NCBI RefSeq assembly: GCF_018613935.1
Contig: NZ_JAGGPF010000002.1
Location: forward strand, 62,001 to 126,000
Length of the DNA stretch: 64,000 nt
Direction: 5' to 3'
Origin: Agromyces sp. ISL-38
GTDB taxonomy: Bacteria > Actinomycetota > Actinomycetes > Actinomycetales > Microbacteriaceae
Made by a program: the position numbers and the translations under genes. The notes beneath the pieces were generated by a model that was given only the letters and a program-made list of their open reading frames with translations, was not told the origin of the DNA and did not search any database. Below, piece by piece: positions 1 through 64,000 of the stretch; the stretch's first letter is position 1, and each line of letters opens with the position of its first letter.

Positions 1-816
1 CACGACCTGGGTCGCGCCACCGGGTCCCCCGCCGGTCATCGCATAGACCTGGTCGAACACCTGGAACCCGTTGATGAGCGAGATGACGACGACGAAGAAC
101 GTCGAGGGCGAGAGCAGCGGCATCACGACCGACACGAGGCGGCGCCACCATCCGGCACCGTCGACCTTCGCCGCGTCGACGAGTTCGGGGTCGATGGCCT
201 GGAGTCCGGCGAGCAGGATGACCATCACGAACCCGAGGTCCTTCCACGCCGACGCGAGGATGATCGAGGGCATCGCCCACGCCGGGTCGGTCCACCACCC
301 CGGCCCGTCGATGCCGAAGGTCGCAAGGGTGGCGTTCACGATGCCGTTGCTCGGGTTCAGCAGCCACCGCCACACGATCGCGACGACGATCCAGCTCGTG
401 ACCACCGGCAGGAAGTACACGCCCCGCAGCAGGGACCGTCCCTTCAACGCGGTGTTGAGCGCGAGCGCGAGGGCGAGTCCTCCGAAGTACACGAGCGGGA
501 GGTATCCCGCGATGTAGTACAGGGTGTGCGCGAACACCGCCCAGGTCGCGGGATCACCGAGCAGGTTCGCGTAGTTGTCGAGGCCGACCCATTCGGCGGG
601 AGCGAGCAGATTCCACTCGGTGAGGCTGATCACGGCCGCGGCCACCATCGGGCCGAGCACGAAGAACACCAGTGGCAGGGCACTCGGGAGCAGGAATGCA
701 ACGACGACGAGAGTGTGACGGATGCCCCGACGACGCCGCGGCCGGAGCGCTCGGCGCGTGGCGGGAGACTCCGCGACGATCGGGATCGCCGCCGGCGGGG
801 TCGTGATGACGCTCAC
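1..816 (-). CDS. Sugar ABC transporter permease (MalF/UgpA type), partial at window edge
   Basis: An inner-membrane subunit of a carbohydrate importer of the binding-protein-dependent permease family. The visible 272 residues start with a basic cytoplasmic tail (about residues 21-33), followed by a first membrane helix at about 36-60, further hydrophobic segments, and the EAA loop at about residues 214-228 (ELVDAAKVDGAGWWRRLV). That loop contacts the ATPase. The reading frame is open to base 1, so the C-terminus lies outside the window. The start is a GTG whose last bases overlap the stop of the upstream ROK gene (GTGA overlap, 813-816), which implies translational coupling. No binding protein or ATPase is adjacent here. 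The ATPase may be the unlinked UgpC-like protein at 57416-58516 (inference). Confidence 0.9.
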   Translation of the reverse strand, partial: MSVITTPPAAIPIVAESPATRRALRPRRRRGIRHTLVVVAFLLPSALPLVFFVLGPMVAAAVISLTEWNLLAPAEWVGLDNYANLLGDPATWAVFAHTLYYIAGYLPLVYFGGLALALALNTALKGRSLLRGVYFLPVVTSWIVVAIVWRWLLNPSNGIVNATLATFGIDGPGWWTDPAWAMPSIILASAWKDLGFVMVILLAGLQAIDPELVDAAKVDGAGWWRRLVSVVMPLLSPSTFFVVVISLINGFQVFDQVYAMTGGGPGGATQVV

Positions 817-2021
817 TGGCGGGCCGCCTGTTCCACGAGCCGGGCACGGATGAGCCGCCCCTGGTCGCCGGTGAGCCCTTCGGACTCGAACGGGGTGGCG
901 AGCACGAGCGCGGCGGCGCCCTGCGCCCAGCTGTCGTCCTGCCATCGTTCGACTTCGACCGGAATGCTCCGGCGGCGCGCCATGAGGTGCGCGCGGAACG
1001 CGGGCTCGAACCCTCCGGACCAGTGCGCCCAGGCCGCCGTGCCTTCGCCGAGCACGATCACGAGGGCAGGGTCGACGACCTGTACGACACCGGCGAGGGT
1101 TCGACCGAGGAGCCGGCCGGCGTCCTCGAAGACGCCGATCGCACTGGAGTCCCCTCGATCGGCGGCAGCGAGCAGCTCGGAGATGCCGGCCCCTGCGGGG
1201 AGGACACCGCGCTCGAGTGCCGCGGAGACGAGGGCGTCTTCGCTGATGTGCGCCTCGAGGCATCCGAGGTTGCCGCATCGGCATGACGGGCCCTCGTCGG
1301 CGACCGGGAAGTGTCCCAGCTCGCCGGCTCCACCCGACGCGCCGCGCATGATCCTGCCATCCGCGACGATGGCCGCGCCGACGCCGGTGCCGATCGTCAC
1401 GATGAGGAAGTTCGCGGTCGTGCGCCCGAGACCGAAGAGACGCTCGGCAGCGGCGAGCGCGTTGACGTTGTTCTCGACGATGACCGGGAGCCCGAGCGAT
1501 CGGCGCAATGACTCGCCGATCGGCACCTGAACCCAATCGAGCTGGGGCGCGTCGACGACGCCGCTGCCCGGGAGGTCGACGGAGCCGGGAACGCCCACGC
1601 CCACGCCGAGAAGCGGAGCGTCGGCGCCTCCGTCGATGAAGCTGCGGATGCGGTCGGAGAGCTCGGCGAGGGCGGTGGCCGCAGCGGCATCGAATGGCTC
1701 GCTCTGCGAGCGCAGCACTCGCCCGTCGATTCCCACCTCGACGAAGGCGATGTGGTCGGCGACGACCTTGATGCCGATCGCCCGCCCGCCGCCGGCCACG
1801 AGCCCGAGCATGCGCGCCGGCCGGCCACCGCTCGACGGAGCCGATTCCAGCTCGACGACGAGGCCGTCGGTGATGAGCTCGCGCGTGAGTTGCGTCATGA
1901 GTGCCGGCGAGACGGAGAGGGTGCGCGCCAGCTCCGCACGAGAGGCTGGCCCGCTCGCACCGAGATGCGCGAGGATGGCCGACCGGTTCACGTCGGTGCG
2001 CTCGGTCGAGCTGATCGCCAT
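813..2021 (-). CDS. ROK-family transcriptional repressor
   Basis: A sugar-responsive regulator of the NagC/XylR type, 402 aa and full length. Residues about 10-60 form a winged helix-turn-helix (ASRAELARTLSVSPALMTQL). The sugar-kinase-like domain follows, with an ATP-site-like GVGVGVPG at about 139-146, the GELGH segment at 233-237 and the zinc motif CRCGNLGC at 247-254. The ATG start sits just inside a palindrome that probably serves as its own operator. The sugar permease begins within its stop codon, so the regulator is the first gene of the transport operon. It probably controls that operon in response to a sugar or sugar phosphate, but the ligand cannot be read from the sequence. Confidence 0.93.
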   Translation of the reverse strand: MAISSTERTDVNRSAILAHLGASGPASRAELARTLSVSPALMTQLTRELITDGLVVELESAPSSGGRPARMLGLVAGGGRAIGIKVVADHIAFVEVGIDGRVLRSQSEPFDAAAATALAELSDRIRSFIDGGADAPLLGVGVGVPGSVDLPGSGVVDAPQLDWVQVPIGESLRRSLGLPVIVENNVNALAAAERLFGLGRTTANFLIVTIGTGVGAAIVADGRIMRGASGGAGELGHFPVADEGPSCRCGNLGCLEAHISEDALVSAALERGVLPAGAGISELLAAADRGDSSAIGVFEDAGRLLGRTLAGVVQVVDPALVIVLGEGTAAWAHWSGGFEPAFRAHLMARRRSIPVEVERWQDDSWAQGAAALVLATPFESEGLTGDQGRLIRARLVEQAARQ

Positions 2022-2034
2022 TGATTCCCTCTGC

Positions 2035-2082
2035 TTAGTTCAGGACTAAATAAACAGTAGAAGAATCTTCCGGAGAGGTCAA
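2035..2082 (-). promoter_or_regulatory. ROK operon promoter with overlapping palindromic operator
   Basis: Reading the minus strand, TTGACC (2077-2082) and TACTGT (2054-2059) are separated by exactly 17 bases. The palindrome TTAGT-N5-ACTAA (2035-2049) lies just downstream, over the expected transcription start. ROK repressors commonly bind TTAGT/ACTAA-type palindromes, so autoregulation is likely. Confidence 0.7.
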
Positions 2083-2184
2083 TGGGCAGGCTGGCGGAAT
2101 CCGCGGTCTCAAGGGCACCGACATCCGTACCGCTCGTCCGATTCTCTCTATGCCGAGCCGCTTGCCCCCAATATCCTGATGTGC

Positions 2185-2553
2185 ATGGGCACGCTGTATC
2201 TCGGCAAGCTCCGACAGGAAGTCGAGATCGACGATTACACGCTCGCGCACGTGCATGCGGTGATCGTCGCGAAGTTCCGCGTGCACGAGAAGTTCATCCT
2301 CTCGTGGGAGCACATGGAGGCCGAGCACGGCCAAGACAGCTTCTGGCTGCATCCGGCGATGGAACTCTGGGCGACATTCGACTCCCATGAACGCCAGCAC
2401 CTCGACCGGCGTTGGCTCGAAGAGCTCATGAACGAGTCGAACACCAACGGCGGCATCATCATCACCGACGAGATGTTGGCTCGGCACCGTCTCGTGGTGC
2501 TCGAACCGCTGCTGCCGCTCGAAGAGCGAATGGAGCTCACGCCCACGTCGTGA
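2185..2553 (+). CDS. DUF7882-like small protein of unknown function
   Basis: A small protein of 122 aa from the ATG at 2185 (124 aa from the ATG at 2179). It opens with MGTLYLGKLRQEVEIDDYTL and then AHVHAVIVAKFRVHEKFILSW. This matches the family seen widely in Microbacteriaceae, now DUF7882 and often mislabelled ATP-dependent DNA ligase. No ligase motif is present and the function is unknown. The C-terminal third (ITDEMLARHRLVVLEPLLPLEERM) is predicted helical. TATCCT lies 7 bases before the 2185 ATG and there is no good Shine-Dalgarno sequence, which fits a leaderless transcript and favours that start. It stands alone between the ROK operon and the foreign patch. Confidence 0.75.
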   Translation: MGTLYLGKLRQEVEIDDYTLAHVHAVIVAKFRVHEKFILSWEHMEAEHGQDSFWLHPAMELWATFDSHERQHLDRRWLEELMNESNTNGGIIITDEMLARHRLVVLEPLLPLEERMELTPTS

Positions 2554-2689
2554 TCGTGAGCCGCGGGCTTCGGGCTTGGCACCCCCTCACGCGCCCGCAC
2601 GGACTGGTCGCCCACCTCGAGCGCGCTCGCGAACTGCGCCGCTGCGTGCTCGGCTCGCAGCTGAGCGAGAGCGCACTCTCGTTCATCAG

Positions 2690-3045
2690 GCGTCGTCACG
2701 AGGAGGGCGGGAACCCCGGCCTTGCGTACGACACGGTCGAGAAGCGCCTGAGGGATGATCTGGGCCACAATCTGTACAGGCTTCTCAACGAGCTACTGAA
2801 GCACTACGACGCGCTGGAGCTTGAGCAAGAATGGCCGGACAGCATGAGGAAGCTCATCGAGTTGCTTCACGATGCCGAGAAAGGCGGCACCGTGTTTCGC
2901 TATGCAGGCGGGCTAACTGACACACAGGAAGATGCGGACTTCCCCAACCTGGTAGCGCTACTCGGAGCTCAGATTGCCCGGGGCAGTAGAGGACTGAATC
3001 ACCGAAATGGATGCAGCGTTACCCGACCCCGAGGACTACTACTGA
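2690..3045 (+). pseudogene. Degraded hypothetical gene remnant
   Basis: The forward frame from about 2690 to 2970 reads as a normal protein interior, for example DTVEKRLRDDLGHNLYRLLN and EQEWPDSMRKLIELLHDAEK. It has no credible start. The sensible reading then jumps frame near 2960-2990 and meets an in-frame TGA at 2992-2994 before a plausible C-terminus, EMDAALPDPEDYY, that stops at 3045. This fits a truncated, frameshifted gene. I do not recognise the family. Lines counted by hand here are 57-58% GC, against about 75% in nearby serC. The left boundary is approximate. The stretch 2554-2690 holds no gene I can support. Confidence 0.45.
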
Positions 3046-3073
3046 CTCGGTACCCGATCGGGTGCCATTGTTC

Positions 3074-4531
3074 TCACTCGCCGTCAGGTCGCGGGTCTTC
3101 CCAGTCTTCTGGCATAACGATCTTCGCGTCGATACCCGCGTGCTCCTGAAGCAAGAACAGAAGATTACCTCCGTCGATCAGTTCGAGCGGCTTGTTCTTC
3201 GCAAACTCGAAGCTCGCTGAGCCGTAGCCGCTCGTTGTGACCAGGATGCCTTTGCTGCCGCCCTCGTTCTGAAGAGTCCCGAACAAGTCGCGAACCGCTG
3301 AAACGCCAACAGTGCCCTTGTAGCGCTTCGCCTGGATTACGATCTTGCCTCCAAGAATCGGGCGAGGGTCATACGCGATCGCATCCACACCGCCGTCTCT
3401 TGAGGGACGAGTTTGCTTAGTGTCGAGGCCCATCTTCGAGAAGAGGTTCTGCACTAAGGTCTCGAACTCGTTCGGAGTTAGCTCCATCAGGTTTGGCCGA
3501 GCGTCGAGGTCAGCGAGAACGTCGCTGTCGGCCACGAAACGTGGGTCGGTCATGTCGAGTCGCACGATCGGACGAATCGGCGCAACTTCCGCTGGACTAC
3601 GGGACACGACAGCCGATAGGTGCTTTAAGCACGCCACAGGATCGACTTCGGCGAATTGGATCTGCTCCAAGATGCTGCGACTTGAGACGACGCTCACGAT
3701 TGGAATTGTCGTCATCACCCCCGTAGCAGGATCTGGCGCGTCAACGACGGCGTTCACTCCGACAGTCTCAACAAGTGAAGATGGCGAGAGCCGAATCGCT
3801 CCGTTGACGACGCCCAGAACGGCCTGAGCAACGAATACTGCGTACATCCGCTTGACGTCAGCGTCTGTGCGGTAGGAGTAGCGATGCTCGCCCGTGGTCT
3901 TCAGAAATCGGACGCTCTTCTCTGCGGGGACGACGGACTTTGGAGGTACGTCAAATTCCACAACGACTCGATGTGAGTCCGCGCTGTACGTGATGCGATG
4001 GCTGCCCGTAAGCGGGTCGAGCGTTCGCATAAACGCGGCAAATCGCGTCTCGAACAGTTGCCATTGAGCTTCAATGTCGCCCCGTGCGGATGACTCTTCG
4101 AGTTGCCTCACGCTCTCGTTGTAGTCAGCGGCAGCCCGTTCCTCGCCACGCAGCTTCAACTCGAACTGCTCTATCTCGCGTTGTCGTTCCGCAATCGCGG
4201 CCTGCCACTGACCGCTGAACTTCGCCAATGCAGCCTGATAGGTCGAGCTCCTCTCCGCGACCGCTCGACGTTTGGCCTCACCATAAAAGCCCCACGCGAA
4301 ACGCTGCCACGCCGACAGATGCTGCGCTACTGGGAACGCGGGCATGCTGATCGGCGTCGGGCGGTTACCTACGTCCTTCGGGTCAAATCGCTTGCGAGGT
4401 GCCCAGTCGCGGAACTGCTCGGCCTTTCGAAGCGACCGAGAAAGGTGCTCAGCGACACCCGAGATGCGCTCTTCTAACTCGTCCGTGAGTTGGTCGATTA
4501 CGTTGGAGACGTACAAGCCATCTCCTTTCAT
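3074..4531 (-). CDS. Mrr-type restriction endonuclease with coiled-coil N-terminus
   Basis: A 485 aa protein whose C-terminal ~130 residues are an Mrr_cat/PD-(D/E)XK nuclease domain. The core reads NEFETLVQNLFSKMGL, then DGGVDAIAYD, then KIVIQAKRY, giving the Asp and the Q-A-K catalytic signature. The N-terminal two thirds contain a long Arg/Glu-rich, coiled-coil-like stretch (about 120-170) and no domain I can name. Mrr family members are typically type IV enzymes that cut modified foreign DNA. No methyltransferase is adjacent, which agrees. The ATG at 4531 has no clear ribosome site; a TTG at 4514-4516 lies a good distance from AAAGGAG and may be the real start. GC content and codon use are lower than in flanking genes, suggesting horizontal acquisition. 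Confidence 0.85.
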   Translation of the reverse strand: MKGDGLYVSNVIDQLTDELEERISGVAEHLSRSLRKAEQFRDWAPRKRFDPKDVGNRPTPISMPAFPVAQHLSAWQRFAWGFYGEAKRRAVAERSSTYQAALAKFSGQWQAAIAERQREIEQFELKLRGEERAAADYNESVRQLEESSARGDIEAQWQLFETRFAAFMRTLDPLTGSHRITYSADSHRVVVEFDVPPKSVVPAEKSVRFLKTTGEHRYSYRTDADVKRMYAVFVAQAVLGVVNGAIRLSPSSLVETVGVNAVVDAPDPATGVMTTIPIVSVVSSRSILEQIQFAEVDPVACLKHLSAVVSRSPAEVAPIRPIVRLDMTDPRFVADSDVLADLDARPNLMELTPNEFETLVQNLFSKMGLDTKQTRPSRDGGVDAIAYDPRPILGGKIVIQAKRYKGTVGVSAVRDLFGTLQNEGGSKGILVTTSGYGSASFEFAKNKPLELIDGGNLLFLLQEHAGIDAKIVMPEDWEDPRPDGE

Positions 4532-4549
4532 GGGGTGGAGTCAAGAATA

Positions 4550-4767
4550 CTAATCAGAGCCCTCATGAAGACGCGCGGTTCTCCGGAGACCCTTGGCAGC
4601 GAGAGCGCGCGCTAACGCCTTCCCCATCGTTGACCCGGCGTTCACTGCGACGAAGCCCGTGCGGCTGGTGAGCCGCACGAATCGGCGACGGGCATGGCGG
4701 GGTCGAACTTCTCCCAGCGGTAGATGTCAGCGGCCTCGACTGCATCGGCCCGGCTTCGAACGCCCAT
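4550..4767 (-). pseudogene. Frameshifted small gene upstream of the nuclease
   Basis: On the minus strand an ATG at 4765-4767 begins a sensible protein (RADAVEAADIYRWEKFDPAM). At about 4690 the sensible reading moves to another frame (FVRLTSRTGFVAVNAGSTMG, then KALARALAAKGLRRTA) and stops at 4550-4552. It ends 18 bases before the nuclease start, on the same strand. This looks like one ~70 aa gene broken by a single frameshift. A sequencing error or a programmed shift cannot be excluded. The family is not recognised. Confidence 0.4.
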
Positions 4768-4773
4768 GTGTGA

Positions 4774-4977
4774 TCAAGCGCGTGCTTCGCGCATCGCCTC
4801 GGCGATCTCCAGGAGCGCAGCCGCGATCGCGATGTTCGACTGGGCGATCGCGGCGGACGCAAAGTCGTGCCGGTCATTGGCGTCCTTGACGTCGGGGCCC
4901 GTGTTCCGGTAGATCGCGGAAACCGCGCTCAGTGCGCTCTCGACGTGGGTTCGTGCAGAGTCTGGGGTGGCGTTCAT
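4774..4977 (-). CDS. Small hypothetical protein
   Basis: A 67 aa frame starting MNATPDSARTHVESALSAVS and rich in Ala-helix sequence (SNIAIAAALLEIAEAMREAR). Amphipathic helices are predicted, with no signal peptide and no motif I recognise. TAGAGT (plus strand 4984-4989) lies 6 bases before the ATG, the pattern used by other leaderless genes in this window, which supports expression. It lies between tRNA-Arg and the broken gene at 4550-4767, so it could belong to the same acquired segment. Confidence 0.5.
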   Translation of the reverse strand: MNATPDSARTHVESALSAVSAIYRNTGPDVKDANDRHDFASAAIAQSNIAIAAALLEIAEAMREARA

Positions 4978-5026
4978 GCCCGCACTCTATCCGCGTGTAA
5001 TCACGGCGGGAAAGCCACGATGACGA

Positions 5027-5101
5027 TGGTGCCCCTGGAGGGACTCGAACCCCCAACCCTTTCCTTAGGACGGAACTGCTCTTCCATTGAGCTACAGAGG
5101 C
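5027..5101 (-). tRNA. tRNA-Arg (anticodon CCT)
   Basis: A complete cloverleaf with encoded CCA. The acceptor stem GCCTCTG pairs with CAGGGGC, the D stem is GCTC/GAGC, the T loop is TTCGAGT, and the anticodon loop GTCCTAA gives CCT (reads AGG). The 3' end points toward the lower-GC patch on its left. tRNA 3' ends are common integration sites, but I found no second copy of this end by eye. Confidence 0.93.
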
Positions 5102-5195
5102 TGACCGCACGAGTCTACCGGCTGACGGTAGCGTGTTCAGCGATGCCGATCGGCACGGATGCGAGCGCGGCGGGGCCGCGGGAGAAGAGGCGAGC

Positions 5196-6239
5196 GTGAG
5201 CCGCACAGTGGGCGCGACGAGGTTCTGGGTTGGCGCGTCGACGATGGGACGGATCGGTTCGGCGGCTCGCGGCATCCGACCGCTCGATGTCACGGCCGAC
5301 GGAACTGCCACCCTCGGCGCGTTCGTCGACGTCGGCCCCAACCCGATGTACCTCGTATTCTCCGCGGCAACCGGCGTGCTCGGCATCGTGCACGAATTGA
5401 GCAGCGGGCTCGTCTCGGCATGGACGATCGAGGGCGACGCCGCCCTCCCGTTCGGCGAGGCGGGCGCGACCGGCGCGGCTGATCCGTGCCATCTCACCTT
5501 CAACGAGGCGGGCGACCTCGCCTTCGCCGCGAACTACTCGGGCAGCCGGCTCTCGGTGCACCCGGTGGGTCCGGATGCCGCGGCCGAGGCCGTGCTCATC
5601 GTCGACTTCGAGGGTTCGGGCCCGAACCGCGAGCGGCAGGAGGCGCCCCACCCGCACCAGGCCGTGCTCGATACCGGACGTGATCATGTGCTCGTGCCCG
5701 ACCTCGGCGCCGATCGCATTCGCGTGCTCAGCCTCCGCGACCTGCCCGTCGCACTCGAGCACTACGACGCCGACGACATCGTCGTGCACGCCGGCGCCGG
5801 CCCCCGTCACCTCGTGATCGACGGTGACCTCGCCATCATCGCGAACGAGCTCGACCGCACGGTGAGCATCGTCGATCTCGCCGCAGGGCGCGAGCTCGCG
5901 TGGGTGCCGGTCGACGAGACCGTCGAGCCGCGCAGTCTCGGGCTCTCCGCGATCCGGCTCACGCGCGACGGCATCGTGCTCGTCGGCGACCGTGACGCCG
6001 ACGCGCTCAGCGCGCTGCGCTTCGACGCGGAGGCGCAGACCCTCGAACACGTGGTATCGGTGCCGACGGGCGGGCGGCATCCGCGAGACCTCCAGGTGAC
6101 GCACGACGAGCGGTTCGCGCTCGTCGCCGACCAGGGCTCGGACTCGATCGCGATCGTCGCGCTCGAGCGCGGTGTGCCGACCGGCGTCGTCGGCACGGTT
6201 TCCACGCCCGCGCCGGCGTGCCTTGCACGGATGCCGTAG
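5196..6239 (+). CDS. Lactonase family beta-propeller protein (6-phosphogluconolactonase-like)
   Basis: A 347 aa protein resembling the PF10282 seven-bladed propeller lactonases. Its blade-like repeats carry the recurring pattern PRHLVIDGDLAIIANELDRT and HPRDLQVTHDERFALVADQG, each ending in an Ala-Asp or Ala-Asn turn. Members hydrolyse 6-phosphogluconolactone or related lactones; the true substrate here is uncertain. I prefer the GTG at 5196 because AGAGG precedes it by 5 bases. An upstream ATG at 5133 would add a low-quality N-terminus close to the tRNA. There is no signal peptide, so it is likely cytoplasmic. It stands alone, convergent with the CHAP gene. Confidence 0.82.
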   Translation: MSRTVGATRFWVGASTMGRIGSAARGIRPLDVTADGTATLGAFVDVGPNPMYLVFSAATGVLGIVHELSSGLVSAWTIEGDAALPFGEAGATGAADPCHLTFNEAGDLAFAANYSGSRLSVHPVGPDAAAEAVLIVDFEGSGPNRERQEAPHPHQAVLDTGRDHVLVPDLGADRIRVLSLRDLPVALEHYDADDIVVHAGAGPRHLVIDGDLAIIANELDRTVSIVDLAAGRELAWVPVDETVEPRSLGLSAIRLTRDGIVLVGDRDADALSALRFDAEAQTLEHVVSVPTGGRHPRDLQVTHDERFALVADQGSDSIAIVALERGVPTGVVGTVSTPAPACLARMP

Positions 6240-6244
6240 GCGGG

Positions 6245-6290
6245 GCGGGTTTCGATACGCGGCTTCGCCGCTCCTCAACCGCCGGGGTGG
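6245..6290. repeat. Dispersed palindromic (REP-like) intergenic repeat, copy 1
   Basis: The stretch contains TTTCGATACGCGGCTTCGCC followed by CTCCTCAACCGCC. Nearly the same core recurs at 39597-39712. It lies between two convergent genes, the usual place for REP-like elements in this family. Confidence 0.55.
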
Positions 6291-6296
6291 CGGGCG

Positions 6297-7160
6297 TCAG
6301 CCGGGAGGGTAGAGGTACAGCGCCGACCCGGCGGCGATCGTGCGCCGGTGGTACGAGTGGTCGGAGTTCTGGTTGTACTCCTCGAGGTTCACGCTGCCGT
6401 CGCCGTTGATCGACTGCACATAGGCCACGTGGTTGTAGGGGAACCAGGCGATCGCACCGACCACGGGCTCGCTGCTCGTCGGCCAGCCGTTGCGCTCCCA
6501 CGCGTCGGCCCAGGAGTACGCGCTTCCGGCGCCGAGCGAGGCCCAGTCCCACTTCCACGGCGCACTCGTGACGCCGGCGTCGCGGTTCAAGCGCCACGCG
6601 GCGAAGTCGACGCATTCCCGGAAGTAGTACCGCAGGGGTGAGAGGCCTCCGCCGTAGTCGTCGGGCACCTGATCCCACCACGGGTAGTCGTCACCCTCGG
6701 CCTTCACGGTGTAGATGGCATAGCTGCCGGTGCCGCGCGATGCGAGATTCGCGGCCCATGCGGCGCGCTCGTTGGCCTCGGCCTCGGCCTTGGCCTGTTC
6801 GATCTCGGCCTTCGTGGTCACTGCGAATCCCTCATTCGAGACCGGCGCACCGCTCGCGAGCGATGACACCTCCACGTCTTGGGCCTCGGCGACCGAGAGG
6901 CTGAACGAGCCGGATGCGCCGAAGCTCTCGCCGCCCGGCATGAACGCGTACGCGGGCAATGCCACGGTGCCGACGATCGCCGGCACGACGAGCAACGTGG
7001 CGAACACCCGGGCCGGGCCGTTGCGCCGGCGAGGGGGGCGAGGGGCTGCACTCAGGGAGCGAATGGGGCGGGCTGCGGTAGCGCGAACGCGACCTCGATC
7101 GGCCGCTCGATGCCCGGAGCGCGGGTGCTGGTGGGCCTCGCTCGTGTCGTCACCGCTCAA
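6297..7160 (-). CDS. Membrane-anchored CHAP-domain peptidoglycan hydrolase
   Basis: 287 aa from a TTG at 7160. A basic cytoplasmic tail (RPPRRRNGPAR, 41-51) is followed by one hydrophobic anchor or signal segment at about 52-73 (ending ALPAYA), an exported stalk with an Ala/Glu helix (about 118-140), and a C-terminal CHAP amidase/endopeptidase domain. Probable catalytic residues are C183 (RECVDFAAWR), H244 (HVAYVQ) and E260. It probably cleaves peptidoglycan during growth or division. The TTG is chosen because GGAGG lies 8 bases upstream; an in-frame GTG at 7184 has no ribosome site. The anchor and stalk are paralogous to the NlpC/P60 protein at 8160-9014. Confidence 0.85.
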   Translation of the reverse strand: MSGDDTSEAHQHPRSGHRAADRGRVRATAARPIRSLSAAPRPPRRRNGPARVFATLLVVPAIVGTVALPAYAFMPGGESFGASGSFSLSVAEAQDVEVSSLASGAPVSNEGFAVTTKAEIEQAKAEAEANERAAWAANLASRGTGSYAIYTVKAEGDDYPWWDQVPDDYGGGLSPLRYYFRECVDFAAWRLNRDAGVTSAPWKWDWASLGAGSAYSWADAWERNGWPTSSEPVVGAIAWFPYNHVAYVQSINGDGSVNLEEYNQNSDHSYHRRTIAAGSALYLYPPG

Positions 7161-7258
7161 CAGCTGAACCTCCGGATGCCGCACAAGGCCGCGATGCAGC
7201 CCGGTGCGGAGTGGCTTGGTTGGTCATGGAGGGGCATGGGGCCCTCCGGACTCCCACC

Positions 7259-7288
7259 ACCATAGGGCACGCTTCGTCGGTTTGTCAC
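7259..7288 (-). promoter_or_regulatory. Promoter of the CHAP gene
   Basis: On the minus strand GTGACA (7283-7288) and TATGGT (7259-7264) are 18 bases apart. The same -35 hexamer precedes the twin NlpC/P60 gene. The promoter abuts the 3' end of the HNH gene, so the CHAP gene has its own promoter. Confidence 0.55.
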
Positions 7289-7290
7289 GG

Positions 7291-7788
7291 TCACGCGGCC
7301 GTGGCGAGGTACTCGTGCCACTGCGGCAGCGGGCGCTCGAAGCCGCGCACGATCCAGCTGCGACCATGCGGCATCCGCGGCGTGAAACGCAACTCCCAGC
7401 CCATCTCTGCGGGGGTGTGATCGCTCTTGATGTTGTTGCAGCGCAAGCAGCATGCGACGAGGTTCTCCCACGTGTCCCGGCCGCCGCGCGACCTCGGCAG
7501 CACGTGATCGATCGTGGCGGCCGACCTGCCGCAGTATGCGCACCGGTGCTCGTCGCGGCGGAGCACACCGCGCCGGCTCACCGGCACGGAGTGCGCCCGC
7601 GGCGTGCGTACGTACCGGGTCAGCACGATCACGCTCGGTCTCTCCCATGAGCCGCTCGCAGCGCACACCGGATTTCCCTCCTCATGGAGGATCACGGTGG
7701 CCTTCTGGTTCATCACGAGCAACAGGGCGCGCTTGAACGACACGACGGCAAGGGGCTCATACCCCGCGTTGAGCACGAGAGTGCGCAT
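7291..7788 (-). CDS. HNH endonuclease family protein
   Basis: 165 aa from the ATG at 7788, which GAAAGG precedes by 6 bases. The N-terminal half (MRTLVLNAGYEPLAVVSFKR) is the characteristic leader of a stand-alone HNH family common in actinobacteria and cyanobacteria. The C-terminal half has the HNH fold: zinc pair CAYCG, catalytic block TIDHVLPRSRGG, and a second zinc pair CLRCNN. The cellular role is not known. It is not next to any phage or intron sequence. It lies between the two paralogous wall peptidases on the same strand, and a terminator-like hairpin 120-160 bases upstream suggests independent or attenuated expression. Confidence 0.85.
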   Translation of the reverse strand: MRTLVLNAGYEPLAVVSFKRALLLVMNQKATVILHEEGNPVCAASGSWERPSVIVLTRYVRTPRAHSVPVSRRGVLRRDEHRCAYCGRSAATIDHVLPRSRGGRDTWENLVACCLRCNNIKSDHTPAEMGWELRFTPRMPHGRSWIVRGFERPLPQWHEYLATAA

Positions 7789-7910
7789 GGAGTGCCTTTC
7801 GATCGGGGCTGGATGGCTTCCAGCCGCGTGAACGGTTCTGCGCTCCGAGGACGCTGCGGTGTGCTGGCGGGGCGGTGTGAGCGGTCGAAGCCGAAGCACG
7901 CGAATCGCCC

Positions 7911-7951
7911 GGAAAACAAAGAACGGGCACCGTCATGAAGACAGTGCCCGT
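7911..7951 (-). terminator. Intrinsic terminator (minus strand)
   Basis: ACGGGCAC (7923-7930) pairs with GTGCCCGT (7944-7951). On the minus strand the stem is followed by a T-rich run (TTCTTTGTTTT). It lies between nlpC and the HNH gene, and may also act as an attenuator for HNH. The rest of 7952-8098 holds no gene I can support. Confidence 0.6.
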
Positions 7952-8098
7952 CGGCGCGTTCGCCCGGTTCGTGTTCGGCTGACTGCTGCGCCGTTGGTGG
8001 AATTGCGCGCGCGCGTCCGTGGAATGGATGCTGCGCGTCTCGACCATCGGCTTTCCCCTGCCCGGCTCTCGGATCGTCAGGGTTCTAGGGTAAAGCAC

Positions 8099-8132
8099 GA
8101 ATTGCGCGCCGGAGACCTCCGGCGCGCAATTC
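8099..8132 (-). terminator. Perfect 16-bp stem hairpin after nlpC
   Basis: Bases 8099-8114 are exactly complementary to 8117-8132, with only AC between them. The core is AATTGCGCGCCGGAG. It begins 28 bases past the NlpC/P60 stop and is its likely terminator, although no strong T tail follows. Confidence 0.55.
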
Positions 8133-8159
8133 CCGCTTCCTGTCACGCGATGTTCACAC

Positions 8160-9014
8160 TCAGATGCCGATGCGCACGATGTAGTAGTCGCTCGTCCAGA
8201 TGGGCTGGACCCGAACGGATGCCCCTTCGTAGGGCGCGTGCAGGATCATGCCGTTGCCCGCGTAGAACCCGTCGTGGCCGGGCATGATCACGAGGTCGCC
8301 CGGCTGCGCGTCGGCTTCGGAGATGCGCGTGCCCATGGCGCCCTGCCCGGTGGAGGAGTGCGGCATGCTGACGCCGAACTGCGCGTAGACGTACATGACG
8401 AGGCCCGAGCAGTCGAAGCCCGCAGGGGTGGCGCCGCCGTAGACGTACGGGACGCCGATGTACTGGGTCGCGACGTTGTAGACGCTGGCGAGGTCGAAGT
8501 TCGGGTACGGCGGGCTGGCGAGGAAGTCGCCGACCGAGGGGCCGCTGTAGGAGGCGGCATACGAGGTCATCGCCGTCTCGGCTGCGACGCGCGCCGCTTC
8601 GGCGGCAGCCGCGGCTTCTGCTGCGGCCTTGATCTCGGCCCCGCTGACGGCGGCGTAGCCGTCTTTCGTGACCGGTGCGGCGATGACATCGTCGGCGACG
8701 TCGACGGACTGGGCCTGGGCCTTCGTGAGCTTGGTCGCGTCGGTGGCGGCGAACTGCGGCCCTTCCGAACCTGGCGCGAACGCGTAGGCCGGAATCGCGA
8801 GCGTGCCCACGATGCCGGCGGCGACCGTCATGACGACGACGTTCGCGAGACCGCCGCGGCGGAGCCTGCGCGTGGTCGACGGAAGCGGCTTGGTTGCGAC
8901 CTTGTGTGCGAGGTCTGGACTGGGGGAAGCGGATGCCTTCGCGGCGACGATCGCCTTCGTTGCGGCCCCGCGAGCGGGGTTCCTGGTGAGACGACGCCGG
9001 GAGAATCGAGCCAA
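8160..9014 (-). CDS. Membrane-anchored NlpC/P60 peptidoglycan endopeptidase
   Basis: 284 aa from a TTG at 9014 placed 7 bases after GGAGG; an ATG at 9080 lacks a ribosome site. A basic tail (RRLRRGG) leads to an anchor or signal segment at about 55-78, then a stalk with a long Ala-rich helix (about 125-150), then the NlpC/P60 domain. The catalytic triad is visible as C202 (FDCSGLVMYVY), H247 (GHDGFYAG) and H259 (ILHAPY). These enzymes cut the D-Glu to diamino-acid bond in stem peptides. The anchor-stalk half is closely related to the CHAP protein at 6297-7160. The mRNA has a long structured leader (9015-9155). Confidence 0.9.
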   Translation of the reverse strand: MARFSRRRLTRNPARGAATKAIVAAKASASPSPDLAHKVATKPLPSTTRRLRRGGLANVVVMTVAAGIVGTLAIPAYAFAPGSEGPQFAATDATKLTKAQAQSVDVADDVIAAPVTKDGYAAVSGAEIKAAAEAAAAAEAARVAAETAMTSYAASYSGPSVGDFLASPPYPNFDLASVYNVATQYIGVPYVYGGATPAGFDCSGLVMYVYAQFGVSMPHSSTGQGAMGTRISEADAQPGDLVIMPGHDGFYAGNGMILHAPYEGASVRVQPIWTSDYYIVRIGI

Positions 9015-9189
9015 AACTTTACCTCCGTCGCCCCACGACACCGAGTGTCGCCCCACCGGATGCGCGCGATGGCGCTTCACGGGTTCCGGATCGAGCGGCG
9101 GGCAATGGGAGGCTCTCGATCCTGTTCCGCCGACGGGCTTCTCGTCAGCGGACTTGACCGAGGATACGCGAGGCTCACCCGAATGTCAC
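9015..9189 (-). promoter_or_regulatory. nlpC promoter and structured 5' leader
   Basis: The minus-strand promoter is GTGACA (9184-9189), 17 bases, TATCCT (9161-9166). The ~140-base leader then folds into a 10-bp stem (TCCGCTGACG with CGTCGGCGGA), an 8-bp stem (GGATCGAG with CTCGATCC), and GACAC/GTGTC flanked by two copies of GTGGGGCGAC. This could be regulatory. It does not match the ydaO c-di-AMP riboswitch core I know from cell-wall genes. Confidence 0.5.
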
Positions 9190-9192
9190 ATT

Positions 9193-9217
9193 CTGATCAC
9201 GGCGCGGCCGTGATCAG
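9193..9217 (-). terminator. Hairpin after the DtxR-family gene
   Basis: CTGATCACGGC (9193-9203) pairs with GCCGTGATCAG (9207-9217) around a 3-base loop. It begins 5 bases after the DtxR stop. The T run lies on the plus-strand side (CCTTTTA), so termination efficiency on the minus strand is uncertain. Confidence 0.5.
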
Positions 9218-9222
9218 GCCTT

Positions 9223-9915
9223 TTACTCGCTGACGAAGATGTGGCTCGCGACCTCGGTCGGCAGCTCGAGCGCGCCGTCGACGCCGTCGACCTGCACGAG
9301 CACGTACCCGCCGGCCTTGCTGAATGACGCCATGGCGCCCGGCATGATGCCGGCCTGCCTCATCTGGCCGAGCAGCTCGGGGTCGAACTGCACGGGCTCG
9401 CCGAGACGGCGCACGACGCCGCGCACGGGCTCGTCGCTCGCCGAGACGGCGTCGAGCACGCGGACCACGCCCGTCATGAACTTGTCTGCCGGGGGGAGAC
9501 CGAGCTCTTCGAGCCCGGGGATGGGGTTGCCGTAGGGCGACTCGCGCGGGCTTCCGAGGATCTCGATGAGGCGCCGCTCGACCTGCTCGCTCATCACATG
9601 CTCCCACCGGCATGCCTCGTCGTGCACGTACTCCCACTCGAGGCCGATCACGTCGGCGAGCAGCCGCTCGGCGAGGCGATGCTTGCGCATGACGTGCACG
9701 GCCTTGCTGCGACCCGCGGGGGTGAGTTCGAGGTGCCGGTCGCCGGAGACGATGACGAGTCCGTCGCGCTCCATGCGGGCGACCGTCTGCGAGACGGTGG
9801 GACCGGAGTGGCCGAGTCGCTCGGAGATGCGAGCCCGCAGCGGGACGATGTTCTCCTCTTCGAGATCGAGGATGGTGCGGAGGTACATCTCCGTCGTGTC
9901 GATGAGATCGGTCAC
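9223..9915 (-). CDS. DtxR/IdeR-type metal-dependent transcriptional regulator
   Basis: 230 aa from a GTG at 9915 with AGGAGG 9 bases upstream. The N-terminal winged helix-turn-helix reads DTTEMYLRTILDLEEENIVP and HSGPTVSQTVARMERDGLV. The dimerisation and metal-binding domain carries the family motif DEACRWEHVMSEQVERRLIE, whose Cys, Glu and His residues bind Fe2+ or Mn2+. The C-terminal third (about 150-230) is the SH3-like/FeoA domain. Family members repress iron-uptake genes when metal is bound. The iron-type ABC operon at 16639-20394 carries a matching box and is a likely target. Divergent from serC. Confidence 0.92.
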   Translation of the reverse strand: MTDLIDTTEMYLRTILDLEEENIVPLRARISERLGHSGPTVSQTVARMERDGLVIVSGDRHLELTPAGRSKAVHVMRKHRLAERLLADVIGLEWEYVHDEACRWEHVMSEQVERRLIEILGSPRESPYGNPIPGLEELGLPPADKFMTGVVRVLDAVSASDEPVRGVVRRLGEPVQFDPELLGQMRQAGIMPGAMASFSKAGGYVLVQVDGVDGALELPTEVASHIFVSE

Positions 9916-9974
9916 CCGTGATTCCTCCTGCCGCAGTCCGTCACCAAGCCTACCGGCCTCCACCCCCTCGCTAG

Positions 9975-11099
<1,125 letters not shown>

Positions 11100-11101
11100 G
11101 C

Positions 11102-11359
11102 ATGCGGCTCTGGCTGGGCGAGAGCGAGCGGCGGCCCGATCCGGCGCCGGCGCGAACCGACGCCCGCACCGCGCTCGCCGTCGGCACCGCCGTATGGCTC
11201 GTGGCGCTGATCGTCTCGGTCGTACTGCAGGCGCAGCTCGATGCCGCCGGACTCGGCTGGTTCACGGCGGCATCGATCGCGGGTGTCGTTGCCGGGCTCC
11301 TCGGACTCACCGTCGTGTTCCTCGTGCGCCGGCGCGTGCGCCGCTCGGCCGGCGACTGA
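11102..11359 (+). CDS. DUF2530 family small membrane protein
   Basis: 85 aa with two hydrophobic helices (about residues 24-44 and 52-73), a short basic C-terminus (RRRVRRSAGD) and a charged N-terminus. Length and pattern match DUF2530, a family restricted to actinobacteria and of unknown function. It starts 3 bases after serC. The conserved neighbourhood with serC supports it being a real gene, but gives no role. Confidence 0.8.
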   Translation: MRLWLGESERRPDPAPARTDARTALAVGTAVWLVALIVSVVLQAQLDAAGLGWFTAASIAGVVAGLLGLTVVFLVRRRVRRSAGD

Positions 11360-11363
11360 ACGA

Positions 11364-11386
11364 GCCCGCCCCCAGGGGGAACGGGC
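11364..11386. terminator. Bidirectional terminator between convergent genes
   Basis: GCCCGCCCCC (11364-11373) pairs with GGGGG (11375-11379) and CGGGC (11382-11386) with a two-base bulge. It sits between the end of the serC operon and the end of the DUF3027 gene. Confidence 0.5.
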
Positions 11387-11423
11387 CCGTCATCATCGTC
11401 GGGGTCCACGAACCCGATCGGAT

Positions 11424-12194
11424 CTAGGCGTCCCCGGAATCGTCTGTGTCGTCTCCGTCGCGAGATTCTACGGAGTCGTGTGCGTCGTCGGAGTCGTCTG
11501 CGCTGTCAGAGTCTTCGGATGCGTCCGAATCGTCGTGCTGCTCGTCGCGGGCGTCGGCCGATTCGTCGAGTGCATCGATGTCGATCCCGTCGAACTGGTC
11601 GTCGGCATCGCCGTCGTCGGGATCGTCGTCATCGGTGTCGAGCTCGTCGAGTTCCTCGTCGTCGTCGACTTCGTCTTCCTCGTCTTCGTCGTCGCCCTCG
11701 GCCAGCTCGGCTTCACTCACGGCAGCGGCGATGGCCTCTTGGGCGGCCTGGTAGTCGGCGAGCCGCTCCGACCAGGGCACCCAATCGGGCGCCACCAGAG
11801 CGGACTCGCCCGGCATGAGCTCGGTCTCGACCACGGTGGCCTCGTCGTCGTGACCGACGCGGGCGATCGTGACGCTCCAGTGCCAGCCGGGGTAGCCGGC
11901 GAGGTCCGCGGCGAAGTGCAGCGTGAGCACATGCTCGCCCTCGACGAGGTGGCCCACCACGGAACCCACGGTCTGCGCAGGCGTCACGTCGAGCAGCGCT
12001 TGACGGGCGAGGTCGACGGATGCCAGGAGCGCTTCGTCGGCAACGACCGGTGTCGGCTCGGCCTCGGCGATCTGCGAATCGACGTCGGGCGCGGCCTCGG
12101 TGGCCTCGGCCTCGGCAGCGCCGGGCTCGGTGGCGTCGGTTTCCGCCGGGGCGGGGACTGTATCGGAGTCGGGTTGCTCAGGCATCCAGCTCAT
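11424..12194 (-). CDS. DUF3027 domain protein with long acidic tail
   Basis: 256 aa. The central part (about 55-150) fits the actinobacterial DUF3027 family, including GEHVLTLHFAADLAGYPGWH and PGESALVAPDWVPWSERLAD. From about residue 160 to the end the protein is almost only Asp, Glu and Ser and must be disordered and strongly negative. Function is unknown; a nucleic-acid mimic or metal-buffering tail is only a guess. The start overlaps the end of the cold-shock gene by 17 bases (a second ATG at 12185 is also possible), so the two are translationally coupled. That pairing is common in this family of genomes. Confidence 0.82.
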   Translation of the reverse strand: MSWMPEQPDSDTVPAPAETDATEPGAAEAEATEAAPDVDSQIAEAEPTPVVADEALLASVDLARQALLDVTPAQTVGSVVGHLVEGEHVLTLHFAADLAGYPGWHWSVTIARVGHDDEATVVETELMPGESALVAPDWVPWSERLADYQAAQEAIAAAVSEAELAEGDDEDEEDEVDDDEELDELDTDDDDPDDGDADDQFDGIDIDALDESADARDEQHDDSDASEDSDSADDSDDAHDSVESRDGDDTDDSGDA

Positions 12195-12558
12195 CAGCCA
12201 CCTTGCGCAGCACGGCGACGATCGTGCGGGCCTTCGCCCGGTCGGGGTAGCGGCCGCGGCGCAGATCTGCGCCGATGCCGTCGAGGGACTTCACGAGGTC
12301 CTCGATGATGACCGCCATGTCGTCGGCCGACCTGCGATTGATCTTCGCGAGGCTGACCGGGGCGTCGAGCACGCGCACCGAGAGCGCCTGCGCGCCGCGC
12401 TTGCCTTCGGCCACGCCGAACTCGAGCCGGGTGCCCGCCCGCACGGTCGCACCGGCGGGGAGGGCGGATGCATGGAGGTAGACCTCCTGGCCGTCATCGG
12501 AGCTGATGAAGCCGAACCCCTTCTCCTCGTCGTAGAACTTGACCTTGCCGGTGGGCAT
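12178..12558 (-). CDS. Cold-shock domain protein with C-terminal extension
   Basis: 126 aa from the ATG at 12558. The N-terminal ~65 residues are a cold-shock domain with RNP1 (KGFGFISS) and RNP2 (VYLHASAL), which binds single-stranded nucleic acid. The extra C-terminal ~55 residues (ADDMAVIIEDLVKSLDGIGA and following) are helical and characteristic of the longer actinobacterial Csp group. An ATG 18 bases upstream (12576) is possible, but GAGG is placed better for 12558. It is cotranscribed with and overlaps the DUF3027 gene downstream. Confidence 0.85.
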   Translation of the reverse strand: MPTGKVKFYDEEKGFGFISSDDGQEVYLHASALPAGATVRAGTRLEFGVAEGKRGAQALSVRVLDAPVSLAKINRRSADDMAVIIEDLVKSLDGIGADLRRGRYPDRAKARTIVAVLRKVADELDA

Positions 12559-12668
12559 TATGGAAACCTCGCTCATGTCTGCAGGCGCGCCGAATCGCGG
12601 CGCCGTACTCGGCCCAGTCTAGGGTCCCGGGGCCGCGCGAGCTGCCCCTGTGGGCCTATTCTGGACGT

Positions 12669-12944
12669 GTGAGCGATTCCGGCAACATCACCGACAATCG
12701 CGCCGAACGAGTTCTCGCGTACATGTTCGCCGCCGTCGTCGGTCTCTCGATACTCGCCTTCTTCGCCGTCATGATCGGCACGATGGCGGGAGCCGCAGCC
12801 GACGACGGATTCAGTCGGGGCGTGTGGCCGCTCGTGCTCATGCTGCCGTGGTTCGGGTTGCCGATCGCGTTCCTCCTGCTCATCACGCTCCTCATCGTCA
12901 ACGGCATCCGCCGGGCCCGCACCTCGCGCGCCGGATCGAGCTGA
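12669..12944 (+). CDS. Small two-helix membrane protein of unknown function
   Basis: 91 aa, GTG start. Two strongly hydrophobic segments are visible (about 17-42 and 54-78), separated by a short exported loop with acidic residues (AADDGFSRG), and a basic C-terminal tail (RRARTSRA). No family is recognised. TATTCT lies 6 bases before the GTG, suggesting a leaderless mRNA. It is followed 10 bases later by the helicase-associated protein gene and may share its transcript. Confidence 0.7.
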   Translation: MSDSGNITDNRAERVLAYMFAAVVGLSILAFFAVMIGTMAGAAADDGFSRGVWPLVLMLPWFGLPIAFLLLITLLIVNGIRRARTSRAGSS

Positions 12945-12954
12945 CCCGGAGACG

Positions 12955-14820
12955 ATGCTCGAGCTCGCCGCACGACTTCGGGGGCTGCCGCGAGAGCAAC
13001 TCGCCGCAGCGCTTCAGACGCGCGATTTCGACCCGGTCGGCATCCGCGACCTCTTCGACCTCGCCGAGGCGCTGCTCTCATCGGATTCCGTCGACCAGGC
13101 CATCAGTCGCCTCGACCGTCCCCGGCTCGCGGTGCTCGCCGCTGCCGCGGGCATCGTCGGCGCCGATGCCGGCACCACGGTCGACGAGGTGCGAACCGAG
13201 CTCGTGCGCCTCGGGGCATCCGGTGAGCTCTCGGATGCCGCGGGCGACCTGCTCGATGCGCTCTCGAACAACCTGCTCGTCGTCGAGGCGGGCGATCGCG
13301 TGCACGTGCCGTCGGCCGTCGCCTCCCGGCTCACGTCGAGGTCGGGCCATGAGATACCCTCGGCCGCCGAGCTGGCCGCCCCCGCTCCCCCGGTGCTCGT
13401 GGCGTTCGACGAGATCGACCGCAGCATCCTCGAACGCCGGGCAGCCGAGACCGCCTACGCCACGGTCGCCGCCACCGCCGAACTCATCGCCGAGCTCGGC
13501 ACTCAGCCCGCGCGTGAGCTCGCGAAGGGCGGACTCGCGCTGCCCGACTCGAAGCGCCTCGCCGAGGCGAGCGGCACCGAGCTCGACGCGTTGCCGAGGT
13601 TGTTCCACCGCGCCGACGAGGCCGGTCTCGTGGTGCGCGACGGCGCCTTCTGGCTGGAGTCCGACCTCGGAGCCGCCTGGGCGCTCGAGACGGCCGCCGG
13701 CCGCTGGCGCAGGCTCGCCGAGTGCTGGCGCGACCGCATTCCACCGGCGTTGCGCGATCTCGTCGCCCGACGCAGCGAGACCCTCTCCGCATCGACGTTC
13801 CGCGACGACGTGCGCTGGTTCTACCCGGCAGGCGGGCGATGGCTCTCCGATGGAGTCGAACGGCTCGTCGACGATGCCGAAGCCCTCGGCCTCGCGGTCG
13901 CCGGCGAACCCGTCGAAGCCGGCCGGCTCGTGCTCGCCGGCGAACTCGACCGCGCCGCTGCGCAATTGGCCGCGCACTTCCCGAAGCAGGTCGACCGGGT
14001 CTACGTGCAGCACGACCTGTCGATCGTCTCGCCCGGTCCGCTCGAGCCGGCACTCGACGCGAGGCTGCGCACCTTCGCCGACGTCGAGGGACGCGACCTC
14101 GCCTCGACGTATCGCGTCAGCGCGGCATCCGTGAATCGAGGCCTCGCCGCCGGCGAGTCGGCCGAATCGATCCTCTCGTTCCTCGGTGCGCTCTCGCTCA
14201 CGGGCATCCCGCAACCCCTCGAGTACCTCGTCGCCGAGGCGGCGGCGAGATTCGGCTCCGTTCGGGTCGCCGCAGCCGATGAGTCGGAGGGCCCGGCCCG
14301 CGCATCGATCCGCTCCGACGACGAACAGATCATCCGCACGCTCTCGGTCGACCAGTCGCTCGCGTCGATCGGCCTGCGACAGGCCGGCCCGAACCGCCTG
14401 CTCTCGCGATTCACGCCCGACGTCGTGTTCTGGGCCCTCTCCGACGCGCGCTATCCCGTCGCCGCCGAAGATGCGGACGGTCGCATCGTGCGCCTGCGCC
14501 GGCACCGGCTCGCGCACGCGCCGGCCCCTGCGCCGAAGACCGACCCGATCGCGGCGCTCCTCGATCGCGTGCTCGAGCAGGGCGACGAGGGTGCCACCGA
14601 GCTCGCGTGGCTCGCCCGGCAGCTCGAGGCCGCCGCACGCGCGAAGGAGACGCTCACCGTCACCGTGCGCATGCCGGGCGGACAGACGGCCGACTACCTG
14701 CTCGCTCCCGCGAGCGTCGCGAACGGAAGATTGCGCGCGCGCGACCGCAAGGCCGACATCGAGCGCACACTGCCGCTCTCGGCGATCGCCGCCGTCACCC
14801 CCGGCCCCGTCGACGCCTGA
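12955..14820 (+). CDS. Helicase-associated domain protein (Helicase_C_3, XPB partner)
   Basis: 621 aa. The sequence from about residue 340 (VDRVYVQHDLSIVSPGPLEP) through 460 fits the XPB/Ssl2-type Helicase_C_3 domain. The N-terminal ~300 residues are helical repeats rich in Leu and Ala without named motifs (LARLRGLPREQLAAALQT style). No Walker motifs are present, so it is not itself an ATPase. In actinobacteria this family is encoded next to the XPB-like helicase, as here with a 65-base gap, and probably works with it in DNA repair or strand opening. The precise role is unproven. Confidence 0.85.
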   Translation: MLELAARLRGLPREQLAAALQTRDFDPVGIRDLFDLAEALLSSDSVDQAISRLDRPRLAVLAAAAGIVGADAGTTVDEVRTELVRLGASGELSDAAGDLLDALSNNLLVVEAGDRVHVPSAVASRLTSRSGHEIPSAAELAAPAPPVLVAFDEIDRSILERRAAETAYATVAATAELIAELGTQPARELAKGGLALPDSKRLAEASGTELDALPRLFHRADEAGLVVRDGAFWLESDLGAAWALETAAGRWRRLAECWRDRIPPALRDLVARRSETLSASTFRDDVRWFYPAGGRWLSDGVERLVDDAEALGLAVAGEPVEAGRLVLAGELDRAAAQLAAHFPKQVDRVYVQHDLSIVSPGPLEPALDARLRTFADVEGRDLASTYRVSAASVNRGLAAGESAESILSFLGALSLTGIPQPLEYLVAEAAARFGSVRVAAADESEGPARASIRSDDEQIIRTLSVDQSLASIGLRQAGPNRLLSRFTPDVVFWALSDARYPVAAEDADGRIVRLRRHRLAHAPAPAPKTDPIAALLDRVLEQGDEGATELAWLARQLEAAARAKETLTVTVRMPGGQTADYLLAPASVANGRLRARDRKADIERTLPLSAIAAVTPGPVDA

Positions 14821-14885
14821 GCACCACCCCGTCTTCGGGGCCACCCGGCCGACGGTCCAACCAGACGGGCGTAGACTCGATCGTT

Positions 14886-16529
14886 ATGTCAGACGGCCCC
14901 CTCATCGTGCAGAGCGACCGCACCGTGCTCCTCGAGGTTGCGCATCCGCTCGCTGAAGATGCCCGGCACGATCTCGCGGTCTTCGCAGAGCTCGAGCGCG
15001 CACCCGAACACGTGCACACCTACCGCATCACGAGGCTCGGCCTCTGGAACGCCCGTGCCGCCGGCCACGACGCCGACGACATGCTCGGCACCCTCGAGCG
15101 CTATGCGAAGTTCCCCGTGCCGCAGACCGTCGCCGTCGACATGCGCGAGACGGTCGGCCGATATGGCCGGCTCGTCGTCGACCGCACGGATGACGGAGCA
15201 TTGCGCCTGCGCAGCGACGACATGGCGGTGCTCACCGAGGTGGCGGGCGCGAAGCGCATCGCGCCGCTGCTCACCGATCGGATCGACGGCGAGAGCTTCC
15301 TCGTCGCGGCGTGGGCGCGCGGGCAGCTGAAGCAAGAGCTCGTGAAGCTCGGCTGGCCTGCCGAAGACCTCGCCGGGTATACGCCGGGCACGCCGCATCC
15401 GATCGAGCTCGACCAGTCGGAATGGCACTTGCGCGGCTACCAGCAGCAGGCGATCGACAACTTCTTCGGTGGCGGCTCGGGCGTCGTCGTGCTGCCGTGC
15501 GGCGCGGGCAAGACCCTCGTCGGCGCGGGCGCGATGGCGACCGCGAAGACCACGACGCTCATCCTCGTGACGAACACCGTCTCGGCGCGCCAGTGGCGCG
15601 ACGAGCTGTTGCGCCGCACCTCGCTCACCGCCGAGGAGATCGGCGAGTACTCGGGGCAGGTGAAGGAGGTCAAGCCAGTCACGATCGCGACGTACCAGAT
15701 CCTCACCGCGAAGCGGAAGGGCGAGTACGCCCACCTCGCACTGCTCGACGCGCTCGACTGGGGCCTCGTCGTGTACGACGAGGTGCACCTGCTGCCCGCA
15801 CCGGTGTTCAAGCTCACCGCCGAGCTGCAGGCCCGCCGCCGCCTCGGCCTCACCGCGACGCTCGTGCGCGAAGACGGCCGCGAGGGCGACGTCTTCTCAC
15901 TCATCGGCCCGAAGCGGTTCGACGCGCCGTGGAAGGAGATCGAGGCCCAGGGCTTCATCTCCCCCGCCGCGTGCTACGAGGTGCGCATCGACCTGCCGCA
16001 GTCGGAGCGGCTCGTGTACGCGGCATCCGCCGACGACGAGCGCTACCGGCTCGCCGCGACCGCCCCCGCGAAGCTCGGCGTCGTGAAGGAGCTCGTGGCC
16101 AAGCACGCAGGCGAGCGCATTCTCGTGATCGGGCAGTACCTCGACCAGATCGACGAGCTCGCCGACGCGCTGCGGGCGCCGAAGCTCACGGGCGCCACAC
16201 CCGTCGACGAGCGCGAGCGGCTCTTCCAGGAGTTCCGCGAGGGCACCACGACGGTGCTCGTCGTCTCGAAGGTCGCGAACTTCTCGGTCGACCTGCCCGA
16301 GGCGACCGTCGCGATCCAGGTCTCGGGGTCGTTCGGCTCGCGCCAGGAGGAGGCCCAGCGTCTCGGCCGGCTGCTGCGGCCCAAGGAGTCGGGTCTCTCC
16401 GCGAACTTCTACACGCTCGTCGCCCGCGACACCGTCGACCAGGACTTCGCGCAGAACCGCCAGCGGTTCCTCGCCGAGCAGGGGTACTCGTACACCATCC
16501 TCGACTCGCACTCGCTCGCCGCGGCCTGA
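14886..16529 (+). CDS. XPB-type superfamily 2 DNA repair helicase
   Basis: 547 aa from the ATG at 14886. The N-terminal region (1-175) is the XPB damage-recognition-like domain. The SF2 core follows with Walker A PCGAGKT (204-210), Walker B DEVH (298-301), motif III GLTATLVREDG and the C-terminal motif VI QRLGRLLRPK. Bacterial XPB proteins are 3'-to-5' DNA helicases; Mycobacterium has a related protein. TAGACT lies 8 bases before the ATG with no Shine-Dalgarno sequence, so it is probably leaderless with its own promoter. Its partner Helicase_C_3 protein is directly upstream. Confidence 0.95.
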   Translation: MSDGPLIVQSDRTVLLEVAHPLAEDARHDLAVFAELERAPEHVHTYRITRLGLWNARAAGHDADDMLGTLERYAKFPVPQTVAVDMRETVGRYGRLVVDRTDDGALRLRSDDMAVLTEVAGAKRIAPLLTDRIDGESFLVAAWARGQLKQELVKLGWPAEDLAGYTPGTPHPIELDQSEWHLRGYQQQAIDNFFGGGSGVVVLPCGAGKTLVGAGAMATAKTTTLILVTNTVSARQWRDELLRRTSLTAEEIGEYSGQVKEVKPVTIATYQILTAKRKGEYAHLALLDALDWGLVVYDEVHLLPAPVFKLTAELQARRRLGLTATLVREDGREGDVFSLIGPKRFDAPWKEIEAQGFISPAACYEVRIDLPQSERLVYAASADDERYRLAATAPAKLGVVKELVAKHAGERILVIGQYLDQIDELADALRAPKLTGATPVDERERLFQEFREGTTTVLVVSKVANFSVDLPEATVAIQVSGSFGSRQEEAQRLGRLLRPKESGLSANFYTLVARDTVDQDFAQNRQRFLAEQGYSYTILDSHSLAAA

Positions 16530-16555
16530 TGTGCAACGGTCTGTGACGCCGCACC

Positions 16556-16596
16556 TTGGCCGCAGACGGCAGCTAGCTTAGGCTTACCTAAGCCTT
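16556..16596 (+). promoter_or_regulatory. Iron-transport promoter with overlapping DtxR/IdeR-type box
   Basis: TTGGCC (16556-16561), 17 bases, TAGGCT (16579-16584). The imperfect palindrome TTAGGCTTACCTAAGCCTT (16578-16596) covers the -10. By hand it matches 12 of 19 positions of the DtxR consensus, with both conserved half-site cores. A metal-bound DtxR would block RNA polymerase here. Confidence 0.75.
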
Positions 16597-16638
16597 CGAT
16601 CGAGGGCGCCCTCCCCCGACTCACGGAGCAGCACCTTC

Positions 16639-17676
16639 ATGCGTTCATCCCGCCCTGCCTTCGCCCTCGGCGCTGTCATCGCCGTCACCCTGACCCTCAC
16701 GGCGTGCAGCGCGGGCGCCGAGACCCCCGATTCGTCTGCCGCCGACGAGGACACCCTCACGATCTATGCCGGCCGCAACGAGTCGCTCGTCGGCCCGCTC
16801 ATCGAGCAGTTCACCGAGGACACGGGCATCGAGGTCGACGTGCGCTACGCGACCAGCCCCGAGCTCAACGCGCTGCTCCTCGAGGAGGGCGAACGCACAC
16901 CCGCCGAGGTGTTCCTCTCGCAGGACGCGGGCGCGCTCGGCTCCATCGCGAACGCCGGACTCACGTCGCCCATCCCCGCCGAGCTCGCCGACCTCATCCC
17001 GGCCGGCTTCACCTCCGACGACGACAGCTGGATCGGCGTCACGGGCCGCGCGCGGGTCATCGCCTACGACGGCGAGCACCTCACGAGTGAGACCGTGCCC
17101 GACACCATCGATGCGCTCACGGCGTCCGAGTGGAGCGGCCGCGTGGCCTTCGCCCCCGGCAACGCGAGCTTCCAGTCCTTCGTCACGGCACTTCGCGTGC
17201 TCGAGGGCGAGGACGCCGCCGCCGATTGGGTCGAGGCGATCGCCGCGAACGACCCGATCCTCACCGAGAACAATCTCGCGACGCTCGACCTCGTGAACGC
17301 CGGGCAGGCCGACGTCGGACTGATCAACCACTACTACTGGTTCGAGCGCGCCGCCGAACTCGGCGAGGAGAACATGCGCGCCCAGCTCGAGTTCCTCCCC
17401 GGCGACCCCGGCGGCATCGTGAACGTGAGCGGTGCAGCGATTCTGAAGGGCGCGGAGGGCGACGCCGACGCACGTGCGTTCGTCGAGTACCTCATCTCCG
17501 AGAAGGCGCAGCAGTACTTCGCCGACGAGCTGTACGAGTACCCGTTGCTCCCCGGCATCGACGCGCCCGAGGGCCTGCCGACGCTCGACAGCCTCGTCAA
17601 CCCCGAGCTCGACCTCGCCGACCTCGAGTCGCTGGAGCAGACGCAGCAGCTCCTCGCCGACGCCGGCCTGCTGTAG
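16639..17676 (+). CDS. Iron(III)-type ABC transporter substrate-binding lipoprotein
   Basis: 345 aa. A signal peptide ends in the lipobox LTAC (cysteine about residue 22), so the protein is lipid-anchored outside the membrane. The mature part starts TLTIYAGRNESLVGPLIEQF, the FbpA/AfuA-type iron-binding fold, with the later YYWFERAAEL and tyrosine-rich segments expected in Fe3+ binders. It is first gene of a three-gene operon (binding protein, permease, ATPase) under a DtxR-like box, which supports iron as cargo. Thiamine-type relatives exist but the regulation argues for iron. Confidence 0.9.
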   Translation: MRSSRPAFALGAVIAVTLTLTACSAGAETPDSSAADEDTLTIYAGRNESLVGPLIEQFTEDTGIEVDVRYATSPELNALLLEEGERTPAEVFLSQDAGALGSIANAGLTSPIPAELADLIPAGFTSDDDSWIGVTGRARVIAYDGEHLTSETVPDTIDALTASEWSGRVAFAPGNASFQSFVTALRVLEGEDAAADWVEAIAANDPILTENNLATLDLVNAGQADVGLINHYYWFERAAELGEENMRAQLEFLPGDPGGIVNVSGAAILKGAEGDADARAFVEYLISEKAQQYFADELYEYPLLPGIDAPEGLPTLDSLVNPELDLADLESLEQTQQLLADAGLL

Positions 17677-17701
17677 CGGGCTTCCCCCTAGGCTGGGACG
17701 G

Positions 17702-19255
17702 ATGTCTCCCACGCGCGCCGCACGGCCGCCTCGAGCGTTGCTCGCGGCGGCCGTCGTCGCGTGTGCGCTCGCAGCGATCCCCCTCGTGTACCTGCTCGTG
17801 CGCGTCGGCACCGCGGGGCTCGAAGACGTCTTCGCCGTGTTCGGGCGGCCCCGGGTGCCCGTGCTCATCGGCCACACGGTGCTGCTCGCGGCATCCGTGA
17901 CCCTCGCAACCGTGGCGATCGGCGTGCCCAGTGCATTCCTGCTCGCCCGGGCGCGACTGCGCGGCCGGGCAGTGTGGACCGTGCTCGCCGCCCTGCCGCT
18001 CGCGGTGCCCTCGTATCTCGCGGCCTACGGATGGCTCGCCGCGCTGCCGTGGATGCAGGGGTACTGGGCCGCCTGGTTCGTGCTCACCCTCGTCGCGGTG
18101 CCGTATGTCACCCTCCCGGTCGCGGCCGCGCTGCGGGCCGGCACGACGGGGCTCGACGATGTCGCCCGAACCCTCGGGCGGGGTCCCTTCGCCGCGTTCC
18201 GGCTCGGCACGTGGCCGCAGATCCGGCCGGCGGTGCTCGCCGGCGCGCTCCTCGTGTGCCTGTACACGCTGAGCGACTTCGGCGGGGTCGCGCTCTTCCG
18301 GTACCAGGTGCTGACCACGGCGATCCAGCAGGCATACGGCGCGAGCTTCAATCGTGACTACGCGGCGATCCTCGCGACCCTCCTCGTGCTCCTCGCCGTC
18401 GCGGTCGTCATCGCCGAGCAGTTCGCGCGCGGCAGGGCCGTCCGGCAGTTCGGTGCCGTCACCGGACCCGCGCGTCACCGGCGCGTGCGCCTCGGAGCGT
18501 GGTCGGCACCTGCGCTCGTGCTGCTCGCCGTGCCGCCGGGGCTCGCGGTCGTCGTGCCCGTCACGGTGCTCATTCTTCGCCTGTTCGAGGCGCAGACGTT
18601 GCGGGAGTTCGATCCGGCAGAGCTCATCGCCGCCGCCGGGAATACCGTGCTCCTGTCGGCCGGCGGCGCGGTCGTCGCCATCGCGCTCGCGCTTCCGATC
18701 GGCATCCTCGCAGCCCGGTACCGCGGCCGCATCATCCGCGCCATCGAGACGACGGGATACCTCGCGCTCGGACTTCCCGGCATCGTCGTCGGCCTCTCGC
18801 TCGTGTTCTTCTCACTCGCCGCGGTGCCTGCGCTCTACCAGACCGCGTTCGTGCTCGCCTTCGCCTATGGGGTGCTGTTCATGCCCAAGGCCATCGGCGG
18901 CATCCGCAGCGCCACGGCGCAAGTGCCCACGTCGCTCGAAGACGTCTCGCGCACCCTGGGCAACGGGCGCCTCCGTACGTGGTGGCTCGTGACCGCCCGG
19001 CTCGCTCGACCGGGCATCGCGGCCGCAGCGCTGCTCGTGGCCGTCACCGCGATGAAGGAACTGCCCGCCACGCTGCTCCTGCGCCCCACTGGAACCGACA
19101 CGCTCGCCACCGAGCTGTGGTCGCGCACCGACGTCTCGGCGTACGGTGCCGCCGCACCCTACGCGGTCACCCTCCTTCTTGTGGCGGCGGTGCCCGCGTT
19201 CCTCCTGTCCCGTGCCCGCGCCGGCGCCGGCGAGCTCGACGAGGCCGCGGCATGA
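17702..19255 (+). CDS. Iron ABC transporter permease (FbpB-type, fused two-domain)
   Basis: 517 aa with about twelve hydrophobic segments in two homologous halves, as in FbpB/AfuB. Each half has an EAA-like loop: LDDVARTLGRGPFAAFRLGT (about 150-170) and LEDVSRTLGNGRLRTWWLVT (about 410-430). The stop overlaps the ATPase start (ATGA, 19252-19255). TAGGCT lies 7 bases before this ATG, so a second, internal leaderless start inside the operon is possible. It moves iron or an iron chelate through the membrane. Confidence 0.92.
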   Translation: MSPTRAARPPRALLAAAVVACALAAIPLVYLLVRVGTAGLEDVFAVFGRPRVPVLIGHTVLLAASVTLATVAIGVPSAFLLARARLRGRAVWTVLAALPLAVPSYLAAYGWLAALPWMQGYWAAWFVLTLVAVPYVTLPVAAALRAGTTGLDDVARTLGRGPFAAFRLGTWPQIRPAVLAGALLVCLYTLSDFGGVALFRYQVLTTAIQQAYGASFNRDYAAILATLLVLLAVAVVIAEQFARGRAVRQFGAVTGPARHRRVRLGAWSAPALVLLAVPPGLAVVVPVTVLILRLFEAQTLREFDPAELIAAAGNTVLLSAGGAVVAIALALPIGILAARYRGRIIRAIETTGYLALGLPGIVVGLSLVFFSLAAVPALYQTAFVLAFAYGVLFMPKAIGGIRSATAQVPTSLEDVSRTLGNGRLRTWWLVTARLARPGIAAAALLVAVTAMKELPATLLLRPTGTDTLATELWSRTDVSAYGAAAPYAVTLLLVAAVPAFLLSRARAGAGELDEAAA

Positions 19256-20394
19256 GCCGGCTCGAGGTACGCGACCTGGTCGTCGGCTACGACGCCGCCG
19301 ACGTGCTGCGCTCCGTCAGCCTCGACGTGCCCGACGGCTCCCTCCTCGCGATCGTGGGGCCGAGCGGATGCGGCAAGACCACGTTGCTGCGCACGATCGC
19401 CGGACTCGTGCGCGCCCGCTCCGGGGAGATCCGCATCGGGCATCGGATGGCCACGACGCACGGCATCCACCTCGCACCCGAGAAGCGCCGCATCGGCTGG
19501 GTTCCGCAGGACGCCGCACTCTTCCCCCACCTCACCGTCGCCGAGAACATCGCCTTCGGACTGCCGACCGCGCGGGGTTCGGCGAGGAGCGCCCGGCGCG
19601 CGGCCAATCGTGATGATGTGCGGCGACTGCTCGACCTCGTGGGTCTCGGCGCCCTCGGCGATCGAGTGCCGACGCAGCTGTCAGGCGGGCAGACGCAACG
19701 TGTCGCACTCGCCCGTGCGCTCGCCTCGGGCCCCGACGTGGTGCTCCTCGACGAGCCGTTCGGCGCGCTCGACCCGATCCTCCGCGCGGAGCTGCGCGCT
19801 TCGGTGCGAGAGCTCCTCCGCGAAGAGGGGGTCACCGGCATCCTCGTCACTCACGACCAGGCCGAGGCGCTCTCGATCGCCGACCTCGTCGGCGTCATGC
19901 GCGGCGGCGAGCTGCTGCAGCTCGACACCCCCGAGCAGGTCTACCGGCGGCCGGCGACACCATGGGTGGCCGGATTCGTGGGCGACGCCGTGTTCCTGCC
20001 GGGCACGTGGCACGGCGACGAGGTGGCGTGCGCTCTCGGACGATTGCCCGCCGATTGGGTGTCGGATGACGCGGCCACGGCGTCCCCGCTCGAGGCACCC
20101 GTCGACGGGGCATCCGTCGACGTGCTCGTTCGCCCCGAGGAGCTCCTGCTCCGTCCGCTCGAGGCGCTGCGAGCTTCAGTTCCGGCCGGGGGCGGCGTGG
20201 TGGCGGAGGCGGGCCTTGCCGCGACCGTCACCGCGGTGAGCTACACCGGGCACGACGCGATGCTCTCCCTCGTGCTCGATGATGAGACCCGCATCGACGC
20301 TCGCGTGACCGCGGCCGGACTCCTCCCGATCGGAACTCGCGTCACGGTGTCGACGACGAGCCGGGTGCTCGCCTACGCGGCGGGCGATCGCTGA
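19252..20394 (+). CDS. Iron ABC transporter ATP-binding protein (FbpC-type)
   Basis: 380 aa. Walker A GPSGCGKTT (about 36-44), Q-loop WVPQDAALFPHL, signature LSGGQTQRVALARAL, Walker [13 protein letters not shown] and the switch histidine VTHDQ are all intact. Residues about 240-380 form the extra TOBE-type C-terminal domain found in FbpC and MalK-like ATPases. The start ATG overlaps the permease stop. The 3' end overlaps the convergent RibD-type gene by 22 bases. Confidence 0.93.
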   Translation: MSRLEVRDLVVGYDAADVLRSVSLDVPDGSLLAIVGPSGCGKTTLLRTIAGLVRARSGEIRIGHRMATTHGIHLAPEKRRIGWVPQDAALFPHLTVAENIAFGLPTARGSARSARRAANRDDVRRLLDLVGLGALGDRVPTQLSGGQTQRVALARALASGPDVVLLDEPFGALDPILRAELRASVRELLREEGVTGILVTHDQAEALSIADLVGVMRGGELLQLDTPEQVYRRPATPWVAGFVGDAVFLPGTWHGDEVACALGRLPADWVSDDAATASPLEAPVDGASVDVLVRPEELLLRPLEALRASVPAGGGVVAEAGLAATVTAVSYTGHDAMLSLVLDDETRIDARVTAAGLLPIGTRVTVSTTSRVLAYAAGDR

Positions 20395-21161
20395 CGCCGA
20401 TCAGCCCGCGAGTACCGCAACAGCAGCAGGTCGCCCGCCGGAATGGCGTGCACGAGGTGCATGCTCCGCTCCATCTCGGCTGCGCCACGGGAGATGCGGC
20501 CTGCGGTTCCGCCGACGAGCAGCGGACTCAGGCTGAGACACAGCTCGTCGACGAGGTCGGCGTTCATCAGCGCGCCGAACAGCCGCGGTCCGCCTTCGCA
20601 GAGCACGCGCCCGATGCCCATGTGTGCGAGGGAGTCGAGCATCGCCTCGAGGTCGACGGAACCGTCGCCCGCGGCACTGTCGCCTGCGCCACCGCCGTCA
20701 CCGCCGCCGCAGACGAGCACGTCGGCGACGGCCGAGAGCGCGTCACGGCGCTCAGCCGGCGCCGCTGCGTGCGTCACGACGATCGGACGTTCCACCGCCT
20801 TGGCGAAGAACGGATGGTGGGGGTCGAGGTCGAGCGCCGACGACACCACGGCCAGTCGGGGTTGCGGGGCGCGCCCGTGCTCGAGCCGCCACGCGGCATC
20901 CGCCTCGCCGACCCGCACGCCGCCGTAGCCCTCGACACGCACGGTGCCGGCGCCCACGAGCACGACGTCGGCGAGCGTGCGCATCACCTGCATCGCGAGC
21001 CGGTCGGCCTCGTTGCCGAGCCCGCCGCTTCGGCCGTCGATGCTGACGGCTCCATCGAGACTCGCCACGAAGTTCATGCGCACGTGGCGCGCCGCCCCCT
21101 CGGGCAGGGCATACGCCTCGAGCAGCGATGCTCGGTCGATCGTCATCTCCTCATCGCTCAT
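20373..21161 (-). CDS. RibD C-terminal-type reductase (dihydrofolate or pyrimidine reductase family)
   Basis: 262 aa from the ATG at 21161. It has only the RibD C-terminal reductase domain: RMNFVASLDGAVSIDGRSGG, the NADPH-binding DVVLVGAGTVRVEGYGG, and GIGRVLCEGGPRLFGALM. The deaminase half of true RibD is missing. Related mycobacterial proteins have been reported to reduce dihydrofolate. It overlaps the DHPS-like gene by the ATGA junction, so a pteridine or folate role is likely (inference). A Gly-rich insert (GGGDGGGAGDSAAG) breaks the middle and is probably a flexible loop. Confidence 0.85.
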   Translation of the reverse strand: MSDEEMTIDRASLLEAYALPEGAARHVRMNFVASLDGAVSIDGRSGGLGNEADRLAMQVMRTLADVVLVGAGTVRVEGYGGVRVGEADAAWRLEHGRAPQPRLAVVSSALDLDPHHPFFAKAVERPIVVTHAAAPAERRDALSAVADVLVCGGGDGGGAGDSAAGDGSVDLEAMLDSLAHMGIGRVLCEGGPRLFGALMNADLVDELCLSLSPLLVGGTAGRISRGAAEMERSMHLVHAIPAGDLLLLRYSRADRRQRSPAA

Positions 21162-22012
21162 CGGTTGTGCTCCAGGAAGGCGGGCTTGCGCCACCCCTCG
21201 ATCGCCTCGATCATGTGCATCGCATCGACGGTCTCGCGCACGTTGTGCACGCGCACGATGCGGGCGCCCTGCATGACGCAATAGACGGCGGCGGCGATCG
21301 ACCCCTCGATTCGCTGGTCGCGAGCGCGACCGAGGGTCTCGCCGACGAAGTCCTTGTTCGAGAGCGCGACGAGGGTGGGGTAGCCGAGCGCGGCGATCTC
21401 GCCGAGCCGGCGGGTGAGCTCGAGCGAATGCAGCGTGTGCTTGTTGAGGTCGTGGCCCGGGTCGACGATGATGCGGTCGGATGCCACGCCCCGCGCCTCC
21501 GCGAGCGCGACCCGCTCGGTGAGGAACGCCACCACTTCGGCGACCACGTCGCCGTACTGCGGCGAGGGGTACGGGGTGCGGGGCCGGGCGAGGCTGTGGG
21601 TGATGACGATCGCCGCCCCGGTCGCCGCGACCACGTCGGCCATCGCCGGATCGTGCAGGCCTGTCGTGTCGTTGACCACGTGGGCTCCGGCGGCGATCGC
21701 CGCACGTGCGACCTCGGGGTGGAACGTGTCGACCGAGATCACGGCGCCGGAGTCGGCGAGCGCGGCCACGACGGGGACGACGCGATCGATCTCCTCGTCG
21801 ACGGGGATCTCGGGGCCGGGCGCGAACTTCGCGCCGCCGACGTCGATCCAGTCGGCGCCCTCGGCGATCGCGCGGTGTGCCGCGTCGACGGCCGCGTCGA
21901 GGGCATCGGTGCGGCCTCGGTCGTAGAACGAGTCGGGCGTGCGGTTCACGATGGCCATCACGGCCACCTCGCGGGCGAAGTCGAACTCCCGCGGCCCGAT
22001 GCGTCGGGTCAT
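21158..22012 (-). CDS. folP: Dihydropteroate synthase family protein (FolP2-like)
   Basis: 284 aa from the ATG at 22012; a GTG at 22027 overlapping the previous stop is an equal candidate. It is a TIM-barrel pterin-binding protein with the strand VMAIVNRTPDSFYDRG, ADWIDVGGAKFAPG, SVDTFHPEVARAAIAAGAHV and IIVDPGHDLNKHTLHSLELT. The NRTPDSFYDRG loop matches the FolP2 type rather than the NVTxDSFSDGG form of catalytic FolP1. In Mycobacterium leprae the FolP2 form lacked DHPS activity, so the exact reaction here is open. It is sandwiched between and overlaps the flavoprotein and the RibD-type reductase. Confidence 0.85.
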   Translation of the reverse strand: MTRRIGPREFDFAREVAVMAIVNRTPDSFYDRGRTDALDAAVDAAHRAIAEGADWIDVGGAKFAPGPEIPVDEEIDRVVPVVAALADSGAVISVDTFHPEVARAAIAAGAHVVNDTTGLHDPAMADVVAATGAAIVITHSLARPRTPYPSPQYGDVVAEVVAFLTERVALAEARGVASDRIIVDPGHDLNKHTLHSLELTRRLGEIAALGYPTLVALSNKDFVGETLGRARDQRIEGSIAAAVYCVMQGARIVRVHNVRETVDAMHMIEAIEGWRKPAFLEHNR

Positions 22013-22023
22013 CGCACCGGGCG

Positions 22024-23313
22024 TCACGTCGCGCCGCCCGCGAGCGTGCCGAGCGGCACCGCGGGGTCGGCGAGCGCCGCCTCGTCGACGACGGACTCGG
22101 AGCGGATGATGCGCGCCACCTCGTCGTTCACGTCCCAGACGTTCACGTTCATGCCCGCGATGACGCGCCCGTCGCGCACCCAGAATGCGATGCACTCGCG
22201 TTCGGCGAGATCGCCGCGCACCACGAGGCGTGCGCCCTCGGCGAGCTCGCCGTAGCCCGAGTACTCCATGCCGAGGTCGAACTGGTCGGTGTAGAAGTAC
22301 GGGATCTCGTCATAGCGCACCGATTCGCCCGCGAGTGCGCGACCGACGACCCGCCCGCCGTGCTCGGCGTTCGCCCAGTGCTCCACGCGCAGGTGGTGCC
22401 CGAGCCGCGCGTTCCAGGTGCTCGCCACGTCGCCCGCGGCGAACACGTCGGCGGCGCTCGTGCCGAAGCCCTCGTCGGTCACGACGCCGTCGTCGACCTG
22501 CAGGCCCGCGGATGCCGCGAGCTCCACGTTCGGTGTCGCACCGATGCCGAACAGCACGACGTCGGCGTCGACCACCTCGCCCGAGTCGAGCACGACGCCC
22601 GTGACCTGCTCGCGCGTGCCGGTGCCGCGCCCGCCCTGCAGCGCGCTGACGCCGGAACCCATGCGGAGGCGCACGCCGTTCGCCTCGTGGAGATCGGCGA
22701 ACATGCCCCCGAGCTCGGCGCCGATCGCGGACTCGAGCGGCACGTCGCCACGGCCGAGCACGGTGACGTCGTTGCCGTAGCCGCGTGCCGCCGCTGCGGC
22801 CTCCATGCCGATCCAGCCGGCGCCGACGACGACCACTCGCTTGCCTCCTTCGCGGAAGGCGGTGCGCAAGCGCGCCGCATGGGGCAGGCGCCGCAGAATG
22901 TGGACTCCGCGAAGGGAGGCGCCAGGCCCTGCGAACGCGCGTGGCGAGGCGCCCGTTGCGAGGAGCAATCGGTCGTAGCCGACGACGTCGCCGTTGCTGC
23001 TGCTGGTGGCGCTGCCGGCGGCGGCGTCGGCGATCGAGACGGTGTGCGCGGCGGGATCGATGGAGCGCACGCGGATGCCGCTGCGCACGTCGATCCGATG
23101 CTCGCGGTACCACGCGGCGTCGTGCGGGTAGACGACGCTCGCGGCATCCGTTCCCAGCAGGTAGGCCTTGGAGAGCGGCGGACGCTCGTAGGGCAGCCGC
23201 GGCTCATCGCCGAACACGACGACCTCGCCCTCGAAACCCGACTCGCGCAGGCTCTCGACGGCCCTCGCCGCGGTCAGCCCGCCGCCCACGACGATCACTC
23301 GTTCATGCGTCAT
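22024..23313 (-). CDS. FAD-dependent pyridine nucleotide-disulphide oxidoreductase (ferredoxin reductase-like)
   Basis: 429 aa. FAD-binding ERVIVVGGGLTAARAVESLR at the N-terminus, NAD(P)H-binding GKRVVVVGAGWIGMEAAAAA at about 155-175, the FAD motif TSAADVFAAGDVASTWN, and a C-terminal Reductase_C domain. This is the ferredoxin/rubredoxin reductase group that passes electrons from NAD(P)H to a small iron-sulphur protein. It is the first gene of an operon with folP and the RibD-type reductase (coupled stops and starts), so it may supply electrons or be an unrelated passenger. Divergent from the response regulator. Confidence 0.88.
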   Translation of the reverse strand: MTHERVIVVGGGLTAARAVESLRESGFEGEVVVFGDEPRLPYERPPLSKAYLLGTDAASVVYPHDAAWYREHRIDVRSGIRVRSIDPAAHTVSIADAAAGSATSSSNGDVVGYDRLLLATGASPRAFAGPGASLRGVHILRRLPHAARLRTAFREGGKRVVVVGAGWIGMEAAAAARGYGNDVTVLGRGDVPLESAIGAELGGMFADLHEANGVRLRMGSGVSALQGGRGTGTREQVTGVVLDSGEVVDADVVLFGIGATPNVELAASAGLQVDDGVVTDEGFGTSAADVFAAGDVASTWNARLGHHLRVEHWANAEHGGRVVGRALAGESVRYDEIPYFYTDQFDLGMEYSGYGELAEGARLVVRGDLAERECIAFWVRDGRVIAGMNVNVWDVNDEVARIIRSESVVDEAALADPAVPLGTLAGGAT

Positions 23314-23397
23314 GTTGCCGAGTCTGTCACGCGTGGCGCGAGCGAGCCAGCGAGATCGCCCGGCATGCGGGCGGGCGTGATCCGCCCCTCGAACAAC

Positions 23398-23430
23398 GTT
23401 CAGCAAAGTTTCAGCCGATGCGCAGAGAAT
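23398..23430 (+). promoter_or_regulatory. OmpR/PhoP-type direct repeat and -10 of the two-component operon
   Basis: TTCAGC occurs at 23399-23404 and again at 23410-23415, an 11-base period typical of OmpR/PhoB-family sites. GAGAAT (23425-23430) lies 6 bases before the ATG. The repeat occupies the -35 position, as in class II activation, so autoregulation is likely. Confidence 0.55.
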
Positions 23431-23436
23431 CGAGAT

Positions 23437-24129
23437 ATGAGCGACGGACCCCGCATTCTCATCGTCGACGACGAGCCCAACATCCGCGACCTTCTGACCA
23501 CCAGCCTTCGCTTCGCCGGATTCGCCGTGCGCGCGGTCGGCAACGGTGCACAGACCATCTCCGCCGTGCTCGAGGAGGAGCCCGACCTCATCATCCTCGA
23601 CGTCATGCTGCCCGACATGAACGGGTTCGGAGTGACGAAGCGACTCCGTTCGGCGGGCTACACGGCGCCGATCCTCTTCCTCACGGCGAAAGACGACACC
23701 GAAGACAAGATCACCGGCCTCACCGTGGGCGGCGACGACTACGTGACGAAGCCGTTCAGCCTCGACGAGATCGTCGCGCGGATCAAGGCGATCCTGCGCC
23801 GCACGATGCACGCCGAGGAAGACGCCGTCATCCGCACGGGTGAGCTCACGATGGATCAAGACACGCACGAGGTGCTCGTCGGCGACGTGCCCGTCGAGCT
23901 CTCCCCCACCGAGTTCAAGCTGCTGCGCTACCTCATGCTGAACCCGAACCGAGTGCTCTCGAAGGCGCAGATCCTCGACCACGTGTGGGAGTACGACTTC
24001 AACGGCGACGCCGGCATCGTGGAGAGCTACATCTCCTACCTCCGCCGAAAGCTCGACCAGCACTCGATCGAGCCGCTGATCCAGACCAAGCGCGGATTCG
24101 GCTACATGCTGAAGTCCTCCAAGCCCTGA
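23437..24129 (+). CDS. OmpR/PhoP-family response regulator
   Basis: 230 aa. The receiver domain has the acid pocket DDE (11-13), phosphoacceptor D55 (LIILDVMLPD), T83 and K105 (DYVTKPF). The C-terminal winged helix reads LSPTEFKLLRYLMLNPNRVL and ends TKRGFGYML. It resembles mycobacterial PhoP and TcrX in the receiver region. Its kinase follows 31 bases downstream. The signal and regulon are not visible, though the TTCAGC pair upstream suggests that it regulates itself. Confidence 0.93.
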   Translation: MSDGPRILIVDDEPNIRDLLTTSLRFAGFAVRAVGNGAQTISAVLEEEPDLIILDVMLPDMNGFGVTKRLRSAGYTAPILFLTAKDDTEDKITGLTVGGDDYVTKPFSLDEIVARIKAILRRTMHAEEDAVIRTGELTMDQDTHEVLVGDVPVELSPTEFKLLRYLMLNPNRVLSKAQILDHVWEYDFNGDAGIVESYISYLRRKLDQHSIEPLIQTKRGFGYMLKSSKP

Positions 24130-24160
24130 CTCAGGCTTCGCCGCCTAGACTCGGCCCGCC

Positions 24161-25948
24161 ATGCAACAGTCGAAGATCCTCGAGCGGTGGAACCGCATCT
24201 CACTGCGCACCAAGATCACGGGTGTGACGGTGCTCATGCTGACCCTCGGGCTCCTCGTCTCGGGCATCGGCACTGCGGCGATGCTGCGCTCCTACGTCGA
24301 GGAGCAGATGTCGTCGAAGCTCACCGCGCTCGCGTCGGGCGATCTCATGGAGTACTTCGACGACAACGGCGGCAGCAAGCCCGATCTCGGCAGCCTCCGC
24401 CTGAAGCCGGCCGACGACGTGTTCGTCGCGGTCTACAGCCCTTCGGGCGCGTATCGGCAGAACAACTGGGAAGAGCGCGACGAGAGCACGTGGCCGCAAT
24501 TCCCGCGCACCCTGACGCAAGCCAAGGTCACCCAGCTGAACCCGTCGGGCTACACCGTGCTCCAGCTCCGCGACGTGCAGAATGCGCCGACCTTCCGTGC
24601 CGTCACGGCCCTCATGATCGCCGATGAGCACGGCTCCCTGGCACCGGTCATCATCGCGATCTCCTCGAAGGAGACCGAGCAGCTGCTCGCCGTGTACCTC
24701 ACGATCTTCCTGGGCTTCGGCTTCGGCGTCGTGCTCATCGGTGCCCTGCTCACCCGCATGCTCGTGACGAGCACCTTCGGCCCGCTCCGCGAAGTCGAGC
24801 GCACCGCCGCGGCCATTGCCGACGGCGACTTCAGCCAGCGCCTCGGCGGGGCGATGCCGAACACCGAGGTCGGCCGCCTCACCCGCTCGCTCAACACCAT
24901 GCTCAACCGCATCGATCGGGCGTTCCGCGACCGCGCCCGAACGATCGACCAGATGCGGCGATTCGTCGGCGACGCGAGCCACGAGCTGCGCACCCCGCTC
25001 GTGTCGGTGCGCGGCTACGCCGAGCTCTACCGCATGGGCGCCCTCCAGAGCGGCGACGAGGTCGCCCAGGCAATGGACCGCATCGAGAAGGAGGCCATCC
25101 GCATGGGCGGCCTCGTCGAAGACCTGCTCGCCCTCGCGCGACTCGACGAGGCGAAGCCGCTCGAGCTCGGCGAAGTCGACCTCGTGCCCCTCGCGCGCGA
25201 CGCGGCTCTCGACGCGAGGGCGGCCAATCCCGCTCGCACGATCACCGTGATCGCCCCCGAGGAGACGGGCGGAACGGATGCCGCGGGCGAGCCTGCACCC
25301 GACCTCGAGGTCGAGGTCGAGCTCGAACCCGACGACGGCCGCACGCTCACCGGACCGATCTCGTTCGCGGGCGCCACGCTCGCGCGGCTCCGCGGACGCC
25401 GCCCTCGCGCCGACGCGCACAGCACGGCGACCGCGCCGCGCCGCAGCGGCTCGTCGACGAAGGCCGCTGCTGCGGCATCCGCGGCCTCGAAGAAGACCGC
25501 AACGGCCACGGCGCCGGCGCCCGTCACGCAGTCGGTTGCCGTGCCGGTGCGCCATGCGATCGTGCTGGCCGAGGAGAACAAGATCCGGCAGGTCATCACG
25601 AATCTGATGGCCAACGCGATCCGCTTCACCTCCGACGACAGCCCGCTCGAGATCCGCATCTCGATCGACGACTCCGCCGAGCGCGCCATGGTCGAGGTCA
25701 TCGACCACGGCGAGGGCATCCCGTTGCAGATCCGCGAGAAGATCTTCCAGCGGTTCTGGCGTGCCGACACCTCGCGCACGCGGGAGACCGGCGGATCGGG
25801 GCTCGGCCTCGCGATCGTGTCGTCGATCGTGGCCGCGCACAACGGCGTCGTCGACGTGGTCGAGACGCCCGGCGGCGGTGCGACGTTCCGGGTCTCGCTT
25901 CCGCTTGCGAGCTCGGCGTCCGCGCCGCAGCGCATCGTCGAGGGCTGA
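24161..25948 (+). CDS. Sensor histidine kinase with an insert in the ATPase domain
   Basis: 595 aa. Two membrane helices (about 20-42 and 176-199) flank an exported sensor of ~130 residues; a HAMP domain (about 200-255) and HisKA with H274 (DASHELRTPL) follow. The HATPase domain starts at about 338, but is interrupted at about 367-460 by a low-complexity Ala/Thr/Lys/Pro-rich stretch before the N-box (IRQVITNLMANAIRF), G1 (DHGEGI) and G2 (GSGLGLAI) boxes. Typical relatives have no such insert. TAGACT 9 bases before the ATG suggests a second promoter between regulator and kinase. Confidence 0.92.
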   Translation: MQQSKILERWNRISLRTKITGVTVLMLTLGLLVSGIGTAAMLRSYVEEQMSSKLTALASGDLMEYFDDNGGSKPDLGSLRLKPADDVFVAVYSPSGAYRQNNWEERDESTWPQFPRTLTQAKVTQLNPSGYTVLQLRDVQNAPTFRAVTALMIADEHGSLAPVIIAISSKETEQLLAVYLTIFLGFGFGVVLIGALLTRMLVTSTFGPLREVERTAAAIADGDFSQRLGGAMPNTEVGRLTRSLNTMLNRIDRAFRDRARTIDQMRRFVGDASHELRTPLVSVRGYAELYRMGALQSGDEVAQAMDRIEKEAIRMGGLVEDLLALARLDEAKPLELGEVDLVPLARDAALDARAANPARTITVIAPEETGGTDAAGEPAPDLEVEVELEPDDGRTLTGPISFAGATLARLRGRRPRADAHSTATAPRRSGSSTKAAAAASAASKKTATATAPAPVTQSVAVPVRHAIVLAEENKIRQVITNLMANAIRFTSDDSPLEIRISIDDSAERAMVEVIDHGEGIPLQIREKIFQRFWRADTSRTRETGGSGLGLAIVSSIVAAHNGVVDVVETPGGGATFRVSLPLASSASAPQRIVEG

Positions 25949-26067
25949 CACTCCTCCTCGACAGGCGTTCGTCGACGGATGCCGCTCACCGTCCTGCACT
26001 CGCTCGGCCCCCGCTGCCCGCGCCCCGCGTAGCGTCGGCGGTACACCGAACGAACGGGAGAATCCAG

Positions 26068-26358
26068 ATGACCAGCTACCACGTCGACAGCGACCAGGTG
26101 TCCGCCGCGAACCAGACGGTGCAGGGCACGATCGGCCGCATCCAGTCCGAGGTGTCGTCGCTCCTCGGCCAGCTCACTGGCCTCCAGTCGTCGTGGAGCG
26201 GCCAGGCGTCGGCCGCCTTCCAGGCCGCCGTCGCCGACTGGCGCGCCACCCAGGTGCAGGTCGAGCAGAGCCTCGCCGGCCTCAACCGGGCCCTCGGCAC
26301 CGCCGCCGTGCAGTACGCCGAGGCCGAGCAGTCGAACGCGCGACTCTTCCTCCGCTGA
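26068..26358 (+). CDS. WXG100 family (ESAT-6-like) protein, orphan
   Basis: 96 aa, the standard WXG100 size, with two helices joined by the turn W43-S44-G45 (LQSSWSGQASAAF). A GGGAG ribosome site precedes the ATG. These are dimeric helical-hairpin substrates of type VII secretion. The C-terminal part ends YAEAEQSNARLFLR and lacks a clear YxxxD/E export motif in the usual place. No EssC/EccC ATPase, partner WXG100 or LXG toxin is within the window, so its secretion system must lie elsewhere or it acts alone. Confidence 0.9.
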   Translation: MTSYHVDSDQVSAANQTVQGTIGRIQSEVSSLLGQLTGLQSSWSGQASAAFQAAVADWRATQVQVEQSLAGLNRALGTAAVQYAEAEQSNARLFLR

Positions 26359-26541
26359 GCCGCCGCCGGCGCTCCGCGGTCGTGTTCACGCGGGCGAAAC
26401 ACGGCTGCGTATGTTCGTGAAATCTACATCTCCTATCCTCACGGGGAAGCACCAGTTCCTGCGCTGCATCGCGCGAGCCGGCTCCGCACCGGTCTGCTCG
26501 ACGATGCCCAGCCCCCTGTATCGAAGAGTGGAGATCCACAC

Positions 26542-27618
26542 ATGACATTCCGGTCCCCCAACGGCGCCCGACGCGTCCGCAGCATCGCCGTCGCCGCCCT
26601 CGCCGCGGTCTCGGCCATGACCCTCGCCGCCTGCGCGTCAGGCGCATCGTCCAGCACCGGCGACGGCGCGAGCGCCGACCTCGGCGAGCTCACGGTGCAG
26701 TTGTCGTGGATCAAGAACGAGGAGTTCGCGGGCGAATTCTTCTCCGACTCCAAGGGCTACTACACCGACGCCGGATTCTCGTCGGTGAACCTGGTCCCCG
26801 GCCCGTCGACGGGTGTCGCCGAGCTCGTCTCGGGCAGCGTCGACGTCGCGCTGAGCGACGCCGTCTCAACGGGTGCCGCCGTCGCCAACGAGCAGGCCCC
26901 CGTGAAGATCATCGCCACGACCTACCAGAAGAACCCGTTCACGATCCTCTCGCTGAAAGACGGCGGCAACATCGCGACGCCCGACGACCTCAAGGGCAAG
27001 AAGATCGGCGTGCAGGACTCCAACACGAGCCTGTTCAAGGCGCTGCTCGCGGCGAACGGCATCGACGAGTCCGAGCTCACCATCGTCCCCGTGCAGTACG
27101 ACCCCGCGCCGCTCACCAATGGCGAGGTCGACGGATTCGTGGCCTACCTCACGAACGAGTCGATCACAGTCGCGGCCGCGGGCAACGCCACGGTCGACCT
27201 TCCGTTCGCAGACAACGGCCTGCCGTTCGTGGCCGAGACCTTCACCGTCACCGACGACGCGATCGCGAACGACCGCGAGAAGCTCAAGGCGTTCCTCTAC
27301 GCCGAGATCCTCGGCTGGACCGACGCGGTGAACGACCCAGAGGAGGGCGCGCGCCTGGCCGTTGAAGAGTACGGCAAGGACCTCGACCTCAACCCCGAGA
27401 ACTCGAAGGCCGGCTCCATCAAGGCCGCCGAGGAGCTCGTCGTCTCCGATGAGACCGCAGAGAACGGCCTGTTCACCATCTCCGACGAGCTGCAGGCCGA
27501 GACCATCAAGAGCCTCGCCGGCGCGGGCATCGACGTGAAGGCCGACGACCTCTTCGACCTCAGCCTGCTGGCCGAGGTCTACAAGGAGCACCCCGAGCTC
27601 GTGAAGTACCTGAAGTAA
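26542..27618 (+). CDS. NMT1/THI5-like ABC substrate-binding lipoprotein
   Basis: 358 aa with a signal peptide ending at lipobox LAAC (about residue 29-31). The mature part ([20 protein letters not shown]) has the NMT1/SsuA-like fold used for sulphonates, nitrate, pyrimidine precursors and related small molecules. It heads a five-gene operon: binding protein, ATPase, two permeases and an XRE-cupin regulator. The operon faces the purine-degradation genes, so a purine or ureide is the likeliest cargo (inference). The upstream gap 26359-26541 holds only the ribosome site and probable promoter. Confidence 0.88.
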
Positions 27619-27649
27619 CCGCACCACCACACGTGAGGAACACGGGAAC

Positions 27650-28471
27650 GTGACGTACGAGCAAGTGGCCGGTGTCCAGGAGCAGTCCTTGGGCACCGGC
27701 CTGCAGATCACCGGCCTGAACAAGGTGTTCACCATGGGACGGCGCAACGTCGTCGCGCTCCAGGACGCGAACCTGCACACCGACCAGGGGAGCTTCCTCT
27801 CCCTGCTCGGTCCTTCGGGTTGCGGCAAGTCGACGATCCTGCGGATCCTCGCCGGGCTTGAAGAGCCGTCGAGCGGCACGACCCGCGTCGACGGCAAGAA
27901 CCCCAAGGAGTTGCGGGCGGCGAACGAGCTCGGCATCGCGTTCCAGGACTCCGCGCTGCTGCCGTGGCGAAGTGTGCTCGCGAACATCCGCCTGCCGTTC
28001 GAGGTCGCCGGCGTGCCGGTCGACCACGACTACGTGCGGGAGATGATCGACCTCGTCGGTCTCAAGGGGTTCGAGAAGGCGAAGCCGGCGCAGCTGTCGG
28101 GCGGCATGCGTCAGCGCACCTCGATCGCCCGTTCCCTCATCCTCAAGCCCTCGGTCCTGCTGTTCGACGAGCCGTTCGGCGCGCTCGACGACATGACGCG
28201 CCAGAAGCTCAACCTCGAGTTGCTCCGCATCTGGACCGAGAAGCCCGCGACGACTCTGCTCGTCACGCATGGCATCTCAGAGGCGATCTTCCTCTCCGAC
28301 CACGTCGCGGTCATGAGTCCGCGACCCGGCCGGGTGAAGGAGGTCATCGACATCGACCTGCCTCGCCCGCGCACGCCCGAGATGCAACGCACGCCCGAGT
28401 TCCACGCCTACGTCGACCACGCCTCCGAACTGCTCTTCGGGCAGGGCGGCGCGGCGGTCGACGACCACTGA
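27650..28471 (+). CDS. ABC transporter ATP-binding protein (SsuB/TauB type)
   Basis: 273 aa, GTG start. Walker [11 protein letters not shown]-loop [14 protein letters not shown], signature [15 protein letters not shown], Walker [14 protein letters not shown] and switch histidine VTHGI. The short C-terminus has no TOBE domain, as usual for the nitrate/sulphonate class that pairs with NMT1-type binding proteins. It lies 31 bases after the binding protein and 9 bases before the first permease. Confidence 0.92.
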
Positions 28472-28480
28472 GGAGCCACG

Positions 28481-29281
28481 GTGAAGACGTTCCGACTTCC
28501 GCCGTGGGCGACCGGGCTCATCGGCGGTACGGCCCTCATCGCGTTCTGGTGGGTCAGCGCCCTCACGGTGTTCTCGAACACCGGAGCTGGTGCCAACCGT
28601 GCGATACCGACACCGCCCGAGGTGATCACGGGCTTCGCCGAGAGCGGGTTCGAGTTCTACTGGCGCAACTTCTCGGTCACGCTCGTCGAAGCGGCCCAGG
28701 GGTACCTCTGGGGCAACGGCCTGGCACTGCTCCTCGCGGCCCTGGTGCTGGTCGTGCCTCGGCTCGAGGGCGCCGTGATGCAACTCGCAATCATCACGTA
28801 TTGCGTGCCGATCGTCGCGATCGGCCCGCTGGCACTCATCATCATCGGCGCTCCCTCGGCGGGTGAGCCCTCGGGCACCGCGGTCTTCCTCGCCGCGCTG
28901 AGCGTGTTCTTCACGACGGTGGTCGGCTCGCTGCTCGGCCTGAAGGCGGCCGACGCGGCGAGCCTCGACGTCGTCACCGTCTACGGGGGCACTCGGCTCA
29001 CGCAGCTCGTGAAGGTGCGCCTCATCGCAGCGCTCCCCCACATCCTGACCGCACTGCAGATCGCGGTGCCCGCTGCGTTCCTCGGCGCCGTGCTCGGGGA
29101 GTTCCTCGGCAAGGTGGAGCTCGGCGTGGGTCCCGCGATGATCGCCGCCCAGCAGGGACTCGACGCGCCGCGAGTGTGGGGCATCGCGCTCGTCTGCGGC
29201 GCCGTGGCGCTGCTCGGCTTCGCGCTCGTCGGCCTCGTCGCCCGCGCGGTCGCCCCGTGGTCGCGCGGAAGGAGCAACTGA
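28481..29281 (+). CDS. ABC transporter permease, first of pair
   Basis: 266 aa, GTG start after GGAG. About six membrane helices, with an EAA loop at about 165-185 (LDVVTVYGGTRLTQLVKVRL). It belongs to the SsuC/TauC-like permease class. It is followed after 1 base by a second, different permease, so the importer is probably heterodimeric, unlike most SsuC systems, which use one permease gene. Confidence 0.9.
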   Translation: MKTFRLPPWATGLIGGTALIAFWWVSALTVFSNTGAGANRAIPTPPEVITGFAESGFEFYWRNFSVTLVEAAQGYLWGNGLALLLAALVLVVPRLEGAVMQLAIITYCVPIVAIGPLALIIIGAPSAGEPSGTAVFLAALSVFFTTVVGSLLGLKAADAASLDVVTVYGGTRLTQLVKVRLIAALPHILTALQIAVPAAFLGAVLGEFLGKVELGVGPAMIAAQQGLDAPRVWGIALVCGAVALLGFALVGLVARAVAPWSRGRSN

Positions 29282-29282
29282 C

Positions 29283-30152
29283 ATGGCGGTCTCCACCACG
29301 ACGCAGCTGAACGCCGTCGTCGCGCTGCGCAAGGAGGTTCGTGCCGAGTCGATGCGCGCGGTGCTCCGCGCGCTCGGCACGAGCACCGTCACGTTCCTCG
29401 TCACGATCGTGACGGTGCTCGTGCTGTGGGTCGGGGTGCTCTGGGCCCTCGACATCTCGCCGTACATCGCCAAGGGCCCCGCCGACGTCTGGAACTTCCT
29501 GTTCACCGTGCCCGAAGCCGCGGCGAACCGTGCCGAAGTCGGCGACAACCTTGCGGTCACGCTCGGCGACGCGCTCATCGGCTTCGCGGCAGGTCTCGCC
29601 GTGGCGCTCCTCGGCGCGATCGTCTTCCAGCTCTCGAGGGGCGTCGAGCATGCCCTCATGCCCGTCGCGATGCTGCTGCGCTCGGTACCGCTCATCGCGA
29701 TGGCGCCCGTCATCATCATGATCTTCGGCCGCGACTACTGGACCGTCGCCGTGATGGGCGGCATCGTCGTGCTGTTCCCCGCGCTCGTCAGCATCGCGTT
29801 CGGCCTCAAATCGGCCTCGCCCCAGATGAACGACGTCATCACCGTGTACGGCGGCACCCCGGTGACCGCACTTCGCAAGGTCGCCCTCCCGTCCTCGCTC
29901 CCGTCGTTCTTCGCGGCGGTGCGCATCTCAGTACCCGGTGCGATCACCGGCGCCCTGCTCGCAGAGTGGCTCGCAACAGGTGAGGGCATCGGCGGTTCGG
30001 TCGGCGGCTACATCGCACAGGCGCAGTTCTCGGGCCTCTGGGCTTCGGTCGTCGTCGTCACCGCCGTGTCGCTCGTGCTCTACAACGTCGTCCAGATCGC
30101 CGAGAACGTGGTGCTCACTCGCATGGGCATGCACCCCGACAGGCGCGTCTGA
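29283..30152 (+). CDS. ABC transporter permease, second of pair
   Basis: 289 aa with a longer cytoplasmic N-terminus (about 40 residues) and about six helices. The EAA loop (MNDVITVYGGTPVTALRKVA) shares the phrase VITVYGGT with the first permease, so the two arose by duplication. It is transcribed with the NMT1-type binding protein and ATPase. The XRE-cupin regulator follows 3 bases later. Confidence 0.9.
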   Translation: MAVSTTTQLNAVVALRKEVRAESMRAVLRALGTSTVTFLVTIVTVLVLWVGVLWALDISPYIAKGPADVWNFLFTVPEAAANRAEVGDNLAVTLGDALIGFAAGLAVALLGAIVFQLSRGVEHALMPVAMLLRSVPLIAMAPVIIMIFGRDYWTVAVMGGIVVLFPALVSIAFGLKSASPQMNDVITVYGGTPVTALRKVALPSSLPSFFAAVRISVPGAITGALLAEWLATGEGIGGSVGGYIAQAQFSGLWASVVVVTAVSLVLYNVVQIAENVVLTRMGMHPDRRV

Positions 30153-30155
30153 CGC

Positions 30156-30791
30156 ATGGCGACGACCGGGCGTGGGTCAGCCGAGACGGATGCCGCTGCG
30201 CTGCGTCTCGGCGCGCACATCCGTCGTCTCCGCCGCAGCCGCGGCGACACGCTCGTGCAGCTCGCGGAACTCACCGACCTCTCGCACCCGTTCCTCAGCC
30301 AGCTCGAACGGGGTCTCGCACAGCCCAGCCTCTCGTCCCTGCGCCGCATCGCCGTGGCGCTCGACACGAGCCCGATCGAGCTCGTCGCTGCAGCCGAGGA
30401 TACGGCGGACAGCGCACCCGAGCCGCCGATGGTCGAGGTGCGCCGGGCGGGCGATGCCGTGCCTGACGGACCGGGATTCGCCGAGGGCACGGCCCGGATG
30501 CTCGCGCACAGCGACCGTCCGTTCCATCCCCTCGAGTACGAGGGCCGGAACGGCGCGCCTGGCGACTACTACGTGCACGCCGAAGACGAGTTCCTCTACG
30601 TCACCGCGGGCCAGGTCATGGTCGACCTCGACGGCGAGATCATGATGCTCGACACGGGCGACGCGATCTACTACGCCGGCGGCGTGCGCCATCGCTGGTG
30701 GTCGGAGGCCGGCACCTTCCGGCTCGTCGTGGTCAAGGAGCGGCCACGTTCCGCGGCAGCTCCGCGAACGGCGGCGAAGCGCGGCGCCTGA
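30156..30791 (+). CDS. XRE-family regulator with C-terminal cupin domain
   Basis: 211 aa. Residues about 18-75 are a helix-turn-helix of the XRE type (IRRLRRSRGDTLVQLAELTD and SHPFLSQLERGLAQPSLSSL). Residues about 135-195 are a small cupin barrel (YYVHAEDEFLYVTAGQVMVD, then GDAIYYAGGVRHRWW) that would sense a small ligand. Such regulators often control amine, polyamine or ureide catabolism. As the last gene of the importer operon, it probably regulates that operon and perhaps the adjacent purine genes. Convergent with the 8-oxoguanine deaminase gene. Confidence 0.88.
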   Translation: MATTGRGSAETDAAALRLGAHIRRLRRSRGDTLVQLAELTDLSHPFLSQLERGLAQPSLSSLRRIAVALDTSPIELVAAAEDTADSAPEPPMVEVRRAGDAVPDGPGFAEGTARMLAHSDRPFHPLEYEGRNGAPGDYYVHAEDEFLYVTAGQVMVDLDGEIMMLDTGDAIYYAGGVRHRWWSEAGTFRLVVVKERPRSAAAPRTAAKRGA

Positions 30792-30827
30792 CCGCTCCGC
30801 CCCGTTCCCGGCGCATGCCGCGGGCGC

Positions 30828-32201
30828 TCAGTTCCGCTGGGCGAGTTCGAGACTGGCGTGCGCTGCCCTCCGGGCGACCAGTTGCTCGTCGGCGAGGGTG
30901 AGCCGGCCGTCCTCGACGACCGTGCGGCCGCCCACGATGAGCCGGCTGAGCGGCGGCAGGGCCGCGAGTCCGAGTGACGCGACAGGGTCGGCGATCCCGG
31001 CGTGCTCGACGCCGTCGATCCGCCAGAGCGCGAGGTCGGCGAGCTTCCCGGGCTCGATCGATCCGAGCTCCCGCTCCCGGCCGAGGACCCGGGCACCCCC
31101 GATCGTCGCCATCCGGAGCGCCTGCCGCACGCTCATGGAGTCGGCGCCCGTGCGCAGCCGTGCGAGCAGCACCGCTTGCCGGATCTCCGTGCCGAGCTGG
31201 CCCGACTCGTTCGAGGCCGCACCGTCGACGCCGAGGCCCACCGGCACGCCCGCGCGCAGGAGATCGGCGACCGGGGCGATCCCGGCCGCGAGCCGGGCGT
31301 TCGACGACGGGCAATGCGCCACACCCGTGCCGGTGCGGGCGAACCGGTCGATCGCGTCGTCGTCGAGGTGCACGCAGTGCGCCATCCACACGTCGTCGCC
31401 GAGCCAGCCGAGCCCCTCCAGATAGCGAGTGGGGGTGGCGCCGAACCGCTCGAGGCAGAACGCCTCCTCCTCCACGGTCTCAGCGCCATGCGTGTGCAGC
31501 CGCACGCCGAGGTCGCGCGCGAGCAGCGCCGACTCTCGGAGGAGGTCCGCCGTCACCGAGAACGGTGAGCAGGGCGCGACGGCCACGCGCACCATCGCGT
31601 CGAAGGACGCGTCGTGATAGGCCTCGACGGCCGCCTGGCTCGCGGCGAGCGCGGCATCCGTCGTCTCGACCGCGAAGTCGGGAGGCAGCCCGCCCTGGCT
31701 TGCGCCGAGGTCCATCGAGCCGCGCGTCGCGTGCAATCGCACGCCGACGTGTGCCGCTGCCTCGACGATCGCGCCGACGAGGTCGCCCGACCCGCGTGGG
31801 AAGACGTAGTGGTGGTCGCCGACGGTCGTGCAGCCCGAACGGGCGAGTACGGCGAGCGCGCCCGCCGCGCCGGCACCGACGAGCCCGGCGTCGATTCGCG
31901 ACCACGACGGGTAGAGGGCGACGAGCCAGTCGAAGAGGATCGAGTCCTGCGCGACGCCCCTTGTGAGCCACTGGTACAGGTGGTGGTGTGTGTTCACGAG
32001 ACCGGGGGTGAGCAGGTGCCCCCGGCCGTCGATCCGCACGTCGGCCTGCTCGAGCGCCTGCGCCGGCGCCGCGCCGGCCCCGACGGAGGTGATGCGGCCG
32101 CCGTCGATGACGACATGGCCGACAGCGTGCTCGGCGTCGTGCGCGTCGACCGTCGCGACGTACGCTCCCTCGATGACGGTGCGACCGGCTCCCCGGGTCA
32201 C
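30828..32201 (-). CDS. 8-oxoguanine deaminase (amidohydrolase family)
   Basis: 457 aa from a GTG at 32201. A metal-dependent amidohydrolase of the TrzN/hydroxydechloroatrazine ethylaminohydrolase group, whose members in purine clusters deaminate 8-oxoguanine to urate. Metal and catalytic segments seen are GLVNTHHHLYQWLTRG, LHTHGAETVEEEAFCLE, WMAHCVHLDD and GLGVDGAASNE. It is last in the minus-strand operon after uricase (23-base gap), so its product urate would be oxidised by its neighbour. Guanine deaminase is the main alternative. Confidence 0.85.
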   Translation of the reverse strand: MTRGAGRTVIEGAYVATVDAHDAEHAVGHVVIDGGRITSVGAGAAPAQALEQADVRIDGRGHLLTPGLVNTHHHLYQWLTRGVAQDSILFDWLVALYPSWSRIDAGLVGAGAAGALAVLARSGCTTVGDHHYVFPRGSGDLVGAIVEAAAHVGVRLHATRGSMDLGASQGGLPPDFAVETTDAALAASQAAVEAYHDASFDAMVRVAVAPCSPFSVTADLLRESALLARDLGVRLHTHGAETVEEEAFCLERFGATPTRYLEGLGWLGDDVWMAHCVHLDDDAIDRFARTGTGVAHCPSSNARLAAGIAPVADLLRAGVPVGLGVDGAASNESGQLGTEIRQAVLLARLRTGADSMSVRQALRMATIGGARVLGRERELGSIEPGKLADLALWRIDGVEHAGIADPVASLGLAALPPLSRLIVGGRTVVEDGRLTLADEQLVARRAAHASLELAQRN

Positions 32202-32223
32202 TCGCGATCCATTCGTGCGTTCG

Positions 32224-33129
32224 TCACACGAGCCCGCTGTACTGGTGCCACGCGGGGCCGGCGTCGGGCGCGTCGTCGCGGATGACGCTCGCCTGGATGA
32301 GCCCGTAGGGGCGGTCGTCGGCGTGGAACACCTCGTTGTCGTTCTCAACGCCGAATCGCGAGAGGTCGTAGAGGAAGTGGTGCCTGTTGGGGGCCGAGAG
32401 GCGCACCTCGGCGATGATGTCGTAGGCCTCGAGCACGGCCTTGCCCATCTCGAAGAGGGTCTGCTGCAGGGCGAGCGAGTGCACGATGGCGAACTGCTTC
32501 ACGAGGATCGCCTTGACGCCCGCATACAGCTCGTTCCAGTCGGCCTCCGTCGTCGTGAACCGCCACTTCGCGACGAGCGACGTGGCCATGACCCGGTCGG
32601 TCGTGGGTTGGAGCACCGTGTACTCGTCCTCGTAGAAGCCGTGGAACTCCGAGCCCGTCGACTTCAGGATCACGAGGTCCTTGAGTCCGCCCGTGATCCA
32701 CGTGCGCTGCTCGCCACCGGTGCCCTCGACCGTGACGGAGGCCGTGCGCACCTCCTGCCCCTTTCGCACCCACGTGTGGTCGTGCTCGGCGCCGTCGACG
32801 AGCACGCGCTCCCACGCGTACTCCTCGATCTCGATGCGCGCGGCGTCGACCGGCGGCACGTCGTCGACGAAATGGCGGGCGAGCTCGAGCCCGTACTCCT
32901 CGATCGAGACGAGTCCCTTCTCCTTCGCGAAGGAGTAGGCGGTCTGCTTCTGCGTGTCGGTCGGCAGCACGTTCGACTGGTCGCCGGTGAGATGAGCCGC
33001 CGCGAAGTCGCCGCGCAGCGCGGTCGAGACGTTCACGTCGTGGATCTCGTGGCGGGGCGAGTCACGGTAGATCCGCACGACACGGTTCTCCGCCTTGCCG
33101 TACTGGTGGTCTCCGAGGACGATGGCCAT
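32224..33129 (-). CDS. pucL: Urate oxidase (factor-independent urate hydroxylase)
   Basis: 301 aa, normal for uricase. It is a tandem T-fold enzyme that oxidises urate to 5-hydroxyisourate with O2, without cofactor. Recognisable segments are VLGDHQYGKAENRVVRI, the catalytic-site LPTDTQKQTAYSFAKEKG, GGLKDLVILKSTGSEFHGF and NRHHFLYDLSRFG. There is no OHCU decarboxylase fusion; that enzyme is separate at 40057-40572. AGGAG precedes the ATG. It lies between the xanthine dehydrogenase large subunit and the 8-oxoguanine deaminase, both sources of urate. Confidence 0.95.
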   Translation of the reverse strand: MAIVLGDHQYGKAENRVVRIYRDSPRHEIHDVNVSTALRGDFAAAHLTGDQSNVLPTDTQKQTAYSFAKEKGLVSIEEYGLELARHFVDDVPPVDAARIEIEEYAWERVLVDGAEHDHTWVRKGQEVRTASVTVEGTGGEQRTWITGGLKDLVILKSTGSEFHGFYEDEYTVLQPTTDRVMATSLVAKWRFTTTEADWNELYAGVKAILVKQFAIVHSLALQQTLFEMGKAVLEAYDIIAEVRLSAPNRHHFLYDLSRFGVENDNEVFHADDRPYGLIQASVIRDDAPDAGPAWHQYSGLV

Positions 33130-33194
33130 CTGCTGCTCCTAGTCGTTGGTCGTCGGGGTCGTGGGGCATGCCCGGGCGGGGCGGTGCCTGCCGT

Positions 33195-36056
33195 TCACGC
33201 GGTCGAGATCGGTGGGGCGGATGCCGCGGCGTCGCGTGCGAGGCGCCACACGCGGTCGCGGGAGAACGGGGTCTCGTACGGACGAGCGCCGATGGCGCGC
33301 CGGATCGCGTTGCCGAGCGCGGCGGCGACGGGGTTGTACGGACTCTCGCTCATGGACTTCGCTCCGAACGGCCCGAGGTCGTCGCTCGTCTCGGCGAAGA
33401 GCACCTCGGTGCCGGGGATGTCGGCCATCTGCGGCACCCGGTACATGCGGAACACGGGCGTCTGGATGCGGCCCTCCTCGACCATGACCTCTTCGTAGAG
33501 TGCACCGCCGATCGCGTGCGCAACACCGCCCTCCACCTGGCCGCGGCACTGCGCGGGGTTCATGACGGTTCCGGCATCCGCGCTCTGCACCGACTGCAGG
33601 ATCCGCACGACGCCGGTGCGCACGTCGACCGCCACGCGGAACGCCTGCACGTTGAAGGCGAGCGACCGGTGCTCGCCGTACTCCGCGGCCGAGGCGGCGA
33701 TCCCGTCGCCCACGCGGTGCTCGGCCGGAGTCGCGGCGATGAGCTCGGCGAAGCCGACGAGCCGCCCGCCTGCGCTGACGCCGTCGGGGCCGAGCGTGCA
33801 GGTCGCGGCATCCGTGGCAGTGAGGGTCGCCGCAGTGCCCAGGAGGATGTCGCGCAACGCGAGCGCCGCGGCGTGCAGCGCCTTGCCGGCGACCGTCGTG
33901 CCGGCCGAGGCGAATGCCCCGGTGTCGTAGTCGGCCCCGTCGGTGTCGGAGTTGCGCAACTGGACCCGGTCGATGGACGTGCCGAGATCGGTCGCGACGA
34001 TCTGGGCGTGCACGGTCGTGGTGCCGTTGCCGAACTCGCTCGTGCCGACGCCGAGCACGTAGCCGCCGTCGGGGAGCAGGGTGACGGTGGTCTTCGAGAC
34101 ATGCCCGCGCGGCGCCATCGTGGCGATCATCGACGCCGCCATGCCCTCGCCGATGCGCCAGTGCTCGCCCGCGGGCGCCTCGACGCCGTTGCCGCGCAGG
34201 AGGGCCTGCTCGGCGAGGTCGAGGCACTGGTCGAGGCCGTAGCTGCCCGGGACGATGTCGTGCTCGGGTTCGCCGAAGAACCCGAGCGGCACTTCGCCCT
34301 CTCGGATCGCGTTGATGCGGCGCAGCTCGAACGGGTCGATGCCGAGTTCGATCGCGAGCTCGTCCATCGCGGACTCGACCGCGAGGATGACCTGGCCGAG
34401 CCCGTAGCCGCGGAACGCGCCCGACGGGGTGTTGTTCGTGTAGACGGCCTCGGCGTCGATGCGCTTCACGGGGCTCGTGTAGAGGCTGATCGATTCGGCG
34501 CATCCGTGGAACATCACGCCGCGCGAGTGGTTGCCGTAGGCGCCGGTATCGCTCAGCACGTCGACGCGCATCGCCGCGAGCCGGCCGTCGCTGGAGGCGC
34601 CGAGCGCTACGGCCACTCGCATCGGGTGCCGCACCGACGTGCGCACGAACTCGTCGGTACGACTGAGCTCGTAGACGGCGGGCTTGCCGGTGCGCAGCAC
34701 GGTGAGCGCGACGAGGTCCTCGGTGAACAGCTCCTGCTTGCCGCCGAAGCCGCCGCCGACCCGGGCCGTGAAGACGCGCACGCGATCCTGCGGCAGGTCG
34801 AGCAGCCGGCACAGCTCGTCGCGGGTGAGGAACGGCACTTGCGAACTCGTGCGCACCACGAGCCGGCCGTCGTCGTCGAGCCATCCGATCGACCCGTGCG
34901 TCTCGAGCTGGGCATGGCTGAGGCGCTGCGTCTGCCAGGTGCCCGCGACGGTGACATCGGATGCCGCGAGCGCCTCGTCGAGGTCGCCGCCGTACCCGGC
35001 GTGCAGCGCCGCGACGACATTGCGGCCGGCCTCGTCGACGCGGTCTGCGGGCGTGCGATCGGGGTGGAGGAGGGGCGCACCGGGAGTGCGGGCCGCTTCG
35101 GGGTCGAAGACCGCGGGCAGCACCTCGTAGTCGACGACGATGCGCCGGCACGCCTCTTCGGCCGCTGCCGCGGTGATCGCGGCGACGGCCGCCACGCGCT
35201 GCCCCACGAAGCGCACGACATCGTCGAGCACGCGGGTGTCGTCGGGATCGTCGGTGCGGTGCTCGTGCCGACCGGTCGAGAAGCGCATCGCCGGCACGTC
35301 GTGGTGAGTGAGCACGAGTTCGACGCCGTCGAGGGCGAGTGCCGCGCTCGTGTCGATCGAGCGGATGCGCGCGTGCGCATGCGGCGAGCCGAGCACCTTG
35401 ATGTGCAGGGCGCCGGGCGTCGCCGTGTCGAACGTGAACGGCTCGGTGCCGGTGACCACGCGCCGTGCCGCGGGCGGTGCGACGGAGCGGCCGATGAGCG
35501 ACGCCGGGCGTTCGTCGGCACCGGTCGAGCCGAGGTTGCGGGCGCCGCGTGGGTGCGCGGCATCCGTCTGCCCGCTCTCGGTCGTCGGAGCCGGGCCGGG
35601 CTCGCTCGACGCCGTCTCGCCTGCGGCCGCGACACCCGCCGTGATCGACTCGCGGATGCTGCGATACCCCGTGCAACGGCACAGGCTGCCTTTCATGAGC
35701 CGTGGCAGATCGCCCAGTTGCTCCTCGTGGAGCGTCGACGCGGTGACGATCATGCCGGCCGTGCAGTACCCGCACTGGAAGCCGAAGTGGTCGACGAACG
35801 CCGCTTGCATGGGATGGAGCTCGTCGGGCGTGCCGAGCCCCGCGACCGTCGTGACGGAGTGCCCCTCGATGCGCTGTGCCGGGTAGATGCACGAGTGCAC
35901 GGGCACGCCGTCGACGAGCACCGAGCACGCGCCGCAATCGCCGGCGTCGCAGCCCTTCTTCACCTCGAGGTGCTCGTGATCGCGCAGGAAAGTGCGAAGG
36001 CACTGGCCGGCGCGCGGCTCGCCGTCGCGCTCGCTGCCGTTGACGGCGAACCTCAT
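33195..36056 (-). CDS. Xanthine dehydrogenase, fused 2Fe-2S and molybdopterin subunit
   Basis: 953 aa in one open frame. Residues 1-145 are the 2Fe-2S subunit: plant-type cluster cysteines C36, C41, C44 and C56, then second cluster C95, C98, C126 and C128. A Pro/Ser/Glu-rich linker (about 146-185) joins it to the molybdenum subunit (about 186-953) with GGGFGGK, FRGYGLGQ and the catalytic glutamate in GAKSMSESP. FAD is carried by the separate next-upstream gene, which overlaps it (ATGA). The reaction is hypoxanthine or xanthine to urate. This layout, iron-sulphur plus molybdenum without FAD, recalls Desulfovibrio aldehyde oxidoreductase. Confidence 0.93.
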   Translation of the reverse strand: MRFAVNGSERDGEPRAGQCLRTFLRDHEHLEVKKGCDAGDCGACSVLVDGVPVHSCIYPAQRIEGHSVTTVAGLGTPDELHPMQAAFVDHFGFQCGYCTAGMIVTASTLHEEQLGDLPRLMKGSLCRCTGYRSIRESITAGVAAAGETASSEPGPAPTTESGQTDAAHPRGARNLGSTGADERPASLIGRSVAPPAARRVVTGTEPFTFDTATPGALHIKVLGSPHAHARIRSIDTSAALALDGVELVLTHHDVPAMRFSTGRHEHRTDDPDDTRVLDDVVRFVGQRVAAVAAITAAAAEEACRRIVVDYEVLPAVFDPEAARTPGAPLLHPDRTPADRVDEAGRNVVAALHAGYGGDLDEALAASDVTVAGTWQTQRLSHAQLETHGSIGWLDDDGRLVVRTSSQVPFLTRDELCRLLDLPQDRVRVFTARVGGGFGGKQELFTEDLVALTVLRTGKPAVYELSRTDEFVRTSVRHPMRVAVALGASSDGRLAAMRVDVLSDTGAYGNHSRGVMFHGCAESISLYTSPVKRIDAEAVYTNNTPSGAFRGYGLGQVILAVESAMDELAIELGIDPFELRRINAIREGEVPLGFFGEPEHDIVPGSYGLDQCLDLAEQALLRGNGVEAPAGEHWRIGEGMAASMIATMAPRGHVSKTTVTLLPDGGYVLGVGTSEFGNGTTTVHAQIVATDLGTSIDRVQLRNSDTDGADYDTGAFASAGTTVAGKALHAAALALRDILLGTAATLTATDAATCTLGPDGVSAGGRLVGFAELIAATPAEHRVGDGIAASAAEYGEHRSLAFNVQAFRVAVDVRTGVVRILQSVQSADAGTVMNPAQCRGQVEGGVAHAIGGALYEEVMVEEGRIQTPVFRMYRVPQMADIPGTEVLFAETSDDLGPFGAKSMSESPYNPVAAALGNAIRRAIGARPYETPFSRDRVWRLARDAAASAPPISTA

Positions 36057-36856
36057 GCGGCGAGCTCCTGCCGGATCTCCTCGAGGAGCACGCAGCTCAC
36101 CTCGCGCCGCCAGTCTTCGGTGCCGAGCGGGTCGGTGTAGTAGCCGTCGGCGGATGCCACGTCGGAACGCAGCGTCGCGGCATCCGGCAGCTCGGGGTAC
36201 CGCAGCACCGTGGGACGCCAGGTCGCCGCCGTGATGCCGAACACCGCGCAGCCGTCTTCGTCGACCCGGCCGGTGAGCACGGCGCCCGAGCGGCCGAGCT
36301 CGGCGAGCGCGATCTTGCGGTATCCGGTGCGGGCCCGCAGCGCGTGGGCCGGGATCTCGACGGCGCGCAGCACCTCGCCGGGCGCGAGCGAGTTGGTGCC
36401 GTTGCCGGTCACGAGACGCTCGACCGGCATCCGGTACTCGCCGCCGTCGGGCGTCCACACGAGCGCGACGCCGTCGAGGGCGGCCGCGAGCGACACCATC
36501 GACCCGGCGGCGAACGATCGGCAGACGTTTCCACCCACGGTGGCGACGTTCCAGACCTTGAACGAGGCGAGGAGCGCGGTGGCGCACTGGAAGAACAACG
36601 GATGCGCGGTCCAGCCCTCGTGCTCGGGAATCGCGGCGAGCTCGGCGATCGTGCACGTCGCGGCGATGCGGAGCCCGTCGTCGCTCACCTCGAGGGCGGG
36701 CCAGCCCATGGTCGAGAGGTCGACGAGTCCGGTGACCTCGAGCTGCGGCTCGGAGAACATCCAGGTGCCGCCGGCCACGAACCGTTCGGTGGGGTCGAGC
36801 ACGAGGTCGCCCCGCGAGCGCGCGTAGCGATAGCCCGTGATCGTGTTGAGGTCCAT
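36053..36856 (-). CDS. Xanthine dehydrogenase FAD-binding subunit
   Basis: 267 aa from the ATG at 36856 with AAGGGA upstream. A vanillyl-alcohol-oxidase-type FAD domain with VAGGTWMFSEPQL (FAD pyrophosphate loop), ATVGGNVCRSFAAGSMVSL, and the C-terminal CO-dehydrogenase flavoprotein domain with YRKIALAELGRSGAVLTGRV. It carries electrons from the iron-sulphur clusters to NAD+ or O2. Its stop overlaps the start of the fused subunit, so the two are made together. It is first gene of the xdh-uricase-deaminase operon. Confidence 0.92.
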   Translation of the reverse strand: MDLNTITGYRYARSRGDLVLDPTERFVAGGTWMFSEPQLEVTGLVDLSTMGWPALEVSDDGLRIAATCTIAELAAIPEHEGWTAHPLFFQCATALLASFKVWNVATVGGNVCRSFAAGSMVSLAAALDGVALVWTPDGGEYRMPVERLVTGNGTNSLAPGEVLRAVEIPAHALRARTGYRKIALAELGRSGAVLTGRVDEDGCAVFGITAATWRPTVLRYPELPDAATLRSDVASADGYYTDPLGTEDWRREVSCVLLEEIRQELAA

Positions 36857-36883
36857 GGCGATTCCCTTCGGCACCAGTGAATC

Positions 36884-36909
36884 GAAACGACATGACGGGA
36901 ATGTTTCCC
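36884..36909. promoter_or_regulatory. Candidate operator upstream of the xdh operon
   Basis: GGGAATGTTTCCC (36897-36909) is a palindrome with 5-bp arms, and GAAAC (36884-36888) is inverted relative to GTTTC (36903-36907). It lies 28-53 bases before the FAD-subunit start. The regulator is unknown; the XRE-cupin and RpiR proteins of this cluster are candidates. Confidence 0.35.
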
Positions 36910-36974
36910 AGATGAACAATCTCGACTCACGCGCGACACGTCGATCGCCGGGCCGGCGATCTCGCGCGGCGGGA

Positions 36975-38144
36975 CTACGACACTCCGACCACCGCCTCCC
37001 GATCGGCGGTCGCGTGGATCGGTCCGATCGTCGCGCTGAGCGGTCGCGCATCGCGCCCCGACCGCACGGCGATCACCTCGGCGAGGATCGACACGGCGGT
37101 CTCTTCGGGCGTCACCGCGCCGAGGTCGAGACCGATCGGAGACCTGAGGCGCGCGAGCTCCGCCGCGGTGGCGCCGGCCGCGCGAAGCAGTTCGACGCGC
37201 TCCTCGTGCGTGCGCCGGGAGCCGAGCGCGCCGACGTAGGCGACCGGCAGCGAGAGTGCGAGACGCAGCAGTGGAACCTCGGTGCGCGCGTCGTGGCTCA
37301 GCACGCAGACGACCGTGCGCTCGTCGACATCGAGACGGGCGAGGTAGGCGACCGGCCGCTGCGCGACCACCTCGTGCGCGGCCGGGAACCGCTCAGCCGT
37401 CGCGAACGCCGGCCGGTGGTCGCACACGCTCACCCGGTAGCCGAGGAGCGCCGCCGCCGAGGAGAGCGCCTCGGCGAAGGCGACGGCCCCGAAGATGACC
37501 ATGCGCGGCGGCGTGAGCCGGCTCTCGCAGAAGAACACGAGGTCGTCGCCGTCGCACTCGAGGCGCACGAGACCCGATCGCCCGGAGCGGACGTTCCGAT
37601 CGAGTTCGGCGTCGATTCGCGCGGCGGAGATGCCGTGAACACCCGCCGCGGCGAGTTCGCCGTCGTCGAGCCCGGGGAGGCGGCCGGACGAGCCGGCGTC
37701 TCGGGGGTCATTGCCGTTCCGGCCCGGAACGACGACGCGACCGAGCAGGGCGGCCGGGCCGGCCACGAGCGTGGCGATCCCGCTCGACTCGCCCTCGAGC
37801 ACCCGGTCGAACGGCTCACGATCGAGGAGGCCGGGCGCGGCCGGCTGCACGAACACGTCGATCTCGCCGCCGCAACCGAGCCCGACCGCGAAGGCGCTCT
37901 CGTCGTCGATGCCGAATCGGCCGTGCTCGACACCCTCGCCGTCGAGCACGCGTTCGCAGAGCTCGTAGACGGCGCCTTCGACGCAGCCGCCCGACACGCT
38001 CCCGGTGATCCGGCCGTCGGGATCGACGATCATCGACGCACCCGGGTCACGCGGCGCCGAGCCCGTGACGGCCGTCACCGTCGCGAGCGCGAACCGCTCG
38101 CCGCGCGCGAGTCGCGCGCTGATCTCCGCCGACAGCTCCAGCAC
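36975..38144 (-). CDS. xdhC: XdhC/CoxI-family molybdenum cofactor insertion protein
   Basis: 389 aa from a GTG at 38144, 4 bases after GGAGG. The N-terminal XdhC_CoxI domain contains RFALATVTAVTGSAPRDPGA and the cysteine segment SVSGGCVEGAVYE; the C-terminal Rossmann half has RMVIFGAVAFAEALSSAAAL. XdhC binds and sulphurates the molybdenum cofactor and hands it to xanthine dehydrogenase. It sits just upstream of the dehydrogenase genes on the same strand with a 118-base gap, and divergent from allantoinase. The usual GxGxxG of the Rossmann loop is weakened here to FGAVAF, which is unusual. Confidence 0.88.
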   Translation of the reverse strand: MLELSAEISARLARGERFALATVTAVTGSAPRDPGASMIVDPDGRITGSVSGGCVEGAVYELCERVLDGEGVEHGRFGIDDESAFAVGLGCGGEIDVFVQPAAPGLLDREPFDRVLEGESSGIATLVAGPAALLGRVVVPGRNGNDPRDAGSSGRLPGLDDGELAAAGVHGISAARIDAELDRNVRSGRSGLVRLECDGDDLVFFCESRLTPPRMVIFGAVAFAEALSSAAALLGYRVSVCDHRPAFATAERFPAAHEVVAQRPVAYLARLDVDERTVVCVLSHDARTEVPLLRLALSLPVAYVGALGSRRTHEERVELLRAAGATAAELARLRSPIGLDLGAVTPEETAVSILAEVIAVRSGRDARPLSATIGPIHATADREAVVGVS

Positions 38145-38255
38145 GATGCCTCCACGTTCCGGTCCGTCGATCCTACGTCTGCACGGCTCCCTGCGAGATG
38201 ATGTGCGTGCAACGAGCTGGAAACGGAGCGCTGTTAGGGTCCGTGCGGAGGAAAC

Positions 38256-39596
38256 ATGACGGCAATCGACGATCCATACGACCTCGTCGTGCACGCCGAG
38301 TCGGCGTTCATCGACGGGGCGTTCCGCGCCGCGACGATCGCGGTCCGCGACGGCCTGATCGCCGCGATCGAGCCACTCGGGCCCGCCGGGGTCGAGGCAC
38401 GGTCGGAAGTGACCCTCGCTCCCGGTGAGCGCCTGATCCCGGGTCTCGTCGACACCCACGTGCACGTCAACGAGCCCGGACGCACCGAGTGGGAGGGGTT
38501 CGCGAGCGCGACGCGCGCCGCCGCCGCGGGCGGCGTCACGACGATCGTCGACATGCCGCTGAACAGCATCCCGCCCACGATCGATCCCGCCGCCCTCGCG
38601 ATCAAGCGTGCCTCGGCGGCACCGCAAGCCGTCGTCGACGTCGGATTCTGGGGCGGCGCGGTGCCGGGCAACCTCGGCACCCTGCGTGAGTTGCACGACG
38701 CCGGCGTGTTCGGCTTCAAGTGCTTCCTGGCACCGTCGGGCGTCGACGAGTTCCCCCACCTCGATCACGCAGGACTGCTCGCGGCGCTCCGCGAGCTCGC
38801 CGAGTTCGACGGACTGCTCATCGTGCACGCTGAAGATCCGTCGGTGCTCACTGCGCACGAGAACGACGGCGGGCCGAGCTATCCGCGATTCGTCGACTCG
38901 CGCCCGCCCGAGGCGGAGCTCGTGGCCATCCGGGGCGTCATCGACGGCATCCGCGAAACGGGCGGCCGGGCGCACATCCTGCACCTCTCCTCGGCGGCGG
39001 CGCTCCCGCTCATCGCCGAGGCGAAGGCGGAGGGCCTCCGGCTCACCGCCGAGACGTGCCCGCACTACCTCACGCTCGACGCCGAGCACATCCCCGACGG
39101 CGCCACCGAGTTCAAGTGCTGCCCGCCGATCCGTGACGAGGGCAACCGCGATCGGCTCTGGCACGGCCTCCTCGATGGCGTGATCGACCTGATCGTCTCC
39201 GACCACTCCCCCGCGACCGCCGAGCTGAAGCTCGGCTTCGACGGCGACTTCGGCCGGGCCTGGGGCGGCATCGCCGGGCTGCAGCTCGGCCTCGCGAATG
39301 TGTGGACCGAGGCGGCGCGCCGCGACATCGGCCTCGAAAGCGTGCTCGGCTGGATGGCGCAAGCGCCGGCAGAGTTCGCCGGGCTCTCGGGCAAGGGCCG
39401 CATCGCGCTCGGCGCCGACGCCGACATCGCGGCATTCGCCCCCGACACCCGATTCACCGTCGTGCCCTCGGCGCTCGCCCACAAGAACCCGGTCTCCGCG
39501 TTCGCGGGCGCGCGGCTGCGGGGCGTCGTCACGAGCACGTGGCTTCGCGGCGTCCCCATCAGTGGTGAGCCTCGCGGGCGGCTGCTCGCCCGGTGA
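38256..39596 (+). CDS. allB: Allantoinase
   Basis: 446 aa cyclic amidohydrolase that opens allantoin to allantoate. Metal ligands are visible: DTHVHVNEPG, the bridging lysine in FGFKCFLAPSG, IVHAED, HILHLSSA and SDHSP. GRTEWEGFASATRAAAAGG and DMPLNSIPPT are typical of AllB rather than dihydroorotase or hydantoinase. GGAGG lies 5 bases before the ATG. It faces XdhC across a 111-base divergent promoter region and converges with the HIU hydrolase gene. Confidence 0.95.
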   Translation: MTAIDDPYDLVVHAESAFIDGAFRAATIAVRDGLIAAIEPLGPAGVEARSEVTLAPGERLIPGLVDTHVHVNEPGRTEWEGFASATRAAAAGGVTTIVDMPLNSIPPTIDPAALAIKRASAAPQAVVDVGFWGGAVPGNLGTLRELHDAGVFGFKCFLAPSGVDEFPHLDHAGLLAALRELAEFDGLLIVHAEDPSVLTAHENDGGPSYPRFVDSRPPEAELVAIRGVIDGIRETGGRAHILHLSSAAALPLIAEAKAEGLRLTAETCPHYLTLDAEHIPDGATEFKCCPPIRDEGNRDRLWHGLLDGVIDLIVSDHSPATAELKLGFDGDFGRAWGGIAGLQLGLANVWTEAARRDIGLESVLGWMAQAPAEFAGLSGKGRIALGADADIAAFAPDTRFTVVPSALAHKNPVSAFAGARLRGVVTSTWLRGVPISGEPRGRLLAR

Positions 39597-39712
39597 TCGA
39601 GTGGTGCGTCCGGTGATCGAGTAGCGCCGGGCGCAGCACGACGCGTCTCGAGATTACCCAAGGGCGGCCTCGATACGCGGCGCTTCGCGTCGCTACTCGA
39701 CCACCGGGTATC
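39597..39712. repeat. Dispersed palindromic (REP-like) repeat cluster, copy 2
   Basis: Between convergent allB and uraH, GGTGATCGAGT occurs twice (about 39593 and 39612), and TCGATACGCGGCGCTTCGCG is followed by CTACTCGACCACC, an inverted partner of the GATCGAGTAG units. The core matches copy 1 at 6245-6290. Such elements can form hairpins and act as terminators. Confidence 0.6.
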
Positions 39713-39715
39713 GCG

Positions 39716-40060
39716 TCAGCTGCCGCGATACGTCGAGTAGGCGAACGGGCTGAGCAGCAACGGCACGTGGTAGTGCTCGGATGCCACGGCGATCTCGAAC
39801 ACGATCGAGACCTCGGGGTAGAACGTCGGTCGGTCGCCGAAGTACGCGGCCGTGTCGAAGACGACGCGGTAGACGCCCTCGGGCAACTCCGCCGGGCCGA
39901 GCTCGGAGACACGGCCGTCGGCATCGGTGACGGCGGCGGCGATCGGCGCCCAGGCGGCACCGACATCGGTACGGGCTTCGAGTCGCACGTCGACGCCCTC
40001 GGCCGGCCGACCGGCCGCGGCGTCGAGCACGTGAGTCGTGACGTGGCTGCGGCCCGTCAT
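39716..40060 (-). CDS. uraH: 5-Hydroxyisourate hydrolase (transthyretin-like)
   Basis: 114 aa, the normal size. It hydrolyses 5-hydroxyisourate, the uricase product, to OHCU. Family landmarks: THVLDAAAGRPAEGVDVRLE with the catalytic His, an Arg in DVRLEARTD, SEHYHVPLLLSPFAYSTYRGS with the catalytic His and the diagnostic C-terminal Tyr-Arg-Gly-Ser. The start overlaps the OHCU decarboxylase stop (ATGA), so the two consecutive enzymes are translationally coupled. Confidence 0.95.
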   Translation of the reverse strand: MTGRSHVTTHVLDAAAGRPAEGVDVRLEARTDVGAAWAPIAAAVTDADGRVSELGPAELPEGVYRVVFDTAAYFGDRPTFYPEVSIVFEIAVASEHYHVPLLLSPFAYSTYRGS

Positions 40061-40572
40061 GCCGCCACCCCGATCGGCCACGCGGCATCCGCGTACATGC
40101 GTTCGAGGCGAAGCAGCGTGATCTCGCGCAGCTGCTCGCCCACGACGGCGAGCTCGGCGTCGTCGACGAGCCGCATGCGCCTCGAGAGCTCGGCGAGGAT
40201 CTCGGCCCGAGAGCGACCCGCGGCGCGGATGAGGAAGACCCGGCCGAAGCGCTCCTCGTACGCGCGATTGCCGGCGGCGATCGCTACTGCGAGCTCGGGA
40301 TCCTCGGCGTCGGCCGACGACTGCTCGGAGCGGGAGAACCGCTCGGCAGTGCCGTTGCCGGCGGGCTTCTCGCCGATGCGCGGGTGGCTCGCGAGGGCCT
40401 CGTCGATCTCGGCCGGCGAGAGCGGTGAGGCGGCGTCGGATGCCGCGGCGAGCAGTGCATCGAGGGAGTCGAACGGTGCGGCATCCGCCACCTCGTCGAC
40501 CCAGCGAGCGACGTGCAGGCACGCTCGCAGCTCGTCTCGGAATCGTTCTCGGGCGTCGCTCGACACGTTCAC
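40057..40572 (-). CDS. uraD: 2-Oxo-4-hydroxy-4-carboxy-5-ureidoimidazoline (OHCU) decarboxylase
   Basis: 171 aa from a GTG at 40572, 7 bases after GGAGG. The all-helical UraD family is recognised by DALLAAASDAASPLSPAEID, the catalytic His in ALASHPRIGEKPAG, and NRAYEERFGRVFLIRAAGRS. It makes S-allantoin. In Bacillus this domain is fused to uricase; here it is separate and paired with uraH. Divergent from mocA, with 46 bases between their starts. Confidence 0.94.
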   Translation of the reverse strand: MNVSSDARERFRDELRACLHVARWVDEVADAAPFDSLDALLAAASDAASPLSPAEIDEALASHPRIGEKPAGNGTAERFSRSEQSSADAEDPELAVAIAAGNRAYEERFGRVFLIRAAGRSRAEILAELSRRMRLVDDAELAVVGEQLREITLLRLERMYADAAWPIGVAA

Positions 40573-40618
40573 GGTGACTCCTCCCGCGCCGCACGCGCGG
40601 CTCGGGTTAACTGTAGCC

Positions 40619-41188
40619 ATGACCGCCTCGCTGCTCGGAGTGCTCCTCGCCGCGGGTGCGGGCACGCGCATGGGGCGCCCGAAGGCGCTCGTGCGTGATG
40701 CATCGGGGGTGCCGTGGGTCGTCGACGGCTTCCGGATGCTTCGTGCGGCCGGGTGCGACCAGGTGGTCGTCGTGCTCGGCGCGGAGGCCGACGCCGCTCG
40801 CGCCCTCGTTCCCGCCGGGGCCGACGTGGTCGTGGCCGCGGACTGGGAGCGGGGACTGTCCGCTTCACTCCGAGCCGGGCTCGCGTTCGCCGCGGAAACC
40901 GACGCCGAGGCGGTGCTCGTGAGCCTCGTCGACTTGGCCGGGCTCCCCCCGGCGGTCGGCCGGCGGGTCATCGACCAGGCCGGCACCGGCGCCGAGCGCC
41001 GCGGGGCGCTCACCCGCGCCGTCTTCGTCGGTCGCCCGGGGCATCCGGTGCTCATCGGCCGCGACCACTGGACGGCCGTGGCGACCGAGGTCTCGGGCGA
41101 CACGGGCGCGGGCGCGTACCTCGCCCGGCACGATGCCGTGCGCGTCGAGTGCGCCGACCTCAGCGCGGGGCTCGACCGGGACCGTTGA
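40619..41188 (+). CDS. MocA-like molybdenum cofactor nucleotidyltransferase
   Basis: 189 aa, NTP_transf_3 family. The signature LLGVLLAAGAGTRMGRPKALV is the MobA/MocA nucleotide loop, followed by VVVVLGAEADAARALV, DWERGLSASLRAGLAFA and VSLVDLAGLPPAVGRRVI. MocA adds CMP to molybdopterin to form the dinucleotide cofactor of xanthine dehydrogenase-type enzymes. Together with XdhC it would supply the cofactor for the dehydrogenase of this cluster. No Shine-Dalgarno sequence is seen; TTAACT lies 6 bases before the ATG, hinting at a leaderless start. Confidence 0.85.
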   Translation: MTASLLGVLLAAGAGTRMGRPKALVRDASGVPWVVDGFRMLRAAGCDQVVVVLGAEADAARALVPAGADVVVAADWERGLSASLRAGLAFAAETDAEAVLVSLVDLAGLPPAVGRRVIDQAGTGAERRGALTRAVFVGRPGHPVLIGRDHWTAVATEVSGDTGAGAYLARHDAVRVECADLSAGLDRDR

Positions 41189-41310
41189 CGGGATCGAGCG
41201 CGTCGCCCCCGCCTTCCCGTCCGCCGGCGTCGTCGCCGACCCCGTCGAATCCGTAGCCCGCCCGCGCTTCGCGTCGTCGACGATGATCGCCTCACGCAGC
41301 GACCGCTCCA

Positions 41311-42189
41311 TCACACGCCCTCGATCTCGGCGAGGCCGCGGTAGGTGGCGTCGATGCCGGCGATGCGGGAACGACCGCGCCGGATGTCGGCGCCGAGCAC
41401 GGCGCTCGCGACGAGGCTCACGAGGCTCATCGCGCTCGCATAGCTGTCGAACGCCGCCGGGCTCTCGAGCGGGCACTCGATGGCGAGGTCGGCGCGCGCG
41501 GCGAGGGCACGCCCGCTCGGATCGGTGATGAGGATGCACCGTGCCCCGGTCGCCACGACCGCGTCGAGGATCTCGGCGAACCGCGCCGGGCGGCGCCGGA
41601 ACCCGACGAGCACCACAACGTCGCCCTCGCCGAGGTCGGCGAGGTCTTCACCGAGGGACTGCCCCGGTTGCGGGGCGATCCGCACGCGGCCCCGGCACTG
41701 CACGAGTTGTTCACGCAGGTGCAGGGCGACGGGATAGCTGTTGCGATAGCCGACGACGAGCACCTCGCGTGCCTCGACGAGGGCGGTGACGACGGCGTGC
41801 AGGGTTCCGCCGGCGAGCGCGTCGAGCAAGCGGGAGAGGTTCTCCCGCTCCGATGCGAGCAGTGCGGCGACGCCCTCGGGCGAGGCGGCGGGTGCGCCGG
41901 CTGCGCCGAGCGGCGTTCCGGCGCTCCGCCGGGCCAGCACGTGCTCGCGCACCTCTTGCGAGTTCGCGAACCCGAGCCGTCGATACAGGCGGCTCACGGT
42001 CGCCTTCGAGACGCCGCTCATGGCGGCCAGTTCGCTCGAGTTGTACACGGCGAGCTCGCTCACGTGATCGAGGATGAACTCGGCGATGCGCTGCTCCTGC
42101 GGGGTGAGCTGCGGCATCGCCGCCTCGATCCGGTGCTCGATGCCGCCGACTGCGGCGGGCACTGCAGCCGGCGCCGGCGGGGTGGTCAT
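41311..42189 (-). CDS. MurR/RpiR family transcriptional regulator
   Basis: 292 aa. The N-terminal HTH_6 domain reads LTPQEQRIAEFILDHVSELA and SGVSKATVSRLYRRLGFANS; the C-terminal SIS domain (about 125-270) reads EVLVVGYRNSYPVALHLREQ and would bind a small ligand. RpiR-type regulators commonly control allantoin and purine use in actinobacteria and other bacteria. The start overlaps the allC stop (ATGA). It is thus the last gene of the amdA-amidase-pucG-allC-rpiR block and a good candidate for binding the palindrome at 44707-44726. Confidence 0.9.
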   Translation of the reverse strand: MTTPPAPAAVPAAVGGIEHRIEAAMPQLTPQEQRIAEFILDHVSELAVYNSSELAAMSGVSKATVSRLYRRLGFANSQEVREHVLARRSAGTPLGAAGAPAASPEGVAALLASERENLSRLLDALAGGTLHAVVTALVEAREVLVVGYRNSYPVALHLREQLVQCRGRVRIAPQPGQSLGEDLADLGEGDVVVLVGFRRRPARFAEILDAVVATGARCILITDPSGRALAARADLAIECPLESPAAFDSYASAMSLVSLVASAVLGADIRRGRSRIAGIDATYRGLAEIEGV

Positions 42190-43475
42190 CGCGCGCCCGC
42201 GAGTCGTTCGGGCTCGGCCCGCACGCGATCGGCCACCGCGAGCACCGCGGCTTCGAACGCGTCGAGGGCGAGCGCGACATCCTGCAGCGTCACCGTCTCG
42301 TCGGGATGGTGGCTGATGCCGCCGTTGCCGCAGCGCAGGAACAGCATCGCGATGTCGGTGACCGCGCTCACGGCCATGCCGTCGTGCCCGGCGCGACTCC
42401 AGAGGGTCATGGGCTCCGCGTCGCCGGTTTGACGGATGCCGCGCTCCACCGCATCGCGGAGCCACTCCGCGCACGGCGTGGAGTCGGCGCGGTAGATCTC
42501 CCGTGACTCGAAGCGCAGCCCACGGCGCTCCGCGATCTCGCGCGCGCGGCGCCGGATCTCGGCGAGCGCGCGATCGCGATCGTCGTCGAACTCGGCACGG
42601 AGGTCGAGGCTGAAGTCGACCCGGCCCGGAATCACGTTGACGCCGCCCGGGAAGGCCTGCAGGCGGCCGACGGTCGCGATCACGCCGGATTCGCGGCCGA
42701 TCTCCTCGATGCCGACGACGAGTTCGCTCGCGCCGACGAGTGCGTCGCGGCGCCGATCGTACGGTGTGCCGCCGGCGTGGCCGGCGACGCCGGTCATCGT
42801 GAACTCGAATCGGCGGGCCCCCGCGATCGAGGAGACCACGGCGAGCGCCCGGTCGGCGTCTTCAAGGGAGGGGCCCTGCTCGATGTGCACCTCGAGGTAG
42901 CCGACGAGCGACTCGGGGCGTCGTGCGGCGCTCCGGATGCGCGACGGGTCGAGGCCGAAGTCGATGAGCGCCTCGCGGAGGGTGAGTCCGTCGCGGTCGC
43001 GCGACTCCCACCACCCGGGATCGAACTCGCCGGCAAGCGCCCGGCTGCCGAGCAGCGCGTTGCCGAAGCGCGTGCCCTCCTCGTCGGTGAAGCCCACGAC
43101 CTCGAGCGCGAACGGCAACCGTTCGCCGCGCCGGGCGATGCGCGCCGCGACCTCGATCGCGAGCAGCACGCCGAGCATGCCGTCGTACCTGCCCGCGTCA
43201 CGCACGGTGTCGAGGTGCGAGCCGAGCAGGAGCGCCGGCAGGTCGGGATCGGCGCCCTCGAGCCGGGCGCACTGGTTGCCGCCGGCATCCTGCCATGCGG
43301 TGAGTCCGGCCTCCTCCATCCACCCCGCCGCGAGGTCGTTCGCCTTGCGGTGCTCTGGCGAGAGATGCACGCGCTCGAGCAGGTCGGGGCTCGATGAGAT
43401 CGCGGCGAGCTCGTCGCAGCGGTCGAGCACTCGCTCCGCGATCGTGAGCGAGTCGGGAGCGAGCTGCGGGGTCAC
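42186..43475 (-). CDS. allC: Allantoate amidohydrolase (M20 family)
   Basis: 429 aa, GTG start. A two-metal M20 hydrolase with GSHLDTVRDAGRYDGMLGV, FTDEEGTRFGNALLGSRALA, LEVHIEQGPSLED, HAGGTPYDRRRDAL and SRAGHDGMAVS, then GISHHPDETV. It removes ammonia and CO2 from allantoate to give S-ureidoglycine. N-carbamoyl-amino-acid hydrolases share this fold, but the position between pucG and the RpiR gene supports AllC. Its start overlaps the pucG stop and its stop overlaps the rpiR start. Confidence 0.92.
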   Translation of the reverse strand: MTPQLAPDSLTIAERVLDRCDELAAISSSPDLLERVHLSPEHRKANDLAAGWMEEAGLTAWQDAGGNQCARLEGADPDLPALLLGSHLDTVRDAGRYDGMLGVLLAIEVAARIARRGERLPFALEVVGFTDEEGTRFGNALLGSRALAGEFDPGWWESRDRDGLTLREALIDFGLDPSRIRSAARRPESLVGYLEVHIEQGPSLEDADRALAVVSSIAGARRFEFTMTGVAGHAGGTPYDRRRDALVGASELVVGIEEIGRESGVIATVGRLQAFPGGVNVIPGRVDFSLDLRAEFDDDRDRALAEIRRRAREIAERRGLRFESREIYRADSTPCAEWLRDAVERGIRQTGDAEPMTLWSRAGHDGMAVSAVTDIAMLFLRCGNGGISHHPDETVTLQDVALALDAFEAAVLAVADRVRAEPERLAGAR

Positions 43476-44659
43476 GCCACCGACTCCGCGTAGACGTCAC
43501 GCGCAGCGCCGACACCGGCGCCCGCGGTGAGACGGTGTCCTTCGGCGCGGAGCACGTGCTCGAGCGCGGCGAGCGTCGTGAGCACCGCATCCTTGCGGGC
43601 GTTGTAGCCCATGGTGCCGATGCGCCAGATCTTTCCGTGCAGCGGGCCGAACGACGTGCCGATCTCGATCGCGAAGTCCTCGAGCAGCGCCGTGCGCACC
43701 CGGTCGCCGTCGACGCCGTCGGGGATGAAGACCCCGACGACGTTGTTCATGCGGTGGGCGCGATCGCCGAAGATCCGAAGGCCGAGCGCTGCGACCCCCT
43801 CCGCCATCGCCGCGCCGTGGAGCCGGTGACGTTCGATCGCGGCATCCATGCCCTCGTCGACGAGAAGTCGCGCGCACTCCCGCGCGCCGTAGAGCATCGA
43901 GGTCGCCTCGGTGTGGTGGTTGAGCCGCTTCTCGCCCCAATAGTCGAGGATCATCGCGAGGTCGAAGTAGTTCGAGCGGATCGGGTCGTCGCGCACGGCG
44001 TCGCCCTCGGCACGGATGCCGGCCTCGACGCTCTTGCGCGCCTCGATGCGCGCGACGGCCTTCGGGGAGAGGCTGATCGGCGAGCTTCCCGAGGGGCCGC
44101 CGAGGCACTTCTGCAGGCCGGCCGTCGCGGCGTCGAGGCCCCAGGCGTCCATCTCGAAGGCGTTGCCGCCGAGCGAGGCGGTGACATCCGTGTAGAAGAT
44201 CACGCCGTGGCGTTCGCAGATCTCGCCGAGCTCATCGAGCGGCTGCGCCACGGTCGTCGACGTGTCGCCGTGCACGACCGCGAGGAGCGCGGGCTTCACC
44301 TCGACGATCGCCTGCTCGATCGCCGCCGACGTGAAGACGCCGCCCCACTCGACCTCACGAGTGTGCACCTCGGCGCCGGCGCGGCTCGCGATCTCGGCGA
44401 GGAGGTGGCCGAAGCGGCCGAAGATCAGCACGAGCACACGGTCGCCGGGAGCGACGAGGGAGACGATCGCGGCCTCGATGCCCGCTCGCGAGGTGCCGTC
44501 GACGAGGAGCGTCGCCGCGTTGCCGGTGCGGAACACCCCGCGATAGAGCTCCATCGTCTCGTTCATGTACGACGTCATCGCCGGGTCGTACTGGCCGATG
44601 AGCTGGGCCGACATCGCGCGGAGCACGCGCGGGTCGGCGTTCACGGGGCCGGGACCCAT
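43472..44659 (-). CDS. pucG: (S)-Ureidoglycine-glyoxylate aminotransferase
   Basis: 395 aa from the ATG at 44659. A fold-type I PLP enzyme of the serine-glyoxylate/alanine-glyoxylate group with GPGPVNADPRVLRAM, YTDVTASLGGNAFEMDAWGL and the PLP lysine K184 in GLQKCLGGPSGSSP. PucG turns ureidoglycine and glyoxylate into oxalurate and glycine. The sequence before the ATG keeps reading as family-like protein (IIAVAPINPPPRLL) back to a Shine-Dalgarno-like AGGGAG, but has no ATG, GTG or TTG; the true start may be ATC at 44698 or 44701. Confidence 0.93.
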   Translation of the reverse strand: MGPGPVNADPRVLRAMSAQLIGQYDPAMTSYMNETMELYRGVFRTGNAATLLVDGTSRAGIEAAIVSLVAPGDRVLVLIFGRFGHLLAEIASRAGAEVHTREVEWGGVFTSAAIEQAIVEVKPALLAVVHGDTSTTVAQPLDELGEICERHGVIFYTDVTASLGGNAFEMDAWGLDAATAGLQKCLGGPSGSSPISLSPKAVARIEARKSVEAGIRAEGDAVRDDPIRSNYFDLAMILDYWGEKRLNHHTEATSMLYGARECARLLVDEGMDAAIERHRLHGAAMAEGVAALGLRIFGDRAHRMNNVVGVFIPDGVDGDRVRTALLEDFAIEIGTSFGPLHGKIWRIGTMGYNARKDAVLTTLAALEHVLRAEGHRLTAGAGVGAARDVYAESVA

Positions 44660-44706
44660 GAGCAGGCGAGGGGGCGGGTTGATCGGTGCGACGGCGATGA
44701 TGACTC

Positions 44707-44765
44707 CCTGAATCTCGTGTTTCAGGCCACCATTCTACGCAACGCCCGTTTCAGACGTGTTTCAG
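44707..44765 (-). promoter_or_regulatory. pucG promoter with palindromic operator and repeats
   Basis: CCTGAATCTCGTGTTTCAGG (44707-44726) is an imperfect palindrome, 8 of 10 pairs. A minus-strand -10 TAGAAT lies at 44732-44737. Two further GTTTCAG units (44748-44754 and 44759-44765) are spaced 11 bases apart upstream. The palindrome covers the expected transcription start, as a repressor site would. Confidence 0.6.
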
Positions 44766-46370
44766 GTGCTGCGACCAGCCGATCGCCGCCTCGACGAGCG
44801 CGAGATCGCTGCCTCGGGGCCCCACGAAGCAGATGCCGATCGGTGCGCCATCCGCGGTGACGCCCGGCACCGACACGGCCGGCCGGCCTGTGGCACCGGC
44901 GACGGCGGTCATCCTGAGCGTCGCCGCCCGGATCGCCTCGATCTCTGCGCCGTCGGCGTCGACGGCGGGAGCCGCGGATGCCGCCGACGGCAGCACGAGC
45001 ACGGCGTCGCCGAGCGCGGCATCGAGTGCCCGGCGAGCGGCCTCGAGCCGAGCGCGGGCATCGGACGCTGCTTCGGGCGTGATCGCCGCCGCCCATTCGA
45101 ATCGGGCCGCGACATCCGCGCCCAGCGCTCCCGGATGCGCCTGGATCCACGCGCCGTGCGCCGCCCAGGCCTCCGACGCCTGCACCGTTCGGAATGCGGC
45201 GTACAGCGCGTCGAGGGCGTCGCCGCCGATCGCCGGGTCGTCGAGTTCAGAGACATCCGAGCCGCCCGTGGCGAACGCCTCGACGGCTCTCGCGAATGAG
45301 CGCGCGACCTCGGGCGTCGCCGACTCGGCGAGCGCGGCCGCCGTCACGAATCCGGTACCGACGCCCCGCTGCGCCGCCGGATCGAGGCTCGCCCGCGCCG
45401 CCGCTGCAAGGGTCTCCCCGTTGCGCGTGATCCAGCCGACCGTGTCGAAGCTCGGCGCGAGGGGCAGCACGCCCTCGGTGCTCACCGCACCATGCGTCGT
45501 GCGCAGTCCCCACAGCCCCTGGTACGAGGCCGGGATGCGGATCGAGCCGGCCGTGTCGGTCGCGAGGCCGATCGTCGCGTGCCCCATCGCGACCGCCGCC
45601 GCCGGGCCACTCGACGAGCCGCCCGAGATCGCGCCGGGCACGGCCGGGTTCGGCGGGGTGCCGTAGGCCGCGTTCCGTCCGGCGATGCTGTAGGCGAACT
45701 GGTCGGTCTGTGCGATGCCGCGAACGGATGCCCCTGCCGCCTGCAGCGCGCGCAGGCTCGCCGCCGAGCGCGGCTCGGGCCCGGCACCCTCGAGGTATAC
45801 GGGCACTCCGGCCCCGAGCGGGAACCCCTCGACCGCGAACACGTCCTTGACGGCGACCGTGACCCCGTCGAGCGGGCCCTGTGCCAACGCCGGGAGGAGG
45901 GGCTCGCCGACCACGCGCCAGACGCGCGGATCGAGTGCCCGGGGCGGAGCCGACACGTGCGCCGCCGCGATGCGCCACGCGCCGTCCTGCCGCTCCCAGA
46001 GCTGGGTGACGAGCCCTCGACCACCCGCGAGCGGCGCGGTGACCGCGGCGAGCCACGCGTGGTCGGCATCGATGGGCCGCACGTGCAGCGCCTCGATCAC
46101 GCGCTTCGGCGCTCCCCCGCGGCGGCCGCGGAACCGGGTGATCGTGTCGCGGCCGACGAGGAGCCCGCCGTCGTCGCCGCGGATGGTCGCGGCGCCCGGC
46201 GCGAAGTACCCCTCGAGCCTCGTGAGGTCATCGGACATGAGCGCGGCCTCGTACCCGAGCGCCGCCTCGACGAGACCGTCGGGCGCTTGGGCGCCGTCGG
46301 GGAGGTGCACGGGCACGCCGTCGTGCACGGGCGCGCCGTCGGCGCCGTGCTGCGGCGTCCGCTCAGCCAC
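44751..46370 (-). CDS. HpxZ/AtzH-like domain fused to an AtzE/HpxY-like amidase
   Basis: 539 aa in one frame. Residues about 30-150 are an AtzH/HpxZ-like (DUF3225, SnoaL-type) domain: VEAALGYEAALMSDDLTRLE, then YFAPGAATIRGDDGG and QLWERQDGAWRIAAAHVS. Residues about 155-539 are an amidase-signature enzyme with K175 (VAVKDVF), the cis-Ser loop ISGGSSSGP (about 249-256) and nucleophile S276 (DTAGSIRIPAS). In Klebsiella these are separate genes, hpxZ and hpxY, of the urate pathway. The small AtzG/HpxX-type subunit is not seen here. Next to pucG, oxalurate is the obvious candidate substrate (inference). Confidence 0.85.
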   Translation of the reverse strand: MAERTPQHGADGAPVHDGVPVHLPDGAQAPDGLVEAALGYEAALMSDDLTRLEGYFAPGAATIRGDDGGLLVGRDTITRFRGRRGGAPKRVIEALHVRPIDADHAWLAAVTAPLAGGRGLVTQLWERQDGAWRIAAAHVSAPPRALDPRVWRVVGEPLLPALAQGPLDGVTVAVKDVFAVEGFPLGAGVPVYLEGAGPEPRSAASLRALQAAGASVRGIAQTDQFAYSIAGRNAAYGTPPNPAVPGAISGGSSSGPAAAVAMGHATIGLATDTAGSIRIPASYQGLWGLRTTHGAVSTEGVLPLAPSFDTVGWITRNGETLAAAARASLDPAAQRGVGTGFVTAAALAESATPEVARSFARAVEAFATGGSDVSELDDPAIGGDALDALYAAFRTVQASEAWAAHGAWIQAHPGALGADVAARFEWAAAITPEAASDARARLEAARRALDAALGDAVLVLPSAASAAPAVDADGAEIEAIRAATLRMTAVAGATGRPAVSVPGVTADGAPIGICFVGPRGSDLALVEAAIGWSQHLKHV

Positions 46371-47463
46371 GCTTCACCGCCCGGAAGTCGGAGGTGCGAA
46401 TGCGAGCGTGCACGCCCTTCACGAGATCGACGACCTGCGAGATGTCGAAGTCGGTCGCCGCGCTGAGGTACGCGTAGGCGAGGTGGGGCGCCATGCCGTA
46501 GCGCGCGCCGAGGAGACCGATCGCCTGGCGCACGCAGTTCTGCATGGCGAGGTCGAGGTCGGCGTCGAGGCCCGTCGGCACGAGGTAGTCGCTCGTCTCG
46601 GCGAGCGGCCCGGCTATCTCGCCGAAGTCGCGCACCGCCGTCTCGGCCGGCACGACCTCGAACCGGATCGTGGCGCGCAGCGACGCCTCGAGCGCGGTCA
46701 GCGCGACCTCGCCGCCGCCTTGCGCGAAGTGCGGGTCGCCGACGTAGGCGAGCGCCCCGTCGACCTGCACGGGCAGGTAGAGCGAGGCGCCCTCGGTGAG
46801 GAGATTGATGTCGAGGTTGCCGCCGTGCGCGCCGGGCGGCACGGAGTGCGGCCGCTCGTCGGCATCGACCGCGACGCCCATGATGCCGAGGAACGGCGCG
46901 AGCGGGAACCGGATGCTCCGCTCCCCGCCCTCGACGAGCGGCAGGGCGCCGAACCAGGCGCCGTGCTCGTCGCGCTCGATGGGGGTGAAGACGCTGACGT
47001 TGCCCTGCCCCTGCGGGTACTCCCCCGGCAGCGCGCCGCGGCCGTGGCGATTCGAGATCACGCCGTAGGGCACGCGCGGGGTCGTGTCGACGACGGTGAG
47101 CTTCAGCAGGTCGCCGGGCCGCGCGCCGCGCACCCCGATCGGGCCGGTGACGACGTGCGGGCCGTCGGTCGCGGGGTCACGCGGATGATCGGATGCCGCG
47201 AGCGCCACGGCCTCGTCGAGCACCTGCTCGCGCTCGACACCGTGCGCCCCGAAGAACGCAGCGGGATCGCGGCCCTGGTCTTCGAGGATGCCCTCATGGC
47301 TCACCGTGTCGATGACGACCTCGTCGCCGGCGTCGACGGTGAGCACGGGCGAGTCGCCGCGCGCCGGCAGGCGGCCCCACCCGAGTGCACCCGGTTCGGC
47401 CGGGAGGTAGGTTCCCCCTTCGACGCCGGATCCGGCCTGCAGCACTCCGTGAAACCCGCCCAT
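46363..47463 (-). CDS. Acetamidase/formamidase family protein
   Basis: 366 aa of the FmdA_AmdA family, with DAGDEVVIDTVSHEGILEDQ, GVRGARPGDLLKLTVVD, the conserved PPGAHGGNLDINLLTEGASL and GDPHFAQGGGEVALTALEAS. Known members hydrolyse formamide, acetamide or related short amides. It overlaps the fused amidase by 8 bases and starts the operon that runs into pucG. In this context an oxamate- or carbamoyl-type amide from ureide breakdown is a plausible substrate, unproven. Confidence 0.88.
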   Translation of the reverse strand: MGGFHGVLQAGSGVEGGTYLPAEPGALGWGRLPARGDSPVLTVDAGDEVVIDTVSHEGILEDQGRDPAAFFGAHGVEREQVLDEAVALAASDHPRDPATDGPHVVTGPIGVRGARPGDLLKLTVVDTTPRVPYGVISNRHGRGALPGEYPQGQGNVSVFTPIERDEHGAWFGALPLVEGGERSIRFPLAPFLGIMGVAVDADERPHSVPPGAHGGNLDINLLTEGASLYLPVQVDGALAYVGDPHFAQGGGEVALTALEASLRATIRFEVVPAETAVRDFGEIAGPLAETSDYLVPTGLDADLDLAMQNCVRQAIGLLGARYGMAPHLAYAYLSAATDFDISQVVDLVKGVHARIRTSDFRAVKRG

Positions 47464-47583
47464 TCAGCATCCCATCCGTGTGTCGCCACGACTGCCGTGT
47501 GGCATCCTTGGTCGAGAGTACCGTCCCGCCCGCCCGGTGCTCGCCGACGGCGTCGACACGGGGCCGACCTGCAAGGAGACCCC

Positions 47584-48267
47584 GTGATCTCGACCATGCG
47601 TCGCCATCCCGCCGGAACACACCTCGGCCTCATGCTCGCCCTCACCTTCTCGACCGGCGTCATCGACGCCGTCGGCTACCTCGGCCTCGACCGCGTGTTC
47701 ACGGGCAACATGACGGGCAACATCGTCATCCTGGGCATGGCCCTCACCGGCGCCGACGACCTGCCGATCATCGGCCCGGTGCTCGCCCTCGCGGGCTTCA
47801 TGGTCGGTGCCGCAGTCGCCGGCCGCCTGCTCCGCGACCTCGTCGCCGGGTGGAGCAGGAGCACGACCGTGGTGTTCTCCCTGGTCGCACTCGTGCTCGT
47901 CGCGGCGGGCGTCACGATGATCGTGCTCGAAGATCCCGCCGAACCGGTGCTGCTCGGCGTCACGACCGCGCTCGGCCTCGCCATGGGAGCGCAGGCGGGC
48001 GCGGCACGCCACATCGCGGTGAAGGATGTCACGACGGTCGTCGTCACCTCGACCATCACCGGCCTCGCTGCCGACTCGGTCTTCGGCTCCCGCGTCGACA
48101 AGCACCCGTGGCGGCGACGCGCCGGCGCTATCGCCCTCATCGGCGCCGGAGCCGCGGTCGGCGCGCTCGTGCTCAACGTGCACATCGCCTTCGGCATCGC
48201 ACTCTCGGCGGCCATCACGATCGTCGTGGCGGTGCTCGGCCACCTGGGCCGGCCGCGCGAGGAGTAA
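47584..48267 (+). CDS. DUF1275 (YoaK-like) membrane protein
   Basis: 227 aa, GTG start 5 bases after AAGGAG. About six hydrophobic helices. The N-terminus has the family signature FSTGVIDAVGYLGLDRVFTGNMTGNIVIL. The related YoaK family is widespread and its function is unknown; a transport role is only suggested by topology. Divergent from the amidase operon with a 120-base gap. Confidence 0.88.
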   Translation: MISTMRRHPAGTHLGLMLALTFSTGVIDAVGYLGLDRVFTGNMTGNIVILGMALTGADDLPIIGPVLALAGFMVGAAVAGRLLRDLVAGWSRSTTVVFSLVALVLVAAGVTMIVLEDPAEPVLLGVTTALGLAMGAQAGAARHIAVKDVTTVVVTSTITGLAADSVFGSRVDKHPWRRRAGAIALIGAGAAVGALVLNVHIAFGIALSAAITIVVAVLGHLGRPREE

Positions 48268-48326
48268 GCCCTCGACGAGGGTCGACCGCGAGTCCGACGT
48301 GCTCGATGCCCGATGGTGTCGCCGAG

Positions 48327-49508
48327 TCAGTGCGAGGCGATCCGGCCCGCGACGAGGGACGCGATCTCGCTGACCGCTGCCCGCGCCGACACGAAGTAGC
48401 CCGCCGGTGGCCCACCATCGCTCCCGGAACTCGGCGCCGGGTAGACCAGCACGCGCACCCAGTCTCCGGCGACGGTGAAGTCGAGAAGACACGCACGTGC
48501 CGGGTCGGCGCAGCGGGCGATCGCGTGCCCGGCCTCGACCCCTGTGAGCTCGACGGGCGTGCCGCCCGCATCGATCCATGCATCGCGGTAGCGGTCGAAC
48601 CCCCAGATTCCGCTCGGCAGGATGCCGATCTGCCCGACCGCCGCGTCACTGTCGGACAGCCCGAGTGAGCAGCGCATCGCGCCGACCTGTTGCGTGCCGT
48701 ACCAGTACTGCCCGACATGCGGTCCGTCCCACTGCAATCCCACACGGAGGTTCGGGATCGCCGTGATGCCGATGATCTCATCGGTCGGCGCGAGGGCGTC
48801 GCACTCGGAGTCGCCGATCATGCTGCTCGTCTCCGGCACCCAGCGCTCACGCGGCGTCATCGCAGCGACCGCCGCGACCATCGGGTCGACGATGCCCCTG
48901 AAGCCGGCGACGAGCTCGTCCTCGCCCGGTCCCTCGGCGGCGACGATTCCGCTCACGTGGAACTCGATCCACGTCTGCCCGATCACCCCGAAGAGCTCGC
49001 AGTTCCCGAACGTCGCACTGCCGACGGGGTCGACGCATCGAGGTCCCTGCACGTGTTCTCCGTAGGTGGGATCCGCGATCTGGTAGAGGTCGACGTACTC
49101 GATCGCCGCGTCGAGTCCTTCGGGAAGGATGCTCAGCTCGATCTCCTGGATGCTGAGTTCCGGCGCCGTGAAGGGGTCGCCCTCGAGCCCGTTGGTCCAT
49201 CGACACGTGAGCGCGCCGAGCTGTTCGACCGCTGCGGCATCCGGCGTCAACCGGTCGGCTGCGGTGACGGCCGAGAGCGGTTGCCCGCTCACCCCGACGA
49301 AGGCCTGCAGCGCGCTCGCGTCGAGGAGGTCCCCGCACGTGGCGTCGATGCGAGGAGTCGGCCCTGCCGCCACCGGATCAGACGTCGGCGTCGGGGCGGG
49401 CGTCGCCGCCCCGGTGGGCGTCGGTTTCGGCTCTGACGCGACGCATCCGGCGAGCGAGAGCGCGACGAGGCCGACGGTGAGGTGGGCCGCGAAGCGGTGA
49501 AGGATCAT
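48327..49508 (-). CDS. Hypothetical lipoprotein with Cys-rich exported domain
   Basis: 393 aa from the ATG at 49508; an ATG at 49532 is also in frame. A signal peptide ends at lipobox LAGC (about residue 22), followed by a Pro/Thr-rich tether (KPTPTGAATPAPTPTSDPVA). The exported part has several cysteines (for example ATCGDLL, LTCRW, PRCVDP, GNCELF, SECDAL, MRCSLG, ARCADPARACLLD) likely to form disulphides, and looks like two repeats of a similar fold. I do not recognise the family. No clear operon partner. Confidence 0.75.
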   Translation of the reverse strand: MILHRFAAHLTVGLVALSLAGCVASEPKPTPTGAATPAPTPTSDPVAAGPTPRIDATCGDLLDASALQAFVGVSGQPLSAVTAADRLTPDAAAVEQLGALTCRWTNGLEGDPFTAPELSIQEIELSILPEGLDAAIEYVDLYQIADPTYGEHVQGPRCVDPVGSATFGNCELFGVIGQTWIEFHVSGIVAAEGPGEDELVAGFRGIVDPMVAAVAAMTPRERWVPETSSMIGDSECDALAPTDEIIGITAIPNLRVGLQWDGPHVGQYWYGTQQVGAMRCSLGLSDSDAAVGQIGILPSGIWGFDRYRDAWIDAGGTPVELTGVEAGHAIARCADPARACLLDFTVAGDWVRVLVYPAPSSGSDGGPPAGYFVSARAAVSEIASLVAGRIASH

Positions 49509-49607
49509 GTGCTGACGGTAACGATCCCTCACGCATTCGAGAGGTCTCTGCGGATAACGGTTTCACTACGCCTTGCGCCCTCATCGGTGAGCTCGCCCCG
49601 AACACGC

Positions 49608-49640
49608 CGAAGGGCGCCTCCCGGAGGAAGACGCCCTTCG
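49608..49640 (-). terminator. groL terminator
   Basis: CGAAGGGCG (49608-49616) pairs with CGCCCTTCG (49632-49640), 38 bases past the groL stop on the minus strand. The loop itself contains CTCC/GGAG, which extends the stem. The T tail is weak. Confidence 0.6.
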
Positions 49641-49677
49641 TGTCGATCGGGGCCCGAGGGCCGGAGATCGGTTCGGA

Positions 49678-51342
<1,665 letters not shown>

Positions 51343-51402
51343 TTAGCACTCAAAACGAGTGAGTGCTAAGAAGATTCTGGCACTCGACCGCCGCGAGTGC
51401 AA
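51343..51402 (-). promoter_or_regulatory. groL promoter with perfect CIRCE operator
   Basis: TTAGCACTC-N9-GAGTGCTAA at 51343-51369 is a perfect CIRCE, the HrcA repressor site. On the minus strand TTGCAC (51397-51402), 17 bases, CAGAAT (51374-51379) forms the promoter, placing the transcription start inside the CIRCE. Confidence 0.95.
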
Positions 51403-51478
51403 GCGAGCTCGAGCCGCCTCGGCAGCGCCCGTCAGACACGCCGTCGCACGAAGGTCGCGAACGACGCAGCTGGACGCC

Positions 51479-52525
51479 CTACGGGGCGAACGTCACCGAT
51501 CCCTCGTTCGGAACGAGCTCGACCCACGTGTTTCCGGGTGCGAGCCGCAGCCGGCTGCCGTCGTCGGCGGTGAGCACGATCGGCGAGGCCGCGGCATCCT
51601 TCGACCACGTGCCGTGTGCAGTGCGACCGCCGACCGAGACCCACACCTCGCCCGAGCCGATCATGATCGTGCGCGGCACCTCGCCGAAGGTCCAGTCGAT
51701 TCCGACGCGCAGGGTCACCACATTCGTCGTCCGCACACGCTCACCCGACGCCTCGACGTCGGGCTCGCCCTCCTGCAGGCGCAGCCAGACGGATGCCGCG
51801 GCATCCCACTCCCACCCGGGGAACCGCGCCTCGGAGAACACGAGGTCGATGCGCGAGGTGGGGCCCGCCGCGAGCGACGGCGCGGCGAGCGGATCGGCCG
51901 AACCGTAGGCGAACTGCACGGGCGGCGGCGCGAGCTCCGAGTTGCGCGCCACGACCTCACGGCCGGCGAGGATCACGTCGTGGGGCCCGGGCCGATCATC
52001 TGCGCGGTGGAACAGGCCGGTGTCGTCGTAGTCGAACACGACGTTGACGAGCGGCGTCGACCTCATCATGTTGACGAAGTGCTCCTGCCCTCCGGAGTAG
52101 GCGATGATGCCGCCGAACGGAGTGGCGATGTCGGGGTCCATCGGGCGGATCGAGCGCACCGGTCCGACCTCGTCGGGCACATCCGTGTGCCACACGACGA
52201 GATATCGCGTGATGCCGCCCTCGACGAGCTCCTCGAAGGCGATGTCGCTGCGATTCAGGGCGATCTGCGGCCGCGCATCCACGTGGTTGTCGATCTTGAC
52301 ACTGAGGGCGGGATGGCCGAGCGGCGCTTCGATCATCGTTCCCCGCAACGGCGCGAACGACACCGCGATGGTCGGGGTGGTGGCGCCGGGGCGACCGGGC
52401 TCGCTGGGCGCCGGACCGAGTTCGGGTGCAGCACTCTGGCATCCAACGAGCAGCATCACGGATGCCGCGAGCACACCGAGCGTCGCGAGTCGTCGTCGCG
52501 ATGGCTCCCCAGCCGGCCCCCTCAT
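51479..52525 (-). CDS. DUF3048 (YerB-like) lipoprotein
   Basis: 348 aa from the ATG at 52525. A signal peptide ends at lipobox LVGC (about residue 30), then a Pro-rich tether. The exported part matches DUF3048: ALSVKIDNHVDARPQIALNR, VWHTDVPDEVGPVRSIRPMD, and a C-terminal DUF3048_C domain (NVVTLRVGIDWTFGEV). The function is unknown, probably at the cell surface. TACCAT lies 6 bases before the ATG without a ribosome site, indicating a leaderless mRNA. Confidence 0.87.
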   Translation of the reverse strand: MRGPAGEPSRRRLATLGVLAASVMLLVGCQSAAPELGPAPSEPGRPGATTPTIAVSFAPLRGTMIEAPLGHPALSVKIDNHVDARPQIALNRSDIAFEELVEGGITRYLVVWHTDVPDEVGPVRSIRPMDPDIATPFGGIIAYSGGQEHFVNMMRSTPLVNVVFDYDDTGLFHRADDRPGPHDVILAGREVVARNSELAPPPVQFAYGSADPLAAPSLAAGPTSRIDLVFSEARFPGWEWDAAASVWLRLQEGEPDVEASGERVRTTNVVTLRVGIDWTFGEVPRTIMIGSGEVWVSVGGRTAHGTWSKDAAASPIVLTADDGSRLRLAPGNTWVELVPNEGSVTFAP

Positions 52526-52645
52526 GGCGTCATGGTAGTCGCGAAGCGCGCCGGACGAGGGCGCCACCGCGGCGCGCCCTTCCCGAAGTGCCGGCGATGC
52601 GCGAACGCGCCGCCGGATTGCCGGCGACGCGTTCATCAGCGCGAC

Positions 52646-52849
52646 TCAGGCGGGGCGAACCGCCTCGGCCTGCGGACCCTTGGAACCCGTGCCGACCTCG
52701 AAGACGACCTGCTGGCCTTCTTCGAGCACCTTGTATCCGGACATATCGATCGCAGAGTAGTGGACGAAGACGTCTTGGCCGTCACCGTCGACGGTGATGA
52801 AGCCGTACCCCTTCTCAGCGTTGAACCACTTGACGGTTCCGTTCGCCAT
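52646..52849 (-). CDS. CspA-type cold-shock protein
   Basis: 67 aa, a single cold-shock domain. RNP1 KGYGFITV and RNP2 VFVHYSAI are intact, with the opening [17 protein letters not shown] typical of the major actinobacterial Csp. It acts as an RNA chaperone. GGGAG precedes the ATG by 6 bases. The promoter is ~130 bases upstream, leaving the long 5' leader usual for cold-shock genes. Confidence 0.95.
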
Positions 52850-52975
52850 GCGTTGCTCCCATATTGCTGTGTGTGGATCGGCACGTGCCTGTCGCCTGTA
52901 CCGGGCCCCAGAATCGTGCGGCGGGCACCGCGGGCGGTACCGGGAGTTCACACGGGATTGAGCGACCAATTCCAG

Positions 52976-53003
52976 ATACTAACGACGTGACGCGCGGGCA
53001 CAA
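52976..53003 (-). promoter_or_regulatory. Cold-shock gene promoter and long 5' leader
   Basis: On the minus strand TTGTGC (52998-53003), 16 bases, TAGTAT (52976-52981). Transcription would start near 52969, leaving a leader of about 120 bases (52850-52969) that probably regulates mRNA stability with temperature. Confidence 0.6.
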
Positions 53004-53052
53004 GAGTCTTGACGCAAGGAATGGTCGCAGATTGGCAACGATTCGCTCGAGA

Positions 53053-53598
53053 TCAGCCTGTCGTGGCGTCTGCGTAGTCGGATCCGAGCACGACGACGAG
53101 TGGCGTCTCGGTTCCGGCGAACTGGTCGGAGAGCCGCACGTCGGCTTCGGGCAGGAGCTGGGCCACGCCCCGGGCGGCACCCTCGAGCTCGGCCGCGGTG
53201 TAGTAGACGACGGTCTCGGTGAGGTCGCTCGTGCTCGCGTTCGCCGTCGTGCCCACCGGCACGCCGCCTGCAGTGAGGGTCTCGGCGGCCCGCGCTGCGA
53301 GCCCCGAGGTGGCCGTGCCGTTCAGCACGAGCACCGCGATGTCGGGGGCGATCGTCGGCGCGGCGGTGGCGACCGGCTCGGGGGTCGGGGTGGCCACGGG
53401 CGGTGCGAGGAAGTTCAGGCGATCGTTGGAGATGACGACGGCGCCGATGCCCACGGCCGCGAGCACGACCGTGGCGAGTGCAGCCCAGCCGAACGCCACC
53501 CACCTGGCGCCACGACGCGCAGGCGCACGATGCGCCCCCACCCGCTCGATGCCGTGCGGGATGGAGTCGAATCGATCGCGGGGGAACTTCTGCGCCAT
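53053..53598 (-). CDS. LytR_C domain membrane protein
   Basis: 181 aa. A basic cytoplasmic part (about 1-32) is followed by one helix (about 34-57), a Pro/Thr tether (PVATPTPEPVATAAPTIAP) and a LytR C-terminal-type domain: IAVLVLNGTATSGLAARAAE and VVVLGSDYADA. It has no LCP catalytic domain, so it is not a wall ligase; the role is unknown. It lies 28 bases after the DUF3263 gene on the same strand, a pair often conserved in this order of bacteria. Confidence 0.85.
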   Translation of the reverse strand: MAQKFPRDRFDSIPHGIERVGAHRAPARRGARWVAFGWAALATVVLAAVGIGAVVISNDRLNFLAPPVATPTPEPVATAAPTIAPDIAVLVLNGTATSGLAARAAETLTAGGVPVGTTANASTSDLTETVVYYTAAELEGAARGVAQLLPEADVRLSDQFAGTETPLVVVLGSDYADATTG

Positions 53599-53626
53599 GG
53601 GTCCAGTCGTCGGGTTCGGGGCCGGC

Positions 53627-53923
53627 TCAATCGAGCGATCGGCCGATCGAGAGCGAACGCCGGGAGCGCGCCGCCACACGCGCCTCACGCATCCGCTGGA
53701 GTCGTTTGATGAGCATCGGGTCGTGCCGGAGAGCTGACGGCGAGTCGATGAGCTCGCCGAGAATCCGATAGTAGCGGGCGGCCGAGAGTCCGAATTCCTC
53801 CCTGATCGCGTCGGCCTTCGCACCGGGGTGCTGCCACGCTCTCGCCTCGAACGCGAGGATCTGCATCTCCCGCTCGTCGAGCGCCGGCTCGTCGCGGTGG
53901 GCGGGCACGCGCTCGGCGCTCAT
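53627..53923 (-). CDS. DUF3263 family protein (putative DNA-binding)
   Basis: 98 aa from the ATG at 53923 with GGGAGG upstream. The core LDEREMQILAFEARAWQHPG, AIREEFGLSAARYYRILGEL and DPMLIKRLQRMREARVAARS is the actinobacterial DUF3263 family, a helix-turn-helix-like fold. The function is not established; DNA binding is suggested by the fold and the basic C-terminus. It is first in a two-gene unit with the LytR_C protein. Confidence 0.85.
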   Translation of the reverse strand: MSAERVPAHRDEPALDEREMQILAFEARAWQHPGAKADAIREEFGLSAARYYRILGELIDSPSALRHDPMLIKRLQRMREARVAARSRRSLSIGRSLD

Positions 53924-54109
53924 CCGTTCCTCCCGTCGCGGCGGATGGTCCGCCTGCAGCACATCCTAGGCACCTCGGGCATGGAGTGAGCCGAGCGGCG
54001 ACGGCGTGTGAGGCGCGGAACAGGCGGCCACCGGCCGACGTTGCAGTTCTGTGCAGGAAGACCTGCGAGCATGGTGGGGCCATCGTGGCCGACGCCGAGA
54101 GGAGTGCTC

Positions 54110-54511
54110 ATGGAATACCGCGTGAACAAGAGCGATGAGGAATGGCGCGCCGAGCTCGACGCCGACCGGTTCGCGGTGCTCCGCGAGGCGGCCACCGAAC
54201 GGCCGTGGACCGGCGAACTCCTCGACGAGGAGCGTGCCGGTGTCTACTCGTGCGCGGCGTGCGGCGCCGAGCTGTTCAAGAGCGGCACGAAGTTCGACTC
54301 CGGTTGCGGATGGCCGAGCTTCTACGAGTCGGTACGGCCCGAGGCGGTCGAACTCCTCGAAGACACCTCCCTCGGCACGGTGCGCACCGAGGTGCGCTGC
54401 GCGGCCTGCGGCTCCCACCTCGGCCACGTCTTCCCCGACGGCTTCGGCACGCCCACCGGCGATCGCTACTGCATGAACTCGATCGCCCTCGACTTCACCG
54501 CTGAGCCCTGA
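54110..54511 (+). CDS. msrB: Peptide-methionine (R)-S-oxide reductase
   Basis: 133 aa. Zinc cysteines C48/C51 (YSCAACG) and C97/C100 (CAACGSHLGH), resolving C66 (SGCGWPSFYE) and catalytic C121 (RYCMNSIAL) are all present. It repairs oxidised methionine. GAGAGGAG precedes the ATG. The nitroreductase gene starts 2 bases after its stop, so they are an operon. Confidence 0.96.
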   Translation: MEYRVNKSDEEWRAELDADRFAVLREAATERPWTGELLDEERAGVYSCAACGAELFKSGTKFDSGCGWPSFYESVRPEAVELLEDTSLGTVRTEVRCAACGSHLGHVFPDGFGTPTGDRYCMNSIALDFTAEP

Positions 54512-54513
54512 GC

Positions 54514-55062
54514 GTGGCATCCGCGCGCGAGGCTGCGCTCACGCGGCGGTCGTCGTCGAAGGTGACGGATGCCGCACCCGACGACGACACGATCGTGTCG
54601 CTGCTCGAGGCCGCTGCACGGGTCGCCGACCACGCTTCGCTCCGTCCCTGGCGGGTGATCGCGCTCCGCGGAGCGGCGCGCGCCAGGCTCGGCGAGGCCC
54701 TCGCCGCCGCGGCCGGCCTTGAAGGAGAGCACGCGTCACGCCTGGCGGCGAAGCCGCTCCGGGCGCCGCTGCTCCTCGCGATCGTCGCCGCCACCACGAC
54801 GCACCCGAAGGTTCCCGAGTGGGAGCAGGAGGCGTCGGCAGCCGGCGTCGGGCACGTGCTCAGCCTGCTGCTCGACGAAGCCGGATGGGGCGTGATGTGG
54901 CGCACCGGGCCCTACACGCGGCATCCGCTCGTCGCTCGCATGCATGGGCTCGGCGAACACGAGCGCCTGCTCGGCTGGCTCTACGTCGGCGGACGCATCT
55001 CCCGCCCGCGCGGCGAACGCGACGGCTCGATCGCGGCCGGCCGATTCAGCTCACTCGACTGA
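54514..55062 (+). CDS. Nitroreductase family protein
   Basis: 182 aa, GTG start. FMN-dependent nitroreductase fold with RVADHASLRPWRVIALRGAA, the family phosphate loop region, LSLLLDEAGWGVMWRTGPYT and HERLLGWLYVGG. Substrate is unknown; related enzymes reduce nitro-aromatics, quinones or flavins. It is coupled to msrB, suggesting a role in redox stress. It overlaps the convergent transporter gene by 12 bases. Confidence 0.85.
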   Translation: MASAREAALTRRSSSKVTDAAPDDDTIVSLLEAAARVADHASLRPWRVIALRGAARARLGEALAAAAGLEGEHASRLAAKPLRAPLLLAIVAATTTHPKVPEWEQEASAAGVGHVLSLLLDEAGWGVMWRTGPYTRHPLVARMHGLGEHERLLGWLYVGGRISRPRGERDGSIAAGRFSSLD

Positions 55063-56058
55063 CGCCCGCTCCGCCTGGCCGGCCGGCAGGGCCGCGACGT
55101 GCTTGCGGCGCGACCACCTGATGCTCGCCACGACGACTGCGACGAGGGCGAGCGCCGTGCCGCCGACGGTCGCGACATCGACCGCGCGCCCACCGGTGGG
55201 CAGCACGAGATCGAGCGTGAGCGCCGCGGCGAGCTGCCCCGCGACTCCGCAGAGCGCGAGCAGCAGCACGCCCACCATGCGCACGAGCGCCGCCTGGCCG
55301 GCGATGAAGATGCAGCCGATGGCTCCGCCCGCGTAGAGCCACGGCTCGCTCGGCAGCGACTCGGGCCAGCCGGCGATCGCCGCGTGCACGAGCACGACGA
55401 CGACGAGCGCGGCGGTGCCGACCGCGAAGTTGAACACGGTCGCCGTGAGGGCGCTGCCGGCCTCGATCTTGACGCGGCCGTTCACCGCCTGCTGCCAGCC
55501 CACGGCGATGCCGGCGAGGAATGGGAACAGCATGAGCCAGAGCGGCACCTCGTGCGCGAGTTGCGCCGACACGGCCCAGCCGATCGCGGCGAGCGCCAGC
55601 ACGGCGCCGATGACACGGGTGACGGTGAGCGGCCGCCGGCCGCCCGGCCCGAGCCCGACGAGGTCGAAGACGATGCCGCCGATGGTCTGGCCGGCGACGA
55701 TCGCGACCGTGAAGAGCGCGACCCCGATCACCCCGGCCGAGAGGCCCTGCGTCGTGACGAACCATGCCCCCGAGAGACCGCCGAGCACCATCCACCACGC
55801 GAGGCGGCGCTCGCGCAGCGCTGCGCCGACGCGCGCGAATCCGGCACGACCAGGCCGCCAGAGGGCGAGGCTCACGAGGAGGATCGCGAGCCCGCTGCCG
55901 AAGGAGATGGCGGCCGCGGTGAAGGCGTCGTCGATCGCTCCGGCGAGCTGCCCGTTGATGCGGGACTGCACCGCCGTGAGCGCCCCGCACGCGAGGGCGA
56001 ACACGACCGCGAGCCAGAGCGGCAGTCGTGCGCGCTCGGCGTGGGGGTGTGTGCTCAT
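55051..56058 (-). CDS. DMT-superfamily (YdcZ/DUF606-type) transporter
   Basis: 335 aa with about ten hydrophobic helices in two similar five-helix halves, as in DMT_YdcZ proteins. Each half opens with a related phrase: LTAVQSRINGQLAGAIDDAF and IAVGWQQAVNGRVKIEAGSA. The substrate is unknown. The start ATG (56056-56058) lies only 1 base after the encoded CCA of tRNA-Thr on the same strand, so tRNA processing would leave an mRNA beginning at or next to the start codon. Confidence 0.9.
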   Translation of the reverse strand: MSTHPHAERARLPLWLAVVFALACGALTAVQSRINGQLAGAIDDAFTAAAISFGSGLAILLVSLALWRPGRAGFARVGAALRERRLAWWMVLGGLSGAWFVTTQGLSAGVIGVALFTVAIVAGQTIGGIVFDLVGLGPGGRRPLTVTRVIGAVLALAAIGWAVSAQLAHEVPLWLMLFPFLAGIAVGWQQAVNGRVKIEAGSALTATVFNFAVGTAALVVVVLVHAAIAGWPESLPSEPWLYAGGAIGCIFIAGQAALVRMVGVLLLALCGVAGQLAAALTLDLVLPTGGRAVDVATVGGTALALVAVVVASIRWSRRKHVAALPAGQAERASVE

Positions 56059-56059
56059 G

Positions 56060-56135
56060 TGGAGCCGCCTGCGGGACTCGAACCCGCAACCACCGCTTTA
56101 CAAGAGCGGTGCGCTACCAATTGCGCCAAGGCGGC
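56060..56135 (-). tRNA. tRNA-Thr (anticodon TGT)
   Basis: A complete cloverleaf with encoded CCA. The acceptor GCCGCCT pairs with AGGCGGC, the anticodon stem is CCGCT/AGCGG around CTTGTAA, and the T loop is TTCGAAC. Discriminator base U. It is directly followed by the DMT transporter start codon. Confidence 0.95.
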
Positions 56136-56169
56136 GAGGGTGTTGCCTCCCCGACATCCTACCGACAGC

Positions 56170-56200
56170 ACGAAGGCCCGGCACGGTGCCGGGCCTTCGT
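56170..56200 (-). terminator. Terminator after the DsbA-like gene
   Basis: CGAAGGCCCGGCAC (56171-56184) is exactly complementary to GTGCCGGGCCTTCG (56186-56199), a very stable hairpin 28-57 bases after the stop. It insulates the DsbA-like gene from tRNA-Thr. Confidence 0.75.
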
Positions 56201-56226
56201 GGACGATCACGGTCGCCGCGGCGACG

Positions 56227-57147
56227 CTACGAGGCGGGCGTCGGCGTGGGGGTCGGCGTCGGGTTCTCCTCGAAGCTCTGGCCGGCCGCCTGGAGCACGA
56301 ACAACTGGAACTCGGCCGGGTCGTCGAGCGAGCCCTGGTACTGGTTGCCGTTCACGAGCACGGTCGGAGTGCCCGTGATCGACTCGAGGTCGGAGTTCGG
56401 CACCGGCGAGGTGAGTGCGCGGTTCGTGGCATCCTGCACCCAGGCCTTGAACTGCACGTCGTCGATGCACTTCTCGACCGTGGAGCGCGAGCTCACATCG
56501 GCCTCTTTCGTGAGGCCCTTGATCTCGTCGTTCGTGAGCCCCGTGGAGCCCTCTTCGGGCTGGTTCGCGAAGAGCAGCTCGTTGAAGTCGAAGAACGACT
56601 CCGGTGACGAGTTCGCGACGCATGCCGCCGCGTTCGCCGCGCGCAGCGAGTACTGCGTGCCGGCCGACTTGTTGGTGAGGATGGCGATGGGGTGCACCTC
56701 GAGGGTCGCGGCGCCCGACTCGACCATGGTGCGGATCGATTCGGAGTTCGTCTCCTCGAACTGCCCGCAGAACGGGCAGAGGTAGTCGATGTACATGACG
56801 ATGTTCGCGACCGTGCCGCTGTCGTCGGGGACGGAGGGCGTGGGGGTGGCCTGGGGCTTCAGGGCCGGCGTCTCGACGGCCTCGATTCCGGACTCGCCGC
56901 CGACGAGCACGATGCCGTCGCTCGCCATGTTGCGCGGGCCCGGGCCATCGGGCCGCTGGCCCTGCATGATCAGCGTGAAGATGAGCGCACCGATCGCGAC
57001 GACCGCGACGATGATGCCGCCCTGGATGAACACCTTGTTGCGGCGTTCCCGCTTCTTCTGCCCCTCCCGGAGGGCCTTGGCCTTCTCCCGTGCCGCTTCT
57101 CTGCGATCGTTACGGGTGGGGCGTGGCTGATTTCCGCCGCTGGTCAT
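56227..57147 (-). CDS. Membrane-anchored DsbA/DsbG-like thiol-disulphide oxidoreductase
   Basis: 306 aa. A highly charged cytoplasmic tail (1-38, Arg/Lys/Glu) leads to one helix (about 39-61), an exported linker and a DsbA-type thioredoxin domain with active site C124-P-F-C127 (YIDYLCPFCGQFEETN) and the cis-Pro loop ITGTPTVLVNG. It probably forms or isomerises disulphides outside the membrane. The tail ends in a TP repeat. The divergent gap to the sugar ATPase (57148-57415) holds a minus-strand -10 TACTAT near 57202. Confidence 0.9.
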   Translation of the reverse strand: MTSGGNQPRPTRNDRREAAREKAKALREGQKKRERRNKVFIQGGIIVAVVAIGALIFTLIMQGQRPDGPGPRNMASDGIVLVGGESGIEAVETPALKPQATPTPSVPDDSGTVANIVMYIDYLCPFCGQFEETNSESIRTMVESGAATLEVHPIAILTNKSAGTQYSLRAANAAACVANSSPESFFDFNELLFANQPEEGSTGLTNDEIKGLTKEADVSSRSTVEKCIDDVQFKAWVQDATNRALTSPVPNSDLESITGTPTVLVNGNQYQGSLDDPAEFQLFVLQAAGQSFEENPTPTPTPTPAS

Positions 57148-57415
57148 CGATGGTCACTCCGGTCGCTGTGGGGCGCGCTCATATGCGAGCGAACGCACCC
57201 ACGATAGTAGGTCTGGCGTCTGGGAATTCCCCAAACGGATGCCGCACGCGAGCCGTGTCCCGGCTGCATCCCGTCACGTCGCACGGCAAGGGGGATTCCC
57301 CACACGCGTACGACGACGCCGCGAGCGCGTGCGATACTGGGTGGGCGTCGACGTCGACGCAGTCCATCACTACGGATCGTCCGGCACGTACCTGCCGGTG
57401 AAGGAGAACAGAACC

Positions 57416-58516
<1,101 letters not shown>

Positions 58517-58532
58517 TCGTTCACCTGTTGAA

Positions 58533-58575
58533 CGCCGATGCCGGCCGGGGCGACCCGGCCGGCATCGGCATTTTT
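58533..58575 (+). terminator. Strong intrinsic terminator after ugpC
   Basis: GCCGATGCCGGCCGG (from 58534) is complementary to CCGGCCGGCATCGGC (to 58569) and is followed by TTTTT (58571-58575). TACGCT at 58579-58584 then serves the next gene. Confidence 0.9.
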
Positions 58576-58593
58576 GGATACGCTGAAGCGACA

Positions 58594-59913
58594 ATGAGCG
58601 GTTCTCTCTCCATCACGTCGGCCATGGCCGACCCGGCGCTTCTCGACCTTCCGTGGGATCTCCCCCTCGAGGCGTGGCCCAACGAGACCATCGCGGCGCT
58701 CCCGAAGGGCATCTCGCGACACCTCGTGCGCTTCGCCCACTTGAGCGGCCACATCGTGGCCATCAAGGAGACCACCGACGACATGGCCAAGGGCGAGTAC
58801 GAGATGCTGCGCACGCTGCAGCGCCTCGAGATCCCCTGCGTCGAGCCTGCAGCCGTCATCACCAATCGCACGGATTCCGAAGGGGATGCGCTGAAGCCCG
58901 TGCTCGTCACCCGGCATCTCCGGTTCTCCCTGCCATACCGTGCCCTGTTCTCGCAGACGCTCCGCCCCGACACCGCGACCCGACTCGTCGACGCGCTCGC
59001 GGTGCTGCTCGTGCGGCTGCACATCGTCGGGTTCTTCTGGGGCGACGTGTCGCTCTCGAACACCCTGTTCCGTCGCGATGCCGGCGCATTCGCGGCGTAC
59101 CTCGTCGACGCCGAGACCGGCAAGCTGTACTCCGGCGGCCTCTCGAACGGGCAGCGCGAGAACGATCTCGAGATCGCCCGGGTCAACATCGCCGGCGAGC
59201 TCCTCGATCTCGAGGCCGGCGGCCGCGTCGCCGACGAGCTCGACCCGGTCAACATCTCCAACGGCATCGTCGACGCCTACCGCAGCCTCTGGACCGAGCT
59301 CACCGGGCCCGAATCCTTCCCCGGGGCGGAGCGGTGGCGCATCAACGAGCGCGTGAACCGGCTGAACGACCTCGGCTTCGACATCGAGGAGCTCGCGATC
59401 AAGACCGACGGCACGGGCACCACGGTGCGCATCCAGCCGAAGGTCGTCGACGCGGGCCACCACCAGCGCCGCCTGTTGCGGCTCACGGGCCTCGATGCCG
59501 GAGAGAACCAGGCACGGCGCCTGCTGAACGACCTCGACTCGTACCGAGCCGCCTACGGCAAGGCCGATCTCGACGAGGAGATGGTCGCCCACGAGTGGCT
59601 CATGCGCGTCTTCGAGCCCGTCGTGCGCGCCATCCCCACCGAACTGCGTGGCAAGCTCGAACCGGCCGAGGTGTTCCACCAGTTGCTCGAGCACCGCTGG
59701 TATCTCGCGCAGCAGTCCGCCAGCGACGTGCCGCTCGCCGAAGCCGTCACCTCGTACGTCAACAACGTGCTGCGCCACCGCCGCGACGAGGCGACCGTGA
59801 TCGACCCGCCGACCGGTGCGTTCACGCTGCCGATCGAGACCATTCCCACCGATACGGCCGCGATCAGTGCGATCGATCCCGACGACGAAGACGACTGGCG
59901 CCTCAAGGTCTGA
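58594..59913 (+). CDS. DUF4032 protein with kinase-like fold
   Basis: 439 aa. The N-terminal ~230 residues carry lipopolysaccharide-kinase/Kdo-kinase-like motifs: HIVAIKETTDDMAKGEYEML (Lys and Glu of a kinase N-lobe), LLVRLHIVGFFWGDVSLSNT (catalytic loop with D and N) and AYLVDAETGKL (metal Asp). The C-terminal half is DUF4032. It is conserved in actinobacteria and its substrate is unknown. TACGCT lies 9 bases before the ATG with no ribosome site, suggesting a near-leaderless start. It ends 12 bases from convergent rlmB. Confidence 0.85.
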   Translation: MSGSLSITSAMADPALLDLPWDLPLEAWPNETIAALPKGISRHLVRFAHLSGHIVAIKETTDDMAKGEYEMLRTLQRLEIPCVEPAAVITNRTDSEGDALKPVLVTRHLRFSLPYRALFSQTLRPDTATRLVDALAVLLVRLHIVGFFWGDVSLSNTLFRRDAGAFAAYLVDAETGKLYSGGLSNGQRENDLEIARVNIAGELLDLEAGGRVADELDPVNISNGIVDAYRSLWTELTGPESFPGAERWRINERVNRLNDLGFDIEELAIKTDGTGTTVRIQPKVVDAGHHQRRLLRLTGLDAGENQARRLLNDLDSYRAAYGKADLDEEMVAHEWLMRVFEPVVRAIPTELRGKLEPAEVFHQLLEHRWYLAQQSASDVPLAEAVTSYVNNVLRHRRDEATVIDPPTGAFTLPIETIPTDTAAISAIDPDDEDDWRLKV

Positions 59914-59925
59914 GGCGCCAGTCGC

Positions 59926-60945
59926 TCACTGCTCCGCGCGGAGTTTCGAGATCTCGTAGAGGGTGACGGATGCCGCGATGCCGGCGTTCAGCGACTCGGT
60001 CGCCGCCTCGATCGGAATCGACACGATGGCGTCGCACGTCTCGGTGACGAGGCGCGACAGTCCCTTGCCCTCGCTGCCGACGACGACCACGATCGGCCGG
60101 TCGGCCCATGAGAGGCCGGGCAGCGAGACATCCCCGCCGCCGTCGAGGCCCAGCACGAACACGCCGCGATCCTTCAGCGCCTTGAGCGTCTGCGTCAGGT
60201 TCGGCGCCATCGCCACGGGCGTGCGAGCGGCGGCACCAGCCGACGTCTTCCATGCAGCGGCCGTGACGCCGACCGAGCGGCGTTGCGGGACGATGACCCC
60301 GTGCCCGCCGAACGCGGCGGTCGATCGGATGATCGCACCGAGGTTGCGCGGATCGGTGATGCCGTCGAGGGCGACGAAGAGCGGCGTCTCGTCGCGCGCG
60401 AGCACCTCGTCGAGCAGCTCGATGGGATGCGCGTACTCGTAGGCCGGCACCTTGAGCGCGAGGCCCTGGTGCACACCGCCCTCGCCGGCGAGCCGATCGA
60501 GCTCCGGTCGCATGACCTCGAGGATCGGGATGCCGCGATGGGTCGCGATCTTCAGGGCCTCCTTCACGCGGTCGTCCATCTCGACGCGAGACGCGAGATA
60601 GAGCGTCGAGGCGGGAATGTGCGCGCGCAGCGCTTCGACCACGGAATTGCGGCCGGTCACGATCTCGGACTCGTCGCCCGCCTTCGAGCGCCGGGCGGCG
60701 CCGGATGCCCCGCGCGGCTGCCCGGCGCGTTGCGCCGGCTTCGCCCCGCGGCCGCCGGCGGTGGCCGCGAGTCGTTCCTGGGCCGCCTTGCGCTTGCCGG
60801 CGACGTGGTAGCTGCGCTCCTCGGCCTTCGGCGTCGGCCCCTTGCCCTCGAGCGACTTGCGCCCGTGGCCTCCGGTGCCGACCTTCTGGCCCTTGCCCTT
60901 CTTGCGCACTGCTCCGGCGCGCGGCTTTCCGGTATTGCCCTTCAT
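59926..60945 (-). CDS. rlmB: 23S rRNA (guanosine(2251)-2'-O)-methyltransferase
   Basis: 339 aa. A Lys/Gly/Arg-rich disordered N-terminus (about 1-90) precedes the SpoU substrate-binding domain ([20 protein letters not shown]) and the SPOUT knot with motifs [40 protein letters not shown] and [20 protein letters not shown]. It methylates the P-loop of 23S rRNA. The start overlaps the cysS stop (ATGA). The long basic tail is common in actinobacterial RlmB and probably binds rRNA. Confidence 0.93.
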
Positions 60946-62360
60946 GATCCGAGGCTCCAATGCGTTCCGGTCTGACTGTCTTCGATGGTGATCCCGGCGG
61001 CTGTGAGCTCCGCTCGGATCCGGTCTGCCGCGCCGTAGTCCTTCGACTCTCGCGCGGCCTGGCGATCTTCGATGAGGCGGGTGACGAGCGAGTCGAGGGC
61101 GGATGCCGCAGGCCCGGCGTCGGTCGCCCACTGCGGGTCGCGGGGGTCGATGCCGAGCACCTCGACCATCGCGACGACCTGCCCGTGTGCGACGGCGGCG
61201 TCGTGGAGCTCCTCGTCGTCGAGTGCCTGGTTGCCGCTGCGCACGGTGTCGTGCAGCACGGCGAGCGCTTGCGGCACGCCGAGGTCGTCGTCCATGGCCT
61301 CGCCGAACGCGTCGGGGATGACGGGGCTGCCGACGCCCGCGAACCGCGTGCCGGCGAGCCGTCGCTCGACCCGGCTGAGGAACGCGCGGAGTCGATCGAC
61401 GGCAGCTTCGGCGTCGGTGAGCGAGCCGGGCAGGTAGTCGAGGGTGGAGCGGTAGTGCGCAGCGCCGAGCAGGTAGCGAACGGCGAGGGGCGAGGCGAGC
61501 TCGAGCAACTCGGACGCGTAGACGGAATTGCCGAGCGATTTCGACATCTTCTGCCCGCCGACGTTCACGAGCCCGTTGTGCACCCAGTAGCGCGCGAAGG
61601 CATCGCCGGCGGCCGTCGACTGGGCGAGCTCGTTCTCATGGTGCGGAAAGCGCAAGTCGAGTCCGCCGCCGTGGATGTCGAACTCGGCGCCGAGATAGCG
61701 CGTGACCATCGCCGAGCATTCGATGTGCCAGCCGGGACGCCCCCCGCCCCACGGCGAGCTCCAGCTCGCGGATGCCGGCTCGTCGGGCTTCGTGCCCTTC
61801 CAGAGGGCGAAGTCGCGGCCGTCGCGCTTGCCGCGAGGGTCGGCGTCGGCGGCGGCCTCCATGTGGTCGCGCGACTGGCGGGTGAGCTCGCCGTAGGCGG
61901 GCCAACTCGAGGTGTCGAAGTAGACGTCGCCCGAGTCATCCGGTGCCGCATACGCATGTCCGCGTTCGATGAGGCGGGCGATGAGCTCCTGCATCTGAGC
62001 GACGCTCGCGGTGGCGCGCGGCTCGTAGGTGGGCGCCATGATGCCGAGTGAGGCGTAGGCGGCGGTGAACTCGAGCTCGACGCGGTAGGCGAGCGCCCAC
62101 CACTCCTCGGCGCGCTCCTCGCTCGCGGCCTGGAGGATCTTGTCGTCGATATCGGTGACATTGCGCACGAACGCGACGTCGTAGCCGCGATACGCGAGCC
62201 AACGGCGCAGGATGTCGTAGACGAGCGCGCTGCGCAGGTGTCCGATGTGCGGGCTCGACTGCACCGTGGGCCCGCAGACGTACATGCCGACGTGCCCCTC
62301 GCGGAGGGGCACGAAGTCACGCAGGGCCTGGGCCTTGGAGTCGTAGAGTCGCACGGTCAC
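60942..62360 (-). CDS. cysS: Cysteinyl-tRNA synthetase
   Basis: 472 aa, GTG start. Class I synthetase with HIGH at 38-41 ([11 protein letters not shown]), KMSKS at 271-275 and the zinc ligands C29, C215, H240 and E244 region. It charges tRNA-Cys. It lies in the order ispDF-cysS-rlmB that is conserved in actinobacteria, overlapping rlmB. No Shine-Dalgarno sequence is obvious before the GTG. Confidence 0.96.
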
Positions 62361-62459
62361 CCGCCAAGCCTACCGGCGACGATCCGGGCGTCCGACGTGT
62401 GACGCGGGCGCAGTGCAGCGCCGGTGGGCTGCGCGGCGGCGGGCGCAACGGCGAGCGCT

Positions 62460-63677
62460 TCAGGCGGGCATGAGCAATGCCGTCGCGATCGCGGAGACGC
62501 CTTCGCCGCGGCCCGTGAAGCCGAGCGCGTCGCTCGTCGTCGCCGCGACGCTCACGGGGGCGCCGAGGATGCCGGAGAGCAGCGCCTCGGCCTCCGCCCG
62601 GCGGGGCGCGAGCTTGGGGCGGTTGCCCACGAGCTGCACCGAGACGTTGCCGATCACGAAGCCCGCTTCCCGCACCCGCCGCAGTGTCTCGCGGAGGAAC
62701 ACCTCGCCGTGAGCGCCGTCGAGTGCAGGGTCGCCGGTGCCGAAGATGGCGCCGACGTCGCCGAGGCCGGCAGCGGCCAGGAGCGCGTCGCAGATCGCAT
62801 GGCAGGCGGCGTCACCGTCGGAGTGGCCGGCGAGTCCGCGCTCCCCCGGCCAGTGCAATCCGGCGAGCCAGAGCGGTACAGCCTGGTCGTCGGCGTAGGC
62901 GTGCACGTCGACTCCGGTGCCGACGCGCGGCGTGCCTCCGTTACCGGAGCCGGCCGGCGCCGCGCCCGCGACGGCGGTCTCGCCCTCGCGCTCGGCGACG
63001 AGCTGTTCGGCGCGGTGCAGGTCGGCGGGGAGCGTGATCTTGAACGCGCGGGTGTCGCCGTGCACGACGTCGACCTCGAGGCCCGTGGATGCCACGAGCG
63101 CAGCGTCGTCGGTGTACTCCTCGTGGGCGTGCGAGTACGCCCAGTCGAGCGCACCTCGCGGGAAGCCCTGCGGAGTCTGCATCGCGGCGAGCTCGGAGCG
63201 GTCGACCGTCTCGAGCACTCGCCCTGAGGCGTCGACGCGCTTGACGGTGTCGACCACCGCGAGCGCGGGCACGACCCCCCGCCCCCGAGCGCGGACGGCC
63301 GCGGCGACCTCCTCGAAGACGTCGGGCGGAGTCAGCGGACGCGCGGCGTCGTGCACGAGTACCGTGTCGATGAGGCGGGGCAGCACGGCGAGTCCGCGGG
63401 AGACCGACTCCTGGCGCGTGGCGCCACCGGCCACCACGTCGAACGGAGCGGATGCCGCCGCCGCGACGGGCGCGTAACGCTCGCGCGTCTCGTCGGCCCG
63501 TTCGGCCGGCACGACGAGCACGACGTGCGGCGTCTCGCGCATGCCGAGCACGGCATCGAGGGCGACGCCGAGGATGGTGTCGCCGCCGAGCGGCACGAAC
63601 GCCTTGGGCTCGGAATGCCCGAGACGGGTGCCGCTGCCGGCGGCGACGACGATGACGGCGATGGTCACGGAGCTCAC
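62460..63677 (-). CDS. ispDF: Bifunctional IspD/IspF isoprenoid synthesis enzyme
   Basis: 405 aa, GTG start. IspD (about 1-230): [33 protein letters not shown] and [11 protein letters not shown], the CDP-ME synthase. IspF (about 250-405): [33 protein letters not shown] and [20 protein letters not shown], with the metal ligands. The two steps of the non-mevalonate pathway are fused through a Gly/Ala-rich linker. It is in the carD-ispDF-cysS order typical of actinobacteria. Confidence 0.96.
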
Positions 63678-63750
63678 GAGTCGAGCGTATCCCCGACCGG
63701 TTCAGCAGGCGCGCCGAATACTGCCATCGACGGCATCGGAAGTGCTGCGC

Positions 63751-64000
63751 CTAGGAGGCGAGCACCTCGTCGAGCACGGTCGACGCCTGCTCTTCGTCGG
63801 TCTTCTCGGCGAGCGCGAGCTCGGAGATGAGGATCTGACGTGCCTTCGCGAGCATGCGCTTCTCGCCCGCGGAGAGACCGCGATCCTGATCGCGACGCCA
63901 CAGGTCGCGCACGACCTCGGAGACCTTGATCACATCGCCGGAGGCGAGCTTCTCGAGGTTCGCCTTGTAGCGGCGAGACCAGTTCGTGGGCTCTTCGGTG
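63751..64000 (-). CDS. carD: CarD-family RNA polymerase-binding regulator, partial
   Basis: Only the C-terminal 82 residues are inside the window; the frame is open at base 64000. The segment [40 protein letters not shown] and [20 protein letters not shown] is the DNA-binding C-terminal domain of CarD, including the tryptophan that wedges into the promoter. CarD stabilises open complexes at rRNA and other promoters. It ends 73 bases before ispDF on the same strand. Confidence 0.95.

Follow-up and report, generated by a model that had tools for sequence, protein, structure and literature searches.

Purine genes of the window and the fusion protein

The window, by which we mean the whole 64,000-nucleotide stretch of Agromyces sp. 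ISL-38 DNA that was analysed, carries a cluster of genes that would represent the end of the aerobic purine pathway, with PucG supplying oxalurate. Its relevant features are:

32224..33129, minus strand: uricase (PF01014, 206 bits)
33195..37051, minus strand: xanthine-dehydrogenase-type molybdoenzyme with molybdopterin, 2Fe-2S and FAD subunits (PF02738, PF20256, PF01799, PF00941)
38256..39596, plus strand: amidohydrolase (PF01979) that we take to be an allantoinase, with relatives in many of the clusters
39716..40594, minus strand: 5-hydroxyisourate hydrolase, in the C-terminal part of the open frame (PF00576, 123 bits)
40057..41295, minus strand: OHCU decarboxylase, in the C-terminal part of the open frame (PF09349, 138 bits)
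41311..42474 (open frame), minus strand: MurR/RpiR-type regulator, SIS and HTH_6 both above cut-off; true gene start probably close to 42189
42186..43475, minus strand: pucF-like allantoate amidohydrolase (NF006775, 534.6 bits, cut-off 479)
43472..44659, minus strand: pucG, (S)-ureidoglycine--glyoxylate aminotransferase (PDB 3nnk, E 3.1e-173; 3isl, E 3.6e-128)
44751..46370, minus strand: AtzH/HpxZ-amidase fusion, 539 aa, GTG start; proposed oxalurate amidohydrolase and N-carboxyoxamate decarboxylase
45948..46268, minus strand: AtzH-like domain of the fusion, residues 35-141 (PF11533)
44796..45881, minus strand: amidase domain of the fusion, residues 164-525 (PF01425), triad K175-S252-S276, PRK08310 group
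46363..47463, minus strand: FmdA/AmdA-family hydrolase, 366 aa; proposed oxamate amidohydrolase

The identity assigned to pucG in the preliminary description is borne out by close homology to two solved structures. The best of these is 3nnk, a ureidoglycine-glyoxylate aminotransferase, with an alignment that starts at its residue 17, and the true start of the gene probably lies further upstream than that of the listed frame. Likewise, the reading of the neighbouring gene as an HpxZ/AtzH-like domain and an amidase in a single chain was confirmed by Pfam profiles, with the AtzH-like domain scoring 49.3 bits and the amidase domain 180 bits (cut-off 27 in each case) in the same open frame. AlphaFold models the full-length chain with a pLDDT of 93.9 and a pTM of 0.87, and the Lys-cisSer-Ser triad, which had been noted as intact, is invariant across 41 aligned rows, the window's own included.

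The AtzH protein of Pseudomonas sp. ADP offers a guide to the first domain, and the catalytic roles of its residues, including the catalytic pair Tyr22 and Arg46, are taken from PMC6219798, whose numbering equals the annotated pADP-1 frame plus 3 and whose nine pocket residues all match in letter. AtzH Tyr22, Arg46, Arg63, Arg66, Arg73 and Gln108 are kept in the fusion as Y40, R64, R81, R84, R90 and Q123. In an alignment of 73 fusion rows, from which 8 of the 80 loci (L084, L087, L092, L108, L109, L110, L112 and L114) were omitted as too short, fragmented or too weak, the Tyr22 equivalent is present in 68 rows, with gaps in the remaining 5; Arg66 is kept in 73/73, and Arg46, Arg63, Arg73 and Gln108 in 72/73 each. 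Most rows have other residues in place of Phe94 and Arg96, and Gln106 is variable. This pattern of conservation suggests that the domain is a candidate decarboxylase of an N-carboxy amide.

The FmdA-type gene overlaps the fusion gene by 8 bp, in keeping with the earlier view that an acetamidase/formamidase-family gene is coupled to it. Its product belongs to the FmdA_AmdA family (PF03069, 105.5 bits, cut-off 27), but falls far below the formamidase equivalog NF045496 (77.4 bits against a cut-off of 500). An ObcA_N identity was rejected, the match reaching only 13.5 of the 25 bits needed. The AlphaFold model has a pLDDT of 92.0, and six solved relatives were found. R139 and H140 are invariant in 40/40 rows of the subfamily and are not conserved in those four of the six for which the printed alignment spans both positions.

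Affinities of the amidase and the exchange of HpxW for FmdA

The preliminary description had filed the amidase as AtzE/HpxY-like, and this proved wrong. The AtzE models fell far short for the second part of the fusion, with 127 bits for TIGR02715 (cut-off 426) and 135 bits for NF006631 (cut-off 461). The best-scoring NCBIfam family is instead the PRK08310 model NF006169, at 356 bits, albeit under its cut-off of 391; five of the six stand-alone amidase relatives scanned pass that model with 415-538 bits, and the sixth (L177) reaches 375 bits. In the amidase tree all 30 fusion rows fall within a clade of 102 PRK08310-like rows, and HpxY and two AtzE proteins form a branch of their own outside it. 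Low AtzE-model scores and the separate HpxY/AtzE branch together rule out the original assignment.

Several known systems come close to that of the window. The Klebsiella hpxWXYZ locus (L142) similarly combines a PucG-type aminotransferase, an RpiR-type regulator (HpxU), HpxZ and an amidase-signature amidase in one cluster. However, HpxY groups with AtzE and comes with the HpxX subunit, HpxZ forms a protein of its own, and HpxW is a GGT-fold enzyme, in place of which the window's genome has the FmdA type. In the atzG-atzE-atzH system for cyanuric acid of Pseudomonas sp. ADP, the amidase acts first and AtzH then acts on the N-carboxy intermediate (PMC6219798); we propose a like succession for the fusion, which holds the domains for both activities in one chain, although AtzE is of a different amidase group. 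In Caballeronia, Azospirillum and Roseomonas a PRK08310-type amidase of the same group as the fusion stands beside hpxZ, but as a separate gene, with neither PucG nor FmdA annotated in the stretches examined; the Caballeronia and Azospirillum pairs are accompanied by genes for a xanthine-dehydrogenase-type enzyme and a DUF1116 (AllG-type) protein. In Paraburkholderia, where HpxZ is also present, one operon contains AtzE alongside a PRK08310-type amidase, and therefore the two amidases need not share a function.

A further comparison comes from six gammaproteobacterial loci (Marinomonas, Marinimicrobium, Alteromonas, Aestuariibacter, Reinekea and one Enterobacterales bin) with the order amidase, GGT, PucG, PucF. 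Their amidase is of the PRK08310 group, as in the window, and their GGT matches at 44-60% the Klebsiella sequence immediately upstream of hpxX. PMC5270733 describes HpxW as an oxamate amidohydrolase. An HpxW-type GGT (at least 50% identity to the Marinomonas protein) was detected in 6/6 of these genomes and in none of the 64 PucG genomes of the window's order; conversely, the FmdA type was found in 0/6 of the gammaproteobacterial genomes, and none of the 70 genomes compared has both types. Near full-length HpxW relatives at 30-34% are present in three of the 64 (G162, G318 and G205), and the window's own genome offers no more than a 27% relative, encoded on a different contig, which agrees with the earlier remark that no HpxW is visible.

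Searches for other known components gave sparse results. AtzG-like PF13318, the AtzG/HpxX subunit, had no match in the 64 PucG genomes, the window's included, nor did it have one in the control genomes. AllG (PF06545) matched the E. coli control and was found in 2/64 PucG genomes; its absence from the window's genome rules out the AllFGH (oxamic transcarbamylase) route there. Oxalyl-CoA decarboxylase was above cut-off in 1/64 PucG genomes, so that this single search pointed to no onward use of oxalate.

Co-occurrence with PucG and genomic contexts

PucG-type enzymes convert (S)-ureidoglycine and glyoxylate to oxalurate and glycine, and oxalurate is formed by PucG in many bacteria. Apart from the hpx genes of Klebsiella and the allFGH route of E. 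coli, no assigned genes are known for its use after PucG.

The survey of genomes for the fusion with pucG, which the preliminary description had proposed, showed near-obligate association. Of 396 genomes from the order to which the window belongs, 64 have a PucG orthologue (class V aminotransferases with no more than 41% identity were not taken as PucG), and 63 of these 64 have the fusion or its amidase orthologue; the sole exception (G092) is a 700-contig draft. With the window's own genome excluded, the contingency table for fusion or amidase against PucG is 62/1/16/316 (Fisher p 5e-56, with related genomes treated as independent). We speak of the fusion or its amidase orthologue because several of the 79 genomes with such a protein align only over the amidase or as fragments (e.g. 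G139, G393, G032, G366 and G226). For PucG and the fusion alike the best 3 or 4 candidates per genome were scored, making absence less firm than presence. The AtzH-less amidases L157, L159, L160, L161 and L162 were not counted as fusions, and a second copy in G130 (L114) and a divergent fusion in G043 (L112; 40% identity over residues 12-525, E 1e-56) were kept out of the 79 genomes and the 78 loci.

The FmdA type follows PucG just as closely, being detected at E <1e-60 in 62/64 PucG genomes as against 1/80 random genomes with neither gene. A relative at 50-52% identity in two pieces in G195 (E 3e-47) was left out of the 62. Five more of the 80 random genomes (G275, G087, G146, G367 and G160) have a relative with 48-61% identity, again in pieces, which indicates that related FmdA proteins serve elsewhere too.

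At the level of gene order, FmdA lies directly beside the fusion on the same strand in 55/78 loci, and in 49/78 this arrangement is accompanied by PucG in the locus. PucG lies within the fetched stretch, about 9 kb either side of the fusion, in 56/78 loci, and the fusion is thus not found mainly outside ureide clusters. Co-occurrence, the comparison with random genomes and this linkage together rule out a chance neighbourhood of the pair and PucG. The organization of the loci is variable: in Catenulispora and Streptacidiphilus the locus contains FmdA, the amidase and, as a gene of its own, HpxZ, and in Nesterenkonia (L160 and L162) AtzH-less amidases stand next to FmdA. Genome searches found no AtzH-like gene in these Nesterenkonia genomes or in the six gammaproteobacterial ones, and no AtzH-like match in G139, the sole close carrier in the window's own genus. 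Given that carbamates lose CO2 spontaneously, the AtzH domain may be dispensable. A second, non-purine setting of the module includes PNPOx, HTH-cupin, isochorismatase and amidohydrolase genes.

Among the 79 genomes that encode the fusion or the amidase, 16 lack PucG (17/80 with G043 counted). In many of these 16, and on a Rhodococcus plasmid, the module stands beside ABC transporter, isochorismatase, amidohydrolase or LLM-oxidoreductase genes, and the fusion and FmdA also occur beside FAD_binding_4 genes in non-purine contexts. Such carriers and neighbours imply that the substrate may be wider or different, and would fit a module that salvages amides generally and serves several heterocycle pathways, in which purine breakdown is one use and the substrate is something other than oxalurate. 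We consider this unlikely, given that PucG accompanies the fusion in most of the fetched loci and is almost never found without the pair; furthermore, oxalurate or oxamate could itself be the point where other pathways meet.

A proposed route from oxalurate to oxalate

Gene structure, the conserved catalytic residues, the near-obligate co-occurrence with PucG and the exchange between FmdA and HpxW form the basis of a three-step reading, which we regard as likely. The amidase domain would release NH3 from the terminal amide of oxalurate to leave N-carboxyoxamate, by analogy with AtzE acting on 1-carboxybiuret; the AtzH domain would convert this unstable carbamate to oxamate and CO2, as AtzH does with 1,3-dicarboxyurea; and the FmdA-type protein would hydrolyse oxamate to oxalate and NH3, the task of HpxW in Klebsiella. 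We infer the substrates, the products and the order of the steps; the intermediate may pass within one protein. The core of the original suggestion, that the pair takes over oxalurate and oxamate breakdown after PucG, finds strong support in co-occurrence, linkage and the FmdA/HpxW exchange, while the substrates stay at the level of proposal.

The amidase might alternatively cleave oxalurate on its oxalyl side to give oxalate and urea, with a structural role for AtzH and another small amide as the substrate of FmdA. AtzH-less amidases do serve in the same kind of cluster, and oxalate has been reported among the products of allantoin in E. coli, via a different route (PMC11326118). Nevertheless, nearly every fusion in the alignment retains the AtzH catalytic pair, FmdA would be left without a role despite being as strictly linked as the fusion, and its exchange with HpxW points to the oxamate step, making such cleavage improbable.

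An arrangement with FmdA acting on oxalurate and the fusion on oxamate is conceivable inasmuch as both are predicted amide hydrolases of inferred specificity and Paraburkholderia has a PRK08310-type amidase besides AtzE and HpxZ. We consider it very improbable: the six gammaproteobacterial loci pair the same kind of amidase with an HpxW-type enzyme, HpxW already hydrolyses oxamate, and an AtzH domain would make sense only next to a carbamate-forming amidase.

Returning to the three-step reading, the fusion and FmdA are probably responsible for the final steps, in which the nitrogen still left from uric acid is set free. Among the open-licence papers found by our literature searches, no title or displayed abstract describes an AtzH-amidase fusion or an FmdA-family oxamate hydrolase. 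More tentatively, though we hold it to be quite possible, the purine pathway of Actinobacteria may end in a purpose-built pair, with one chain that forms and at once decarboxylates N-carboxyoxamate and a second protein, an oxamate amidohydrolase of the FmdA family, that has taken the place of HpxW; the pathways of several other nitrogen heterocycles may have recruited the pair as a shared exit. Two genes that track PucG in 63/64 and 62/64 genomes make the gap in oxalurate use directly testable. If the proposal is true, this branch of the acetamidase/formamidase family would gain a physiological substrate and with it a new function, the exchange of HpxW for FmdA would be shown, and the AtzH/HpxZ family would acquire a clear partner within a single chain.

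A conserved partner pair of PucG

The genome holding the window comprises 3.7 Mb in 24 contigs, and the window encodes an aerobic purine pathway with the following components:

44751-46370, same strand as pucG and upstream of it: fusion of an AtzH/HpxZ-like domain with an amidase domain
46363-47463, same strand as pucG and upstream of it: FmdA, an FmdA/AmdA-family hydrolase
in the window: PucG, the ureidoglycine-glyoxylate aminotransferase that makes oxalurate (3nnk, E 3e-173)
in the window: uricase and xanthine-dehydrogenase-type subunits
in the window: 5-hydroxyisourate hydrolase, OHCU decarboxylase and an allantoinase-like amidohydrolase
in the window: allantoate amidohydrolase (NF006775, over cut-off)

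The fusion and FmdA are a real, conserved and near-obligate partner pair of PucG. Among 396 genomes of the Actinomycetales, the fusion, or at minimum its amidase part, was detected in 79 (E of about 1e-69 or better) and PucG in 64 (E below 1e-150), with both present in 63; the sole PucG genome without the fusion or amidase is a 700-contig draft. When the window genome is excluded, 62 genomes have both, 1 PucG alone, 16 the fusion or amidase alone and 316 neither (Fisher p 5e-56, a value that overstates independence, as the genomes are related). Of the 64 PucG genomes, 62 carry the FmdA type (E below 1e-60), as do 12 of the 16 with the fusion alone and 1 of 80 genomes drawn randomly from the 316 with neither gene; five more of these 80 have an FmdA relative of 48-61% identity, in pieces. 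FmdA directly adjoins the fusion on the same strand at 55 of 78 loci, PucG lies within the fetched stretch at 56, and both arrangements are combined at 49, with all three genes found jointly in Frigoribacterium, Microbacterium, Cryobacterium, Nocardioides, Blastococcus and Frondihabitans, among others. At the level of the class, 34 of 296 sampled genomes gave an AtzH-like match over cut-off, and a fusion-type amidase adjoins the match at 28 of the 30 places fetched from them.

The FmdA and fusion frames overlap by 8 bp, which suggests their translational coupling. The first ATG of the pucG frame (44659) leaves the protein 16 residues shorter than 3nnk; no ATG, GTG or TTG lies 5' of it in frame up to the stop at 44737 (44657-44737), and GGGAG followed by ATC ATC is seen upstream of the frame start; either the true start is unusual or one base is wrong. 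A DUF1275 gene (47629-48237, + strand) is divergent from FmdA; 19 of the 80 loci have a member of the same protein cluster, encoded on the opposite strand in all 11 that could be oriented, and it is possibly a transporter of the pathway. Genes for an NMT1-type binding protein and ABC permeases (26542-30152) adjoin the purine cluster, and in some relatives (loci L036 and L040, for example) similar ABC genes are embedded in the cluster itself.

Domains and affinities of the fusion

The fusion contains an AtzH-like PF11533 match (residues 35-141, 49.3 bits) and an Amidase match (residues 164-525, 180 bits), and both domains are confident in the predicted whole-chain model (pLDDT 93.9, pTM 0.87), whose top Foldseek matches are amidases (2dc0, AtzE 6c62 and malonamidase E2). 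The amidase residues K175, S252 and S276 show no variation across 41 rows. The preliminary description held this amidase to be AtzE/HpxY-like, which we do not uphold: among NCBIfam models it scores highest with PRK08310 (356 bits against a cut-off of 391), with the AtzE models far lower (135 and 127 bits). In a tree of 108 rows built by a quick method, Klebsiella HpxY clusters with two AtzE proteins, and separately all 30 fusion rows fall in one 37-row clade inside a 102-row PRK08310-like group (SH-aLRT 99 and 96), six stand-alone members of which score 375-538 bits with PRK08310.

AtzH is described as having an arginine-rich pocket and requiring Tyr22 and Arg46 for catalysis (PMC6219798). Among 73 aligned fusions, that of the window being one of them, Tyr22 is retained in 68 (5 gaps), Arg46, Arg63, Arg73 and Gln108 in 72 each, and Arg66 in all 73; Phe94, Arg96 and Gln106 are variable. 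This partly retained, partly altered pocket is what would be expected if the domain still decarboxylates a carbamate and the rest of the substrate differs.

A putative route from oxalurate and the exchange of its last enzyme

AtzE converts 1-carboxybiuret to 1,3-dicarboxyurea, from which AtzH produces allophanate. By analogy, the amidase domain would deamidate oxalurate to N-carboxyoxamate, the AtzH domain would release CO2 from this to yield oxamate, and FmdA would hydrolyse oxamate, giving oxalate and the final ammonia. Spontaneous loss of CO2 from the carbamate would occur as well, which fits the AtzH-less versions in Nesterenkonia and gammaproteobacteria. All 40 subfamily rows share arginine 139 and histidine 140 of FmdA, and the four solved relatives aligned at those positions lack them, making them candidates for holding the oxamate carboxylate.

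In Marinomonas, Marinimicrobium, Alteromonas, Aestuariibacter, Reinekea and one Enterobacterales bin, an amidase of the same kind as that of the fusion, without the AtzH domain, is followed by a gene of the GGT fold, the fold of HpxW, and then by PucG and PucF. The GGT of these six clusters matches (44-60%, two pieces) the stretch directly upstream of hpxX in a Klebsiella record, which is the place of hpxW, though the record lists no gene there. Genome-wide, with an identity threshold of 50%, this GGT is present in 6 of 6 such genomes versus 0 of the 64 Actinomycetales genomes with PucG; near full-length relatives at 30-34% occur in three of the 64. None of the 6 has the FmdA type. A description of HpxW from Klebsiella makes it an oxamate amidohydrolase freeing oxalate and ammonium (PMC5270733, crediting Hicks and Ealick 2016). 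Given this description and the exchange, FmdA most likely does the job of HpxW, and the amidase that of HpxY. In Cohnella and Paenibacillus (L165, L166, L192) a PRK08310-type amidase lies near a GGT-fold gene, 35-36% identical to that of Marinomonas and directly downstream of the amidase in L165 and L166; no PucG match was found in these three fetched stretches.

Unfused versions, other contexts and the fate of oxalate

On plasmids of Caballeronia, Azospirillum and Roseomonas, hpxZ adjoins a PRK08310-type amidase gene, in the first two beside a DUF1116 gene; ylbE/DUF1116 is identified as AllG of oxamic transcarbamylase in PMC12625717. FmdA lies next to a stand-alone amidase in Catenulispora, Streptacidiphilus and Glycomyces, with a separate HpxZ gene in the same locus in the first two. 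Such separate genes look like unfused parts of the fusion protein of the window. Counting against the proposed route, Paraburkholderia has both the PRK08310 and the AtzE type of amidase within one operon.

Also against that route, 16 of the 79 carriers lack PucG, and in many of them the pair is accompanied by ABC transporter, HTH-cupin, PNPOx, isochorismatase, amidohydrolase and FAD_binding_4 genes. This second context, also with a beta-lactamase-fold gene, recurs at L093-L096, L098, L104, L107, L115, L116, L132 and L134, not all genes being in each locus; its pathway may end in the same intermediates as the purine route. A linear Rhodococcus plasmid (L137) has the fusion (11986-13530) and FmdA (10904-11989) beside LLM-class flavin oxidoreductases, a flavin reductase and two ABC transporters. 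Three carriers without PucG from one genus, g15 (G103, G393 and G366; L048, L087 and L109), retain other neighbours of the g15 clusters, and the fusion is in pieces in G366; their pathway may be decaying. A further point against the proposed route is that no AtzH-like match was found in G139, the one close carrier of the window's genus. At L061, L074, L088 and L129, an FAD_binding_3 monooxygenase, the type to which an HpxO-type urate hydroxylase would belong, is in the cluster where other relatives have uricase.

Likewise counting against the route, only 1 of the 64 PucG genomes has an oxalyl-CoA decarboxylase over cut-off, so oxalate may simply be excreted, with nitrogen as the gain. Compared with the hpx/atz type of oxalurate degradation, the window has another amidase, a domain fusion and another last enzyme, and, as judged from sequence, its pair would constitute a new form of that degradation.
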